A stretch of 53,692 bases of DNA from Pectinatus brassicae. GTDB lineage: Bacteria > Bacillota > Negativicutes > Selenomonadales > Selenomonadaceae. Each line of letters opens with the position of its first letter. The first letter of the stretch is position 1. The notes beneath the pieces are model-generated. The model did not search any database. It was given only the letters and a program-made list of their open reading frames with translations, and was not told the origin of the DNA. Position numbers and translations under genes: made by a program. Location: positions 1-53,692 of the forward strand of contig NZ_JACHFH010000021.1 of the NCBI RefSeq assembly GCF_014201835.1, read 5' to 3'. Positions 1 to 53,692 of this stretch are shown here, piece after piece.

Positions 1-93
1 CCACCTGTTCCCATTTCGAACACAGTAGTTAAGCATCCACAGGCCGAAAGTACTTGGGGGGCAGCCCCCTGGGAGGATAGGATGTTGCCGGTT
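1..93 (+). rRNA. rrf: 5S ribosomal RNA, 3' portion (5' end outside window)
   Basis: The first ~93 bases carry the usual 5S core: CCACCTGTTCCCATTTCGAACA, then GTAGTTAAGC, and the 3' arm GGGAGGATAGGATGTTGCCGG. Roughly the first 20-25 nucleotides of the molecule are missing because the window starts inside it. The exact 3' end is estimated from where the terminal helix should close. It implies 16S and 23S genes just upstream, and two tRNA genes follow, as is common at the end of a Firmicute rRNA operon. Confidence 0.9.
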
Positions 94-103
94 AAGTTGG
101 TGT

Positions 104-124
104 CAGGTTATCTTTGATAACCTG
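104..124 (+). other. Perfect 9-bp hairpin between 5S rRNA and tRNA-Gln
   Basis: CAGGTTATC and GATAACCTG flank a TTT loop. No T-run follows, so it is a poor intrinsic terminator. Its place between 5S rRNA and a tRNA suggests an RNA-processing stem in the rRNA-tRNA transcript, or a weak terminator. This is inference from position only. Confidence 0.45.
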
Positions 125-158
125 GTATCAGTTATTAGATTCATACTTATTGTTTGAT

Positions 159-233
159 TGGGGTATCGCCAAGCGGTAAGGCACGGGACTTTGACTCCCG
201 CATTCGTTGGTTCGAATCCAGCTACCCCAGCCA
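159..233 (+). tRNA. tRNA-Gln (anticodon TTG), CCA encoded
   Basis: The acceptor arms TGGGGTA and TACCCCA pair, followed by discriminator G and an encoded CCA. The anticodon loop reads CTTTGAC, giving anticodon TTG for glutamine. The T-arm GGTTCGAATCC is canonical. It lies 66 bases after the 5S rRNA and 3 bases before tRNA-Lys. Confidence 0.96.
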
Positions 234-236
234 TTT

Positions 237-312
237 GGTTCACTAGCTCAGTTGGCAGAGCACCTGACTTTTAATCAGGGTGTCCCGAGTTCGAATCTCG
301 GGTGAGCCACCA
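237..312 (+). tRNA. tRNA-Lys (anticodon TTT), CCA encoded
   Basis: The acceptor strand GGTTCAC pairs with GTGAGCC (one G-U), then discriminator A and encoded CCA. The anticodon loop CTTTTAA gives TTT, lysine. The T-arm GAGTTCGAATCTC is canonical. It is followed within 11 bases by a strong terminator, so it is the last gene of the transcript. Confidence 0.96.
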
Positions 313-322
313 TTTGAATTTT

Positions 323-351
323 AACCTTCTTCGTTCGAGGAAGGTTTTTTT
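323..351 (+). terminator. Intrinsic terminator of the rRNA-tRNA transcript
   Basis: A 10-bp stem (AACCTTCTTC / GAGGAAGGTT, one G-U) with a GTTC loop runs directly into a T-run. It closes the 5S-tRNA-Gln-tRNA-Lys transcript. Confidence 0.9.
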
Positions 352-399
352 GTATATACTAATCCTATCAAAAAGTAAGATAAAGAGAGGGCGATAAAA

Positions 400-1005
400 A
401 TGAAGTGTAATTGTGCAGAATGTTCAACTAAAGTCTGTTATACCAAGGGTGTTAATTGTACAGGTATTGATAAAGAAATAGTGAAGGCTGCTTATAATAA
501 AGAAGAACTAAAAATTATGCAAAGTGCGGCATATGTTGAAGGAACTTTTTATAGTAATATTACCCGTTTGGAAGAAACGGCAGAATTTGCTAAAGCTATG
601 GGTTATACAAAACTCGGTATGGCATTTTGTATTGGTCTTAGTACTGAAGCACATTATATTAGTCGCTTTTTTAAAAAACACGGGTTTGAATTTTACAGTG
701 TATGCTGTAAAACTTGTAGTTTTCCTAAAAAGGAATTTGAATTAAGGCAGGTTCGACCGGAGCTTGAACATGAAGCAATGTGCAATCCTAAATTGCAGGC
801 GCAATTTTTACAGCAGAAAAATGTAGAATTATATATATCATGTGGTTTGTGTGTAGGGCATGATGCTATTTTCAATAAAAATTGTCCCGGTCCGGTGACA
901 ACTTTGGTAGTAAAAGATAGGTTGTTGTCACATAATCCACTAGGAGCTATATATTCGCGTTATTGGAAAAAGAAACTTGGGATAATGGATGAAGATGAAA
1001 TATAA
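400..1005 (+). CDS. DUF1847 family cysteine-rich (putative metal-binding) protein
   Basis: A 201-residue protein resembling the DUF1847 family, short proteins of anaerobes with no established biochemical role. Cysteines cluster at the N-terminus (residues 3, 5, 8, 13 and 20), near residues 102-106 (CCKTC), and near residues 147-162 (SCGLC and NKNCPG). The spacing suggests metal or Fe-S binding, which is inference. There is no signal peptide or membrane segment, so it should be cytosolic. The ATG is preceded by AGAGAGGGCGAT, an acceptable ribosome site. It stands alone: the tRNA terminator lies upstream and a perfect 14-bp hairpin separates it from the convergent CBS gene. Family assignment is fairly secure; function is unknown. 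Confidence 0.8.
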   Translation: MKCNCAECSTKVCYTKGVNCTGIDKEIVKAAYNKEELKIMQSAAYVEGTFYSNITRLEETAEFAKAMGYTKLGMAFCIGLSTEAHYISRFFKKHGFEFYSVCCKTCSFPKKEFELRQVRPELEHEAMCNPKLQAQFLQQKNVELYISCGLCVGHDAIFNKNCPGPVTTLVVKDRLLSHNPLGAIYSRYWKKKLGIMDEDEI

Positions 1006-1029
1006 AAGTCAGCTTATTTAAGAAATGAA

Positions 1030-1062
1030 CCGACCCCCAAAAGTTAGACTTTTGGGGGTCGG
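1030..1062. terminator. Perfect 14-bp hairpin between convergent genes
   Basis: CCGACCCCCAAAAG and CTTTTGGGGGTCGG flank a TTAGA loop. It sits between two convergent genes and probably terminates both. The T-run is poor on either side, so stem strength would have to do the work. Confidence 0.7.
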
Positions 1063-1118
1063 CACAGAAATACACTTTTATTGTTAATTTTTAATTATAA
1101 TATATAAAATATTCGCAT

Positions 1119-1577
1119 TTATTTAGCAAGACTAAGCGAAATATTATTTTTGTCATAATGATGAATATGCTGCTGTGAATAATATTTTTTAGCAAAATAT
1201 TCTATGATTTCGCGTCGTCTGATAATGCCAATAAAAATATTACGATCATCAACTACCGGAATAAAATTTTGATTCATTGATAATGTCAATAAATCTTCCA
1301 TTTCTGCATCAATATGAACCACTTTATTATGAAATTTTTTATGGATAGTTTTTAGATTTATATGTTCTGTATCTTTTGCGGCAAAATTAATTTTATCATT
1401 AAGTGCCCATAATATATCTCCTTCAGTTAAAGTGCCGGCATAGCTGCCATCTTTGTTTATTAATGGAACAGCAGTATAACTATGGTATTTCATTTTTTCC
1501 ATAGCCTGCCGAAGTGTTGCATTTGAATCAAGATACACAATATCATCTTTGGGAATCAGAAAAAAAGATATCTTCAT
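1119..1577 (-). CDS. CBS-pair domain protein
   Basis: A 152-residue soluble protein made almost entirely of two CBS repeats, at about residues 5-60 and 80-142. Repeat 1 contains AVPLINKDGSYAGTLTEGDI; repeat 2 contains FIPVVDDRNIFIGIIRRREI. The layout resembles the small stand-alone CBS proteins that bind adenine nucleotides such as c-di-AMP (DarB/CbpB type), but I cannot name the ligand. The ATG follows GGAGGGCATTTT, a good ribosome site. It is monocistronic, convergent with the DUF1847 gene and divergent from the RsbW/DJ-1 fusion gene. A TATAAT-like element lies in the AT-rich upstream region, with no strong -35 box. Confidence 0.85.
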   Translation of the reverse strand: MKISFFLIPKDDIVYLDSNATLRQAMEKMKYHSYTAVPLINKDGSYAGTLTEGDILWALNDKINFAAKDTEHINLKTIHKKFHNKVVHIDAEMEDLLTLSMNQNFIPVVDDRNIFIGIIRRREIIEYFAKKYYSQQHIHHYDKNNISLSLAK

Positions 1578-1868
1578 AAAATGCCCTCCAAATTATCGAA
1601 CTTATAAAAAATTATAATATTAAATTTTTAATTAATATTATTTGTATATTCACCTGCTTTCCTTTTTTTATATTTACTATATATAATTATACCTTATTTT
1701 TAGAATATATTAAAGACAGAAAAATTCGCAAATTATAAGCTAAATAATAATATAGTTAGATTTTTTTATAAAGCTGCTTACTATTTTTAAATTATTAAAA
1801 TGGATACAGGAATATAATTTTTTTTGCCGAAATAATATATAAAACTATTTTATTTGCAAGGAGAGCAT
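1578..1868. other. AT-rich divergent intergenic region
   Basis: About 290 bases separate the divergent CBS and RsbW/DJ-1 genes. The region is extremely AT-rich. On the minus strand a TATAAT lies 17 bases after TTTAAT, a plausible but weak promoter for the CBS gene. I see no RNA gene, operator or coding sequence. Confidence 0.5.
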
Positions 1869-2849
1869 ATGCTGGATAATGTTATTTTTACTGCTACTAG
1901 GGATAATTTACCAGAAATATTAGCAGTTATACGAACCGAATTGGAAAAATATATATGTGATGAGAAAATATTAAAACGTCTGGAGTTAGTTTGTGAAGAA
2001 ATTTTATGTAATATAATAGATTATGCTTATCCTGGTAATAATCCAGGTAAAATAACTTTGACATGTTTTTATGATATGGAATCATCTCTTTTACGGTTGA
2101 TGTTTATTGATGATGGTGTTGAGTATAATCCTTTAGCTGAGGTTAAGCAGGATGATACAGGGTTAGGAATACAGATATATACAACTATTATGGATGAGGT
2201 TAACTATAAATATAGAAATGGTCAAAATATACTGACCATTGATAAAATATTAACTGATCCGGAAATAATCAGTGAAAGAAAAAAAATTGCAATTCTTATA
2301 CATGATGATTTTTATAATGCTGAACTAAGTTATTATAAGGAAACTTTTACTGAAGCAGGATTTGATGTACATTTATTGGGAAATTTATTAAAAAATGATA
2401 CAGTCGAATACACAAGTTATAAGGATAATGTCAAAATTAACTGCAATGAGAATTTTGCAGAAATATCAGCTGCTGAATTAAAAGAATATGCAGCTGTAAT
2501 TGTTCCAGATGCTTATGTAGCAAGCCATTTAAGAGAAACTGAAGACTTAGATATATTGCCGCCAGCCAGTGCCTTTTTGAAGAAATGTTTTGCTGATAAG
2601 ACACTAATTAAGGGATTTCTTAATCAGGGTGTAGGGATAATGCTGCCAATCTATGAACTATTAAAAAAACGCCGTTTGGCAGTAGATAAATCTTTGTTGA
2701 GTGCTGTTGAATTAATGGGAGCTGTATACGTCAATGAAAATGTAATTATTGATGATGATATAATATCGGCTAGTGGTAAAGAATATAAGGCTTTTGCCCA
2801 GGAAATAATCAGCTTGTTAAATGAACGACAATTTTTTAGTATTTATTAA
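1869..2849 (+). CDS. Fusion protein: RsbW-like anti-sigma/HATPase domain plus degenerate DJ-1/PfpI-like domain
   Basis: A 326-residue cytosolic protein. Residues 1-127 form a GHKL ATPase domain of the RsbW/SpoIIAB type: an N-box at 43-54 (EEILCNIIDYAY), a G1-like DDGVEYNP at 81-88, and a G2-like DDTGLGI at 95-101. Residues ~138-326 resemble the DJ-1/PfpI fold (KKIAILIHDDF, VDKSLLSAVELMGA). At the nucleophile elbow (~255-261) the sequence is VGIMLPI, with no cysteine, so the domain should not have PfpI/DJ-1 Cys chemistry. The start is the ATG at 1869, 6-7 bases after AAGGAG; an in-frame TTG at 1854 overlaps that site. No sigma factor or anti-anti-sigma gene is adjacent. Domain calls are good; the role is unknown. 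Confidence 0.75.
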   Translation: MLDNVIFTATRDNLPEILAVIRTELEKYICDEKILKRLELVCEEILCNIIDYAYPGNNPGKITLTCFYDMESSLLRLMFIDDGVEYNPLAEVKQDDTGLGIQIYTTIMDEVNYKYRNGQNILTIDKILTDPEIISERKKIAILIHDDFYNAELSYYKETFTEAGFDVHLLGNLLKNDTVEYTSYKDNVKINCNENFAEISAAELKEYAAVIVPDAYVASHLRETEDLDILPPASAFLKKCFADKTLIKGFLNQGVGIMLPIYELLKKRRLAVDKSLLSAVELMGAVYVNENVIIDDDIISASGKEYKAFAQEIISLLNERQFFSIY

Positions 2850-2889
2850 AAGAAGCAAGAAACTGTACGTGACGGTTTCTTGCTTCTTT
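2849..2889. terminator. Bidirectional terminator hairpin, 15-bp perfect stem
   Basis: AAAGAAGCAAGAAAC and GTTTCTTGCTTCTTT flank an 11-base loop. The hairpin starts in the stop codon of the plus-strand fusion gene and lies 5 bases from the end of the convergent ABC binding-protein gene. Terminal A and T tracts on the stem suit termination in both directions. Confidence 0.85.
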
Positions 2890-2893
2890 GGCA

Positions 2894-3895
2894 TTATTGG
2901 GCATTTAAATATTGGCTGTCAATTATGTTAGCAGCGGTGATGTTTTTATCAATTAAATTAAGATCTTTCCAAAGTTTCGCGGCTATGCCGGTTACTTCGT
3001 AAAATTCACCGTTATTATTACTGCCAAAGTATTTCATATTTCCGGCTTTATCATAGAACTGAACATCATGTAGTTCTGCTTTTACGTTTTCTGGTTTTTC
3101 ACCAATTCGTTTAGCAATGATGGCTATAGCATCATCGGGATTGCTTTTCATATAATTAATAGCATCATACCAGCCGGCAACAATGGCTTTACCTACTTTA
3201 GGATGATCTTTCAAGTAAGATTTTTTCATAGCAAAAGTATCAACAATAACACCGGGACTGGCAGTGCTATCCATTAAGGTATGGCCAAATGGGGTTTTTT
3301 CGGCTTTGGAAAGCCATGGCTGCCAAGTAATAGCAGCATCTACTTTTCCTGCAACAAAGGCAGCACCAGCATCGCCAGCAGACATGTTTTGTACATCAAA
3401 ATCTTTGAGACTCATGCCTTTTTTCTGTAATAAATATTGAAACCAGAAATAATCAGCACCGCCGGTAGTATCTAAAGCAACTTTTTTTCCTTTAAGATCT
3501 TCCAGTGTTTTAAAATTCTTTTTAGCCACGATACCATCACCGCCAGCAGATGTATCAAGAGCTAATATCTGTACCAGGTCAATTCCAGCGGCAGCATTCA
3601 TAACCTGAGTAGAAATATCGGTTGAAACACCTTGTATACGGTCAGCAGCTAAGGCTGTTTTACTATCAGTTTTACTTTCAATAGCCTGGATTTTAACATC
3701 GGCACCATGTTTTTGAAAAAATCCTTTTTCTTCAGCAATATAAAGCGGCGCAAATCCTATCCAGGATGACTGTCCAATTATTACTTTGTCTGGGCCCGAT
3801 TTTTCGGCACTTTTAGTGCTACCACAGCCAGTAACAGCAATAAGCAGGGTTGAGACCATAGCAGCGGCCAATAATTTTTTCCATTTTAAATTCAT
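2894..3895 (-). CDS. ABC transporter substrate-binding lipoprotein (nitrate/sulfonate/taurine, NMT1/SsuA type)
   Basis: A 333-residue lipoprotein starting at MNLKWKKLL. A signal peptide leads to a lipobox (IAVTGC) with the lipidated cysteine at residue 24. The mature part has the NMT1/SsuA pattern: WIGFAPLYIAEEKGFF near the N-terminus, then DISTQVMNAAAG, KGKKVALDTTGG and AAITWQPWL. Such proteins bind small anions or heterocycles; the ligand cannot be told from sequence. The gene overlaps the 3' end of a truncated permease, so its original upstream region appears deleted. The ATG has only TTTGGAAT before it, a weak ribosome site, and no ATPase gene accompanies it. The protein looks intact but its transport system is not. 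Confidence 0.85.
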   Translation of the reverse strand: MNLKWKKLLAAAMVSTLLIAVTGCGSTKSAEKSGPDKVIIGQSSWIGFAPLYIAEEKGFFQKHGADVKIQAIESKTDSKTALAADRIQGVSTDISTQVMNAAAGIDLVQILALDTSAGGDGIVAKKNFKTLEDLKGKKVALDTTGGADYFWFQYLLQKKGMSLKDFDVQNMSAGDAGAAFVAGKVDAAITWQPWLSKAEKTPFGHTLMDSTASPGVIVDTFAMKKSYLKDHPKVGKAIVAGWYDAINYMKSNPDDAIAIIAKRIGEKPENVKAELHDVQFYDKAGNMKYFGSNNNGEFYEVTGIAAKLWKDLNLIDKNITAANIIDSQYLNAQ

Positions 3896-4217
3896 ATTCC
3901 AAAAAGGCAGACATTGGAGCATAGGTACCTATCATTAAACCTAATGGTAGTGCTACTGCTGCAGCAATTAAAAATCCAGCCATAACACGAAAGACGGTTA
4001 TACTAATATCTGCTATGAAGGTTCCCTGGGTAAATAAATCAACAGCTGTTTTTATAACGGCAGTTGGTGCTGGTAAAAAAAATGGATCTACTGAACCTGT
4101 CAATGTAAATAATGCCCAAATACTTAGAATAATAGCAAAGGCAATAAAAGCTATTGTAAAAATATATAAAGGCCTGATTTTTCCTTTTGGGGTGAATGAA
4201 TTAACTATAGTGCCCAT
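3819..4217 (-). pseudogene. Truncated ABC permease (SsuC/TauC type) fused by deletion to the binding-protein gene
   Basis: Residues 1-~109 match the start of a BPD_transp_1 permease of the sulfonate/taurine type: two hydrophobic segments (IFTIAFIAFAIILSIWALF and VFRVMAGFLIAAAVALPLGL) and the linker FFLPAPTAVIKTA. At about residue 110 (SAFLE) the permease sequence stops. The reading frame then runs out of phase into the binding-protein gene and ends at 3819. More than half of a normal ~250-residue permease, including the ATPase-coupling loop, is missing. The likely cause is a deletion with its junction near 3900-3912. The remnant keeps a perfect ribosome site (AGGAGGTAATC), a consensus promoter and a leader hairpin. 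Confidence 0.8.
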
Positions 4218-4321
4218 GATTACCTCCTGCTGTGTTAGTGTTAAATTAATTTATTTAATCATGATGATGATTGAAATAAATAATTAAAAAGAATTAATGA
4301 TGATTTCATTTATATGAAAAT

Positions 4322-4370
4322 AAAAAACAGCGCTTATCCTTTTGTCGATAAAAAGATAAGCGCCGTTGCT
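4322..4370 (-). promoter_or_regulatory. Promoter-proximal leader hairpin, family AGCAAYGGYGCTT, copy 1
   Basis: Read on the minus strand, the transcript should begin a few bases before AAAAGCAACGG. It then forms a hairpin with arms GCGCTTATC and GATAAGCGC (9 bp, plus inner T/A pairing) and runs into six T. It is an intrinsic terminator placed within ~50 nt of the predicted transcription start, ahead of the permease remnant. The end of the upstream operon has its own hairpin at 4421-4479, so this is not simply that operon's terminator. Copies 2 and 3 lie at 16865-16907 and 18651-18685. An attenuator or a tiny RNA gene are both possible. Confidence 0.65.
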
Positions 4371-4382
4371 TTTATGTTTCAA

Positions 4383-4411
4383 ATTATAAGACATATATAT
4401 TAAAATGTCAA
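4383..4411 (-). promoter_or_regulatory. Sigma-A promoter, TTGACA-17-TATAAT
   Basis: On the minus strand a perfect -35 (TTGACA) and a perfect -10 (TATAAT) are separated by 17 bases. It drives the permease remnant and binding-protein gene through the leader hairpin just downstream. Confidence 0.85.
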
Positions 4412-4420
4412 TAAAAAAAT

Positions 4421-4479
4421 AAAATAAAAACAAAATAAATATAAAGTTGTAAACTTAATATTTATTTTGTTTTTATTTT
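4421..4479. terminator. Long AT-rich hairpin ending the amino-acid ABC operon
   Basis: Perfect 22-bp arms at 4421-4442 and 4458-4479 enclose a further AAGTT/AACTT pair around a GTA loop, with one mismatch. It begins 5 bases after the glnQ-type gene on the minus strand and is followed by a T-rich stretch. Almost every base is A or T. The symmetry lets it work in both directions. Confidence 0.75.
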
Positions 4480-4483
4480 TATG

Positions 4484-5212
4484 TTATACATATAATACTT
4501 TGGATAAAAAATCAGCTGTACGTTTATTTTGTGGTTTATTAAAAATTTGTTCTGGTCTGCCTTCTTCGACGATAGAGCCTTGATCCATAAAGAGAATTCT
4601 GTCACCTACCTCACGGGCAAATCCCATTTCATGGGTAACGATTACCATGGTCATACCAGCGGTAGCAAGCTTTTTCATTACATTTAATACTTCACCGACC
4701 ATTTCAGGATCTAAAGCTGAAGTGGGTTCATCGAATAGCATTACTTCGGGACTCATGGCTAAAGCCCGAGCAATAGCGACACGCTGCTGCTGACCGCCAG
4801 AGAGTGAATTAATACTTTTAGTTTCTTTTTCACTTAAGTCAACCATTTTTAATAGTTCAACAGCTTTATTATATGATTCTTTTTTGCTGGCTAATTTCAG
4901 CATTGTTGGTGCCAGCATAATATTTTCAACTATGTTCATATTGGGAAAAAGATTAAACTGCTGAAATACCATGCCCATTTTAGCCCGTATTTTATTGATA
5001 TTGGCAGCAGGTAGAGTTATGTTTTCACCGTCGAAAAATATTTGTCCTTTAGTCGGTGTTTCTAGTAGGTTCATACAGCGCAGCAAAGTCGATTTACCAG
5101 CACCTGATGGGCCGATTAGGACGACAACTTCCCCTTTTTTTACAGTTGTATTGATATTTTTTAAAATAGAATTTGATCCAAAGTCTTTATATAAATTTTT
5201 AATATCTATCAT
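4484..5212 (-). CDS. Polar amino-acid ABC transporter ATP-binding protein (GlnQ type)
   Basis: A 242-residue ABC ATPase. Walker A is GPSGAGKST at ~34-42, the signature is [15 protein letters not shown] at ~135, and Walker B is [14 protein letters not shown] at ~158, followed by the switch histidine in IVTHEMGFA. These features are typical of the GlnQ/HisP/ArtP family, which powers uptake of polar amino acids. The start [12 protein letters not shown] is chosen because AAGGAG lies upstream and an upstream extension would only duplicate permease sequence. It overlaps the permease gene by 14 bases, indicating translational coupling. It is the last gene of the M20-binding protein-permease-ATPase operon. 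Confidence 0.92.
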
Positions 5213-5888
5213 CCTGTTGCATTCTCCTTTCAGTCCAGCCAACAAAACGTCCTAGGGAAAATGTCAGGATAAGGTAAAATACCGCTGATACAATAAGTGG
5301 CTCTAAGCCGCGATAGGTAGCACCTTGTACAACCTTAGCAGTAAAAGTAAGTTCAGCAATACCCAGAACATATGCCATAGAGGAGCCTTTGATATCGGCA
5401 ACAAATTCGTTGCCGATGGCTGGCAGAATATTTTTTATGGCTTGAGGCATAATTACTTTGCGCATAGCCATTAAATGAGTAAGCCCTAAACTGCGGGCGG
5501 CTTCCATTTGACCTTTGGGAATTGATTGGATGCCAGCTCGAAATATTTCGGCAATATATACGCTGGAGTTAAGACCGATTGCGGCAATACTGGCAATTAT
5601 TGCTGCAAAGTTACTGGGTAATTCAGATGACATGGGCAGCATACCAACTAATACATAAGCAATGAGTACCTGTAAAAGCAGTGGTGTACCGCGCATTATT
5701 TCAATAAAGGCAAAGGCGATAACCCGCAGAAAATGAAAACCGCCGATTTTTATAGATGAGGCTTTCATAAAATATATAAGTAAGCCGACAATGACAGCTA
5801 TAAAGATAGCGGCAATAGAGATAAATATTGTCAGCTTTATTCCTGTAAAAAACATGGGAATATAGCGCATAACGACGCCAAAATCCAT
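5199..5888 (-). CDS. Polar amino-acid ABC transporter permease (GlnP/HisM type)
   Basis: A 229-residue integral membrane protein with about five hydrophobic segments. The permease signature includes [21 protein letters not shown] (an early loop typical of the His/Glu/Gln/Arg family) and the EAA-type loop [24 protein letters not shown]. It would form a homodimeric inner-membrane channel with the GlnQ-type ATPase encoded next. The ATG follows TAGGAAGTGATTTAA. It starts 36 bases after the binding-protein gene. The precise amino acid is not deducible; the nearby histidine-degradation genes make histidine or a derivative plausible. Confidence 0.92.
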
Positions 5889-5924
5889 TTAAATCACTTC
5901 CTATACAGTCATATTACTAGGTAA

Positions 5925-6779
5925 TTATTTTTTTTGTTGGGAGGCAGCAAGTGCACAGGCCTTATCAACAAATTTAGCAAATTCACCAGAATCTTTAAGA
6001 CGTTTAATCGTTTTATTCATCTGTTCTTTTAAGGCCGGTGAATCTTTTGGCAGAGCAACGGCTACACCCGGACTATCTAAAGATGAATCATCAATTTTAA
6101 TATCTTTGGCAATTACAAGATCGGGATTGCTGGCAATAGCCATTTTGCAGGTATCTTCAGCAGTTACAATAGCATCGATTTGTCCCTGGCTTAAAGACAA
6201 CATTAATGTACTCATGCTGTCAATACGGGAAAAATTGCCATCAGGCAGTAATTTGGACATTAAGTGATCCTGCAATGAGGATAGTTGTACACCAATTTTT
6301 TTACCTTTTAAATCATCAAATGTATTGAATTGGCTTAATTTTTCTTTAGTGGTTAAGACAACATTAGGAGAATGGTAATATGAATCGGTAAAATCAACAC
6401 TCTTACGGCGTTCTTTAGTAGCAGATAAGCCGGAAATTAATACATCAACTTGTTTTGACTGTAAAGTGGTCATTAAGGCATCAAAGGATAATTCTTTAAT
6501 TTCTAATTTTACGCCCATATCTTTAGCAATTTCACGTGCTACATCAGCATCAAAGCCGGCGATAGTATCTTTGCCGTCAACCATAGCATGAAATTCGTAT
6601 GGAGCAAAATCGGCATTCATACCGACTACAAGAGTACCTTTTTCTTTTATTTTTGCCAAACTATTATCGGTGCTTTTATCATTGGAGGCTGTAGTAGAGC
6701 CACAGCCGGAAACTATAGACATAAGCATAATAAGAGATAGTAAAGCAATAGTTAAAAAACTTTTTTTATTTTTTATCAT
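5925..6779 (-). CDS. Amino-acid ABC transporter substrate-binding lipoprotein
   Basis: A 284-residue SBP_bac_3 family protein. The signal peptide ends in lipobox IVSGC with Cys26 as the lipidation site. The mature protein shows the family pattern GTLVVGMNADFAPYEFHAM, then AGFDADVAREIAKDMGVKLE and KQVDVLISGLSATKERRKSVDFTDSYY. The arginine in TKERR and the aspartate near LSLSQGQIDAI are the usual alpha-amino-acid contacts. The ATG follows AAAGGAGTTTTCACC. It is the second gene of its operon, 13 bases after the M20 hydrolase gene. The ligand is an amino acid or amino-acid conjugate. Confidence 0.9.
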   Translation of the reverse strand: MIKNKKSFLTIALLSLIMLMSIVSGCGSTTASNDKSTDNSLAKIKEKGTLVVGMNADFAPYEFHAMVDGKDTIAGFDADVAREIAKDMGVKLEIKELSFDALMTTLQSKQVDVLISGLSATKERRKSVDFTDSYYHSPNVVLTTKEKLSQFNTFDDLKGKKIGVQLSSLQDHLMSKLLPDGNFSRIDSMSTLMLSLSQGQIDAIVTAEDTCKMAIASNPDLVIAKDIKIDDSSLDSPGVAVALPKDSPALKEQMNKTIKRLKDSGEFAKFVDKACALAASQQKK

Positions 6780-6792
6780 GGTGAAAACTCCT

Positions 6793-7983
6793 TTAGTTAT
6801 TTAAGTAGTCGAGAGAACTTTGAACAAATAGAGCTGTGCCGCGATATAATTGGGAATCATCGAGAACAAAGCGGGAACTGTGTGCCGGGTGAACAATATT
6901 ATCGGTATAGGCAGCTGGTGTATACAGCCGGAAAAAGCAACCAGGTGCTTTTTGATAGAAAAAGCCAGCATCTTCGCCGCCCATGCTTTCGTCAGTTATG
7001 ATTTTTAGTGTTTCTCCCGGCAATATTTTTTTAGCAGAAGCGATAACGGCGTCAACCATTTTATCATCATTCTTAGTTGGTGGATAACCATTAAGAAACT
7101 CTATTTCATAATCTGTCCGGGTAGCTTTGGTAACATATTTTACAATTTCTTCAATGCGTTTCATGACAAAATCGCGCACCTGTAAGTCTTGATTCCGAAT
7201 CGTGCCATGTATTTCTACAGTATCAGGAATAATATTTTCAGCACCGTCACCGCCTTTAATGGAGCCAAAAGTAATAACACAAGGCTTAAATGGGTCAATT
7301 TCCCGGCTTATAATGTATTGGATATTATTAATAACCAGTGTAGCAGCAGCAATCGGATCAATGCATAAATCAGGGGCAGAGCCATGACCGCTTTTACCGA
7401 TTATAGTTATATTTACTTGATCATCAGCAGCAGAGCTGTTGCCATATTTAAATAATATATCACCGGAATTAACGGATTGGCTGTAACCGCGTCGTTCAGT
7501 GTGCAGTGCCAGCATGGCATCAATATGAGGGTTTTCCATTACACCGTCTTCAATCATGACCTTAGCACCGCCAGGACCTTCTTCGGCTGGCTGGAAAATT
7601 AGCTTTACCTGTCCGGCAAGTTCTGCTTCATGTTTTTTTAATAAGGCAGCTGTTCCCAAGAGAATAGCTGTATGGGCATCATGACCGCAGGCATGCATAT
7701 TTTTATTGCTGGATTTGTATTCAAAATCAGAATCCTCTTGAATGCGCAAGCCATCCATATCAGCACGGATTCCGATGGTTTTACCAGTATTTTTACCTAA
7801 AACAGCAACGATGCCTGAATGGTTTTCATAAGTTTGATAGGAAATAGACATATTATCAAGGCATTTCTTTACGAACGCAGCTGTTTGGGGCAGTACCAGA
7901 CCGATTTCCGGTATTTGATGCAGCTGCCGCCGCCAGAAAATAATTTGACTGCTAAGTTTTTCCGCTTCAGTTAAGATATTCAT
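6793..7983 (-). CDS. M20 family amidohydrolase (N-acyl-amino-acid/IAA-conjugate hydrolase type)
   Basis: A 396-residue cytosolic metallohydrolase of the M20D group (hippurate/IAA-amino acid hydrolases). Metal-site motifs are GIRADMDGLRIQE, MHACGHDAHTAIL and PAEEGPGGAKVMIEDG, and the lid domain lies at about 180-290. It would remove an acyl group from an imported N-acyl amino acid. The start is the ATG at 7983, preceded by TGGAGTTGATCTT; an upstream in-frame codon lacks such a site. It heads the operon with an amino-acid ABC transporter, so the imported substrate is probably the conjugate it cleaves. A promoter and a terminator-like leader hairpin lie directly upstream. Confidence 0.88.
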   Translation of the reverse strand: MNILTEAEKLSSQIIFWRRQLHQIPEIGLVLPQTAAFVKKCLDNMSISYQTYENHSGIVAVLGKNTGKTIGIRADMDGLRIQEDSDFEYKSSNKNMHACGHDAHTAILLGTAALLKKHEAELAGQVKLIFQPAEEGPGGAKVMIEDGVMENPHIDAMLALHTERRGYSQSVNSGDILFKYGNSSAADDQVNITIIGKSGHGSAPDLCIDPIAAATLVINNIQYIISREIDPFKPCVITFGSIKGGDGAENIIPDTVEIHGTIRNQDLQVRDFVMKRIEEIVKYVTKATRTDYEIEFLNGYPPTKNDDKMVDAVIASAKKILPGETLKIITDESMGGEDAGFFYQKAPGCFFRLYTPAAYTDNIVHPAHSSRFVLDDSQLYRGTALFVQSSLDYLNN

Positions 7984-8023
7984 AAGATCAACTCCATAAT
8001 TTGTTGTAGATAATTGCAAAATA

Positions 8024-8068
8024 TAAAAAAAGACAAAGAAGCCTTGTAAAATAGACTTCTTTGTCTTT
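8024..8068 (-). promoter_or_regulatory. Leader attenuator-like hairpin of the M20-amino-acid ABC operon
   Basis: On the minus strand a perfect 13-bp stem (AAAGACAAAGAAG / CTTCTTTGTCTTT, 14-base loop) runs into seven T. It starts about 10 nt after the -10 box at 8079-8084, so transcripts should meet a strong terminator within their first 60 nt. It lacks the AGCAAYGG sequence of the other island leaders. Conditional antitermination is inferred; a stray upstream terminator is the alternative. Confidence 0.65.
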
Positions 8069-8078
8069 TATAAATGGT

Positions 8079-8107
8079 ATCATAACATAAAAGTTACAAA
8101 GTTTCAA
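8079..8107 (-). promoter_or_regulatory. Sigma-A promoter, TTGAAA-17-TATGAT
   Basis: On the minus strand, -35 TTGAAA and -10 TATGAT are separated by 17 bases, directly ahead of the leader hairpin of the M20-ABC operon. It separates this operon from hutU upstream. Confidence 0.75.
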
Positions 8108-8194
8108 TTATATATATTTAAAAATTAAATTAATATACAATTTTAACTAAATAAAGTATATAAAAAAATAAAAAATATTTAATTACTAAGCTAA

Positions 8195-10207
8195 TTATTT
8201 TGCGAATGATTTATCGACAAGATTGCCAACTAGTTCATCATCAGCGACAAACGGAATTGTTATATGTCCTTTTCCAGCGTATTTTTTATTAAACTCTTCA
8301 GAAACTTCAATGGCATGTGGATTGCGAGCCCAGTTGCGGCGGGCAACACCGCCCATTACATCCCAAAGCATAGCTGATTTAATAATATTATCAACACGCT
8401 GACTGCCATCAAGAACAAGACCAAAACCGCCATTTATAGCCTTACCGATACCTGTGCCGCCGCCGTTATGCAGAGAAATGAGACTCATGCCGCGGGCAGC
8501 ATTGCCGGCATAGCATTGCACAGCCATATCAGCCATGACGTTACTGCCGTCTTTTATATTTGAGGTTTCACGGAAAGGTGAATCAGTGCCGCTGACATCA
8601 TGATGATCACGTCCCAGCATAATTGGTCCGGTTTTTCCTTCACGTACCAGTTCATTGAATTTAAGGGCGATATTTATGCGGCCTTCGGCATCCTGATAGA
8701 GAATACGGGCTTGGGTGCCGACAACCATTTGATTTTTTTCGGCATCGCGAATCCAATTGTAATTATCTCTGTCCTGATAGCGGCGATTAGGGTCAATTGA
8801 CCCCATTGCGGCTTTGTCAGTAGTAATTAAATCTTCATGTCTGCCGCTTAAGCATACCCAGCGGAACGGACCATAACCATAATCAAAAAGGTGTGGACCC
8901 ATTATATCTTCAACATATGATGGCAAAATAAAGCCGTCTTTTTCATCAATACCGTTTTTCGATAGTTCTTTAACACCAGCATCATAAACAGCTTTTAAAA
9001 ATGAATTACCATAATCGAAGAAATAGGTGCCGTTTTTGACACAGGCCATTATTAATTCATAGTGGCGGCGCAGGCTTTTATTGACAAGTTGTTCAAATGT
9101 TTCACGATCTTCAGCCAGCATGCGGGTACGCTCATTAAAGGAGATACCCTGTGGGCAGTAGCCACCGTCATAAGCAACATGGCAGGAAGTCTGGTCACTC
9201 ATCAAATCTATTTTTATATTGTTTTTAACGATGTATTCGAGTAAATCGACAATATTGCCATTATAGGCAATGGAGATTGTCGTTTTATCATTTATATGCT
9301 TATTGGCACAGGCAAAAACTTCATCAAGATCAGAGAAACATTCGCTGACCCAGCCCTGGTCAAGACGTGTTTTTATGCGGGAATAATCTACTTCAGCAAC
9401 GATGCCGACACCGTTGGCTATTTCTACAGCTTTAGGCTGTGCACCGCTCATGCCGCCCAGTCCCGAACTGACAAAAATATGACCACGTAAATCACCGTCA
9501 TTAGGAATGCCAAGATGCATGCGGCCGGCATTCAGTAAAGTATTATATGTACCATGCACAATGCCTTGCGGTCCGATGTACATCCAGCCGCCGGCTGTCA
9601 TCTGACCATAGTTGGCAACACCCATTTCTTCAGCGATTTCCCAGTCCTTTTCATTGTCGAACATACCTATCATTAAAGCGTTAGTATTTATTACGCGTGG
9701 AGCATCGGGCTTTGATGGGAATAAGCCCAGCGGCATGCCTGATTCAACAACTAAAGTCTGTTCGTTAGTCATTACTTCCAGATATTTTTTTATCAGGTGA
9801 TAACCAAGCCAATCATGGCAGACACTGCCGGTTTCACCATAGGTTACCAGTTCATAGGGATATAGTGCTACTTCAAAATCAAGATTGTTGTCAATCATAA
9901 CTTGAAAAGCTTTGCCTTCGATGCAGTTGCCTTTGTATTCATCGATAGGTTTGCCGTAGATGCGTCCTTGTGGGCGCCATCTGTAAGCATAAATGCGACC
10001 ATATGTCTTCAGTTCCTGTAAAAATTCTGGTGCTGCTTTTTCATGAAGTTCTTTGGGCAGATAGCGCAGAGCGTTTTTTAAGGCTATTTTTGTTTGATCC
10101 TTGCTTAGATGAAAGCCACGGCTTGGAGCGCGACGTATTCCTTCCTGAAATACAGGCATTTCAGGGAAAATATTATCAAGTTTTATATCAGTTATAATTT
10201 CAACCAT
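8195..10207 (-). CDS. hutU: Urocanate hydratase
   Basis: A 670-residue urocanase of the long form. It hydrates urocanate to 4-imidazolone-5-propionate using tightly bound NAD+ as electrophile. The NAD-binding core contains FVSSGLGGMSGAQPKAVEIA, and the active-site region reads SDQTSCHVAYDGGYCPQG, followed by IMLGRDHHDVSGTDSPFRET and ISLHNGGGTGIGKAINGGFG. The length matches the ~670-residue group rather than the ~555-residue Bacillus type. The ATG follows AAGGAGCATAAAA. It is the last gene of a seven-gene operon, 31 bases after hutI. No hutH (histidine ammonia-lyase) is found in the window. Confidence 0.96.
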   Translation of the reverse strand: MVEIITDIKLDNIFPEMPVFQEGIRRAPSRGFHLSKDQTKIALKNALRYLPKELHEKAAPEFLQELKTYGRIYAYRWRPQGRIYGKPIDEYKGNCIEGKAFQVMIDNNLDFEVALYPYELVTYGETGSVCHDWLGYHLIKKYLEVMTNEQTLVVESGMPLGLFPSKPDAPRVINTNALMIGMFDNEKDWEIAEEMGVANYGQMTAGGWMYIGPQGIVHGTYNTLLNAGRMHLGIPNDGDLRGHIFVSSGLGGMSGAQPKAVEIANGVGIVAEVDYSRIKTRLDQGWVSECFSDLDEVFACANKHINDKTTISIAYNGNIVDLLEYIVKNNIKIDLMSDQTSCHVAYDGGYCPQGISFNERTRMLAEDRETFEQLVNKSLRRHYELIMACVKNGTYFFDYGNSFLKAVYDAGVKELSKNGIDEKDGFILPSYVEDIMGPHLFDYGYGPFRWVCLSGRHEDLITTDKAAMGSIDPNRRYQDRDNYNWIRDAEKNQMVVGTQARILYQDAEGRINIALKFNELVREGKTGPIMLGRDHHDVSGTDSPFRETSNIKDGSNVMADMAVQCYAGNAARGMSLISLHNGGGTGIGKAINGGFGLVLDGSQRVDNIIKSAMLWDVMGGVARRNWARNPHAIEVSEEFNKKYAGKGHITIPFVADDELVGNLVDKSFAK

Positions 10208-10238
10208 TTTTATGCTCCTTGTAATAAAATTATGTTAT

Positions 10239-11483
10239 TTAAAATAATAATTGTCCGTCTTTAATAACATGTTCAATAATATTAATGCCGGTATGATAAA
10301 CTAAAAAACGATAATCGGGTTTTTCTAAAATTAAGATATCAGCTTTTTTGCCAGCCTCAATACTGCCGCATATTGCAGCTTCATCAATCGCCGCCGCAGC
10401 ATTTAAAGTTATAGCGGTGAGGGCTTCGTTTATAGTCATATGCATATTGATGACAGCTAGGGCTAAAATAAGTGCGGAGGAATAGGAATAACAGCTGCCG
10501 GGGTTAAAATCACTGGCTAGAGCTATAGCACAATTTTTATCAATCATTTTACGGGCGGGAGCAAAATCCTTGCGCATGCAAAAAGCTGTAAGTGGTAATA
10601 AAACAGCAATCGTTTTACTATTAGCTAGTTTATTTATATCAGAAGCTGATACGGCTAGTAAGTGGTCGGCACTGGTGGCATTTATTTTAGCAGCTAAGCC
10701 GCCGCCGCCGGTGGAGACTATTTCGTCAGCATGTATTTTGCTTTTTAGGCCAAGCTTTTGAGCTGCCAATAAAAGTTTTTCTGATTGCGCAATGCTGAAA
10801 ACACCCTGCTCACAAAATATATCACAAAAATCAGCTAGATTTTCTTTGGCAACTTCCGGTAAAACTTTTTTTATAGTAAAATCAATAAATCCATCACTGT
10901 CATTTTTATATTCAGGTGGTACCGCATGAGCACCAAGGAAAGTTGTTTTTAATGAAACAGGTAAATTGTCATGTAATTTTTTCATGGTTTTTAACATATT
11001 GATTTCAGTAGTAAAATCAAGGCCATAGCCACTTTTGCCTTCAATAGTCGTAAAGCCCTGTTTTATCATATTTTGAAGAGTTTTTTTGCCGGCATTATAA
11101 AGTTCATCACAACTCATAGCACGGGTTTTTTGCATGGTATTTACAATGCCGCCGCCTTGTCGTAGAAGATCAAGATAAGGGACACCTTCGAGGCGTGATA
11201 TAAATTCATCAGCGCGGGTGCCGCCGAAAAGAAAATGAGTATGTGGATCAGTAAAACCAGGGACAACGCATTTTCCTGAGGCATCAATAACATTTATATC
11301 GGAGCAGCTGCCAACACTGGCTAGTACTTCAGCTGTGGAACCAACTTTTCGGATAATATCATTTTCACAATATATAGCAGCATCGTTATATATTTTAATA
11401 TTATCCATAGCAGTTCCATGTATTGCTTTATTGCCTATAGGAGTTGCTATTTGACTGATATTTTGAATAAGAAGACGATTCAT
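10239..11483 (-). CDS. hutI: Imidazolonepropionase
   Basis: A 414-residue amidohydrolase that opens imidazolonepropionate to N-formimino-L-glutamate. The metal site begins DPHTHFLFGGTRADEF, and the family-specific GYGLDFTTEINMLKTMKKL, FLGAHAVPPEYK, KIHADE and ASDFNPGSCYS are all present. The start ATG follows CCAGGTGAACAATACTT. It sits 33 bases upstream of hutU and 33 downstream of the hydroxyacid dehydrogenase gene, all on the same strand. Pathway role is secure; it feeds the HutF-like and M20 enzymes encoded earlier in the operon. Confidence 0.96.
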   Translation of the reverse strand: MNRLLIQNISQIATPIGNKAIHGTAMDNIKIYNDAAIYCENDIIRKVGSTAEVLASVGSCSDINVIDASGKCVVPGFTDPHTHFLFGGTRADEFISRLEGVPYLDLLRQGGGIVNTMQKTRAMSCDELYNAGKKTLQNMIKQGFTTIEGKSGYGLDFTTEINMLKTMKKLHDNLPVSLKTTFLGAHAVPPEYKNDSDGFIDFTIKKVLPEVAKENLADFCDIFCEQGVFSIAQSEKLLLAAQKLGLKSKIHADEIVSTGGGGLAAKINATSADHLLAVSASDINKLANSKTIAVLLPLTAFCMRKDFAPARKMIDKNCAIALASDFNPGSCYSYSSALILALAVINMHMTINEALTAITLNAAAAIDEAAICGSIEAGKKADILILEKPDYRFLVYHTGINIIEHVIKDGQLLF

Positions 11484-11516
11484 AAGTATTGTTCACCTGG
11501 CCTTTAATAAAACTAA

Positions 11517-12488
11517 TTAATTTACTAAATCAGCAGGAATCTCACCACGCAGCATTTTTATAGCATTGTGGGCGGTACGTTCTTTTAGTTCTTTATATGA
11601 TTCCTGAGAAATATAACAAATATGTGGTGTTACTGTAATATTTTTTGTATGAAAGATTTTTTCCTTACCAGTAGGAGGTTCAATAGTGACTACATCGAGA
11701 AAGGCACCAGCAATTTTTTTGTTTTCGACAGCAGTAATTAAATCCTGTTCATTTATTATTTTACCGCGAGCAGTATTTATAATATATGCGGTTCTTTTCA
11801 TCAGAGAAAAAAATTTCTTTGTAATCATGTTAGTAGTATTATCATTACAAATTATATGAATACTAATAAAATCGGCTTGTTTAAAACCATCTGCCAAACT
11901 AACCGGAGTAACGTCAGCGGCCAGCATGGTGTTTTGGCTGACAAACGGATCATAGGCTAATACTTTTAGACCTAATTGCTGGGCTTTTTTTGCAACCTCG
12001 CGTCCGATTATGCCAAAGCCGGCAATAAATAATATTCGGGCAGAAACGCGCTGGGCAATATTGTTTTTAACAGCTTGGGCGCCCCAAAGGCCTTGCATAA
12101 TAGTATCAGTATAATTATTAAGCGGTTTGCAGGCACTATATATAGCAGCAGCGACATAGTCTGCTATATCTTCTGTGCAGTAGCCATGGACATTAGTAAC
12201 AGAAATACCTTTTGCCCTGGCAGCTTCGATATCTACTCGGTCATAGCCGCCACCATAAACAGCAATACCTTTGCAATATTGAAGTTTATTAATTACAGGA
12301 GCATCGATATTGACGTAAATCTGTGCCAAAATAATATCAGCATATTGACCAAATGCTTCTAAATCTTGTTTGTAATTATAATCAGAATAGTGGATTTCAC
12401 AACCAGGAAGTTCTTTTTGCAGTAAAGCTGTTTCGTATTCATATTCCGGCCATTCTTCATCAATTATCCAGATTTTAATGGGGTTCAT
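11517..12488 (-). CDS. D-2-hydroxyacid dehydrogenase (NAD-dependent)
   Basis: A 323-residue member of the D-isomer-specific 2-hydroxyacid dehydrogenase family. The nucleotide-binding motif is GFGIIGREVAKKAQQLGLKVLAYDP; catalytic residues are Arg in NTARGKIINE, Glu in VTIEPPTG and His in VTPHICYIS. It reduces a 2-oxoacid or oxidises a D-2-hydroxyacid; the sequence is closer to the CtBP/phosphoglycerate-dehydrogenase branch than to lactate dehydrogenases. The ATG follows TGGAGGCACTAT. It lies between the aconitase X small subunit and hutI in one operon, not a usual hut gene. That context suggests an imidazole hydroxyacid substrate (inference). Confidence 0.88.
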   Translation of the reverse strand: MNPIKIWIIDEEWPEYEYETALLQKELPGCEIHYSDYNYKQDLEAFGQYADIILAQIYVNIDAPVINKLQYCKGIAVYGGGYDRVDIEAARAKGISVTNVHGYCTEDIADYVAAAIYSACKPLNNYTDTIMQGLWGAQAVKNNIAQRVSARILFIAGFGIIGREVAKKAQQLGLKVLAYDPFVSQNTMLAADVTPVSLADGFKQADFISIHIICNDNTTNMITKKFFSLMKRTAYIINTARGKIINEQDLITAVENKKIAGAFLDVVTIEPPTGKEKIFHTKNITVTPHICYISQESYKELKERTAHNAIKMLRGEIPADLVN

Positions 12489-12503
12489 ATAGTGCCTCCA
12501 ATC

Positions 12504-12908
12504 TTATAGAACTGTTAAAAGACCATTATCAGCATCAAGTTCAACCATAGTGCCATTAGGCAGATCATCATAAAAAGTACTGTCCATTTTATTGACCATT
12601 GGTGCATCTAAAATAATGGCACTGGCAGCTAGGGTAGTATCGGCATTGATAACTATCATGCCTGCGGGATTCATGCTGGTCATTTTCAATTGATACATAC
12701 CATCAGCCTGAACAACAGAACTGCCTTTACCGTAAGGAAAGACTAATATTTTATTAGCAATGGACTGCTTATATAGACAATGTTCTTTTTCGATTACTTC
12801 GCCGGTTTTGGGATCAATCAAGTAAAAGCACAGACCATCTTTAGAAAATAATAGTTCACCTTTTACTTTACCACCAGAAATTTTATGACATTTATATTCT
12901 TTAGACAT
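12504..12908 (-). CDS. Aconitase X swivel-domain (small) subunit, DUF126
   Basis: A 134-residue protein corresponding to the swivelling domain of aconitase X enzymes, which in many organisms is a separate polypeptide. The motif GKGSSVV near the middle matches the GRGSS-type catalytic serine segment, and MIVINADTTLAASAIILDAP matches the conserved beta/alpha core. Together with the large subunit it should form a dehydratase. Characterised relatives act on cis-3-hydroxy-L-proline or mevalonate 5-phosphate. The start follows AAAGGAGAATACTAAT. The gap to the large-subunit gene is 1 base. Confidence 0.88.
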   Translation of the reverse strand: MSKEYKCHKISGGKVKGELLFSKDGLCFYLIDPKTGEVIEKEHCLYKQSIANKILVFPYGKGSSVVQADGMYQLKMTSMNPAGMIVINADTTLAASAIILDAPMVNKMDSTFYDDLPNGTMVELDADNGLLTVL

Positions 12909-12909
12909 A

Positions 12910-14109
12910 TTAGTATTCTCCTTTCAAGGCAGCTAAGACGCTATCTTTTAATGGCGCAATGACGAACTGCATATCGCGTCTTTTTGTATAATAGGCACAT
13001 TTAGGTGAATCCGTAATGCCTTTTTTGCCATAAAGAAATTTCCAGCATGGTTGATCCATACAGGTATCTTCGACAATTTCGCCGCCTGCAGCACGAATTA
13101 TATCCATATAGCCCATTTTTTTTGTAAGACTGCGGGTAAGGGAAGATGTCATTATGAAAAGAGGAACGGCAAGTTTTTTACCATTTACAAGATCAGCAAT
13201 AGTACTTATCTGATCAATGGTAAGATGCGGGCAGCCATAAAGGGCAAAATCAATTTTGCCGCTTGCATCGGAAATTTCTTCACGCATAGCTTTTAAATCA
13301 GCATTAGTAATGGTTACTTCTTTTGTAGGTTTTTTACCTTGGAAGGCATCTTCCATAGTAAGCGCTTCCGGTGTAAAACCAAGAATATGATATAAAGCGA
13401 CATTACCGCCGGTATTAAGCTGGGCGCCAAGATTCATCAAAGCTTCTTTACTGGGATTATGTATTCCTTCAAATACAGGAATATCGAAACCAATTTTTTG
13501 GGGGGCAAAATAGCCGAGCATCTGATAAGCAAAATCATCATCCATATCAGCTTCAACATGCACAAGCACCTGACCAGCCCGATTTTCCTTTAATAAAAAA
13601 CCATAGTAGGGAGTTACACCAGTAATGGCACTGCACAAAGCACTTTGGGCTGATTCACGATTGGTACGGGCCCCATATACAGAATTAACAAATGGTGTGG
13701 CACTTGATTCAGAAAAAGAAATAACTTCACCAAAATAAGGTATATTTTTTTCCAGATAAGGTGTGCAGTTATAGGTCATAATAGCACCTAATTTATTGTA
13801 AGCAGCATGAGTACGTTTAACGGTTTCTTCATCTTCTTTATCAATAGTAGTTATTTGTTGGAATTGTTCTAAATTAAAACTAGGATTTACAGTAGGACGT
13901 ACACGGCATTTGGCACCGCCGTTGACAAGCTTTTCAGCAAACCATAAATCTGCTTCCTGATTGCTGAGGGCAACATGGGTACGGCTGACCGGAACCATTT
14001 TAGGTGCATCATAGGCTTCACCAATAGCTGCTAATATTTTCATAGCCAGCTGGGTACCTTCGCCATAATCACCATTAAGCATTTTTTGTTCTTCATCTGT
14101 TAAATACAT
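12910..14109 (-). CDS. Aconitase X catalytic (large) subunit, DUF521
   Basis: A 399-residue aconitase X catalytic subunit. Visible family features are YLTDEEQKMLNGDYGEG at the N-terminus, the cysteine motif TYNCTPYL at about 115, FSESSATPFVNSVYGARTNRE, the second cysteine motif YGCPHLT near 293, and DTCMDQPCW near 355. These cysteines are candidates for the Fe-S cluster. It would catalyse loss of water from a hydroxy acid with the small subunit. Its chemistry here is unknown: no hydroxyproline genes are nearby, whereas hutI and hutU are. The ATG follows AGGGAGGCTTATC. Confidence 0.88.
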   Translation of the reverse strand: MYLTDEEQKMLNGDYGEGTQLAMKILAAIGEAYDAPKMVPVSRTHVALSNQEADLWFAEKLVNGGAKCRVRPTVNPSFNLEQFQQITTIDKEDEETVKRTHAAYNKLGAIMTYNCTPYLEKNIPYFGEVISFSESSATPFVNSVYGARTNRESAQSALCSAITGVTPYYGFLLKENRAGQVLVHVEADMDDDFAYQMLGYFAPQKIGFDIPVFEGIHNPSKEALMNLGAQLNTGGNVALYHILGFTPEALTMEDAFQGKKPTKEVTITNADLKAMREEISDASGKIDFALYGCPHLTIDQISTIADLVNGKKLAVPLFIMTSSLTRSLTKKMGYMDIIRAAGGEIVEDTCMDQPCWKFLYGKKGITDSPKCAYYTKRRDMQFVIAPLKDSVLAALKGEY

Positions 14110-14137
14110 GATAAGCCTCCCTGAGAATTTATGTGAA

Positions 14138-15475
14138 TTAATCTTTTTCCAAATGTTGCATGGTGGAATGCACTAAATCAAGTACACGTTTATCAGCTAT
14201 ATTGGTAAGGGTGTTATTGATTACAGTAGTCTGACCATTTACAGCTACCCGCTTAATGGCAGTTGGCTGCATAGAGTATATAAGATTAGGCAAAAATTGC
14301 TGGCCTTTTTGGGTTAAAGGCTGCATGGAAAAATCAGAGATTGATATACCGACAAAGTCAGCTTTACAGCCGGCGGCTATTTTTCCAATTGGCAGGTCTA
14401 AAACAATAGCACCATTACTGGTTCCCATTGTAAAGGCATCATTATAATTGACACAAAGGGCATCACAAGTCTTTGCTTTTTGCAGTATTGATACCATGCG
14501 CATTTCTTCAAATACGCTGATGCGGTTGTTCCCACAGGCCCCATCACTGCCAAGCGCAATGGGAACATTATTTTGTAAATAACATGGAATATCAGAAATA
14601 CCATCGGCTAAAAACATATTACTGGATGGGCAATAAATAAGGTGGGCCCCTTTTTCGCCCATTGTTTTTATTTCGTTTTCATTGAGCCAGACACCATGGA
14701 TTATTGACATATGCTTATCAACAACATTAAGACTGTCCAGATAGGCTAGTGGAGTTGTATGATGTTCTTTTTGCACTTGTTCAACTTCGAACATTTCTTC
14801 GGCAACATGAATATGATAGGGGGTATTATATTTTTTGGCCAGTTTATGACCTGCTTTTATCATATCAGGCGATGCCGCGTGCAGACTATGCGGGGCGGGA
14901 ATAACCTTAGTCATGCCGCCGGAATATTTTTTCATAAGTTTTTCGGTACGTTCTACAGCTGCGGCAACATTTTCTACATAACCAGCCGGCGCTCCATCCC
15001 AATCGTACATTGTACTGGCAAGGACGAGCCTGATACCGCAGTCTTTAGCAGCCTGCACAACAGCCTCATCACTTTCGCTGCCAAATTGATGCAGGTAGAA
15101 AAAATCTGATACAGTAGTAGCACCACATTTCATCATTTCAGTAAAGGCAAATAAAGCACCACTATAAATATCATCTAAACGCATACGCGGTGAATATTTA
15201 TATAATGAGTTATCGCGCCATTCGAGAAATGGTCTGTCGGCAGCTATGCCGCGCAGCAGACTTTGAAAGCTGTGATTATGGGCATTGACGCTGCCGGGAA
15301 CGATTACTAAATCGCCCCAGTTTTCTTTTGGGGAAGCAGAATATTTTTTTAATAATATATCAGGCGAAGCAATTTCCTTGATATCACCGCTATGAGTATC
15401 AATGGCTGCAGCAATATTTTCTTGCAGAGTATTATCGATAAAAAAGGCGGCGGCTTGTATGATTTTGATGGGCAT
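14138..15475 (-). CDS. Amidohydrolase, candidate N-formimino-L-glutamate deiminase (HutF-like)
   Basis: A 445-residue amidohydrolase-superfamily deaminase. Metal ligands are seen in NAHNHSFQ, HVAEE, HGVWL and GSDGACGNN. NAHNHSFQ with FLEWRD and DFFYLHQ resembles HutF, while LLRGIAADRP and the C-terminal half also resemble S-adenosylhomocysteine/guanine-type deaminases. Context favours HutF: hutI in the same operon makes formiminoglutamate, and the gene upstream encodes an amidase that could process the formylglutamate product. The start follows AAGGAGCTCAATTAATT and abuts the stop codon of that gene. The exact substrate is uncertain. Confidence 0.7.
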   Translation of the reverse strand: MPIKIIQAAAFFIDNTLQENIAAAIDTHSGDIKEIASPDILLKKYSASPKENWGDLVIVPGSVNAHNHSFQSLLRGIAADRPFLEWRDNSLYKYSPRMRLDDIYSGALFAFTEMMKCGATTVSDFFYLHQFGSESDEAVVQAAKDCGIRLVLASTMYDWDGAPAGYVENVAAAVERTEKLMKKYSGGMTKVIPAPHSLHAASPDMIKAGHKLAKKYNTPYHIHVAEEMFEVEQVQKEHHTTPLAYLDSLNVVDKHMSIIHGVWLNENEIKTMGEKGAHLIYCPSSNMFLADGISDIPCYLQNNVPIALGSDGACGNNRISVFEEMRMVSILQKAKTCDALCVNYNDAFTMGTSNGAIVLDLPIGKIAAGCKADFVGISISDFSMQPLTQKGQQFLPNLIYSMQPTAIKRVAVNGQTTVINNTLTNIADKRVLDLVHSTMQHLEKD

Positions 15476-15477
15476 AA

Positions 15478-16752
15478 TTAATTGAGCTCCTTGTCTAAAA
15501 TAAGTAAGGTATCAAGATAAACCTGAGCGGCAATCGCAATATCTTCAGGATGTGTATATTCCTGTGGACAATGGCTGAAGCCATCGACACTAGGGGCAAA
15601 CAACATGCCGGACTTTGTAAGACGGGCCATATTGGCAGCGTCATGACCGGCCATACTCACTAATTTTACAGCCGGTTGATTTTCAAGAACTGATGCCTGT
15701 AATATACTGTTTATTATGTTTTCAGACATAGGCATTTCTGATTGGTCCAGATTTAATTCACGTTGTATTTTAATATGACGTTCAGCACTTATTTGCTGAG
15801 TGAATTTTGTTAATAAAGTTAAAGCTTTCTTTTTTTCATCAGGATAGGCCGTACGCATATCAAGTGTCAGAACAACCTGTCCAGGAATGATATTTGATGA
15901 ATTAGGCTCGACGGTTATTTTGCCTACCGTTACAGATAGGTTGTTACATTCACGCATGATCCCTTCTATAGCTAGGCAGAGTTCAGCAGCACCACATAAA
16001 GCATCGCGTCTGTCGGCTGCTTCCGTTGTACCAGCATGGTTAGCTTCACCAATAATTGTAATGATTTCGCGATAAATACCGGTTATACAGCTAACGGCAG
16101 CAACAGACTGATTCTTTTTAAACAGCCGCTGTCCCTGCTCAATATGAAATTCCAGAAAAGCAGTAATGCGATCGCGGCTTAAGCGGGCTTCATTAATTTT
16201 TTCGCTATTGCCGCCAAGGTAATCAATTGTTGAGGCTAAGGTTTTTTTTGTATAACAATCGCTGAGTTTAAAGATATCATCTTTATTTAAGCGGCCACAT
16301 AAAACTTTACTGCCAAGGGTTGATACGGAATAAGTGTTGGGCTCTTCACCCGTAAAAGAAATAATTTCCAAGGGATGGCGTGTGATAATATTATTTTCTT
16401 TTATTGTTTGCATAGCTTCCATAGCGATTATTACTCCTAAAGCACCATCGTACTTTCCTCCATTAGGAACACTGTCATGATGTGAGCCAAATACGATAGG
16501 CTTATTTTCCAGATGTTTACCATAAGTTCCCCATAAATTAGCAATGGCATCAGTATAAACATTTAAATGCAGTTCCTTTTGCCATATATCTTTAAGCCAG
16601 CTACGGGCGGCTTTATCACCAGGTGTTCCCAGTTGCCTTTCAATGCCACCAGTTAATGGGTTTAGGCCTATTTGTGAAATTTTATTAAAACGGTTCATTA
16701 AACGTGTAGAATTGATCAATATGTTTTTACTTTCTAATTGTTTTTCGGTCAT
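15478..16752 (-). CDS. M20 hydrolase of the hydantoinase/carbamoylase family (candidate N-formylglutamate amidase)
   Basis: A 424-residue zinc-dependent N-carbamoyl-amino-acid hydrolase/allantoate amidohydrolase family enzyme. Metal and carboxylate-binding motifs are GSHHDSVPNGGKYDGALGV, SFTGEEPNTYS, EFHIEQGQRL and MAGHDAANMA. Family members hydrolyse N-carbamoyl or ureido amino acids. In this operon, with hutU, hutI and a HutF-like gene but no recognisable hutG, release of formate from N-formylglutamate is a reasonable proposal; N-carbamoyl-glutamate is the alternative. It is the first gene of the seven-gene operon, behind a leader hairpin. The ATG follows AGGAGATGATAGTTT. Confidence 0.82.
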   Translation of the reverse strand: MTEKQLESKNILINSTRLMNRFNKISQIGLNPLTGGIERQLGTPGDKAARSWLKDIWQKELHLNVYTDAIANLWGTYGKHLENKPIVFGSHHDSVPNGGKYDGALGVIIAMEAMQTIKENNIITRHPLEIISFTGEEPNTYSVSTLGSKVLCGRLNKDDIFKLSDCYTKKTLASTIDYLGGNSEKINEARLSRDRITAFLEFHIEQGQRLFKKNQSVAAVSCITGIYREIITIIGEANHAGTTEAADRRDALCGAAELCLAIEGIMRECNNLSVTVGKITVEPNSSNIIPGQVVLTLDMRTAYPDEKKKALTLLTKFTQQISAERHIKIQRELNLDQSEMPMSENIINSILQASVLENQPAVKLVSMAGHDAANMARLTKSGMLFAPSVDGFSHCPQEYTHPEDIAIAAQVYLDTLLILDKELN

Positions 16753-16864
16753 AAACTATCATCTCCTGCATAAGGATAATATTTTATAGGTGGAAATAAA
16801 TATAATACTAAATGAGTTCATTCATAATAAAAATATAATGAAAAAATCATTCAGAAAAAGATAT

Positions 16865-16907
16865 AAAAAAAGGCACTTTATCCTAAAAAGAATAAAGCAC
16901 CATTGCT
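16865..16907 (-). promoter_or_regulatory. Leader hairpin of the seven-gene operon, family AGCAAYGGYGCTT, copy 2
   Basis: Minus-strand sequence GAGAGCAATGGTGCTTT starts the element. A 12-bp stem (GGTGCTTTATTC / GGATAAAGTGCC, with G-U pairs) is followed by seven T. It lies ~110 bases before the first gene and 28 bases after the RpiR regulator gene, so it may also terminate that gene. Upstream, TTGACA (16933-16938) and TATAAT (16924-16929) occur but not at promoter spacing, so the start site is unclear. The match to copies 1 and 3 extends well beyond a generic terminator. Confidence 0.6.
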
Positions 16908-16934
16908 CTCTACCAATATAAACATTATAAATTG

Positions 16935-17795
16935 TCAATAGTAAACATTATTTTCTAATTCGGCCCTTTCAACAGCTTCCATACGCTCAGAAATAGCTGG
17001 TAGTTTTTGGGCGGCATCACGTAATAAAATATTTAGAAATATCATTGGTGTACTGTATATATCGAAAATTGAAGAAACTGTAAGAGGAACACATACAGCT
17101 TGTTTACTGCATTCAATAAGCGGTGAAAATTCACTGTCGGTGATGCCATAAATGTTAAAGCCCTTTTTATGCAGTCGTTGAGCTTTTTCGACTAAAAGAC
17201 GTGGATAACGGGGAAACATTACCGTTATAATATTTACTTTTTCCGGATTAAGTAATTCTATAGTATCCCATTGTGGTGAAGCGGGTGTGTAAGAGGAAAC
17301 ATCATTGCGCATTTTGTGCAGAATATAGGAAATATAGGGGACAATTGTTGCTGACATTCGTGCGGACAGCAATATTAAAGGTTTATTATCAGCTATTATA
17401 TTGACTAACTGCTGGTAAGCGGGAGTTTCGATAATAGTACCGAGTTTTTCCATATTGGCCAGCTCGTTATCAAATATAGAATGCATGTATTTGCCCTTAA
17501 TGCTGTGCTCTTCACTGAACTGTAATCTTTTAGGAGCAGTAAGTTCCTTGCTTACAATATTTTGTAGATTTTGCAGAAAATCATTATAGCCTCTGTACCC
17601 CAGTGCCATAAAAAAACGGGAAATACTGCCTTGGCTGACACCAACCTGTTCGGCTAGTTCATTGGTAGTCATAAAGACTATCTGCAAATAATTGTCATTT
17701 ATATATATGGCAATTTTTTTATATGTTGGTGAACTGTCGGCAACATATTTGAGCATAATTGTCAATTGTTCAAAAGTCTCGATATTTTTTCCCAT
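16935..17795 (-). CDS. MurR/RpiR family transcriptional regulator
   Basis: A 286-residue regulator. Residues 1-~78 form the RpiR-type helix-turn-helix, with recognition-helix region LAEQVGVSQGSISRFFMALGY. Residues ~120-260 form a SIS (sugar isomerase) effector domain beginning near NKPLILLSARMSAT. RpiR proteins normally sense phosphosugars, but members beside amino-acid and purine genes are known. It lies immediately upstream of the seven-gene operon and downstream of the broken hutD, all on the same strand, so it is the likely local regulator in place of HutC or HutP. The ATG follows AGAGGAAGTATAT. Confidence 0.88.
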   Translation of the reverse strand: MGKNIETFEQLTIMLKYVADSSPTYKKIAIYINDNYLQIVFMTTNELAEQVGVSQGSISRFFMALGYRGYNDFLQNLQNIVSKELTAPKRLQFSEEHSIKGKYMHSIFDNELANMEKLGTIIETPAYQQLVNIIADNKPLILLSARMSATIVPYISYILHKMRNDVSSYTPASPQWDTIELLNPEKVNIITVMFPRYPRLLVEKAQRLHKKGFNIYGITDSEFSPLIECSKQAVCVPLTVSSIFDIYSTPMIFLNILLRDAAQKLPAISERMEAVERAELENNVYY

Positions 17796-17854
17796 ATATA
17801 CTTCCTCTGATTATAGTGTAATTGATTAATGGAATATTACTGTAAAATATATAA

Positions 17855-18422
17855 TTACCAATTTAATTTAAAAACAATCATTTTCGCGTCGAGACTGCTG
17901 CGTATTACCTTAACAGCAGAAAAATCTGTTAAATGCATAAGGTCACCAGCATTAATATTGCAGGTGTCTTCTTTATTTATTATATGGTAGCTGCCTGTAT
18001 ATACATATAAAAAACATTCATCGGTATCAGGATACAAATCAAACTGTCCAGCTTCATTAAAAAACAGCTCAGCTTTTTTATATGAGCCGTGTTTAAGCAT
18101 AACATTAAAATCCTGACAGCAGCCATAGCTGACAGTAGCGGAATCACCACTGAAATAATGAGCTTTCAATGGCTCAATCGTGATTTTTTCCTGTCCGTCG
18201 TGTTCAAGTTCAATTTGATTGTAAGGTCATTAAGATACGGTCAATATTTTTTAGTTTAGTAAAAGCAGATTTATCTGCCGTTACAGTTGCTGAACTTAAA
18301 CGCAGTTTAAAAGTTCTTTTTTTATAGTCAGCATCTTGGGGAGATATATATAATTGAGTCGTTTGTCCACCGCTCCAATCAGTTGTTGCAGTGTCAGTTG
18401 CTGATATTATATTTACAGCCAT
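17855..18422 (-). pseudogene. hutD: HutD-like cupin protein, broken by a frameshift
   Basis: Two adjacent reading frames together make a ~190-residue HutD-family protein. The first part (DWSGGQTTQLYIS, FKLRLSSATV, KLKNIDRILMTL) ends prematurely at 18210. The second part (QIELEHDGQ, then SGDSATVSYGCCQDFNVML, DECFLYVYTG) continues to 17855. The break lies in TTACAATCAAATTG, where an extra CAAT just before CAAA shifts the frame by four bases, consistent with a tandem duplication. HutD is a small cupin often found in hut operons. The start is the ATG at 18422, after AAGGTGG. A promoter and a copy of the leader hairpin lie upstream. Confidence 0.78.
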
Positions 18423-18650
18423 TGTAATTGTTACCACCTTATTTATAAAATTTCTTCCTTGTAATAAAAGCCTGTTACTGAGTGTTTATCCGATGAGTAA
18501 GATAATCTGGTGCAAGGATGACAAAATAAATATTCAGCAGAACATAAAGGCTGGAATAAAAAACATATAAATAGTAAAAAAATGTACAGCTGGTATATTT
18601 TCGCCAATTAGTTTAAACAATAATAACGATTGGTTTACGAATAAACAGAC

Positions 18651-18685
18651 AAAAAGCACTTACCACTTTGATAAGCGCCATTGCT
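18651..18685 (-). promoter_or_regulatory. Leader hairpin upstream of hutD, family AGCAAYGGYGCTT, copy 3
   Basis: On the minus strand the transcript should begin at or next to ACAAGCAATGGCGCTTATC. A 9-bp stem (GCGCTTATC / GGTAAGTGC, two G-U) with a short loop runs into five T. AGCAA is only ~8 bases after the -10 box, so the element forms the very 5' end of the RNA. The ~230 bases between it and hutD show no gene. It could also terminate mnmA, which ends 42 bases upstream. Confidence 0.65.
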
Positions 18686-18692
18686 TGTAACA

Positions 18693-18721
18693 AGTATAAA
18701 AGTAAATAGAAAAAATGTCAA
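18693..18721 (-). promoter_or_regulatory. Sigma-A promoter, TTGACA-17-TATACT, upstream of hutD leader
   Basis: On the minus strand, -35 TTGACA and -10 TATACT are separated by exactly 17 bases. The -35 lies 6 bases beyond the mnmA stop codon, so hutD and the downstream regulator have their own start. Confidence 0.85.
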
Positions 18722-18727
18722 GATTAT

Positions 18728-19816
18728 TTAGTCACGGATAGCTTGTTCAATAATGCCGCCGCCCAGCAATATATTATTGTCGTAAAATACCACTGATTGA
18801 CCAGGGGTGACAGCTCGTTGCGGTTCATCAAACATAACTGTGGCAGTATTATTTTCCTGTGGGATAACCGTAGCAGAAAAAGTGTTTTTACCATAGCGGA
18901 TTTGGGCAGTGGTTTTTAATGGCGCGGAAATGCCATCAAATGGAATCCAATTCAGATTTTTGGCAGTAAGCCCCTTGGAATATACCTGATTATTGCTGCC
19001 CACGATTACCTGGTTTTTTTCAGTGTTTAATTCTATGACATATAATGGTTCGGGAGCAGCAATACCCAAGCCTTTTCTTTGTCCAATAGTATATAGCGAT
19101 AAACCGTTATGACGGCCTAAGATATTACCGTTGGTGTCTACAATATTGCCAGCTTTGAATTTCATATCAGTGTGGTTTTTAAGATATGTTTTATAATCAT
19201 CGTTAGGGATGAAACATATTTCCTGACTTTCTTTTTTATTGGCAACAGGTAGATTATAGGCCTTGGCTTTTTCACGAATTTCCGGTTTACTGAAAGAACT
19301 TAATGGAAAAATAATATGTTTTAGGGCATCCTGTTGAAGATGGTATAATACATAGGACTGATCTTTATGGGTATCGGCGGCACGTTTTATCAGATAGCGG
19401 CCGGCATCATTTTTATCAATGCTTACATAATGACCAGTAGCCATTAAATCGGCTCCGAGTGCCAGACATTCTTTCAATAGACGACCAAATTTTATATAAT
19501 GATTGCAGCGAACACAAGGATTAGGTGTATGTGCTGCTAAATATTCGTTAACAAAATAATCAGTTACTTCCTGTTTAAATACATCCTTAAAATCAAGGAC
19601 GTAATGCTTTATTTTTAGCTGTTCACAAACTATGCGGGCATCGTGCACGGAGCTTAGATTTTCATAACTGTCTTCTTTGGAAAAACCGCGGCCTTCATCA
19701 CTTAAAACCATGGTTACACCAAAAACATTGTAGCCTTGTTCTAATAAGAGCGCAGCAGTTGTGGAGCTGTCGACGCCGCCACTCATAGCGACAGCAACCG
19801 TTTTTTTGTTGGACAT
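18728..19816 (-). CDS. mnmA: tRNA-specific 2-thiouridylase MnmA
   Basis: A 362-residue enzyme that makes 2-thiouridine at position 34 of tRNA-Lys, -Glu and -Gln using sulfur relayed from a cysteine desulfurase. The PP-loop AMSGGVDSSTTAALL is near the N-terminus. The two catalytic cysteines are in NPCVRCNHYIKFG and QEICFIPNDDY. The C-terminal beta-barrel ends with PQRAVTPGQSVVFY. The start MSNKK is chosen because AAGGTGAAAATT precedes that ATG. It follows the Rrf2 regulator gene by ~120 bases, but the iscS/iscU genes that often sit between them in Firmicutes are absent. Confidence 0.95.
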   Translation of the reverse strand: MSNKKTVAVAMSGGVDSSTTAALLLEQGYNVFGVTMVLSDEGRGFSKEDSYENLSSVHDARIVCEQLKIKHYVLDFKDVFKQEVTDYFVNEYLAAHTPNPCVRCNHYIKFGRLLKECLALGADLMATGHYVSIDKNDAGRYLIKRAADTHKDQSYVLYHLQQDALKHIIFPLSSFSKPEIREKAKAYNLPVANKKESQEICFIPNDDYKTYLKNHTDMKFKAGNIVDTNGNILGRHNGLSLYTIGQRKGLGIAAPEPLYVIELNTEKNQVIVGSNNQVYSKGLTAKNLNWIPFDGISAPLKTTAQIRYGKNTFSATVIPQENNTATVMFDEPQRAVTPGQSVVFYDNNILLGGGIIEQAIRD

Positions 19817-19899
19817 AATTTTCACCTTGCAATAAATATATTAGTAAAATAGTTGGAATACATAATAGACCAAGTTAATTTTACCGTATTAATATAGTT

Positions 19900-19927
19900 G
19901 TTGCAGGAATAATTATATTCCTGCAAC
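19900..19927. terminator. 12-bp hairpin between Rrf2 regulator and mnmA genes
   Basis: GTTGCAGGAATA and TATTCCTGCAAC flank a 4-base loop, 9 bases after the Rrf2 stop codon on the minus strand. No T-run follows on that strand; TTTT follows on the plus strand. It may be a weak terminator, a transcript-end stabiliser, or an operator for the mnmA promoter. Confidence 0.5.
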
Positions 19928-19936
19928 TTTTAACAC

Positions 19937-20401
19937 TTATGCTTCTTTTGCTTCGGGCGGGGCTACCGTTATGGTAGGCTGACCGTTGTTTTTACATAAA
20001 TCAGCTAAAGTGATGGAATCAAGAACATCGCTAATACTTTGGCATACACGTTCCCATACGCCACGGGTAACGCATTTGCCAGCCTTTTTGCAGACCTGGC
20101 TTTTAGAATCAGCATCGTTAAGCAGGCAGTCTACTAAAGCAATAGGCCCTTCCATGATGGTGATAATGTCACCAATTGTAATATGGGCAGGATCTTTAGT
20201 TAATACATAGCCGCCCTGGGCACCACGCGTGCTTTTTACAAGACCGGCATTGCGCAATGAGCAGATAAGCTGCTCCAGATAATTATCTGAGATATCCTGT
20301 TTAGCAGCGATAGTACGTAGTGATAAAGGTCCTTTACCATAATTTAAGGCCAGTTCATACATGGCTGTTACACCATAACGACCTCTTGTTGATAATTTCA
20401 T
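19937..20401 (-). CDS. Rrf2 family transcriptional regulator (IscR/CymR type)
   Basis: A 154-residue Rrf2 protein. The N-terminal winged helix reads MKLSTRGRYGVTAMYELAL, with recognition helix SDNYLEQLICSLRNAGLVKS. Cysteines in VDCLL, QVCKKAGKC are placed where IscR-type proteins bind an Fe-S cluster, while CymR-type proteins lack this use. It probably controls cysteine or Fe-S metabolism genes. It lies between rarA and mnmA, a common Firmicute arrangement. The start follows TTGGAGTGAACTATC. Confidence 0.9.
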   Translation of the reverse strand: MKLSTRGRYGVTAMYELALNYGKGPLSLRTIAAKQDISDNYLEQLICSLRNAGLVKSTRGAQGGYVLTKDPAHITIGDIITIMEGPIALVDCLLNDADSKSQVCKKAGKCVTRGVWERVCQSISDVLDSITLADLCKNNGQPTITVAPPEAKEA

Positions 20402-20512
20402 GATAGTTCACTCCAATTCATATATGTCAAAGTTAAAATTTACGGCATTTATATATAATAATTTATAGCGATATAATATAAATTACTATATATTATTATA
20501 ACAGTAAGTATA

Positions 20513-21856
20513 TCAATTATGCAAAGTATTTTGATGATTATTTAGATATTCTTTTAAAGTTTTTTCGCTGCCGTTATCAGTTGGATAATAATATTTTTGT
20601 CCGATTAATTTATCAGGCAGATACTGCTGTACAACAAAATGGTCATTATAGTCGTGGGCATATTTATAGTCAATGCCATGTCCGAGTTTAGCGGCGCTTT
20701 TATAATGGGCGTCGCGTAAATGCGGCGGGATTGGCCCACAGTCTTTATGACGTACATCAGCTAAAGCATTATCAATAGATAAATAGGCCGCGTTGCTTTT
20801 TGGTGCACAGGCAATATAGGTAACGGCTTGTGCCAATGGAATACGAGCCTCAGGCATACCAAGAAACTGCACAGCCTGAACAGTGGACATAGCCAATATT
20901 AAAGCTTGTGGGTCGGCATTACCCACATCTTCGGCGGCACATATGGCTATGCGGCGGGCAATAAAGTTTACATCTTCGCCTGAGGCAATCATTCTGGCTA
21001 AATAATGAAGGGCTGCGTCAGGATCACTGCCGCGCATACTTTTTATAAACGCTGAGACAGTATCATAATGATTATCGCCATGTTTATCATAGGACTGCAG
21101 TTTTTCACCGATGATATCCTGTAAGATTTTTTCAGTGACAGCAGTATTGCTGCCATGGGCAATAATCGTTGATTGCTCTAATAAGTTTAAAGCTACACGA
21201 GCATCGCCTGAGGATACCTGCGCAATTATTTGTAAGCAGTTGGTATCACAAGTAGTATTATACTCACCTAAGCCTCGTTCCTTATTATTTAGTGCCTGCT
21301 GCATGATTTGTATCATTTGATTATCAGTTAATGCTTGCAGGCGTATGACGCGGACACGAGAGAGCAGGGCATGATTTACCTCAAAATAAGGATTTTCGGT
21401 CGTAGCACCGATTAAAATAAGTCGACCATCTTCTACATAAGGCAGTAATATATCCTGCTGGCTTTTATTGAAACGATGTATTTCATCGATAAAAATTATC
21501 GTACGAGTATTATAAAATTTACGTTGCTCTTGGGCCTCATCAACAATTTTTCTGATATCGCTGATACCGGAAGATACAGCGTTTATTTGTTTAAAGTGAC
21601 TTTTAGTCATGGTGGCAATCATCTGAGCTAAAGTAGTTTTACCAGTGCCGGGTGGACCAAATAAAATTAAAGAAGGGATGGTGTCATTTTCAATCATTAA
21701 GCGTAAAAAATGACCTTTGCCGACAGATTCATTTTGTCCAACGAATTCATCAAAATTTTGCGGACGCATTCTGACTGATAAAGGACGATTGCTGTTAATA
21801 CCTGCTGTCTTTTCTTGATTTTGGGCAGCACTGCTGAATAAATCCATGCTTTCCAT
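20513..21856 (-). CDS. rarA: Replication-associated recombination protein A (RarA/MgsA)
   Basis: A 447-residue AAA+ ATPase of the clamp-loader-like group that acts at stalled replication forks. Walker A is GPPGTGKTTLAQMIA, Walker B IIFIDEIHRFNKSQQD, and sensor 1 GATTENPYFEVN. The C-terminal tetramerisation region includes SGEDVNFIARRIAICAAEDVG, GMPEARIPLAQAV and KSNAAYLSI. It begins 6 bases after the dut stop codon, so the two are probably co-transcribed. There is no strong ribosome site before the first ATG; a second ATG nine bases on is possible. Confidence 0.94.
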   Translation of the reverse strand: MESMDLFSSAAQNQEKTAGINSNRPLSVRMRPQNFDEFVGQNESVGKGHFLRLMIENDTIPSLILFGPPGTGKTTLAQMIATMTKSHFKQINAVSSGISDIRKIVDEAQEQRKFYNTRTIIFIDEIHRFNKSQQDILLPYVEDGRLILIGATTENPYFEVNHALLSRVRVIRLQALTDNQMIQIMQQALNNKERGLGEYNTTCDTNCLQIIAQVSSGDARVALNLLEQSTIIAHGSNTAVTEKILQDIIGEKLQSYDKHGDNHYDTVSAFIKSMRGSDPDAALHYLARMIASGEDVNFIARRIAICAAEDVGNADPQALILAMSTVQAVQFLGMPEARIPLAQAVTYIACAPKSNAAYLSIDNALADVRHKDCGPIPPHLRDAHYKSAAKLGHGIDYKYAHDYNDHFVVQQYLPDKLIGQKYYYPTDNGSEKTLKEYLNNHQNTLHN

Positions 21857-21862
21857 TTGTTT

Positions 21863-22315
21863 TTACACCCCGGTAGAACCAATACCGCCCTGACGAATTT
21901 GACCTTTATTGTTGTTATCGCCATCAATCATAAGATATTTATAAAAAATACCTTGGGCAACACGGGTTCCTTTTTTTATAATGAAATCTTCCTGGCCATG
22001 ATTTATAATTCCCAGCATAATATGACCTTCATTGTCACTGTTATTGTAATAATCAGCATCGATTATTCCTTGGCTGTTTATAAAAGACAAGGCGTTCTTT
22101 ACAGACATACCTGAACGCATATGTAGTCCAAGATACTCATCATCATTCATATAAGCCTTTAGGCCGGTGGGAATAATGGTAACTTTACCAGGTTTTAAAA
22201 TAGCATCGGCGGCTGCTTCAATATCATAGCCGGCACTTTTGCTGGTTTTTCTTTCTGGCAGAGAAATATTTTTATCTTTATAAGAATTTATTACTTCAAA
22301 TCCACGATTTCGCAT
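21863..22315 (-). CDS. dut: Deoxyuridine 5'-triphosphate nucleotidohydrolase
   Basis: A 150-residue trimeric dUTPase that hydrolyses dUTP to dUMP and pyrophosphate. Motifs in order: SAGYDIEAA, HMRSGMSVKN, GIIDADYYNN (catalytic Asp), KKGTRVAQGIF, and the C-terminal arm GGIGSTGV. The start MRNRGFEV is chosen for its strong AGGAGGAACTAC ribosome site; an upstream in-frame ATG overlaps it. It precedes rarA by 6 bases. Confidence 0.93.
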   Translation of the reverse strand: MRNRGFEVINSYKDKNISLPERKTSKSAGYDIEAAADAILKPGKVTIIPTGLKAYMNDDEYLGLHMRSGMSVKNALSFINSQGIIDADYYNNSDNEGHIMLGIINHGQEDFIIKKGTRVAQGIFYKYLMIDGDNNNKGQIRQGGIGSTGV

Positions 22316-22426
22316 GTAGTTCCTCCTGCAAATAATCTTCATTTCATAAATATAAGTACTTTCCTATACATTATAATTGATTATTATCGTAATAGCAAAT
22401 ACATATATTTTTATAATATATATCAT

Positions 22427-22462
22427 AAAAAAGCTGCTAAACTCATATAGCTTAGCAGCTTT
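22427..22462 (-). terminator. Terminator of the phosphoethanolamine transferase gene
   Basis: On the minus strand, AAAGCTGCTAA and TTAGCAGCTTT pair (11 bp) around an 11-base loop and run into T residues. It starts 17 bases after the stop codon at 22479. Confidence 0.85.
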
Positions 22463-22478
22463 GAACAGCGATTATTCA

Positions 22479-24155
22479 TTAATTAGTGACAGCATTTTTT
22501 ATTTGGGTATCATAATTTTTGTCATTGAATATACGCGGGCGATTAGGATTAAATAGTGGATTGACAATGCTTCTGGTAGCATCGAATTCCGGCGTTTTAA
22601 CACCAACAATATCGAGTACTGTATGAATCATATCGTCAGTCATATAAGGATTATTGACTGATTTTTTTATCTGTGCCCATTCCTTTGGATAACGGGCTTT
22701 CCATTTGTCAGATGCCCAGATAATAAATGGTATTTCAATCATATGGCGGTTGGCATTGCCTTCAAAATGGCCAGCTACTGTGTCGCCTTCGTCGTAAATA
22801 GCTTCACTATGGTCAGGCATATAAATTACAATTGCCTCCATGTCACGAAATTTAGCAAAAATATTAGTAACAATATAATCATTATAAAGAATGGCATTGT
22901 CATATTGAGCAACAATTGTCTTTTGTCTGTCGGTAAGCGGCAGCCGAATGTCATCTTTACTGAATTTACTGAACGAATATGGGAATCTATTATAATATAA
23001 AGCATGACAGCCCATCAAATGGAAAACATAAAAATTCTTTTTATCGCTGCGGTCAGCAATAGCTTTGTCAATCAAAGGGAAAAGATTACCATCGACAATG
23101 CCATAATCTTCATGTGAATCACGTAATTTAGTGAAGACATGTTCTGTACTGTGGTCGGCAAAAACATGGGCTACACTGCCCCAAATTCCTGAACTTTCCT
23201 GGTTAGACAGCCAATAAGTTTTATAACCAGCAGCATTCATTACATCAATTAAATTGTTGTAATTATACCAAGGTTTACTTGATTCATGATGGCAAAATGT
23301 AAATACTTTGCTTAGGGAAGCAATTGTTGTGGAATGAGCGCTTACAACATCACGAAAGACAGCAATATCCCCTTTTTTATTGAGTTCATCAAGATGTGGT
23401 GTATTAGGCAGGTAGTAGCCATATAAATTCATATGGTTGCGATTAGTAGCTTCACCTAAAATAAAGACGACATTTTTCATAGAACTGTTGTTTTCAGTGA
23501 TTTTTATATTTTCTTTGCTGTTGACTTGAGCTTCTAAATGCTCATAGGCTTCCTTGTTTTTTACAGCAACATTCATAGCTGATGCTACACGTTGGAGTGG
23601 AAGAAAATCATTATCGGAAAAGAAACTGCTGTAACCAATAAACATAATGCCGGTTGAAATAATGCCAGCAGATAAAGAAATGACAGTAAAGTATTTTTTT
23701 ACCTTGTTATTTGCCGCTATTTTATTTATTATATTTAAGCGAAATACTAATACTACAGCTGCGGCAATGATAATTGCTGCCAGCAGACCCTTAAAGCCTA
23801 TGTACATTGTAATATATTCGCGGGCTTCAGCTGTGGTTGTTTCCAGCAGAGAACAGATGACGCCGGCATTTATAAGAATATTATATGTATGCATAATAAA
23901 TGCTTCCATGATAAATGGAACAATATTTATCAGAAGGCATAAGGATTTAATGACTTTTTGAGCAAAACGCAGGGGAATTAGGAAAATTATTGCTGCGGCT
24001 ATAAATGACATAAAAAAAACAGTAAAACCATAATAAATGGCTAAATCTATTTTATTTTTATCGATAAGCTGCCAGCCCATTGTTAAATAATTTAATAGAA
24101 AGAATAATATTATGAATTTAAAATTGTTGCTTAAAGTATTTTGCAGGTACTTCAC
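22479..24155 (-). CDS. Phosphoethanolamine transferase, EptA-like sulfatase-fold membrane enzyme
   Basis: A 558-residue inner-membrane enzyme with five N-terminal transmembrane segments (to ~residue 175) and a periplasmic sulfatase-fold domain. Zinc-site and nucleophile motifs are FILGEATNRNHMNLYGYY, SAHSTTIASLSKVFTF (Thr nucleophile), FHLMGCHALYYNRFP and MPDHSEAI, plus AGHFEGNANRH. Relatives move phosphoethanolamine from phosphatidylethanolamine to lipid A or core sugars, implying a Gram-negative-type envelope. The start is a GTG after AAAGGAGTGTCGAT, since no upstream ATG is in frame. It is monocistronic with its own terminator. Confidence 0.88.
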   Translation of the reverse strand: MKYLQNTLSNNFKFIILFFLLNYLTMGWQLIDKNKIDLAIYYGFTVFFMSFIAAAIIFLIPLRFAQKVIKSLCLLINIVPFIMEAFIMHTYNILINAGVICSLLETTTAEAREYITMYIGFKGLLAAIIIAAAVVLVFRLNIINKIAANNKVKKYFTVISLSAGIISTGIMFIGYSSFFSDNDFLPLQRVASAMNVAVKNKEAYEHLEAQVNSKENIKITENNSSMKNVVFILGEATNRNHMNLYGYYLPNTPHLDELNKKGDIAVFRDVVSAHSTTIASLSKVFTFCHHESSKPWYNYNNLIDVMNAAGYKTYWLSNQESSGIWGSVAHVFADHSTEHVFTKLRDSHEDYGIVDGNLFPLIDKAIADRSDKKNFYVFHLMGCHALYYNRFPYSFSKFSKDDIRLPLTDRQKTIVAQYDNAILYNDYIVTNIFAKFRDMEAIVIYMPDHSEAIYDEGDTVAGHFEGNANRHMIEIPFIIWASDKWKARYPKEWAQIKKSVNNPYMTDDMIHTVLDIVGVKTPEFDATRSIVNPLFNPNRPRIFNDKNYDTQIKNAVTN

Positions 24156-24365
24156 ATCGACACTCCTTTATTAATAAAAAATTAATGAAAAGTTAACATT
24201 AATCTGTTAACAATATATACTATGGTATCTTTTTTTTCAAGTTTTTTAATTGTATTTATAAAATATTATTTTATTTATTAATATATTTATAGGAAGAAAA
24301 TATATTAATAATGTAGATAGTAATAGGTTTTTATTAAAAACAATAAGGGGAAATAGCTCTGGCTA

Positions 24366-24394
24366 TTGATTTTTTTCGTAAAGCGTTGTATAGT
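24366..24394 (+). promoter_or_regulatory. Sigma-A promoter of htpG, TTGATT-17-TATAGT
   Basis: -35 TTGATT and -10 TATAGT with 17-base spacing lie immediately before the CIRCE element. The groESL promoter uses the same TTGATT -35 with the same spacing. Confidence 0.8.
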
Positions 24395-24405
24395 AAACAT
24401 AGTTA

Positions 24406-24432
24406 TTAGCACTCACTTATATGGAGTGCTAA
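24406..24432 (+). promoter_or_regulatory. CIRCE operator (HrcA binding site) of htpG
   Basis: Perfect consensus TTAGCACTC-N9-GAGTGCTAA around the expected transcription start, 32 bases before the htpG start codon. It predicts HrcA repression. Confidence 0.95.
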
Positions 24433-24464
24433 TAAAGAAAATTTATGGTGAAGGAGTTTGAACT

Positions 24465-26423
24465 ATGCCTAGAGAAACGCATGAATTTCAAGCAGAAACA
24501 AAACAATTACTCGATTTAATGATTCATTCCATTTATACAAATCGTGAAATATTCTTACGTGAGTTAGTATCCAATGCTTCGGATGCTATTGACAAAATAC
24601 ATTTTGAAAGTCTTACCAATAAGGATTTGTTGGAAAATGATGACAGTTATGAAATATTTTTAATTCCAGATGCTGATACACACACCTTATCTATTTCTGA
24701 TAATGGTATTGGTATGACTCGTGATGAACTTATCGAAAATATTGGTACAATTGCTAAATCGGGAACTAAAGCATTTTTACAGAGAATGATGGATGCGAAA
24801 AAAGATGATGATGCTATTTCTGGCAAGGAACTTATTGGTCAGTTTGGTGTTGGTTTTTATTCCGCATTTATGGTTGCTGAAAAAATAACTGTTATAACCC
24901 GTAAAGCCGGCGAAAAACAGGCCTTCAAATGGGAATCTGCTGGTGATGGTTCTTATACTATTGAAGAATGTGATAAGGAAAAACGTGGTACTACAATTAC
25001 ATTGACTTTATCTGCTGATTTTTATGGCGATAAGGCTGAAGAAAACTTTACCGATACATATAAATTGGAAGGATTAATCAAGAAGTACTCTGATTATGTA
25101 CGTTATCCAATAAAAATGAATTTTGTCATTGAAGAAGCACCAAAAGATGATGAAGGTAAAGATATTGAAGGCGCAGAAAAAATTAAACGTGATGAAATCC
25201 GTACGCTTAATTCTATGCAGCCATTATGGTCTAAAAATAAATCAGACATTAAAGCCGAAGAATATAATGAATTCTATAAGAATCTTTTCCATGAATGGGA
25301 AGAGCCAATGGAAGTATTGCATAATAAGGCCGAAGGTACAATCGAATATACCTCGTTATTATTTTTTCCGGCACATGCCCCATTTAATTTATATCATACT
25401 GATTATCAGCCAGGCTTGCAGCTTTATTCCCGTCATGTATTTATAATGGATAATTGTAAGGATTTATTGCCGGAATATTTGCGTTTTGTTAAAGGTCTTG
25501 TTGATTCACCTGACTTTTCACTTAATATTTCACGTGAATTATTGCAGCAAAGCCGTGAATTAAAAATAATCGGCCGCAATCTGGAAAACAGCATCTTAAA
25601 AACATTACAGCGTATGCTCAAAAACAATCGTGAAAAATATGAAAAATTCTGGGCTGAATTTGGTAAGTCTTTAAAAATTGGTGTTTATGGCAGTATGTAC
25701 TCTGGTAACGATACCATAAACAAATTAAAAGATTTATTATTGTTTGCAACATCTAATGAAGATAAGGGACTTGCGTCTCTTAAAGAATATATTGAACGTA
25801 TGCCGGAAAGCCAAAAGAAGATCTACTATGCTGCCGGTAAAGATCGTAAAGCTATTGACAGCCTGCCACAGATGGAATTATTGCGTGAAAAAAATATTGA
25901 AGTATTATACTTGCTCGATAACGTTGATGAATTTGCTATTGAAGCATTGCGTGAATATGAAGGCAAACAATTTCATTCCATCAGCCGTGGTGATTTAGGG
26001 CTGGATGATGTTGAATCACAGCAGACAAAAAAAGAAACCGAAGATATCGCTAAAAATAACGAAGGTCTGATTAAGGACATCAAGGAAAGCTTAGGCGAAA
26101 AAGTAGCTGATGTTAAAATCAGTAACCGTTTAAAATCAAGTGCTGTATGTCTTGTTGCTGATGAACAAGGTCCAAGCTTTACCATGGAACAGGCTTTTGC
26201 CGATGCTAATAATCCAATGTTTAAAGCTAAACGTATTTTGGAAATTAATCCGCACCATGAGTTATTTGGTCGTTTGCAGTCAGTACATGAACAAGGTAAA
26301 GATAATGCCCAGTTTAAAGATTACTGCGAATTATTATATACGCAGGCATTATTGATTGAAGGCATGCTGCCGGAAAATCCAGCTGAAATAGCTAATAAAA
26401 TAGCATCGTTGATGTCTAAATAA
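24465..26423 (+). CDS. htpG: Chaperone protein HtpG (Hsp90)
   Basis: A 652-residue cytosolic Hsp90 ATPase. GHKL motifs are NREIFLRELVSNASDAIDKI (~30), SDNGIGMTRDELIENIGTIAKSG (~80) and IGQFGVGFYSAFMVAEKITV (~125). The middle domain has DNCKDLLPEYLRFVKGLVDS and ISRELLQQSRELKIIGRNLE with the ATP-contacting arginine. It ends with the C-terminal dimerisation domain. The ATG follows GAAGGAGTTTGAACT. It is monocistronic, between promoter-CIRCE and a strong terminator. HrcA control of htpG differs from the Bacillus subtilis pattern. Confidence 0.97.
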   Translation: MPRETHEFQAETKQLLDLMIHSIYTNREIFLRELVSNASDAIDKIHFESLTNKDLLENDDSYEIFLIPDADTHTLSISDNGIGMTRDELIENIGTIAKSGTKAFLQRMMDAKKDDDAISGKELIGQFGVGFYSAFMVAEKITVITRKAGEKQAFKWESAGDGSYTIEECDKEKRGTTITLTLSADFYGDKAEENFTDTYKLEGLIKKYSDYVRYPIKMNFVIEEAPKDDEGKDIEGAEKIKRDEIRTLNSMQPLWSKNKSDIKAEEYNEFYKNLFHEWEEPMEVLHNKAEGTIEYTSLLFFPAHAPFNLYHTDYQPGLQLYSRHVFIMDNCKDLLPEYLRFVKGLVDSPDFSLNISRELLQQSRELKIIGRNLENSILKTLQRMLKNNREKYEKFWAEFGKSLKIGVYGSMYSGNDTINKLKDLLLFATSNEDKGLASLKEYIERMPESQKKIYYAAGKDRKAIDSLPQMELLREKNIEVLYLLDNVDEFAIEALREYEGKQFHSISRGDLGLDDVESQQTKKETEDIAKNNEGLIKDIKESLGEKVADVKISNRLKSSAVCLVADEQGPSFTMEQAFADANNPMFKAKRILEINPHHELFGRLQSVHEQGKDNAQFKDYCELLYTQALLIEGMLPENPAEIANKIASLMSK

Positions 26424-26452
26424 AAAATAATATATTCTATAGAGCAATAAAT

Positions 26453-26495
26453 AAAAACGCCGTAGTGAGCAATTAATGCTTACTACGGCGTTTTT
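26453..26495 (+). terminator. Strong terminator of htpG
   Basis: A 19-bp stem (arms ending GTAGTGAGCA / TGCTTACTAC, one G-U) with an ATTAA loop, closed by A and T tracts that suit termination in both directions. It lies 30 bases after the htpG stop codon. Confidence 0.9.
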
Positions 26496-26515
26496 GTTTG
26501 TTTAAATTTAGGCAT

Positions 26516-26545
26516 AAAAAAACGCCAAGAAAAAATCTCAGCGTT
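26516..26545 (-). terminator. Terminator of pyruvate kinase gene
   Basis: On the minus strand, AACGCTGAGA pairs with TCTTGGCGTT (two G-U) around TTTTT and runs into seven T, about 20 bases after the pyk stop. Confidence 0.85.
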
Positions 26546-26566
26546 TAATATTATCTGATGATATTA

Positions 26567-27982
26567 TCAGATGGTATGAACACGAATTGTGCTGGTATTA
26601 CCTTCAGCAAGTTTCATGCCGGAAGTGATAACAGTTTTATCGCCTTGTTTTACAATATTCTGTGCAGCAGCAGCAGAAGTTGTATTAGCAATCATTTCAT
26701 CAACAGTTTCCCAATCTTTGCCTTCGATAGGCATTACACCCCAACGTAAGTTTAAATGACGAGCAACTTTTTCGTTAGGAGTATAAGCTACGATAGCAGC
26801 CTGAGGACGATATTTGGAAACTACTTTAGCAGTATAACCGCTTTCGGTAGGAGTGATGATAGCAGTTGCATCAAGTTCATAAGCCATCTGTACAGTTGCA
26901 TGAGCAACAACATCAGTGGTTTCATCCTGACGTTCAAAACCTTTTTTGATGAAGATATGTTTGTATTCAAGAGCACCTTCAACGCGTTTTGCAATTGAAT
27001 CCATAACCTGAACAGCTTCAACAGGATAATCACCATTAGCTGATTCACCGCTAAGCATGATAGCATCAGTACCATCGAAGATAGCATTAGCTACGTCAGA
27101 TACTTCAGCGCGGGTAGGGCGTGGGTTAGTTGTCATTGTTTCAAGCATCTGGGTAGCAACAATAACAGGTTTACCTACTTTATTACATTTTTTGATAATT
27201 TCTTTCTGGATAAGAGGAACATCTTCAGCTGGAATTTCAACACCAAGGTCACCACGAGCAACCATTATGCCGTCAGATGCAGCAATGATGCTATCGATAT
27301 TTTTAACACCTTCAGCGCATTCGATTTTAGGAATGATTTCCATATGACCTTTATGTTCGTTGATAAGTGCACGAATTTCTTGAACATCTTCAGCACGCTG
27401 GATGAAAGATGCAGCAACGAAATCCATGTCATTTTCGATACCGAAAATGATATCTTTTCTATCTTGCTCAGAGATTGCAGGCAATCCAAGAGCAACACCA
27501 GGAGCAGCAGCACGTTTGCGTGTGCTCATAGGGCCGTCATTAAGAACTGTAGTAACAATATCTTGACCTTTGATTTCTTCAACACGAAGACCTACAAGAC
27601 CATCGGAAAGAAGAAGAATGTTACCAGGTTTTACTTCTTTATAAAGATTTTTGTGGTTGACAGAAACGTGGGTTTCATCACCAGGTTCGTCAGAGTTTGT
27701 GATAGTGAAAGTAGTATCTTTTTTCAAGAATACTTTACCAGCAGCAAAATCGCCAAGACGCATTTCTGGTCCTTTAGTATCAAGTACTAAAGAAATAGTT
27801 TTTCCTAATTTTTTAGCAGTTTGTTTTACTAAATTAATACGTTTTCCATGTTCTTCGTAATTGCCATGAGAAAAATTGAAACGAGCAACGTTCATTCCAT
27901 TGTTAATCATGTCTTCAAGAATTTGTGGATCTTTGTCAACATTAGGACCCATTGTACAAACAATTTTTGTTTTTTTCAACAT
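26567..27982 (-). CDS. pyk: Pyruvate kinase
   Basis: A 471-residue pyruvate kinase, converting phosphoenolpyruvate and ADP to pyruvate and ATP. Motifs include TKIVCTMGPNVDKD, ARFNFSHGNYEEH, DTKGPEMRLG, MVARGDLGVEIPAEDVP and MLSGESANGDYPVEAVQVM. It stops after the core C-domain (DKTVITSGMKLAEGNTSTIRV) and lacks the extra PEP-utiliser-like extension of Bacillus enzymes. The start MLKKTKI follows AGGTGGGGTTTTTA; an upstream in-frame GTG overlaps that site. It is not linked to the gap-pgk-tpiA-gpmI operon. Confidence 0.96.
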   Translation of the reverse strand: MLKKTKIVCTMGPNVDKDPQILEDMINNGMNVARFNFSHGNYEEHGKRINLVKQTAKKLGKTISLVLDTKGPEMRLGDFAAGKVFLKKDTTFTITNSDEPGDETHVSVNHKNLYKEVKPGNILLLSDGLVGLRVEEIKGQDIVTTVLNDGPMSTRKRAAAPGVALGLPAISEQDRKDIIFGIENDMDFVAASFIQRAEDVQEIRALINEHKGHMEIIPKIECAEGVKNIDSIIAASDGIMVARGDLGVEIPAEDVPLIQKEIIKKCNKVGKPVIVATQMLETMTTNPRPTRAEVSDVANAIFDGTDAIMLSGESANGDYPVEAVQVMDSIAKRVEGALEYKHIFIKKGFERQDETTDVVAHATVQMAYELDATAIITPTESGYTAKVVSKYRPQAAIVAYTPNEKVARHLNLRWGVMPIEGKDWETVDEMIANTTSAAAAQNIVKQGDKTVITSGMKLAEGNTSTIRVHTI

Positions 27983-28342
27983 TAAAAACCCCACCTAATT
28001 AAAATATTTCTTCCCATTTTTAATACTGCACGTATATTGTATCATAAATTTCAGTACATATAAAGTGTATATCGAAGATAATAAATAAAAATATAAATAA
28101 CCTTGTATTATAAGGATTAACATGCTATTAATCTAAAATTGTTATGAATGATATTTATGCTAAATATATTTTAATATTTTTTTAGATAAATATATTTATT
28201 TCATTTGAAACAAGCAAATACGATATATTTTTACAAAATATTAACTTAATGAATAAAAAATATATTACTAATGTGTATTGAGAATATATTTTTTATTTTA
28301 TGTATAGTAAAAACATATAATAGATAACGTTTTCTATAACGA
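27983..28342. other. Long AT-rich upstream region of pyk
   Basis: About 360 bases of very AT-rich sequence. The pyk promoter should be here on the minus strand; TATGAT/TACAAT-like -10 candidates sit ~80 bases before the gene, but no clear -35 pairs with them. I see no coding region, tRNA or compact RNA structure. Confidence 0.5.
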
Positions 28343-28385
28343 TAAAAAAAGATGCATAGGTAATTTGCACCTATACATCTTTTTA
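28343..28385 (-). terminator. Terminator of the IscU-like/GGGtGRT operon
   Basis: A 15-bp stem (AAAAGATGTATAGGT on the minus strand with ACCTATGCATCTTTT, one mismatch-type G-T) and a 7-base loop ending in T residues, 5 bases after the stop codon at 28390. Confidence 0.88.
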
Positions 28386-28389
28386 AAAA

Positions 28390-29388
28390 TTATTTCATAT
28401 GTTCTTCAATAGCAACGGCAACAGCAACGCTGGCACCAACCATTGGATTATTACCCATACCGATAAGACCCATCATTTCAACGTGAGCCGGAACGGAAGA
28501 TGAACCTGCAAACTGAGCATCAGAGTGCATACGGCCCATAGTATCAGTCATACCATAGGAAGCAGGACCTGCGCCCATATTATCAGGATGTAAGGTGCGG
28601 CCAGTACCACCACCGGAAGCTACGGAGAAGTATTTTTTGCCGTTTTCATTACATTCTTTTTTGTAGCAGCCTGCTACTGGATGTTGGAATCTTGTAGGAT
28701 TGGTAGAGTTACCAGTGATAGAGATATCAACATCTTCTTTATGCATAACAGCAACACCTTCTTGAACGCTGTCAGCACCGTAGCATTTGATTTCGCTGCG
28801 GATACCATCAGAATAAGGAACTTCTTTTACAACGTTTAATTTGCCGGTAGCATAATCATATTGGGTTTGTACATAAGTAAAACCATTGATGCGGGAGATA
28901 ATCTGAGCAGCATCTTTACCAAGACCATTTAAGATAACGCGAAGAGGATTTTTTCTTACGCGGTTAGCTTTACCAGCAATACCGATAGCGCCTTCAGCAG
29001 CAGCAAAAGATTCATGACCAGCAAGAAATGCAAAGCAGCTTGCTTCTTCAGATAAAAGCATGGAAGCAAGATTACCATGGCCTAAACCAACTTTTCTTTG
29101 GTCAGCAACGGAACCAGGGATACAAAAAGATTGTAAACCGATACCAAGATCTTTAGCAGCGTCAGCAGCTTTAGTGCGGCCATTTTTGATGGCGATAGCT
29201 GCGCCTACAGTATAAGCCCAACATGCATTTTCAAAACAAATTGGCTGAATGCTTTTTACTATTTCAGCAACGTCAATGCCTTTGTCATCGCAGATTTTTT
29301 TAGCTTCTTCTATAGAGGAAATGCCGTATTCGGTTAATACTTTATTGATTTTGTCAATACGACGTTCATAACTTTCAAATAATGCCAT
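28390..29388 (-). CDS. GGGtGRT family protein of unknown function
   Basis: A 332-residue soluble protein of the GGGtGRT family, named for the invariant segment seen here as ASGGGTGRTLHPDN near residue 260. Other notable parts are PICFENACWAYTVGAAIAIKNG, LGIGLQSFCIPGSVADQRKVGLGHGNLASMLL, HESFAAAEGAIGIAGKANR and a glycine-rich C-terminus (MGLIGMGNNPMVGASVAVAVAI). Cysteines and glycine-rich loops suggest a cofactor- or nucleotide-binding enzyme, but no reaction is known. It is encoded 29 bases after an IscU-like scaffold gene in a two-gene operon. The ATG follows AGGAAGGATTGAACTAAT. Confidence 0.85.
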   Translation of the reverse strand: MALFESYERRIDKINKVLTEYGISSIEEAKKICDDKGIDVAEIVKSIQPICFENACWAYTVGAAIAIKNGRTKAADAAKDLGIGLQSFCIPGSVADQRKVGLGHGNLASMLLSEEASCFAFLAGHESFAAAEGAIGIAGKANRVRKNPLRVILNGLGKDAAQIISRINGFTYVQTQYDYATGKLNVVKEVPYSDGIRSEIKCYGADSVQEGVAVMHKEDVDISITGNSTNPTRFQHPVAGCYKKECNENGKKYFSVASGGGTGRTLHPDNMGAGPASYGMTDTMGRMHSDAQFAGSSSVPAHVEMMGLIGMGNNPMVGASVAVAVAIEEHMK

Positions 29389-29417
29389 ATTAGTTCAATC
29401 CTTCCTGTTCTTTTGTA

Positions 29418-30113
29418 TTATTCTTTACGTGGATCAACATATTTTACGGCTTCAGCAAAGCGGCCATAAGAACCTTTTGCTTTGTCCATAGCTTCCTGAG
29501 CAGCCATGCCTTTACCAATCATTTCCATCATTTTGCCGAGATGAACGAATTCATAACCGATGATGGTATCGTCTTTGTCTAAAGCGATTCTGGTAACATA
29601 GCCTTCAGCCATTTCTAAATAACGAGGGCCTTTTTTGAGGGTACCATACATTGTACCAACCTGGCTTCTAAGACCTTTACCAAGATCTTCAAGACCAGCA
29701 CCGACAGGAAGACCGCCTTCAGAAAATGCTGTCTGTGTTCTACCGTAAACAATTTGCAAGAACAGTTCACGCATAGCGGTGTTAATTGCATCACAAACAA
29801 GGTCAGTGTTAAGAGCTTCTAAAATAGTTTTGCCTGGTAAAATTTCTGAAGCCATAGCAGCTGAATGAGTCATACCGGAGCAACCGATAGTTTCAACTAA
29901 AGCTTCCTGAATGATACCGTCTTTAACATTTAAAGTTAATTTGCAGGCACCTTGTTGTGGAGCACACCAGCCAACACCATGAGTAAGACCGCTGATATCT
30001 TTAATTTCTTTTGATTGTACCCATTTGCCTTCTTCAGGAATTGGGGCCGGACCATGATTTTCAATTCCTTTGGCAACACAGGTCATGCTGTTGACTTCTT
30101 CTGAATAAATCAT
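29418..30113 (-). CDS. IscU/NifU-N-like Fe-S scaffold protein, partner of the GGGtGRT protein
   Basis: A 231-residue protein whose residues ~40-125 resemble the IscU/NifU N-terminal fold. Candidate cluster ligands are Cys57 (QGACKLTLNV), Cys78 (TIGCSGMTHSA) and Cys107 (DLVCDAI), with an extra Cys50. It is longer than IscU (~130 residues), with a C-terminal extension (YLEMAEGYVTRIALDKDD) of unknown fold. It would hold an Fe-S cluster for, or together with, the GGGtGRT protein; this is inference from co-occurrence. The ATG follows AGAGAGGAATACAAGAT. The promoter overlaps a 13-bp inverted repeat. Confidence 0.82.
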   Translation of the reverse strand: MIYSEEVNSMTCVAKGIENHGPAPIPEEGKWVQSKEIKDISGLTHGVGWCAPQQGACKLTLNVKDGIIQEALVETIGCSGMTHSAAMASEILPGKTILEALNTDLVCDAINTAMRELFLQIVYGRTQTAFSEGGLPVGAGLEDLGKGLRSQVGTMYGTLKKGPRYLEMAEGYVTRIALDKDDTIIGYEFVHLGKMMEMIGKGMAAQEAMDKAKGSYGRFAEAVKYVDPRKE

Positions 30114-30152
30114 ATCTTGTATTCCTCTCTTTACTAAAATAATCCACTACTA

Positions 30153-30182
30153 ATAATATATTGTATTTATATTATCTGTCAA
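30153..30182 (-). promoter_or_regulatory. Promoter of the IscU-like/GGGtGRT operon, TTGACA-18-TATTAT
   Basis: On the minus strand, TTGACA lies 18 bases before TATTAT (or 16 before TATATT). The -35 box forms part of the inverted repeat at 30169-30215, so a protein bound there would block it. Confidence 0.75.
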
Positions 30183-30215
30183 GATAGACAGTAGTTATAT
30201 CCTGACAGATAATAT
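30169..30215. repeat. Perfect 13-bp inverted repeat overlapping the -35 box
   Basis: ATATTATCTGTCA (30169-30181) and TGACAGATAATAT (30203-30215) are exact inverted repeats 21 bases apart. A third partial copy, CTGTCTATC, lies between them on the minus strand. No T-run follows, so it is not an obvious terminator of gpmI. It is a candidate operator. Confidence 0.7.
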
Positions 30216-30243
30216 TTAATTTGATAGTGTCTAAGTTTTGCTA

Positions 30244-31767
30244 TTAATCGATAAGAGCTTTACCAGTCATTTCAGCCGGGACATCAATATCAGCAAGTTT
30301 TAAAAGAGTAGGTGCAATATCACATAATGCTCCTTCGTGAACTTCTTTGACATCGTCGGAAACAACAATGAAAGGTACAGGATTAGTAGTATGAGCTGTA
30401 AACGGTTCATTGGTAGCAGCATCAAGCATTTTTTCGGCATTGCCGTGGTCAGCAGTGATGCAGACAGTTCCATTTACAGATTTTATAGCTTCGACAAAAC
30501 GTCCTACACAGGTATCAACGGTTTCAACAGCTTTTACAGCTGCTGATAAAATACCGGTATGACCAACCATATCACCGTTAGCATAGTTTAAGATGATAAA
30601 ATCAAATTTTTGTGATTTTATGGCTTCAACAACTTTGTCAGTAACTTCTACAGCGCTCATTTCTGGCTGTAAGTCATAGGTAGCTACTTTAGGGGATGGA
30701 ACTAAAATACGTTCTTCACCTTCTAATGGCGCTTCTACACCACCATTGAAGAAGAAAGTAACATGAGCGTATTTTTCTGTTTCTGCAATACGTAACTGTT
30801 TTAAGCCATTTTTGGCAATTACTTCGCCTAAAGTATTGGTAAGACTTTCTGGCTTATAGGCAATTTCAGCATGGATGCCTTGTTCGTACTGGGTCATGAT
30901 AGCAAATGATAAGCTTAAGCCTTCAACTTGTTTAAAGCCGTCAAATGCAGGATTAGTGAAAGCGTGGGTAAGTTCACGTGCTCTGTCAGGACGGAAGTTA
31001 AAGAAGATTGCACCATCACCGCTGTTCATGCCTTTATAATCGCCAATAGCTGTAGGGATAACGAATTCATCAGTTTTTTCAGCAGCATAAGAAGCTTTAA
31101 TAGCTTCAGCAGAACTAGCGGCAGTATTGCCTTTAGCAACAGCAATAGCGCTATAAGCTTTTTCAACGCGATCCCATCTTTTATCGCGATCCATAGCATA
31201 GTAACGACCGGAAATAGTGGCTATCTGACCAATGCCAATTTCTTTGATTTTTTCTTCCAGCTGAGCTAAATAGCCGGCAGCACTGGATGGAGGTACATCA
31301 CGTCCATCCAAGAATGCATGAACATAAACTTTTTTGATGCCTTCGTTTTTAGCCAGTTCTAAAAGGGCGTATAAGTGATTTTGATGACTGTGAACACCGC
31401 CATCAGATAAAAGTCCCATAAGATGCAAGGCACCATTAGCGGCTTTTACTTTATTGATTGTATCAAGGAAAACAGGGTTCGCAAAAAATGTTTTTTCGCG
31501 AATAGCCTTGGTTATACGGGTAAGTTCCTGATAAACAGTGCGGCCTGCGCCGATGTTCATATGACCAACTTCAGAATTCCCCATTTGTCCGTCAGGCAGA
31601 CCAACTGCTTCACCGGAACATTGTAATTGAGCATGTGGATATGTTTCTAACAGTCCGCTTATAACAGGAGTTTTTCCTTTTAAAACAGCATTGTTGCTAT
31701 CAGTGGTGTCACCGATGCCCCAGCCATCCATTATTATAAGTGCAACTGGTTGTTTAAGTTTTGACAT
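30244..31767 (-). CDS. gpmI: 2,3-bisphosphoglycerate-independent phosphoglycerate mutase
   Basis: A 507-residue di-manganese enzyme interconverting 3- and 2-phosphoglycerate. The alkaline-phosphatase-like core begins VALIIMDGWGIGDTTDSNN; the catalytic serine is in GQMGNSEVGHMNIGAG; later metal motifs are LNYANGDMVGHTG and ITADHGNAEKM. Full length for the family. The ATG follows AAAGAGGTTATCTATCC. It is the last gene of gap-pgk-tpiA-gpmI, 28 bases after tpiA. Confidence 0.97.
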   Translation of the reverse strand: MSKLKQPVALIIMDGWGIGDTTDSNNAVLKGKTPVISGLLETYPHAQLQCSGEAVGLPDGQMGNSEVGHMNIGAGRTVYQELTRITKAIREKTFFANPVFLDTINKVKAANGALHLMGLLSDGGVHSHQNHLYALLELAKNEGIKKVYVHAFLDGRDVPPSSAAGYLAQLEEKIKEIGIGQIATISGRYYAMDRDKRWDRVEKAYSAIAVAKGNTAASSAEAIKASYAAEKTDEFVIPTAIGDYKGMNSGDGAIFFNFRPDRARELTHAFTNPAFDGFKQVEGLSLSFAIMTQYEQGIHAEIAYKPESLTNTLGEVIAKNGLKQLRIAETEKYAHVTFFFNGGVEAPLEGEERILVPSPKVATYDLQPEMSAVEVTDKVVEAIKSQKFDFIILNYANGDMVGHTGILSAAVKAVETVDTCVGRFVEAIKSVNGTVCITADHGNAEKMLDAATNEPFTAHTTNPVPFIVVSDDVKEVHEGALCDIAPTLLKLADIDVPAEMTGKALID

Positions 31768-31795
31768 GGATAGATAACCTCTTTTTAATTAATTA

Positions 31796-32548
31796 TCAAT
31801 TAAAATTTGCAATACGAGCAAAATCAGCAGCTTTTAAGGAAGCACCGCCAACTAAAGCACCATCAACATTAGGTTTTTCCATGAGACCGTCGATAGTGGT
31901 AGGTTTTACGCTTCCGCCGTACTGGATGCGAACTTTGTCAGCAGTAACCTGGTCGTATTTAGCAGCAATGGTTTCGCGGATAACAGCGCATACTTCTTCA
32001 GCTTGTTCAAAAGTTGCAGTTTTACCGGTACCGATAGCCCAGATTGGTTCGTAAGCAATAACAACTTTTTCAACATCAGCAGCACTCATATTGTTAAGAG
32101 CAGCTTCGATTTGACCTTTTACGAAGGTGTTGGTTGTGCCAGCTTCACGAATTTCTAAGGTTTCGCCGCAGCAGATGATAGGAACAAGACCAGCAGCAAG
32201 AGCAGCGATGGAACGTTTGTTTACTCCTTCATCAGTTTCACCGAAGTATTCACGACGTTCGGAATGACCAAGAACAACATATTCAACACCGATTTCAGTA
32301 AGCATTTCAGTGGAAAGTTCGCCGGTGAAAGCACCATTTTTTTCCCAATGTACATTTTGTGCGCCTACATGAATGTTAGTGCCTTTTGCAGCAGCAGTTA
32401 CAGCAGCTAAAGCTGTAGCAGTAGGGCATACAACGATATCTACTTTAGTATTGTCTTTTACTAATGCAGCCAATTCTTTTACTAATTCAGTACCAGCAGC
32501 AATAGTGTTGTTCATTTTCCAGTTACCAGCAATTACAGGTTTACGCAT
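31796..32548 (-). CDS. tpiA: Triose-phosphate isomerase
   Basis: A 250-residue TIM-barrel enzyme interconverting dihydroxyacetone phosphate and glyceraldehyde 3-phosphate. Motifs: AGNWKMNNT (Lys), [14 protein letters not shown] (His), [14 protein letters not shown] (catalytic Glu) and the phosphate-binding IQYGGSVKP and GALVGGASL. The ATG follows AAAAGGTGGTTTTTTATT. It is the third gene of the glycolytic operon, with a 134-base structured gap after pgk. Confidence 0.97.
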
Positions 32549-32610
32549 AATAAAAAACCACCTTTTTAAATTTTTAATTATTATATGGATATTAAAATAT
32601 TATCTATACG

Positions 32611-32668
32611 CTAAATAAGCGGGCCTAACTTTCTTTATGTAAAGATGATCAGGACACCGCTGATTTAG
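32611..32668 (-). other. Intercistronic hairpin between pgk and tpiA
   Basis: CTAAATAAGCGG and CCGCTGATTTAG pair over 12 positions with one mismatch, enclosing a ~34-base loop that itself contains CTTTA/TAAAG. No T-run follows. It may be an mRNA-processing or stabilising stem that separates pgk and tpiA expression. Confidence 0.45.
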
Positions 32669-32682
32669 AAATATTATATTTA

Positions 32683-33867
32683 TTAAAGATCAGCAATAGC
32701 TTCGATACCAGGCATAGGTTTTCCTTCGAGGAATTCCAATGTAGCACCGCCGCCAGTGGAGATATGGCTGATTTTGTCAGAAAGACCAGTTTTCTTTAAT
32801 GCTGCGATGGAATCGCCGCCGCCGACAATGCTGATGGCTGAAGAATCAGCAACAGCTTTAGCAACTTCTTCGGTTCCTTTAGCAAATGCATCAAATTCAA
32901 ATACACCCATAGGTCCGTTCCAAACAACAGTTTTAGCTTCTTTTAATGCAGCAGCATTAAGTTTAGAGGTTTCAGGACCACAGTCAAGACCCATCCAGCC
33001 ATCTTCAATTTTATCAGCTGCGACAATTTTATTATTGGCATCAGCTGCAAATTTATCAGCAACAACAACGTCTACTGGTAAAATAACATTTACATTTTTA
33101 GTTTTAGCTTTAGCAAGAAGTTCTTTAGCTAAGTCGAGTTTGTCATCTTCAACAAGAGAACTGCCGATGCCAAAGCCCTGAGCTTTTAAGAAAGTGAAAG
33201 CCATACCGCCACCGATAAGCAGGGTATCAACTTTATCAAGCATATTGGAGATAACACCAATTTTATCGGACACTTTAGCTCCACCGATAATGCCAACAAA
33301 AGGTTTTTCAGGAGCAGCAAGAGCCTGACCAATGAATTTGATTTCTTTTTCTACGAGGAAGCCGCTTACAACTTCAACATATTGGGAAATACCAACATTG
33401 GAAGCATGTGCTCTATGGGAAACACCAAATGCATCATCAACTGCAACATCAGCTAAAGATGCAAGCTGTTTAGCAAATTCAGGATCATTTTTAGTTTCTT
33501 CATTGTGGTAACGAAGATTTTCTAATAAAAGAACTTCACCAGGTTTTAAGTCAGCAGCAGCTTTTTCAGCTGGAGCGCCTACGCAGTCTTCTGCATATTT
33601 TACTTCTTTGCCTAAAAGTTCGGAAAGTCTTTTTACGATAGGTTTTACGGAAAGTTCAGGAACTCTTTCGCCTTTTGGACGACCAACATGACAAGCAAGG
33701 ATAAGTGCAGCGTTGTTTTCCAACAAATAGTTCAATGTAGGAAGGGTAGCACGAATTCTTTTGTCGTTGGTAATATTTTGATTTTCATCCATAGGTACGT
33801 TAAAATCAACGCGGATGAATACTTTTTTGCCGTTTACATTAATATCTTTAATACTTTTTTTATTCAT
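32683..33867 (-). CDS. pgk: Phosphoglycerate kinase
   Basis: A 394-residue enzyme making ATP from 1,3-bisphosphoglycerate. Motifs: VFIRVDFNVPMDENQNITND at the N-terminus, LACHVGRPKGE, VDDAFGVSHRAHAS, GGAKVSDKIGV, WNGPMGVFEFDAFAKGT and SIVGGGDSIAAL. The ATG follows CTGCGGGGGATTATA. It lies 76 bases after gap, with a GC-rich hairpin in the gap. Confidence 0.97.
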   Translation of the reverse strand: MNKKSIKDINVNGKKVFIRVDFNVPMDENQNITNDKRIRATLPTLNYLLENNAALILACHVGRPKGERVPELSVKPIVKRLSELLGKEVKYAEDCVGAPAEKAAADLKPGEVLLLENLRYHNEETKNDPEFAKQLASLADVAVDDAFGVSHRAHASNVGISQYVEVVSGFLVEKEIKFIGQALAAPEKPFVGIIGGAKVSDKIGVISNMLDKVDTLLIGGGMAFTFLKAQGFGIGSSLVEDDKLDLAKELLAKAKTKNVNVILPVDVVVADKFAADANNKIVAADKIEDGWMGLDCGPETSKLNAAALKEAKTVVWNGPMGVFEFDAFAKGTEEVAKAVADSSAISIVGGGDSIAALKKTGLSDKISHISTGGGATLEFLEGKPMPGIEAIADL

Positions 33868-33892
33868 TATAATCCCCCGCAGTATAAAATAA

Positions 33893-33914
33893 GTCCGGCC
33901 TATTAAGGCCGGAC
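33893..33914 (-). other. Intercistronic GC-rich hairpin between gap and pgk
   Basis: GTCCGGCC and GGCCGGAC form an 8-bp stem around TTAATA on the minus strand, followed by TTATTTTAT. It could be a partial terminator that makes gap transcript more abundant than the rest of the operon, or a stabilising 3' end after processing. Confidence 0.6.
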
Positions 33915-33943
33915 CTCACTATAGGCTCAAGGCCGAACAAATA

Positions 33944-34960
33944 TTACTTCGATAATTCAGCGAAGTATTTGATTGTACGAACCATTTGGCTGGTATAGCT
34001 GTTTTCATTATCATACCAAGAAACAACCTGTACCTGAGTATTGCCGTCTTCCATCTGAGCAACCATGGTCTGGGTAGCATCAAATAAAGAACCGAATCTG
34101 ATACCAACAATATCACTGGATACGAGTTCTTCTTCAGTATAACCGAAGGATTCAGTTGCAGCAGCTTTCATAGCAGCGTTGATTTGATCAACAGTTACTT
34201 TGCCTTTTACTACAGCTACTAAGATAGTGGTTGAGCCGGTAGGGGTAGGAACGCGCTGTGCAGAACCGATAAGTTTGCCGTTCAATTCAGGGATAACAAG
34301 TCCGATAGCTTTTGCAGCACCGGTGCTGTTAGGAACAATGTTAACAGCAGCAGCACGGGAACGACGAAGGTCGCCTTTACGCTGTGGGCCATCAAGAGTC
34401 ATCTGGTCGCCAGTGTAAGCATGAATTGTGGACATGATACCGCTTTGGATAGGAGCTAATTTGTTTAATGCGTTAGCCATAGGAGCTAAGCAGTTAGTGG
34501 TGCAAGATGCTGCGGAAATAACAGTATCACTTGCTTTTAATACATCATGGTTTACGTTGTATACAACGGTAGGAAGGTCATTACCTGCTGGAGCGGAGAT
34601 AACAACTTTTTTAGCGCCTGCTTTAATATGAGCAGTAGCTTTTTCTTTGGAAGTAAAGAAACCAGTACATTCAAGTACTACGTCTACATCAAGATCTCCC
34701 CAAGGTAATTCTTCAGGATTTGGTTTAGCATAGATTGTGATTTTTTTACCTTTTACGGTTATAGAATCTTCGCCTGCTTCTACAGTATCACCATATTGAT
34801 ATCTGCCCTGTGAAGAATCATATTTCAGAAGATGTGCAAGCATTTTAGGACTTGTTAAGTCATTGATAGCAACAACTTCATATCCTTCTGCATCGAACAT
34901 TTGTCTGAAAGCGAGACGGCCAATACGACCAAAACCATTAATAGCAACTTTAACTGCCAT
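33944..34960 (-). CDS. gap: Glyceraldehyde-3-phosphate dehydrogenase, type I
   Basis: A 338-residue NAD-dependent enzyme. The Rossmann motif is [14 protein letters not shown], the catalytic cysteine is in [17 protein letters not shown] (~Cys153), and [32 protein letters not shown] and [16 protein letters not shown] complete the family pattern. It is the first gene of the glycolytic operon, behind a strong promoter and a ~150-base structured leader. The ATG follows AGGGGGTATTTTTACA. Confidence 0.97.
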
Positions 34961-34983
34961 TGTAAAAATACCCCCTAAAAATT

Positions 34984-35061
34984 AAAAAAAGTTTTCCGGA
35001 AAAATCCAGAATATGTTCACTGAATAACCGTACTATCAAAACATATGACAGTCTTATTCAG
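34984..35061 (-). promoter_or_regulatory. Structured 5' leader of the gap operon
   Basis: On the minus strand a two-part hairpin forms first: CTGAATAA/TTATTCAG (8 bp) enclosing ACTGTC/GATAGT (6 bp, one G-U). It is followed by a second stem, TCTGGA/TCCGGA around TTTT, then AAAC and a T-run ending ~24 bases before the start codon. The second stem resembles a weak intrinsic terminator, so the leader may attenuate transcription. Confidence 0.5.
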
Positions 35062-35114
35062 GCAAACGACTTAATAGTATTAAATTAAGCTACTTACTAG
35101 CTTTACTACCATTT

Positions 35115-35144
35115 ATGATACAATAAAAACGTGTTATTTGTCAA
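35115..35144 (-). promoter_or_regulatory. Sigma-A promoter of the gap operon, TTGACA-18-TATCAT
   Basis: On the minus strand, perfect -35 TTGACA, 18-base spacer and -10 TATCAT, placing the start ~145 bases upstream of the gap start codon. Confidence 0.8.
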
Positions 35145-35255
35145 CGGTTTTACTTACAAATAGAAATAGCTGTTATTTTGCTTAAAATAATAATCTTTTG
35201 ACTATAAAATATGACTATTGTTTTATATAAAAATCATAATAAAAAATAATATAAA

Positions 35256-36617
35256 TTAATCTTCCATAGCGTTAATAGCTTGAACTACAATTGCTGATTC
35301 TAAACGTTTTTTCTGCAGTTCACAGCCTAATTCATATGGTTTATAGATATCGTTGTTGAATAAATCGGCATTAGCATGACAGCCACCGCTGCAGAAAAAT
35401 CTAGCCCAGCATTCACGGCAGAGTTCTTTATTCAAAACGTGACAGTTTCTGAAATGATTTGGCATTTCGGTGTTTTTGACGCCATCAAAAACATTACCGA
35501 GTAAATATTTATCACGGCCAACAAACTGATGACAAGGATAAAGGTCACCGTGTGCGGAAACAGCATAATATTCGTGACCGGCACCGCAACCACTTAATTT
35601 TTTGGCCACACATGGGCCATCATTTAAGTCAACATTGAAATGGAAGAAGAAGAAGCCTTTGCCAGCGCGGCGGCGCTGCATATAGGCTTCAACCAAGCGA
35701 TCATACTCAGCAAATATCTCTGGTAAATCAGCTTCGGTAATAGCATAGGGGACATCACCTTTAGTGACAACCGGTTCCATGGATAATATATCAAAGCCTT
35801 CATCCGCCATAGATAAAACATCTTTGGTGAAATCAAGATCATATTTCGTATAAGTGCCGCGCATATAATAATTTTCATTATTGCGACCGGCAAGCAATTT
35901 CTTGAATTTAGGTACAATTCTATCATAAGTGCCATTGCCGCCAGCATCAGGGCGTATACGGTCATGTGTTTCTTTGCGGCCGTCAAGACTGATGACAACA
36001 CTGATATTGTTATCATTTAAAAAGGCGATACTATCGTCATTTAAGGCCAAACCATTGGTAGTTAAAGTGAGCTTGAAAATTTTTCCCGTTTCTTGTTCTC
36101 TTTTTCTCACATAAGCAGTTATATGCTTAACCACAGATAAATTAACGAGTGGTTCGCCGCCAAAGAAATCTATTTCACAGTGTTTTCTTTTGCCGCTATG
36201 CTTAATGATATATTCTACGGCTGCTTCGCCGACTTCTTTACTCATAAGCGTTTTATCGGCATCCCCATATTCGCCAGCATCAGCAAAGCAATATTTGCAG
36301 CGCATGTTGCAGTCTTGGGCAACAAGCAGACACATTGATTTTACAAGACCTTTATCAGCAAACACGGGAGGTATTTCAATATTAGGAGCAAATAATTGTC
36401 CCATATCGATAAGTTTATGTAATTCATCGAGTGCTTCTTGTAAATCAGCCTGCTTGTAATCAGCAGACAGCTGGCTGATTACAGCAGCATCATTATTACC
36501 GGCGAAACTATCCATTATATCGTAGATAATTTTATCAATAACATGGACTGTACCACTATTTACATCTAATAAAAAATATAAATCCTTATAACGGAATTTA
36601 TGAATATTTACATCCAT
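35256..36617 (-). CDS. scfB: Radical SAM SCIFF peptide maturase (thioether cross-link forming)
   Basis: A 453-residue radical SAM/SPASM enzyme. An N-terminal peptide-recognition region (residues 1-~90) precedes the radical SAM Fe-S motif QDCNMRCKYC at ~100. FFGGEPLVNL follows, and the SPASM region carries auxiliary-cluster cysteines (GPCVAKKLSGCGAGH, LYPCHQFVG, CHVLNKELCRECW, FFCSGGCHAN, YELGC). It would install thioether links from cysteines to alpha carbons in the SCIFF peptide encoded just upstream. The ATG follows AAAGGATC. A terminator hairpin lies between the two genes. Confidence 0.93.
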   Translation of the reverse strand: MDVNIHKFRYKDLYFLLDVNSGTVHVIDKIIYDIMDSFAGNNDAAVISQLSADYKQADLQEALDELHKLIDMGQLFAPNIEIPPVFADKGLVKSMCLLVAQDCNMRCKYCFADAGEYGDADKTLMSKEVGEAAVEYIIKHSGKRKHCEIDFFGGEPLVNLSVVKHITAYVRKREQETGKIFKLTLTTNGLALNDDSIAFLNDNNISVVISLDGRKETHDRIRPDAGGNGTYDRIVPKFKKLLAGRNNENYYMRGTYTKYDLDFTKDVLSMADEGFDILSMEPVVTKGDVPYAITEADLPEIFAEYDRLVEAYMQRRRAGKGFFFFHFNVDLNDGPCVAKKLSGCGAGHEYYAVSAHGDLYPCHQFVGRDKYLLGNVFDGVKNTEMPNHFRNCHVLNKELCRECWARFFCSGGCHANADLFNNDIYKPYELGCELQKKRLESAIVVQAINAMED

Positions 36618-36645
36618 TTTATAAATAAGATCCTTTCTTTACATT

Positions 36646-36675
36646 AAAAAAAGGCTGTATAAACAGCCTCTTTTT
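36646..36675 (-). terminator. Terminator between SCIFF peptide and maturase genes
   Basis: On the minus strand, GGCTGT and ACAGCC around TTAT (stem extended by flanking A/T pairs) run into seven T. It lies just after the SCIFF stop codon and before the maturase gene, so it should make peptide mRNA exceed maturase mRNA. Confidence 0.8.
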
Positions 36676-36688
36676 AGACTATATAAGA

Positions 36689-36832
36689 TTATTTTCTTTT
36701 TTCACAAACCTGGTTGCCTACTGTGCAGGAAGTTTTGCAGGCAGATTGGCAGGAAGCCTGGCATTCGCCGCAGCCACCAGTTTTTAAAGTGCTTTGTAAA
36801 TATGGTTTGTTGATAGTTTTAATATGTTTCAT
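36689..36832 (-). CDS. scfA: Six-cysteine peptide SCIFF (RiPP precursor)
   Basis: A 47-residue precursor peptide: leader MKHIKTINKPYLQSTLKTGG followed by a core with six cysteines (GCGECQASCQSACKTSC, then QVC). It matches the near-invariant SCIFF family (six cysteines in forty-five) of Clostridia and Negativicutes. The start is the ATG at 36832, after AAGGAGGACTTTTTT; upstream in-frame codons lack a ribosome site. The product is modified by the downstream radical SAM enzyme; its biological role is not established. Confidence 0.95.
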   Translation of the reverse strand: MKHIKTINKPYLQSTLKTGGCGECQASCQSACKTSCTVGNQVCEKRK

Positions 36833-36922
36833 AAAAAAGTCCTCCTTAATATACCAATAAATTAATACAATATATATTGTATAATTTTTTTGCCGTAGTG
36901 GCAACATTTATAATGAATTTAT

Positions 36923-38119
36923 TTAATTTTCTGCTGGCATCATAATAATATTTACCGGTAAGTTAGAAGCTCCCGGTGGAGAATACTGCAAATAAAAATT
37001 ATCATTGCGTCCATACGTCCCTAAATCAGCAAAATATGTCTGCAAGGAATTTTCACCGAAGAAGGAACGTTCAGCCGGAGTAGGAAAAACACTTAAAGAA
37101 CGCTCGTTATTCATTTTGGCGGCTACGGCACCAGCGTATACACCGCCTAATGGCTGTAAATAATAATGAGCCTTCTGCATGCCGACAACGGGCAAATCAA
37201 AATAATACAAAACACCATAATTGCCATAATTTTTGACCTGACTGCCATCAGTGGCGTCGATTCCTGTTAAATATTTATCATCATTGTCATCGGCAACACG
37301 AAAATAAACAGTGCCGTCTTTTTCTGGGTTATAAGCTTTTTTACTGCGCAGGATTCTGTCCATATTACTAAAAGTGCCGCGCAGACGACTGCTGTCGGTT
37401 GGCAGATAATGGGCCGTTTTTAAAAATGTCTGCGGATTTTCATATATTGGCATCATGGCTACGGTAATTTTAACTTTGCCGTTTGTTTTAAAATCATAAA
37501 TACCGCAGACCAGCTGGTCTTTTTTTATTACCATATTGCCGGCTTTAGTATCAAGAATTTTTGACTGGCCTTGGAATAAATTGATATTTTCAGGCACCTG
37601 ATAACCAAAATAACGGACTTGTGACATCTTGCCAACATAGAGATAATCCGCACTAGGACCTGCATTGGCTGAGCGGGAAATATCAAAATTAACATTTTTA
37701 TCATCCATGTTTTTTAACATGACAACGACTTTTTTGCTGGCAGTGGTGCCATTTACATGATAATAATAAAGGCGCCCATTGCCTTCGACAGTATCCTCAT
37801 ATAAAATTCCATCATTATAGACGGTTTCCGGGCTGTCAGAAAATATTAAAGTACCGCCTTTATCAATTCGTTCTATGGGCCATTTTTTCATTTGAGAAAT
37901 ATTGTTTTTAAAATCATTATTGGGCAGCTGATTAGCCGCGTTGGATGTAGTATTGTCAGTTGTATCAGCAGGTATTGGTGATGAAGCTATTCCAGGGGTT
38001 TTGTTGATGGTATTGTTTTCTTCCTCATGATGTCGTGCTTGTACAAGCGGGCTAGTAACGGAAAAAATTATTGTTGATAATAAAAATACTAATGCTAATA
38101 TTCGTGTAAAATGTTTCAT
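36923..38119 (-). CDS. Secreted protein of unknown function
   Basis: A 398-residue exported protein I cannot assign to a named family. A signal peptide (residues 1-~28, ILALVFLLSTIIFSVTSPLVQA) is followed by a low-complexity Asn/Thr/Pro linker to ~70. The rest is a beta-rich domain (GGTLIFSDSPETVYNDGILYED, RLYYYHVNGT, VVVMLKN, FDISRSANAGPSADYLYVGK, YYFDLPVVG). No cysteine pairs, metal motifs or transmembrane segments are obvious. It follows the polysaccharide deacetylase gene by 32 bases on the same strand, so a cell-envelope role is plausible. The ATG follows TGAGGACAA. Confidence 0.7.
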   Translation of the reverse strand: MKHFTRILALVFLLSTIIFSVTSPLVQARHHEEENNTINKTPGIASSPIPADTTDNTTSNAANQLPNNDFKNNISQMKKWPIERIDKGGTLIFSDSPETVYNDGILYEDTVEGNGRLYYYHVNGTTASKKVVVMLKNMDDKNVNFDISRSANAGPSADYLYVGKMSQVRYFGYQVPENINLFQGQSKILDTKAGNMVIKKDQLVCGIYDFKTNGKVKITVAMMPIYENPQTFLKTAHYLPTDSSRLRGTFSNMDRILRSKKAYNPEKDGTVYFRVADDNDDKYLTGIDATDGSQVKNYGNYGVLYYFDLPVVGMQKAHYYLQPLGGVYAGAVAAKMNNERSLSVFPTPAERSFFGENSLQTYFADLGTYGRNDNFYLQYSPPGASNLPVNIIMMPAEN

Positions 38120-38151
38120 TTGTCCTCACAAATTTGTATTTATTTAATGGT

Positions 38152-38931
38152 TTAGTGCTGATTTATATGAAAATAGTAAAAAAGCTTGCTTTTAAGTATA
38201 CGCAGCTTCAGACCTAACAGCGAAAATCTTTCACGGGGAATATAGGTCCTTTGTAATAGATAAGGATTAGTGCTAAAAGTATTTAATCCGGGATCGCCGG
38301 TAACAGCAGCCAGATAATTGTTTTGCTGCAGTGCCTGTATCGCAGTGTTGTTATACATGCCATTAGGATAAGAAAAGAAAAAGATGGTTTTTAACCCGTT
38401 CCATTCCATTAAAAGTTTCGATAATTTTACTTCATTTTGAATCTGTGCCGCCGATAAAGTCGTTAATGGCAGATGATTGGCGGTATGACAGCCAATTTCA
38501 ATATTATCGTTTTGCAGTTGTTTTAGTTGTGCCCAGTTTATATAGTCCTTTTTATTTATGTAGTTACCGATAATAAAAAAAGTAGCTTTCATATTATGTT
38601 TATTAACGATCGGAGCAACGTTGGTAAAGTTATCTTCATAGCCATCGTCAAATGTAAGTATAATCGGTTTTGCGGGCAGCTTTTCACCATATTTTTTGGC
38701 GTGGATAAAGTCCATTAATGAGATTGTAGTATAACCTTCAGCTGATAAATAATCCAACTGGGCAGTAAAATCTTTTACAGGAATGGTATATTCATCATTA
38801 TCAATGTCATTAACCTTGTGATATTCAAGGATTAAAAGGCCATTAGAAGGCTTTTGGTAGATATAAAAACAAAAACCAGCGATTATTAATATTAATATAC
38901 TAATAATCGCAGTAATTTTATAGTATTTCAT
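38152..38931 (-). CDS. Polysaccharide deacetylase family protein (NodB domain)
   Basis: A 259-residue protein with one N-terminal membrane anchor or signal segment (IISILILIIAGFCFYIY) and a NodB domain. Catalytic motifs are ILTFDDGYEDNFTNV (metal-binding Asp pair) and IGCHTANHLPLT (His-x3-His). It probably deacetylates an N-acetylated envelope or extracellular polysaccharide outside the cytoplasmic membrane. The ATG follows AAAGGAAAGTGAATAATA. It begins 2 bases after whiA. Confidence 0.88.
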   Translation of the reverse strand: MKYYKITAIISILILIIAGFCFYIYQKPSNGLLILEYHKVNDIDNDEYTIPVKDFTAQLDYLSAEGYTTISLMDFIHAKKYGEKLPAKPIILTFDDGYEDNFTNVAPIVNKHNMKATFFIIGNYINKKDYINWAQLKQLQNDNIEIGCHTANHLPLTTLSAAQIQNEVKLSKLLMEWNGLKTIFFFSYPNGMYNNTAIQALQQNNYLAAVTGDPGLNTFSTNPYLLQRTYIPRERFSLLGLKLRILKSKLFYYFHINQH

Positions 38932-38933
38932 TA

Positions 38934-39875
38934 TTATTCACTTTCCTTTAGCGCAAGGGCCATGGTTTCTAATTTGCGCAGACGGTGATTGACACCTGAT
39001 TTGCCGATATGCAGTATTTCAGCCAATTCAGTTAAGGAGGCATCAGGATTATTGATGCGGGCTGTGGCCGTTTCCTGCAGCGGTAGCGGCAGTTGTTTAA
39101 TATCAACAGCCTTTAGTAATTTTGATATATTTTGTACCTGGCGCAGGGCAGCATTTACTGTTTTTTGTAAATTGGCAGTTTCACAATTGACCAGGCGGTT
39201 TACCTGATTGCGAACCTCTTTGAGATTGCGGGTGCTTTCAAAATCTTCAAGAACCTCTTCAGCGCCAATCATACGCAAAAAACTAATAATAGCTTCACTT
39301 TCCTTAAGATATAATACATATTTATCCTTGCGGGAGGTGTGTCCGACAGGAAACCCAAATTGCTTGAATAATGATAATAATTGTTGAGAAAATTCATAAT
39401 TGCTGGTTGATAACTCTAAATGATAACCGCCGTCAGGTCGGTTAACAGAGCCGCCACCTAAAAAAGCGCCGCGCAGATAGGCTTCTTTACAGCAATATTT
39501 ACTTAAAAGAGCATTGTCTTTGCCCATATTAAAGCTGTCATTGCTTATAAATCCTAATGTTTCTAGTAAATTGGTTACAGCGTTAGAAGGTATAACACGA
39601 ATAGTATATTGATTGTTTTTATGGAGACGTCGGGAGCGTTTAACAACCAGTTCAGTTTGAATGTCATCAATGCACAGTCCCTTTACGAAGGCAAGTACTC
39701 TTCGACCAACAGCGGCATTTTCTGTTATGAAATTTATGCCAAGACGATGACGTGTACTGAGGGAAAAAGATGCGTTCATACGCAATAAGGCTGACAATTC
39801 AGCATTAATGCAGCAAAGATTTGTTTCATTGAAATGGGCAAGTTCATTTTTTACTTCTGTAGAAAACGAGGGCAT
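38934..39875 (-). CDS. whiA: WhiA-type DNA-binding protein
   Basis: A 313-residue homologue of sporulation/division regulator WhiA: an N-terminal LAGLIDADG-like fold (YLRGAFLGGGSVNRP near the middle) and a C-terminal helix-turn-helix (LTELAEILHIGKSGVNHRLRKLETMA). It is conserved in nearly all Firmicutes and affects chromosome segregation and division. It follows yvcK by 15 bases in the conserved order rapZ-yvcK-whiA. The ATG follows AGAGGTGTTATCTC. Confidence 0.95.
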   Translation of the reverse strand: MPSFSTEVKNELAHFNETNLCCINAELSALLRMNASFSLSTRHRLGINFITENAAVGRRVLAFVKGLCIDDIQTELVVKRSRRLHKNNQYTIRVIPSNAVTNLLETLGFISNDSFNMGKDNALLSKYCCKEAYLRGAFLGGGSVNRPDGGYHLELSTSNYEFSQQLLSLFKQFGFPVGHTSRKDKYVLYLKESEAIISFLRMIGAEEVLEDFESTRNLKEVRNQVNRLVNCETANLQKTVNAALRQVQNISKLLKAVDIKQLPLPLQETATARINNPDASLTELAEILHIGKSGVNHRLRKLETMALALKESE

Positions 39876-39890
39876 GAGATAACACCTCTA

Positions 39891-41210
39891 TTAATCAAAT
39901 TTACGTTTTTTCCGTTTGCTGTCAGTTTTAAGACCGTAGGCCATTTGCATGATATTATGGGCTAATTTTTCCGAATCATGATGAATTACATTTGTTTCAT
40001 TGATTAAATCAGCCTTGACAAAGCCAACACCCAAATCATGAATGGCATCTTCATCAATAATAACAGGATATTGTCCTTTTTTGGCATAAAAATCTTGCAA
40101 TGGCTTGGAAATCGGCTTATCGTTTACCAATACATAATCAACACTGCCCACACCAGCATGCTCTAAAATTGCTTTAACATGCATGGAAACGGTATATTTA
40201 TCAGTTTCACCAGGCTGGGTCATTACATTGCAGATATAAATTTTTATAGCTTTGCTCTTTTTCACAGTATCGGCAACCTTGTCGACAAGAAAATTTGGCA
40301 TTATACTGGTATATAAGCTGCCCGGACCAAGGATTATGACATTGGCATCTTTTATGGCATTTATAGAAGAAGCGACAGGCTCAACTTTATTTGGAGAAAT
40401 ATGTACGCGCTTAATTTGTTTGTGTGCTAATGGTATTTGGGATTCGCCTTCGACAATAGTTCCGTCAGTCATAGTGGCATTTAGTTTTATTTTTGCAGTG
40501 CTGGCAGGAAAAACCCGACCGCGTACGGCTAAAACTTTACTTGATTCCATAAGTGCCTTTTCCACGTCCCCGGTTACCTGAGTCATAGCAGCAATAAATA
40601 GATTGCCAAAACTGTGTCCAGCTAGTTCACTATCACCCTCAAAACGATATTGGAACAATTTTTCCATTAATGGTTCAGTATCAGCTAAGGCGACAAGGCA
40701 GTTACGTAAGTCTCCTGGTGGGATGATATTAAATTCATGACGCAAACGACCAGAAGAACCACCATCATCAGCAACGGTGACAACAGCAGTGACATTGTTA
40801 GTAGCTTCTTTTAAGCCACGCAGCAGTACGGAAAGGCCAGTGCCTCCACCGATTACTGTAATGGCAGGGCCTTTATCTAATTTGCGTTTTTCATAGATCA
40901 GGTCAACCAGTTTATCGGAATTATCAGGTAATAGTACCGTAATAATTGAACGTATTGTCATGCGCATAGCAACAAGCATTATTAAAATGCCAATGGCAGA
41001 TATGAAAAATCCCACAATATTTATAACTGTATAATTATAACTGCCAATAATACTATAGGCAATCTTAAAAATAAAATCTTCAAAACCATCAATGTATTTA
41101 TAGTTAAAAACAATGGTCAGACCAATGCTCGTTAAAAGAACACCAGCAGCAAACAACGACAGCCAGCGTTTAAATTTCATACCCGGATATAGCCATTTAA
41201 AAAAATGCAT
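39891..41210 (-). CDS. yvcK: YvcK/GlmR family gluconeogenesis-factor-like protein with membrane N-terminus
   Basis: A 439-residue protein. The C-terminal ~310 residues are the YvcK/CofD-like fold with TVIGGGTGLSVLLRGLKEATNNVTAVVTVADDGGSSGRLR, PPGDLRNCLVALAD and the UDP-sugar-binding core. Bacillus YvcK is ~317 residues; here ~120 extra N-terminal residues hold two transmembrane helices (LSLFAAGVLLTSIGLTIVF and IINIVG/ISAIGILIMLVAM). It therefore appears tethered to the membrane. It affects cell-wall precursor flux in Bacillus. The start MHFFKWL is chosen because AAGGAG lies just before it. It lies 27 bases after rapZ. Confidence 0.92.
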   Translation of the reverse strand: MHFFKWLYPGMKFKRWLSLFAAGVLLTSIGLTIVFNYKYIDGFEDFIFKIAYSIIGSYNYTVINIVGFFISAIGILIMLVAMRMTIRSIITVLLPDNSDKLVDLIYEKRKLDKGPAITVIGGGTGLSVLLRGLKEATNNVTAVVTVADDGGSSGRLRHEFNIIPPGDLRNCLVALADTEPLMEKLFQYRFEGDSELAGHSFGNLFIAAMTQVTGDVEKALMESSKVLAVRGRVFPASTAKIKLNATMTDGTIVEGESQIPLAHKQIKRVHISPNKVEPVASSINAIKDANVIILGPGSLYTSIMPNFLVDKVADTVKKSKAIKIYICNVMTQPGETDKYTVSMHVKAILEHAGVGSVDYVLVNDKPISKPLQDFYAKKGQYPVIIDEDAIHDLGVGFVKADLINETNVIHHDSEKLAHNIMQMAYGLKTDSKRKKRKFD

Positions 41211-41237
41211 CAATCTTATCTCCTTCATGAACAGATG

Positions 41238-42131
41238 TTATTGAATATGTTCAGCAACATCGTTTTTCATCAAATCGCGATGCTCAAGATTAGCCAGATA
41301 GCCACGATTTTTCAATAAATTGAATAAATGGCTGGCAATAAATACTGAACGGTGCATGCCGCCAGTACAGCCAATGGCAATTACAAGCTGACTTTTACCT
41401 TCTTTTATATATTGCGGAATTAAAAAATTCACTAAATCATCGAGTTTTTCCATAAATTGCTGGGTAACGGGCCATTTGGCAATATATTCAGCAACAGCTG
41501 GGACAGCACCACTTTTATGACGGAGCTTTTCAATATAAAAGGGATTAGGCAGGAAACGTACATCTAAAACGATATCAGCATCAAGCGGCATGCCGAATTT
41601 AAAGCCAAATGAAAGTACATTTATATTCATTTGCTCGTTGTAGTCATCACCAAACAGACGAATTATTTTTTGCTTCAATTCGCTTTTTAATAAAGCTGAA
41701 GTATCTATAATATATGTGGCTTTATTGCGTACGCCCGCTAAACGTTCACGTTCCATATTTATTCCTTCGGTAATGCGTGAGTTAGGTGCCATGGGATGAC
41801 GACGGCGGGTTTCTTTATAACGTCTGATGATAACTTCATCGGACGCTTCCATAAATAATAGTTCAAAAGGCTTATTTTCTTCATTCATTTGTCGTATTAC
41901 ATGAACAAATGTATCAAAAAATTCGCGGCTTCTGGTATCTACTACTAAAACGACCTTATTTACACGGCCGGCGGAATGCTGACAAAGCTCGGCAAATTTA
42001 GGAATAAATACTGGAGGAAGATTATCAACACAAAAATAGCCAAGATCTTCCAGATTGCGGCAAGCCTGTGTTTTGCCGCTGCCGGACATGCCAGTTACAA
42101 TTACCAGACGGAAATCATCGTTGTCAGTCAT
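41238..42131 (-). CDS. rapZ: RapZ/YvcJ nucleotide-binding protein
   Basis: A 297-residue P-loop protein: Walker A GMSGSGKTQACRNLEDLGYFCVDNLPP, conserved LLFMEASDEVIIRRYKETRRRHP, and the C-terminal signature IAIGCTGGMHRSVFIASHLF. Proteobacterial RapZ regulates glmS through small RNAs; the Firmicute protein binds and hydrolyses nucleotides with unclear partners. The start ATG at 42131 is preferred over upstream TTG and GTG codons. It is followed by yvcK and whiA and preceded 39 bases upstream by a phosphatase gene. Confidence 0.94.
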   Translation of the reverse strand: MTDNDDFRLVIVTGMSGSGKTQACRNLEDLGYFCVDNLPPVFIPKFAELCQHSAGRVNKVVLVVDTRSREFFDTFVHVIRQMNEENKPFELLFMEASDEVIIRRYKETRRRHPMAPNSRITEGINMERERLAGVRNKATYIIDTSALLKSELKQKIIRLFGDDYNEQMNINVLSFGFKFGMPLDADIVLDVRFLPNPFYIEKLRHKSGAVPAVAEYIAKWPVTQQFMEKLDDLVNFLIPQYIKEGKSQLVIAIGCTGGMHRSVFIASHLFNLLKNRGYLANLEHRDLMKNDVAEHIQ

Positions 42132-42170
42132 TTTTATCACATCCAATCATTATATTATATAGTAATAAAT

Positions 42171-42995
42171 TTAGTTCAGAATATAGGTGTATATTGCCTC
42201 AGCTACACCATCGTCTTCGTTACTGCTTACAGTATAATCGCAAACGGCTTTAATGTCATCAGCAGCATTGCCCATGGCTACACTTTTGCCAGCAGCATGA
42301 AGCATTGGCAAGTCATTATTGGCGTCGCCAATAGCCATGACCTCAGCTATTGGAATGTTAAAATGCTTGGCAAGAATTTGTAAGGCGTTGGCTTTGCTGA
42401 CAGTAGGCTTTATGACTTCAATAAGGCCTTGTTTAGATTTTACGAAGTTCAATTTATCAGCAAATTTATGGGAAATTTCCTCTATTATACTATCTTCAAG
42501 GGAGGGAAGAATAAGCTTGTTTTGACAAAAATTTTCCGTCACAAACAGCATTTTACCGACATTTTCAGTTTTTTGGCTTAAATTATCCCAGCCAACAGGA
42601 AATCCTTTTAAACCAGCAGTTTTTTCATAATTAACAGCACGCTCAGTATAATCAGGGAAATATACTTCATCATTGCTGGCTACTAATAAATACCAGCCCT
42701 TGGGTGCACAATAGTTTACCAGCTCAGTTACAACATCTGGCTCGATAAAATCCTCATGGTAAATTTTGCTTGAGGTTGATTTTATTAAAGCACCATTATA
42801 AGTGATAATAGGAACATCTATATTAATTTGCTGGGCATATTTTAAAGCTGAACTGTACATTCTGCCAGTAGCAAATGTGACAATAACACCAGCCGCAATA
42901 GCTTCTTTTATGGCAGAAATATTTTTATCAGAAACTACATTATTATTATTTAATAATGTACCATCCAAATCTGTAACAAATAATTTAATTCCCAT
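42171..42995 (-). CDS. Cof-type HAD-superfamily phosphatase
   Basis: A 274-residue HAD IIB hydrolase. Motif I is FVTDLDGTLLNNNN, motif II is FATGR, the lysine motif is TVSKANALQIL, and motif IV is AIGDANNDLPMLHAAGKSVAMGNA. Such enzymes dephosphorylate sugar phosphates or flavin/pyridoxal phosphates; the substrate is not predictable. It heads the unit containing rapZ, yvcK, whiA and the deacetylase. The ATG follows TGAGGTATACCT. Confidence 0.92.
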   Translation of the reverse strand: MGIKLFVTDLDGTLLNNNNVVSDKNISAIKEAIAAGVIVTFATGRMYSSALKYAQQINIDVPIITYNGALIKSTSSKIYHEDFIEPDVVTELVNYCAPKGWYLLVASNDEVYFPDYTERAVNYEKTAGLKGFPVGWDNLSQKTENVGKMLFVTENFCQNKLILPSLEDSIIEEISHKFADKLNFVKSKQGLIEVIKPTVSKANALQILAKHFNIPIAEVMAIGDANNDLPMLHAAGKSVAMGNAADDIKAVCDYTVSSNEDDGVAEAIYTYILN

Positions 42996-43031
42996 AGGTA
43001 TACCTCAATTCATATATTGTTATTTTAAAAT

Positions 43032-43067
43032 AAAAAGATAGGGCGTGTCACAAACACACCCTTTGCT
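43032..43067 (-). promoter_or_regulatory. Leader hairpin of the phosphatase-rapZ-yvcK-whiA operon
   Basis: On the minus strand, GTAAGCAAAGGGTGTG opens an 8-bp stem (AGGGTGTG / CACGCCCT, one G-U, 7-base loop) followed by TATC and five T. AGCAA before a GG-led hairpin recalls the AGCAAYGG leaders of the catabolic island, but the stem sequence differs. It is a possible weak attenuator ~25-60 nt after the predicted start. Confidence 0.5.
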
Positions 43068-43095
43068 TACAATAATACGGTCAAGTACTGTAAAA

Positions 43096-43124
43096 ATTAT
43101 AACAAAGTGGTTTTTAAAAAGCAA
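43096..43124 (-). promoter_or_regulatory. Promoter of the phosphatase-rapZ-yvcK-whiA operon, TTGCTT-17-TATAAT
   Basis: On the minus strand, TTGCTT lies 17 bases before a perfect TATAAT. It gives a ~95-base leader before the phosphatase start codon. Confidence 0.7.
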
Positions 43125-43200
43125 TCTATATCATAAAGCGATTTATAGATAACAAAGCATTTTTATAAAATAAAATTTTCGAAAAAAATTGCAAAAATAC

Positions 43201-43229
43201 TTGATTTTTTGCAGAAAGTTATTTATTAT
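43201..43229 (+). promoter_or_regulatory. Sigma-A promoter of groESL, TTGATT-17-TATTAT
   Basis: -35 TTGATT and -10 TATTAT with 17-base spacing lie directly ahead of the CIRCE element, mirroring the htpG promoter layout. Confidence 0.8.
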
Positions 43230-43240
43230 AAGAAATGTAG

Positions 43241-43267
43241 TTAGCACTCAACTTAAACGAGTGCTAA
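43241..43267 (+). promoter_or_regulatory. CIRCE operator (HrcA binding site) of groESL
   Basis: Perfect consensus TTAGCACTC-N9-GAGTGCTAA, 43 bases before the groES start codon. Confidence 0.97.
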
Positions 43268-43310
43268 CAAAATAAAAAAATAATTTAATTTTTATAAGGA
43301 GGAACGTACA

Positions 43311-43595
43311 ATGATTAAGCCATTAGGCGACAGAGTTGTAATCAAAGTTTCTGAAGGCGATGTAAAAACCGCTAGCGGTATCGTATTACCGGACACAGCT
43401 AAAGAAAAACCACAAGAAGGTGAAGTTGTAGCTGTAGGTACAGGCAAAGTTTTCGACAATGGACAAAAAGTTGCTCCAGAAGTAAAAGTAGGAGATAAAA
43501 TAATTTTCTCTAAATATGCTGGAACTGAAGTAAAAGTTAATGGAGCAGATTATCTTATCGTTCGCGAAAGCGACATTTTAGCAGTAGCTGAATAA
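43311..43595 (+). CDS. groES: Co-chaperonin GroES
   Basis: A 94-residue GroES (Cpn10), the heptameric lid of GroEL. The family pattern [41 protein letters not shown] includes the mobile loop, and it ends [13 protein letters not shown]. The ATG follows AAGGAGGAACGTACA. It is 39 bases ahead of groEL and under promoter plus CIRCE. Confidence 0.98.
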
Positions 43596-43598
43596 TAG

Positions 43599-45266
<1,668 letters not shown>

Positions 45267-45324
45267 TACGTTAGATCTTTTATAATAAAAGGTTTAGCAA
45301 TTACAATTATATATATGAATAAGC

Positions 45325-45371
45325 AAAAGCACTTTGTGCAGGGCTATGAGCCTTGTACAAAGTGTTTTTTT
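45325..45371 (+). terminator. Terminator of groESL
   Basis: A ~16-bp stem (AGCACTTTGTGCAGGG / CCTTGTACAAAGTGTT, with G-U and one mismatch) around CTATGAG, followed by seven T. Confidence 0.9.
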
Positions 45372-45824
45372 AGTCTTTATTTAGTAAAAAATAATTAAAT
45401 AATATTATAGTAAAGTTATGTAAAAATTTATCAATATAATAGAAATACTAATATAAATAATATTAATAAATTTTGTATAATAATATCTATGATTTTGAAT
45501 GAATTATACTAAAAATTTAAAAGAATACAAAAAACAGAAAACTATATACAAATGAGAAAACATATAATAAAATATTAAAGGAACTATTTAAAAAAATAGT
45601 TAATAACAATGAAGTTATTATAATAAAAAGTTTTACAGATCATTTTTATATATGAAAGGTAGCTTTATAATCTGAAAATATATAAAAATTAAAATGATAA
45701 AAATAGTTATTTATACAGCAGGCAAGGATAGTTTGTTATATAGATAAGTATATAGAGTACTTAGATATTACATAATTTAGTATGACATATAGATCCAGTA
45801 CATATACGAAGGAGCGTATTACAC
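45372..45824. other. AT-rich spacer before the CDI-like locus
   Basis: About 450 bases of very AT-rich DNA. No gene, RNA structure or repeat is convincing. The exoprotein promoter should be in the last ~120 bases, where several TATA-like and TTGTTA-like elements occur but none at good spacing. A clear GAAGGAG ribosome site closes the region. Confidence 0.5.
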
Positions 45825-47129
45825 ATGAAATGTATCCAAAAAGAAGGAATCTTTTTTAAGGCAGTTGCAACAGTTCTTGCCTATATTCAATTTACTACCT
45901 GCGCGTATGCTGCAGATATTACACCGGATAAGACAAATGGTAAAAATCCCGGGGTGACGCAGGCGGCTAATGGTCTGACTGTTGTAAATATTCGTACTCC
46001 CGATGGACATGGTTTATCACATAACCAGTATAAAAATTTGCAGGTGGGAGCAAAAGGCGTAATTTTTAATAACAGCGGCCAGATGTCTACAACAAAATTG
46101 GCAGGGATTATAATGGGAAACTATAATCTGGCTGGCAATTCGCATGCAAGAGTAATCTTGAACGAAGTAACAGGTACAAATCCGACAACGTTAAATGGAT
46201 ATATGGAAGTTGCCGGAAATCGGGCAGAGCTTATTATTGCCAATACTAATGGCATAAGTGGAAATAATTTTGGTTATATAAATACAAGCCGTGCAGTTCT
46301 TACGACTGGTGTGCCGCAAATCACACCGGATGGAAGACTGGACGGCTTTCGTGTGTCCCAAGGGGAAGTTAGCATCAATGGACAAGGCCTTGATGCCAGC
46401 ACAGTAGATAAGACAGATATTCTGGCACAGGCGGTACAAGTAAATGCCGGGATATGGGTCAAAGATTTAAATGTCGTAACAGGCAACAACAAAATAGACT
46501 ATGCCAGCGGAAAAGTGACAGGATTATCCTCTGAAAATAAAGGCGTAAGTCTTGATGTCGCTGCATTAGGCGGTATGTATGCCAATAGTATTAAGCTTAT
46601 TGGTACAGCGCAGGGAGTCGGCGTGAATAATGCCGGGCAGCTTTCAGCAACGGCTGGAACAATAACTATTAATCAAAATGGTGATGTAATTAATAGCGGC
46701 AAGCTGTATTCAACCGGCGATATGGCTGTACAGTCTAACAGTGTAGATCAAGCAGGGACAGGCATTACCTATACACAATCAAATCTTTCTCTTAATAGTG
46801 GTAACATAACAACTAATGGAGTAATAAAAGCAGATAAAAAAATAAATATAAATGCTGCGGATATTAAACAAGCAGGTGCTGGCGATATTGAAGCTGGAAC
46901 ACTAAATATAGCTTCATCATCGCTAAATAATAAAGGCGCCATTAAAAATTTCAATCAAAGCGATATGGTAATAAATACCGGGGTATTAAATACAGATAAT
47001 GGCAGTATTGAAAGTAATGGCAGCGTGCTTATTAATGCTGGCAGCTATAGTGGTCAGAAGGCTGACTTAAAAGCAGTACAAGGCGCATTAAGTATAACAA
47101 GCAGCAAAGATATAACACTGGAAAGCTGA
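45825..47129 (+). CDS. CdiA/FhaB-type two-partner-secretion exoprotein, N-terminal fragment (frameshifted)
   Basis: The 434-residue first part of a large filamentous-haemagglutinin-like exoprotein. A signal peptide (to AYAADI, ~residue 30) is followed by the TPS secretion domain at ~40-270: GVTQAANGLTVVNIRTPDGHGLSHN, NLAGNSHARVILNEVTGTNPTTLNGYMEV, ELIIANTNGISGN. Beta-helix repeats follow. The frame ends at TGA 47127-47129. The next frame continues the protein at once (LTYSGSNIDLESGGN from 47126), so one base seems lost, most simply GAAAAG to GAAAG. The ATG follows GAAGGAGCGTATTACAC. The fragment alone could be secreted but lacks the toxin. Confidence 0.88.
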   Translation: MKCIQKEGIFFKAVATVLAYIQFTTCAYAADITPDKTNGKNPGVTQAANGLTVVNIRTPDGHGLSHNQYKNLQVGAKGVIFNNSGQMSTTKLAGIIMGNYNLAGNSHARVILNEVTGTNPTTLNGYMEVAGNRAELIIANTNGISGNNFGYINTSRAVLTTGVPQITPDGRLDGFRVSQGEVSINGQGLDASTVDKTDILAQAVQVNAGIWVKDLNVVTGNNKIDYASGKVTGLSSENKGVSLDVAALGGMYANSIKLIGTAQGVGVNNAGQLSATAGTITINQNGDVINSGKLYSTGDMAVQSNSVDQAGTGITYTQSNLSLNSGNITTNGVIKADKKININAADIKQAGAGDIEAGTLNIASSSLNNKGAIKNFNQSDMVINTGVLNTDNGSIESNGSVLINAGSYSGQKADLKAVQGALSITSSKDITLES

Positions 47130-49252
47130 CATATTCCGGCAGCAACATTGATCTTGAATCAGGTGGCAATATAAAAACAACCAACACTTTAAACAGTGTT
47201 GGCAATACCAAAATGTATGCTGCAAATAACATTTATCAAAGTGGGACAGCTGTTGCAGGCGATAATATAACAGTCAAAACCGAACATGGTGATATAGTCC
47301 AGCAGGGAGGAACATTGTATGCCAAACAGGAAATAAGTTTGACAGCTGCTGGGATGTTAAACAACAAAAATGGCATAATACAGGGTGGAAAATCCTCCGT
47401 TAAAGCAGGCAGTACTATAGATAATACCAATGGACAGATTGTTGCCGATACATTAGATATGTCAGCCGATAATATAAATAATACCAAAGGCAGTATCAAA
47501 ATTATTGGTAAAAATAGTAATGCCACTATAGCAGCAGATGCGGATATACTAAATACTACCGGAGCTATCAAGACTAATCACGAGCTGAAATTAACAGCCG
47601 GGCATAATATTGCTAACGGTAATGGTACTATCAGCAGTGCTGATTCATTAACAGCCAAGGCGGATAAGCTCAGCGGAACAGCAGGTCAAATATTGTCTGG
47701 CGGAGACTTAGACCTGTCATTACAAAAAGATGTAATTAACACAGGCAGTATTGAAGCACAAAATAATCTTACGCTTACAACAAATGGTACAATTACTAAC
47801 CAAAAGAATATTTTATCCAATACTTCCCTAACACTTACTGCAGCAAATATAACTAATACTTCTTCTGCCCAGATACAATCCGGTAAAGTAAATTTGACGA
47901 GCAGGGGCACATTAACAAATTCTGGCTTAATAAACGGCGGCAGTCAAACCTATATAACGGGAAATACTGTCAATAATAATGACACCGGCCGGATATACGG
48001 CGACCATCTGGCAGTGCAGGCAAATAACCTTAATAACATTGCAGTTTATGGCGGGGCCTCACCGGTAATTGCCGCAAGAAACAAAATGGACTTAGGTATT
48101 GCCGGAACAATTACCAACAAAGAACATGCCTCACTTATTTCTGGTGGAAACTTATACATAGGCGGCAGTTTGGATGCATCACATAACGCTGTAAATAAAG
48201 CCGGGGCTATTGAAAATAGCAGCGCCTATATTAAAGCTTCTGGTGACAGCAGTATTGCAGCAGGTACTATCCACAATAGCAACAACCATTTTAGCACAGC
48301 CAACACACTTATCAGCACTACCCATTATGACAAAGCCTCAGGCTCAGGAAACTTTTTATATCCTTTTTCCGGTTATGGTGAGCCAGCTGACCACTCACAA
48401 GCATATATAATCTTTGGCGGCAAGATTCAGCATCTGCATACGCCGGATAATGGCGATTACACTAGCTTTAACACATACTCATATAACGAATACATCTACC
48501 AGGATGTTATTACCCAAAGTGACCCCGCACAAATAATCAGTGGCGGCAGCATGAACATAACAGCTGATACATTAATTAATGACAAAAGCAGTATTACCGC
48601 AGGCAAAACATTAAACGCTGCGGTAAGCAATTTGCAAAACATTGATGGTAAAGGTAAACAGACCGTAAAAGATATAGGTAACGTAACATCATACTGGATA
48701 CATCACCCTAGATTTAAAGCCGATGACACACATACCAGTACCACCGATTACAATCCGGCAGATATAATTACAGATATTACTGTACCAGCAGTTATTTATA
48801 CTGGTGGTACAATACCATACAATATAGCAAAACCTGCCAATAACTATAGCAATATACAAATGCAAAACACAGCAACAGCAGCTGTTAACTCTATAGCAAT
48901 ACCCACAGTAGATTTGCGTATACCAGGCAGCAGCTTATACAGTATTAGTAAAAACGTGGCTGCCAATTACATTATGGAAACAGATCCGGCCTATACCAAT
49001 CAACAAAAATTCCTCTCATCAGATTATTTTTTCCAGCAGATGAAGCAGGATCCAAACTATATTCAAAAACGTCTTGGCGATGGTTACTACGGAGAACAGC
49101 TTATAAATGACCAGGTTTTAGAATTGACCGGGCGTCGTTTTTTAGCTGACTATGCCTCAGATAATGAGCAATATAAAGCCCTGATGGATGCGGCCGTTAA
49201 ATATGCAGCGGCTGACAATACCCTAAAAGTAGGCGTAGCCTTATCTAAATAG
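47126..49252 (+). CDS. CdiA/FhaB-type exoprotein, middle fragment (ends at in-frame TAG)
   Basis: About 700 residues of beta-helix repeats (GGDLDLSLQKDVINTGSIEAQNNLTL, INNTKGSIKI) leading to the region after the helix (FFQQMKQDPNYIQKRLGDGYYGEQLINDQVLELTGRRFL). It has no start codon with a ribosome site of its own; the first ATG is at 47213. It ends with ALSK and TAG at 49250-49252. The same frame then continues QQANLKTDIVWMVETSVILPDGS, the usual next segment of this family. The TAG is therefore an in-frame nonsense codon, probably from CAG, not a natural gene end. Confidence 0.82.
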   Translation: MTYSGSNIDLESGGNIKTTNTLNSVGNTKMYAANNIYQSGTAVAGDNITVKTEHGDIVQQGGTLYAKQEISLTAAGMLNNKNGIIQGGKSSVKAGSTIDNTNGQIVADTLDMSADNINNTKGSIKIIGKNSNATIAADADILNTTGAIKTNHELKLTAGHNIANGNGTISSADSLTAKADKLSGTAGQILSGGDLDLSLQKDVINTGSIEAQNNLTLTTNGTITNQKNILSNTSLTLTAANITNTSSAQIQSGKVNLTSRGTLTNSGLINGGSQTYITGNTVNNNDTGRIYGDHLAVQANNLNNIAVYGGASPVIAARNKMDLGIAGTITNKEHASLISGGNLYIGGSLDASHNAVNKAGAIENSSAYIKASGDSSIAAGTIHNSNNHFSTANTLISTTHYDKASGSGNFLYPFSGYGEPADHSQAYIIFGGKIQHLHTPDNGDYTSFNTYSYNEYIYQDVITQSDPAQIISGGSMNITADTLINDKSSITAGKTLNAAVSNLQNIDGKGKQTVKDIGNVTSYWIHHPRFKADDTHTSTTDYNPADIITDITVPAVIYTGGTIPYNIAKPANNYSNIQMQNTATAAVNSIAIPTVDLRIPGSSLYSISKNVAANYIMETDPAYTNQQKFLSSDYFFQQMKQDPNYIQKRLGDGYYGEQLINDQVLELTGRRFLADYASDNEQYKALMDAAVKYAAADNTLKVGVALSK

Positions 49253-49264
49253 CAGCAAGCCAAT

Positions 49265-52200
49265 TTGAAAACAGACATAGTATGGATGGTAGAAACATCA
49301 GTAATACTGCCAGATGGCAGTGTGGTAAAAGCATTAGTGCCACAAGTATATTTGGCAGCTGATGCCGATAATACCGCTAATGGAGCAGCTGTAATCAGTG
49401 GGGAAAATGTAAACTTTAAAGTAACTAATGATATACTAAATACAGGAACCATAATTGCTGGTGATACCGCAAAACTATCCGCAACCGATATAAATAACTT
49501 TGGTGGAACAATCAAAGGCTCCAATGTGGCCCTGGCAGCAGAAAAAGATCTTAATAATACGGGTACACTGACGGCTGGTACCAGCATGGATCTTACAGCA
49601 GGACGGGACTTAAATGTAAATTCAGTTATAACAACCCAGACCAATAAGCATGGATATACCACCAACATAAAACAAGCCGGCAGTGTAAACGTAACAGGTG
49701 ATGACGGCAAAATATCACTGGCAGCCAAGCGTGATATAAACCTAACTGCCGCTATAGTAACCAGTACCGGGAAAAATGGCAGCATAACAGTCACAGCGGG
49801 ACAAAATGCCAATATTAACACCGTAAAAACAGGTTCAGATAACACAACTACCTGGGATAGCGAAAATAAGCGCCATGATAACAGCAGTACAGACGTAGGC
49901 AGCTCACTGACAGCTAAAGGTAATATTGCAATTACAGCTGGGCAGGATATCACAGCTAAAGCTGCTGCAATACAAACAGATAAAGACATCAGCATAGCCG
50001 CAGGGAAAAACATAAACATTACTGCCGGGCAGCAAAATAATGACATAATAGAAAACCATAAAAGAACTGACAGCGATATACTAGGAAGCAGAACCGAAAC
50101 CACCATCGACGGGCTCCATATGGTGCAGGCTAAAAGTACCAGCATTGAAGGAAATACCGTCAGCCTATCAAGTGGTAAAGATACAAATATTACTGGCTCT
50201 AATATAGCAGGGACAGGTGATGTTAATATTACTGCCCAGGGTAGTATCAGCATCCAATCGACAAAAGAAACAAACAACGAACTACACTATGATAAAGTCC
50301 AAAAATCCGGATTCCTGTCAGGTGGCGGCATAGGCTTTACCATCGGCAAAGAAAGCAGTAAAGAACTGCTGCAGACAGCAAACAATGAGCAGCTGGGATC
50401 CACTGTAGGCAGTATAGATAGCAGCGTGAACCTAAAAGCAGGTGACAAAGCCGCCATAAAAGGCAGTGACATAATAACCGACAAAGACATAAACATACAA
50501 GCTGGACAAGTAGATATAAAAAATGCAGAAAACATCTATAACACCAAAGAAGACTACGAATACAAAAAAAGTGGTCTTAGTGTATCACTAGGAGGCATGG
50601 CGGCACAAAATATCGCCAACATTACAGCACCGATAAAACGGGCCGGGCAAGTAAAAGACAACCGCTTAAAAGCCCTTTATGCCAAAAAAGCCATTGACGA
50701 AGCAAACAGCATAAAAAGTACCGCAAACAAAATAAAAAAAGATGGCATAAAATCAGCAGTAAGCATAGAGGTCAGCATTGGCAGCAGCAAAACAGAAAGC
50801 CATACTAACAGCACTACCACCCAAGCTGTAGGCTCCAGCCTGACAACCAATGGCAATGTCAACATAAAAGCCGATAAAACAGACATCAACATCGTTGGCA
50901 GCAGCGTAAACGCAGACAACATTACCCTCAAAGCCAAAAAAGATATTAACTTAGTAGCAGCTGACAACAGCAATAAAACAGACAGCAGCAGTAAATCCAG
51001 CTCCAGCAGCATCGGGGCATCCTTTGGACTGGCAGGTGGTATCACCTATACAGCAAGTGCCAGTAAAAACAGTGAAAAAATAAAAGAAAATGGAACAACC
51101 CATACCCAAACAACCATCACAGCCAAAGACACCCTGAAAACACAATCTGGTGAAGACACCAACATCATAGGTGCCAAAGCCAGCGGTAACAAAGTAGACA
51201 TGAACGTCGGCCGCAATCTAAACATAAAAACCCTGCAGGATACAGATAACTATGACGAACAGAGTCATTCTGCCGGTATAGACCTTAGTATAGAAACAAA
51301 AAAAATAGCCCCCGACGATAAAAGCAGTAAAACTATTACCGAAAAAGATTCCGGGCAACATGGCTCCATCAGCAAAGGCAGCATAGATTCCAACTACCAA
51401 AGCAGTACAGAACAAGCCGGAATATATGCCGGAAAAGACGGCTTTAACATCAACGTCGGCAAAAATACCGATTTAAAAGGTGCCGTAATAGCAAGTAATG
51501 CAACACCGGAAAAAAATAAACTATCTACAGATACACTTACCTACTCCGATGTAGAAAATACAGCTGACTATAGCGCAAGTAGTATAGGTGCAAATTATAA
51601 CAATAAGCCTACTATAGGCATGAAATTAGGTGATCTGGGTATTACACCAGATATTGGAACTGTTATAAGTGGAGAGGCTAATACTGCAAATAGATCAGCT
51701 ATTTCAAATGGTAAAATTGAAGTTCGTAGTAATCCTACTACTGATTTAACTAAACTCAATCGTGATACTACTAATTCGTTAAACACATTAGGAAAAATTT
51801 TTAATAAAAAAACAGTTAAGGAAAAACAAGAACTGGTAGGTCTGTTTGGTGAAGTAGCCGCTGAGGAAATTCATAAACTAAGTGATAGCAAAGGCTGGAA
51901 AGAGGGAGATCCTAATAAAGTTGCTCTTCATACAGTCCTTGGCGCACTTATGGCTAAAATGAGTGGAGAAAATCCTCTTTCAGGAGGATTTGGTGAGGGA
52001 TTAAATGAAGTCCTTCAAAAAGAATTAAAAAATCTTCCGTCGGATGTTCGTCAATGGGCAAGTTATGTTATTGGTTCAGCAACGGCAAAATTGACTAATG
52101 GAAGTCCTCAGACTGGTGGTTCAATCGCGGCTAATGGGACAAAGAATAATAGCCTTTTTGAAGGAATTGCTGGGACATATGATATTCCTGGATTAGGGGC

Positions 52201-52399
52201 AGTTGAAGTATTAGTTAATGGAACTGTTGTAGTTTGGGGTGTTATATACACTGCTGAGTCTGCGTTTGGAGAATGGATATATAATAAAGCATATGATTGG
52301 TTGATTTTGAATACCTCAATGGGGGACTCCATTGCACAAGATGTTATTGCAAAAGAAAAAAAGGAAGTATTAACCGTGAATTTCCAGCAGAGTGGTTAG
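49265..52399 (+). CDS. CdiA/FhaB-type exoprotein, C-terminal fragment with haemagglutinin repeats and toxin start
   Basis: About 1044 residues, in the same frame as the middle fragment. It starts in the conserved DIVWMVE...LPDGS...VPQVYLA segment, continues through haemagglutinin repeats (GSLTAKGNIAITAGQDITAK, SVNLKAGDKAAIKGSDI) and reaches a pre-toxin region (EVAAEEIHKL, ALHTVLGALMAKMSG, QWASYVIGSATAKL). The junction NGTKNN at ~52150 is in the place where CdiA proteins switch to a variable toxin. After it come ~70 hydrophobic-rich residues, then the frame drifts into FQQSG and stops. The base composition becomes more AT-rich from ~51.6 kb. There is no ribosome site at 49265. Confidence 0.82.
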   Translation: MKTDIVWMVETSVILPDGSVVKALVPQVYLAADADNTANGAAVISGENVNFKVTNDILNTGTIIAGDTAKLSATDINNFGGTIKGSNVALAAEKDLNNTGTLTAGTSMDLTAGRDLNVNSVITTQTNKHGYTTNIKQAGSVNVTGDDGKISLAAKRDINLTAAIVTSTGKNGSITVTAGQNANINTVKTGSDNTTTWDSENKRHDNSSTDVGSSLTAKGNIAITAGQDITAKAAAIQTDKDISIAAGKNINITAGQQNNDIIENHKRTDSDILGSRTETTIDGLHMVQAKSTSIEGNTVSLSSGKDTNITGSNIAGTGDVNITAQGSISIQSTKETNNELHYDKVQKSGFLSGGGIGFTIGKESSKELLQTANNEQLGSTVGSIDSSVNLKAGDKAAIKGSDIITDKDINIQAGQVDIKNAENIYNTKEDYEYKKSGLSVSLGGMAAQNIANITAPIKRAGQVKDNRLKALYAKKAIDEANSIKSTANKIKKDGIKSAVSIEVSIGSSKTESHTNSTTTQAVGSSLTTNGNVNIKADKTDINIVGSSVNADNITLKAKKDINLVAADNSNKTDSSSKSSSSSIGASFGLAGGITYTASASKNSEKIKENGTTHTQTTITAKDTLKTQSGEDTNIIGAKASGNKVDMNVGRNLNIKTLQDTDNYDEQSHSAGIDLSIETKKIAPDDKSSKTITEKDSGQHGSISKGSIDSNYQSSTEQAGIYAGKDGFNINVGKNTDLKGAVIASNATPEKNKLSTDTLTYSDVENTADYSASSIGANYNNKPTIGMKLGDLGITPDIGTVISGEANTANRSAISNGKIEVRSNPTTDLTKLNRDTTNSLNTLGKIFNKKTVKEKQELVGLFGEVAAEEIHKLSDSKGWKEGDPNKVALHTVLGALMAKMSGENPLSGGFGEGLNEVLQKELKNLPSDVRQWASYVIGSATAKLTNGSPQTGGSIAANGTKNNSLFEGIAGTYDIPGLGAVEVLVNGTVVVWGVIYTAESAFGEWIYNKAYDWLILNTSMGDSIAQDVIAKEKKEVLTVNFQQSG
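52357..52363 (+). promoter_or_regulatory. Slippery heptamer A AAA AAG at the toxin frame break
   Basis: In the exoprotein frame the codons are GAA AAA AAG, so bases 52357-52363 form the classic A AAA AAG slippery site used in E. coli dnaX. A -1 slip yields KKGSINREFPAEWLDK and the intact toxin tail. No slip yields a product ending FQQSG. Loss of one A from an eight-A tract would give the same sequence, so a mutation is the simpler explanation unless expression shows otherwise. Confidence 0.5.
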
Positions 52400-52512
52400 A
52401 TAAATCTTTAAAAGATATTGAGAACGCTGCTAGGAAAGGCGATGCATCCGCACGGACAGCAAAAAAATTACTTAAAGATAAACGTTTTGATAAAGGTGAT
52501 AACCGAAAATGA
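52363..52512 (+). CDS. Toxin C-terminal tail of the exoprotein, in the -1 frame
   Basis: Forty-nine residues: GSINREFPAEWLDKSLKDIE, then NAARKGDASARTAKKLLKDKRFDK and a short Lys/Arg end. The pattern REFP-x-E-W/Y-LDK with a K-LL-x-D-x-RF ending resembles C-termini of polymorphic toxins in CDI and other Firmicute systems. It has no start codon or ribosome site of its own and must be made by frameshift from the upstream fragment. The whole toxin region after NGTKNN would be ~120 residues. The toxic activity is not identifiable. The stop codon is 13 bases before the next gene. Confidence 0.65.
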   Translation, partial: GSINREFPAEWLDKSLKDIENAARKGDASARTAKKLLKDKRFDKGDNRK

Positions 52513-52528
52513 AGATAAGGAGAAAATG

Positions 52529-53137
52529 ATGATAATACTTGACAAAATTTTAGAAACGATATATTTTTATTATCCCCAAAATATATCGTACAGTGACCGG
52601 AAATATCATTTATCAACTCAGATTAAAAGGTTAGTAAGAAAGAGAAGGGAGCATTCGGAAAATGGTTCATATAGTTATCAAATAAATGAAATTTTAGCTC
52701 AGATTTTTGAGGACTATGAAGTAATTGACTGGACAGATCTTGAATCTGCTAATGATTATGAATATAGAATTCTTTTACATCAAAATCAACTAATCTTAGA
52801 TGATGACATTTTATTGATTAATTCTTTAGGGGGGAAACGATTAGATTTGTTTTTATTTATAAGTATTTTAGATAATTATTATTATTTTTTTATAAATGAA
52901 ACTATATTAGATAATCATACAAATAAATGGGTTTTTAAATATATTTCTACTTATTCAACAGAGATAAAAAATGTGATTGACAAAATGCAAGCTGTTTTAT
53001 TTCAAAATGGATATATAGAAATAACAAGTGAATTAGCTAACACAATAATCGAAGATGTAGAGACTGAATTAAAGGGGAAAGGAAAAGCACGGATATTTGA
53101 TTGTTTGTTTACTGACTTAATTTCTATTTCCGACTAA
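52529..53137 (+). CDS. Candidate CDI immunity protein
   Basis: A 202-residue cytosolic protein, acidic and tyrosine/isoleucine-rich, that I cannot assign to a named family. Its place directly after the toxin tail, 16 bases from its stop, with AAGGAG just ahead, is where CdiI immunity genes lie. Notable segments are ETIYFYYPQNISYSDRKY, the basic QIKRLVRKRRE and the acidic FEDYEVIDWTDLESANDYE. It has no signal peptide. Two adjacent ATGs (52526, 52529) are possible; the second has better spacing. It is much more AT-rich than the exoprotein, as toxin-immunity cassettes often are. It is intact. Confidence 0.65.
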   Translation: MIILDKILETIYFYYPQNISYSDRKYHLSTQIKRLVRKRREHSENGSYSYQINEILAQIFEDYEVIDWTDLESANDYEYRILLHQNQLILDDDILLINSLGGKRLDLFLFISILDNYYYFFINETILDNHTNKWVFKYISTYSTEIKNVIDKMQAVLFQNGYIEITSELANTIIEDVETELKGKGKARIFDCLFTDLISISD

Positions 53138-53273
53138 TGGTGTACCCTTCTCGAATTAAAATACACAAAATAAGTTAAAAAAACGAATTTCAATTAGTTC
53201 CAAAAAATAACTCTACTATTTGGTGGAGATATAAGCGTAAAGTGAAATATTAAGATAAACAAGGATGTTAATA

Positions 53274-53692
53274 GTGATAAAAAAGGAAATAATAATTGCG
53301 GTAATACTGTTTTTTAGTACTTTTAGTAATACAGTATGGGCTGTTGCCTAAGCCGGGCAGGAAGTAAATCAGTATCAAAATACAAAGCGGCAGGCCCAAC
53401 AGCAGCAAGAACAAATAAATGCACCAGCAGTACAATTGCAAAAAACGAGCAAGGCAAATGGCGTATTGGTATTGCCAAAGGAACAGCGCAGTTTCTTAAT
53501 TCGTGATTTCGTTATAGAGCATAATGGTACAAGGCGTTTTAACTGGATGAATGGTGAGTTAAAACAGTATAAGGGACAGTATATAGGGGCAAAGGGTATC
53601 AGTATGTTATCTAAAATGCTGTCAGATAAAATGATTGCGCGAGGCTTTGTTACCAGTCAGATAATTGTGCCTAAACAAAATTTAAAAGATGG
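53274..53692 (+). pseudogene. CdiB/FhaC/ShlB-type outer-membrane transporter, 5' part, with in-frame stop (runs off window)
   Basis: From a GTG at 53274 (after AAGGATGTTAATA) the frame encodes a signal peptide, MIKKEIIIAVILFFSTFSNT then VWAVA. A TAA at 53349-53351 follows. The same frame continues as AGQEVNQYQNTKRQAQQQQEQ and a POTRA-type segment (SFLIRDFVIEHNGTRR, AKGISMLSKMLSDKMIARGF, VTSQIIVP), typical of TPS transporters. GCC TAA GCC most simply derives from CAA. If real, the stop destroys the partner needed to export the exoprotein. The gene continues past the window end. Confidence 0.75.

Follow-up and report, generated by a model that had tools for sequence, protein, structure and literature searches.

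An aconitase X heterodimer in a hut operon of Pectinatus brassicae, and its possible role in forming urocanate from imidazolelactate

The window analysed here, a stretch of 53,692 nucleotides of contig NZ_JACHFH010000021.1 (assembly GCF_014201835.1) from the beer-spoilage bacterium Pectinatus brassicae, holds seven consecutive ORFs between positions 8195 and 16752, all on the minus strand (Table 1). Read from 16752 to 8195, they encode an M20-family amidase, a HutF-like amidohydrolase, the large and small subunits of aconitase X (AcnX), a D-2-hydroxyacid dehydrogenase (D2HDH), HutI and HutU, and are separated by gaps of 2, 28, 1, 15, 33, and 31 nt, respectively. HutU and HutI both score above their equivalog cut-offs, and this hutU is the sole hutU match in the whole genome. 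The operon is bracketed by the two longest terminator-like hairpins nearby; any one such site is to be taken as suggestive, because the hairpin scan found 18 in the region versus 11.3 expected. No known RNA family was detected at positions 4000–20000 at the Rfam gathering thresholds.

Table 1. Genes and other features at the AcnX-containing hut operon and around it (positions in the window).
Feature	Position	Strand	Evidence
NMT1-type substrate-binding protein	2894..3922	-	81% to L033 protein
Terminator-like hairpin, downstream of hutU	8028..8069	-	17 pairs + T run
hutU, urocanate hydratase, 670-aa form	8195..10207	-	TIGR01228 426.9 > 375
hutI, imidazolonepropionase	10239..11483	-	TIGR01224 448 > 298
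D-2-hydroxyacid dehydrogenase, proposed imidazolepyruvate to D-imidazolelactate	11517..12488	-	PF02826 + PF00389
AcnX small (swivel) subunit	12504..12908	-	PF01989 85.2 bits
AcnX large subunit, predicted imidazolelactate dehydratase	12910..14109	-	PF04412 441.6 bits; alignment to TkAcnX, AtAcnX
HutF-like amidohydrolase, proposed formiminoglutamate deiminase	14138..15475	-	PF01979
M20-family hydantoinase/carbamoylase-type amidase, proposed N-formyl-L-glutamate amidohydrolase	15478..16752	-	TIGR01879 311.6 > 204
Terminator-like hairpin, upstream of operon	16872..16901	-	13 pairs + T run
MurR/RpiR-type regulator	16935..17795	-	PF01418 + PF01380
hutD, two frames in this assembly	17858..18422	-	two tblastn pieces, different frames; PF05962 on downstream piece

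The operon, with its two-subunit AcnX and its dehydrogenase, is as an earlier note on this DNA had described it. The lower-pathway genes claimed there, a HutF-like deiminase and an amidase, are also present, but the names HutF and formyl-amidase are given by context, because the HutF-like protein scores 176 against the TIGR02022 HutF cut-off of 413 and the amidase is resolved only to subfamily. The best PDB matches of the HutF-like protein are 3lnp (an amidohydrolase) and 4f0r (an MTA/SAH deaminase), and that of the amidase is the L-carbamoylase 3n5f; the amidase is placed in the hydantoinase/carbamoylase subfamily and in no finer class, and N-formylglutamate activity is proposed for it. The HutF-like gene was not found by tblastn within 10 kb of AcnX at two loci of relatives (L052 and L097), both of which carry genes that we take, from their sequences, to be FTCD and FchA. 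An ergothioneine route was considered, given the likeness of the amidase to ErtE and of HutU to thiourocanate hydratases, and was rejected, as both lie far below those cut-offs (339 against 520 for the amidase and the ErtE N-carbamyl-L-Glu amidohydrolase model).

In the sequence alignment, the AcnX large subunit keeps the cluster ligands C115, C293, and C350 together with E134, K370, and Y374, and the small subunit keeps the catalytic Ser63. These Type-II features, the cluster cysteines and the catalytic Ser, Glu, Lys, and Tyr, are recognised by alignment, and the cysteine pattern suggests that the heterodimer is a [4Fe-4S]-type hydro-lyase. In a tree of 39 rows, from which L092 and L094 were left out as too short, the window AcnX falls in a clade with a support of 100/100 and a stem branch of 0.99 changes per site. 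Throughout this clade the cluster cysteines and the Ser, Glu, Lys, and Tyr are retained, and the residues that mark each of the two known AcnX activities are absent. The window protein has Ala47 in the column of AtAcnX Asp203 and Val in that of Thr72; the AtAcnX row was taken from 7d2r_A, an engineered S449C/C510V mutant (wild type Ser449, Cys510), whose mutations leave these two columns unaffected. The window loop, HVALSNQEAD, is shortened relative to the phosphate loop of TkAcnX (G48-V49-S50-N53), the mark of the mevalonate-5-phosphate dehydratase, and does not hold it. A loop of the form HVAxSNQ(E/D)AD is seen in 23 of the 24 clade rows, and the pocket signature further comprises D352 in the large subunit and SS(V/S)V(Q/M)xDG in the small one, where the window has SSVVQADG with a clade-specific one-residue insertion. 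The score for the NCBIfam C3LHyp dehydratase model (NF051439) was 222 bits, short of the cut-off of 700. An AlphaFold model of AcnX, built from a 12-row alignment, was poor (mean pLDDT 60.1) and was set aside.

Gene neighbourhoods were compared by tblastn (E <= 1e-15), the queries being proteins of the window or of relatives. Both hutU or hutI and a D2HDH or LarA-type gene were found within 10 kb of AcnX at 18 of the 23 clade loci each, whereas the count was 0/14 for either at distant AcnX loci, a set that takes all 9 loci of the class sample and 5 of the 25 lower-scoring genomes of the phylum sample, several of them on short contigs, with 6 of the 14 stretches ending 5.6 kb or less from AcnX on at least one side. 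No hut gene lies near AcnX at four clade loci, and neither D2HDH nor LarA at five, one at a contig edge in each case. AcnX is embedded in the hut operon in the window and in many relatives, with the HutF-like gene on one side of it and hutI/hutU on the other. Beyond the window, 12 of 22 clade loci have a homologue of the MurR/RpiR-type regulator within 10 kb of AcnX. In addition, three MAG loci (L051, L047, and L053) hold a gene resembling the alpha subunit of indolepyruvate:ferredoxin oxidoreductase, as one would expect of nearby arylpyruvate metabolism; the L051 copy scores 554 bits, under the cut-off of 651. Further genes are presumably MttB-like, glycine-betaine-type transporter, and sodium-solute symporter genes, names that we assigned from their sequences.

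As to the loci counted, L043, L044, L046, and L049 are duplicates of genomes already included, and G268 is apparently the same genome as G043, with identical hutH coordinates. L050, a contig-end fragment of 74% identity whose genome also has no hutH match, stands outside the 23; the second AcnX of G414 and the G414 hutU were left out, and L083 and L094 were counted separately as lyase-associated. An AcnX small subunit fused to an aromatic-lyase domain that carries no Ala-Ser-Gly motif adjoins an AcnX large subunit; this fusion was counted in favour of the reading preferred below.

The dehydrogenase has both the catalytic and the NAD-binding Pfam domains and reached no NCBIfam equivalog cut-off (best, PGDH, 187 versus 454). 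Its homologues lie within 3.4 kb of AcnX at 10 of the 23 clade loci, the window included. The LarA type is a nickel-pincer 2-hydroxyacid racemase family; D2HDH and LarA are unrelated and have 2-hydroxyacid chemistry in common, and the D2HDH/LarA state changes at least three times on the AcnX tree. One locus, L051, carries both, with D2HDH 7.5 kb away; its genome (G017), represented by L038 in the tree and by L051 for neighbourhoods, is labelled LarA in the tree despite that D2HDH. LarC, tried as a marker of LarA-dependent genomes, does not discriminate, because it was found in 23 of 23 clade genomes. Term searches of two LarA papers (PMC11770544, PMC7583248) gave no mention of imidazole, urocanate, or aconitase.

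The window holds no hutH, as the earlier note had said, but an intact hutH lies on contig C18 of the same genome (702 bits, cut-off 539). The argument from a missing hutH therefore does not apply to this genome and is limited to relatives. A hutH match is present in 15 of the 23 clade genomes, three of them below the cut-off (G057, G048, and G002, where the gene is split by contig ends), and therefore the AcnX route would often be supplementary; the other eight have no match at E <= 0.001, and the AcnX operon is retained among them. Among 300 genomes of the class, hutU occurs in 14 of 14 clade genomes, even where unlinked, versus 49 of the 286 others, and four of the eight genomes with only a distant AcnX also have hutU, unlinked. 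The combination of hutU with no hutH match was seen in four of the 300, all clade AcnX carriers and three of them of one genus (4/14 versus 0/49; Fisher p = 0.0017, uncorrected for kinship). The hut linkage, the D2HDH/LarA pairing, and the relatives with no hutH match lend comparative support to the note's idea of imidazolelactate as the AcnX substrate, which loses the hutH argument in the window genome. D2HDH is absent from the clusters of Pectinatus haikarae and P. cerevisiiphilus, neither of which gave a hutH match, and LarA takes its place in other lineages; the constant element is therefore AcnX with hutU and hutI.

From the gene context we infer, with a probability of about 0.6, that the operon catabolises imidazolelactate, AcnX dehydrating D-imidazolelactate to urocanate and D2HDH or LarA supplying this enantiomer. 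The AcnX heterodimer would dehydrate imidazolelactate, probably its D enantiomer, HutU and HutI would carry the urocanate to formiminoglutamate, and the HutF-like deiminase and the M20 amidase would release glutamate, formate, and ammonia. D2HDH would form D-imidazolelactate from imidazolepyruvate, and the LarA-type nickel-pincer racemase of other lineages would form it from L-imidazolelactate. More likely, the input is imidazolelactate itself, and D2HDH and LarA are optional feeders from imidazolepyruvate and from the other enantiomer, respectively. That an iron-sulfur AcnX makes urocanate from imidazolelactate with no MIO ammonia-lyase involved is, in our estimate, slightly better than an even chance.

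The chemistry counts against this reading. The characterised AcnX enzymes, whose substrates are cis-3-hydroxyproline and mevalonate phosphate, take away the hydroxyl at the beta carbon and the proton at the alpha carbon, next to the carboxylate. From imidazolelactate, in contrast, the hydroxyl would leave at the alpha position and the proton at the beta position, where the imidazole alone activates it; for AcnX, this orientation would be new. The state of the accessory genes also counts against it, as hutD is damaged in the window genome, and so is the transporter that accompanies the operon in relatives. The NMT1-type protein is a homologue of that ABC transporter, and a permease piece (aa 1–108) lies at 4217–3894; no close homologue of the transporter ATPase was found in the window, where the best match reaches only 40% and presumably belongs to an amino-acid-type ABC transporter, judging by its sequence.

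The known regiochemistry would be kept if AcnX dehydrated a beta-hydroxy imidazole compound, either 3-hydroxy-3-(imidazolyl)propionate to urocanate or beta-hydroxyhistidine to imidazolepyruvate. This agrees with the C2-H/C3-OH elimination on the characterised substrates, and L097 has genes near AcnX that we take, from their sequences, to be RidA-like and D-threonine-aldolase-like. We nevertheless find it quite improbable: the repeated pairing with D2HDH or LarA, enzymes of alpha-keto and alpha-hydroxy acids, is left unexplained, and beta-hydroxyhistidine would give no urocanate in genomes without hutH. Less credible still is an AcnX that has one of the characterised activities of its family, cis-3-hydroxy-L-proline or mevalonate-5-phosphate dehydration, and sits in the operon by chance; we give this very little chance, since the AtAcnX and TkAcnX landmarks are absent, the C3LHyp model score is low, and the hut linkage belongs to the window clade and to none of the distant loci.

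Alternatively, the hut genes may use imported urocanate, or histidine via hutH, while AcnX and D2HDH or LarA handle another 2-hydroxyacid, for example 2-hydroxyglutarate from the glutamate product. At two loci, L081 and L082, a clade AcnX is accompanied by D2HDH and a TRAP transporter, and hut genes are absent, which fits this division of labour, as does the frequency of hutH in the clade; the position of AcnX within the hut operon and the constant presence of hutU in the class sample argue against it, and we hold it to be unlikely. For the 2-hydroxyglutarate variant, L052 has downstream genes that, from their sequences, are presumably of the glutamate-mutase type, and therefore would have no need of such a route.

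Textbooks assign the step from histidine to urocanate to histidine ammonia-lyase, and older work described a breakdown of imidazolyl-lactate in which it is reoxidised to histidine. Among the matches listed in the open-licence PMC literature (best 20 of 110 for AcnX with urocanate or histidine utilisation), none reported an imidazolelactate dehydratase or a link between AcnX and hut genes. If the imidazolelactate reading is true, urocanate would have a second entry, from a fermentation product, that requires no MIO ammonia-lyase, and the retention of hutU and hutI in genomes that lack hutH would be accounted for. It would mean anaerobic salvage of a compound that is elsewhere regarded as the final product of histidine breakdown, and dehydration of an alpha-hydroxy acid by the aconitase superfamily with the leaving proton activated by an aromatic ring alone. 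It would also point to what LarA group 22 acts on and assign a role to an uncharacterised AcnX subclass, types IIc–IIf having been left open in PMC8184944.

Compared with known systems, the LarA-type neighbours of AcnX at L080 and L038 score 496.6 and 480.9, both above the cut-off of 400 for LarA group 22 (NF052515), a model whose name carries no substrate. AtAcnX (Type-I) is of the same family as the window AcnX, with the same catalytic Ser, Glu, Lys, and Tyr and cysteines equivalent to C273 and C508, whereas the window enzyme lacks Asp203 and Thr72, has Asp at the Type-I C510, and consists of two polypeptides. The two-subunit build is common to TkAcnX (Type-II, mevalonate-5-phosphate dehydratase, 7CNR/7CNS), whose C110, C283, and C342 correspond to C115, C293, and C350 and whose catalytic residues are also alike; the window AcnX differs in the shorter loop at the phosphate-binding residues, the small-subunit insertion, D352-Q353, and the hut context. 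With the classical hut pathway (HutH, HutU, HutI, then HutF/HutG, HutG or FTCD), the operon has hutU and hutI in common and probably the same fate of formiminoglutamate; it would differ in an AcnX entry instead of, or beside, histidine ammonia-lyase and in an M20 amidase in the proposed role of HutG.

The seven-gene operon described in the earlier note, which combines an amidase, a HutF-like gene, both subunits of aconitase X (AcnX), a D-2-hydroxyacid dehydrogenase (D2HDH), hutI, and hutU, was borne out. All of its reading frames are open, the spacers from the M20 amidase to hutU measure 2, 28, 1, 15, 33, and 31 nt, terminator-like hairpins flank it, its enzyme genes are undamaged, and its hutU is the sole match in the genome. 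The accompanying premise of a missing hutH fails for this genome, as the whole-genome search gave a single, intact hutH, far above the cut-off, on a different contig. The observation was confirmed in part, and its interpretation is likewise supported in part.

Features of the operon and its surroundings in the window
Feature	Coordinates	Strand	Remarks
NMT1-type transporter remnant	2894-4217		binding protein whole, permease piece ~108 residues
Amino-acid-type ABC transporter (presumed) and M20-family amidohydrolase	4484-8019		behind operon terminator, between NMT1-type remnant and operon
Terminator-like hairpin	8069-8028
hutU	10207-8195	-	open reading frame; above equivalog cut-off
hutI	11483-10239	-	open reading frame; above equivalog cut-off
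D2HDH	12488-11517	-	open reading frame
AcnX small subunit	12908-12504	-	open reading frame
AcnX large subunit	14109-12910	-	open reading frame
HutF-like amidohydrolase	15475-14138	-	open reading frame; below HutF equivalog cut-off
M20 amidase	16752-15478	-	open reading frame; assigned to subfamily level only
Terminator-like hairpin	16901-16872
hutD	17858-18422		split over two frames

The NMT1-type ABC transporter, which accompanies the operon in relatives, is cut down in the window, where no close homologue of its ATPase was found. The frame split in hutD, a single frame in relatives, could be an assembly error. The other four Pectinatus loci did not show the presumed amino-acid-type transporter and the M20-family amidohydrolase next to hutU; an ATPase 49% identical to the transporter's lies downstream of hutH in locus L038.

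For hutH, no match was found in three genus relatives (G001, G003, and G004; 99-100% complete), all with the operon, in both Propionispira genomes, Dichloromethanomonas, and the MAG of locus L053 (completeness of these four unreported), or in genome G073, amounting to 8 of the 23 genomes of the AcnX clade. The other 15 have matches, three of them below the cut-off: G057, G002, where the match is divided across two contig ends, and G048, whose lyase contains a long insertion and has the motif as Ala-Thr-Gly. Locus L093 encodes a 664-residue histidine-ammonia-lyase-like protein (L093:7963-9957), in which the motif again reads Ala-Thr-Gly and the middle of the chain carries a large insertion; the surrounding 17-kb stretch showed no recognisable hut gene. 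The window strain may depend in part on hutH, an option that the relatives without it would not have.

Window-type AcnX was found, by a scan of genome contigs, in Pectinatus, two Propionispira species, a Megamonas MAG, Candidatus Dichloromethanomonas, and several uncultured Selenomonadaceae/Veillonellaceae-type MAGs. A MAG labelled Propionibacterium has a 74% identical AcnX where a short contig ends (L050:5094-6221), possibly through contamination. Of 300 Negativicutes-class genomes, 63 have hutU, 60 give a hutH match, and 14 carry the AcnX clade; hutU occurred in all 14 clade genomes versus 49 of the 286 others, and in 4 of 8 with distant AcnX only. All four hutU genomes without a hutH match carry the clade (4/14 versus 0/49; Fisher p 0.0017), which agrees with the proposed co-occurrence of AcnX with hutU and lack of hutH; the p-value is indicative only, because three of the four belong to one genus and kinship is uncorrected.

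In the maximum-likelihood tree of 39 rows, the window AcnX clade (24 rows, including L083, a locus with a lyase fusion) is supported at 100/100, on a stem branch of 0.99 changes per site. Within 10 kb of AcnX, hutU or hutI lies at 18 of the 23 clade loci, and a nineteenth, L047, has HutF-like and M20 genes before the stretch ends. D2HDH is present in 11 and a LarA-type (2-hydroxyacid racemase family) gene in 8, either in 18, and both only in L051 (G017). None of hutU, hutI, D2HDH, and LarA was found at the 14 distant AcnX loci, several of these stretches being short. Since both D2HDH and LarA are missing near AcnX in L035 and L036, which have no hutH match, AcnX, hutU, and hutI form the constant core there. 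The D2HDH/LarA state changes at least three times on the AcnX tree (five if "neither" is counted as a state), and hutH presence at least six times, on what is a gene tree, not a species tree.

L038 and L080 have LarA neighbours that score above the cut-off for NPN group 22. In L052, L078, and L079 the neighbour gives a Lar_N match, and for L052 and L078 it falls below the subfamily cut-offs tested. FTCD- and FchA-like genes occur in L052 and L097, where no HutF-like or M20 gene lies closer to AcnX than 10 kb, in line with the roles that context suggests for the HutF-like and M20 genes; L042, a hut cluster without AcnX, holds HutF-like and FTCD-like genes together, which counts against strict alternation. 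An indolepyruvate:ferredoxin-oxidoreductase-alpha-like gene occurs in L051, L047, and L053; both subunits in L051 (alpha 554 versus 651, beta 121 versus 206) and the CoA-ligase-like genes of L051 and L053 are below their cut-offs, equivalog ones for the latter. In L096 and L097, AcnX adjoins hutU, beside what is presumably a glycine-betaine-type ABC transporter, with presumed MttB-like genes downstream and, in L096, presumed glutamate-mutase-like genes, which may mean that a betaine such as hercynine is also a substrate. A histidinol-dehydrogenase-family gene immediately follows AcnX in L095 (L095:1744-3000, G414; 489.9 > 243.8). L083 encodes, immediately after the AcnX large subunit, a 646-residue fusion of the small subunit and an aromatic amino acid lyase domain (L083:10942-12882), with GSVGEADI at the usual Ala-Ser-Gly site; L094 encodes the small subunit and the lyase separately, with two more lyase paralogues after them, and Ala-Ser-Gly is missing in all three lyases.

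The best reading is that AcnX would convert D-imidazolelactate to urocanate, which HutU, HutI, the HutF-like enzyme, and the M20 amidase would take in turn to glutamate and formate, D2HDH or LarA securing the right enantiomer. On this reading, a so far uncharacterised subclass of AcnX would feed the hut pathway by a new entry. Imidazolelactate occurs naturally, its level being higher in cervical cell models after colonisation by Lactobacillus crispatus (q values 0.1 and 0.3; PMC8669023), and we infer a tie to the fermented niches of Pectinatus.

In the mevalonate-5-phosphate dehydratase TkAcnX, PMC8184944 gives C110, C283, and C342 as [Fe-S] ligands and Glu129, Lys361, Tyr365, and Ser62 as further residues, all of which have equivalents in the aligned window AcnX, whereas the residues of known AcnX enzymes that bind the hydroxyproline ring nitrogen or the phosphate of mevalonate phosphate have none. 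The alignment instead gives clade-typical residues, namely a large-subunit loop HVAxSNQ(E/D)AD (HVSLSAQEAD in L083), D352 followed by Gln (Glu in L083), and a small-subunit motif SS(V/S)V(Q/M)xDG, which are candidates, from sequence, for imidazole recognition. In known AcnX reactions, according to the same paper, the hydroxyl leaves from the beta carbon and the proton from the position alpha to the carboxylate. Imidazolelactate, by contrast, has its hydroxyl on the alpha carbon, and the proton would come from the beta carbon, next to the imidazole, a reversal that is a serious chemical caveat. In aconitase the substrate on the isocitrate side is likewise an alpha-hydroxy acid, with the proton activated by a second carboxylate. 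Histidine ammonia-lyase takes off this same beta proton, so such chemistry is conceivable for the proposed AcnX reaction.
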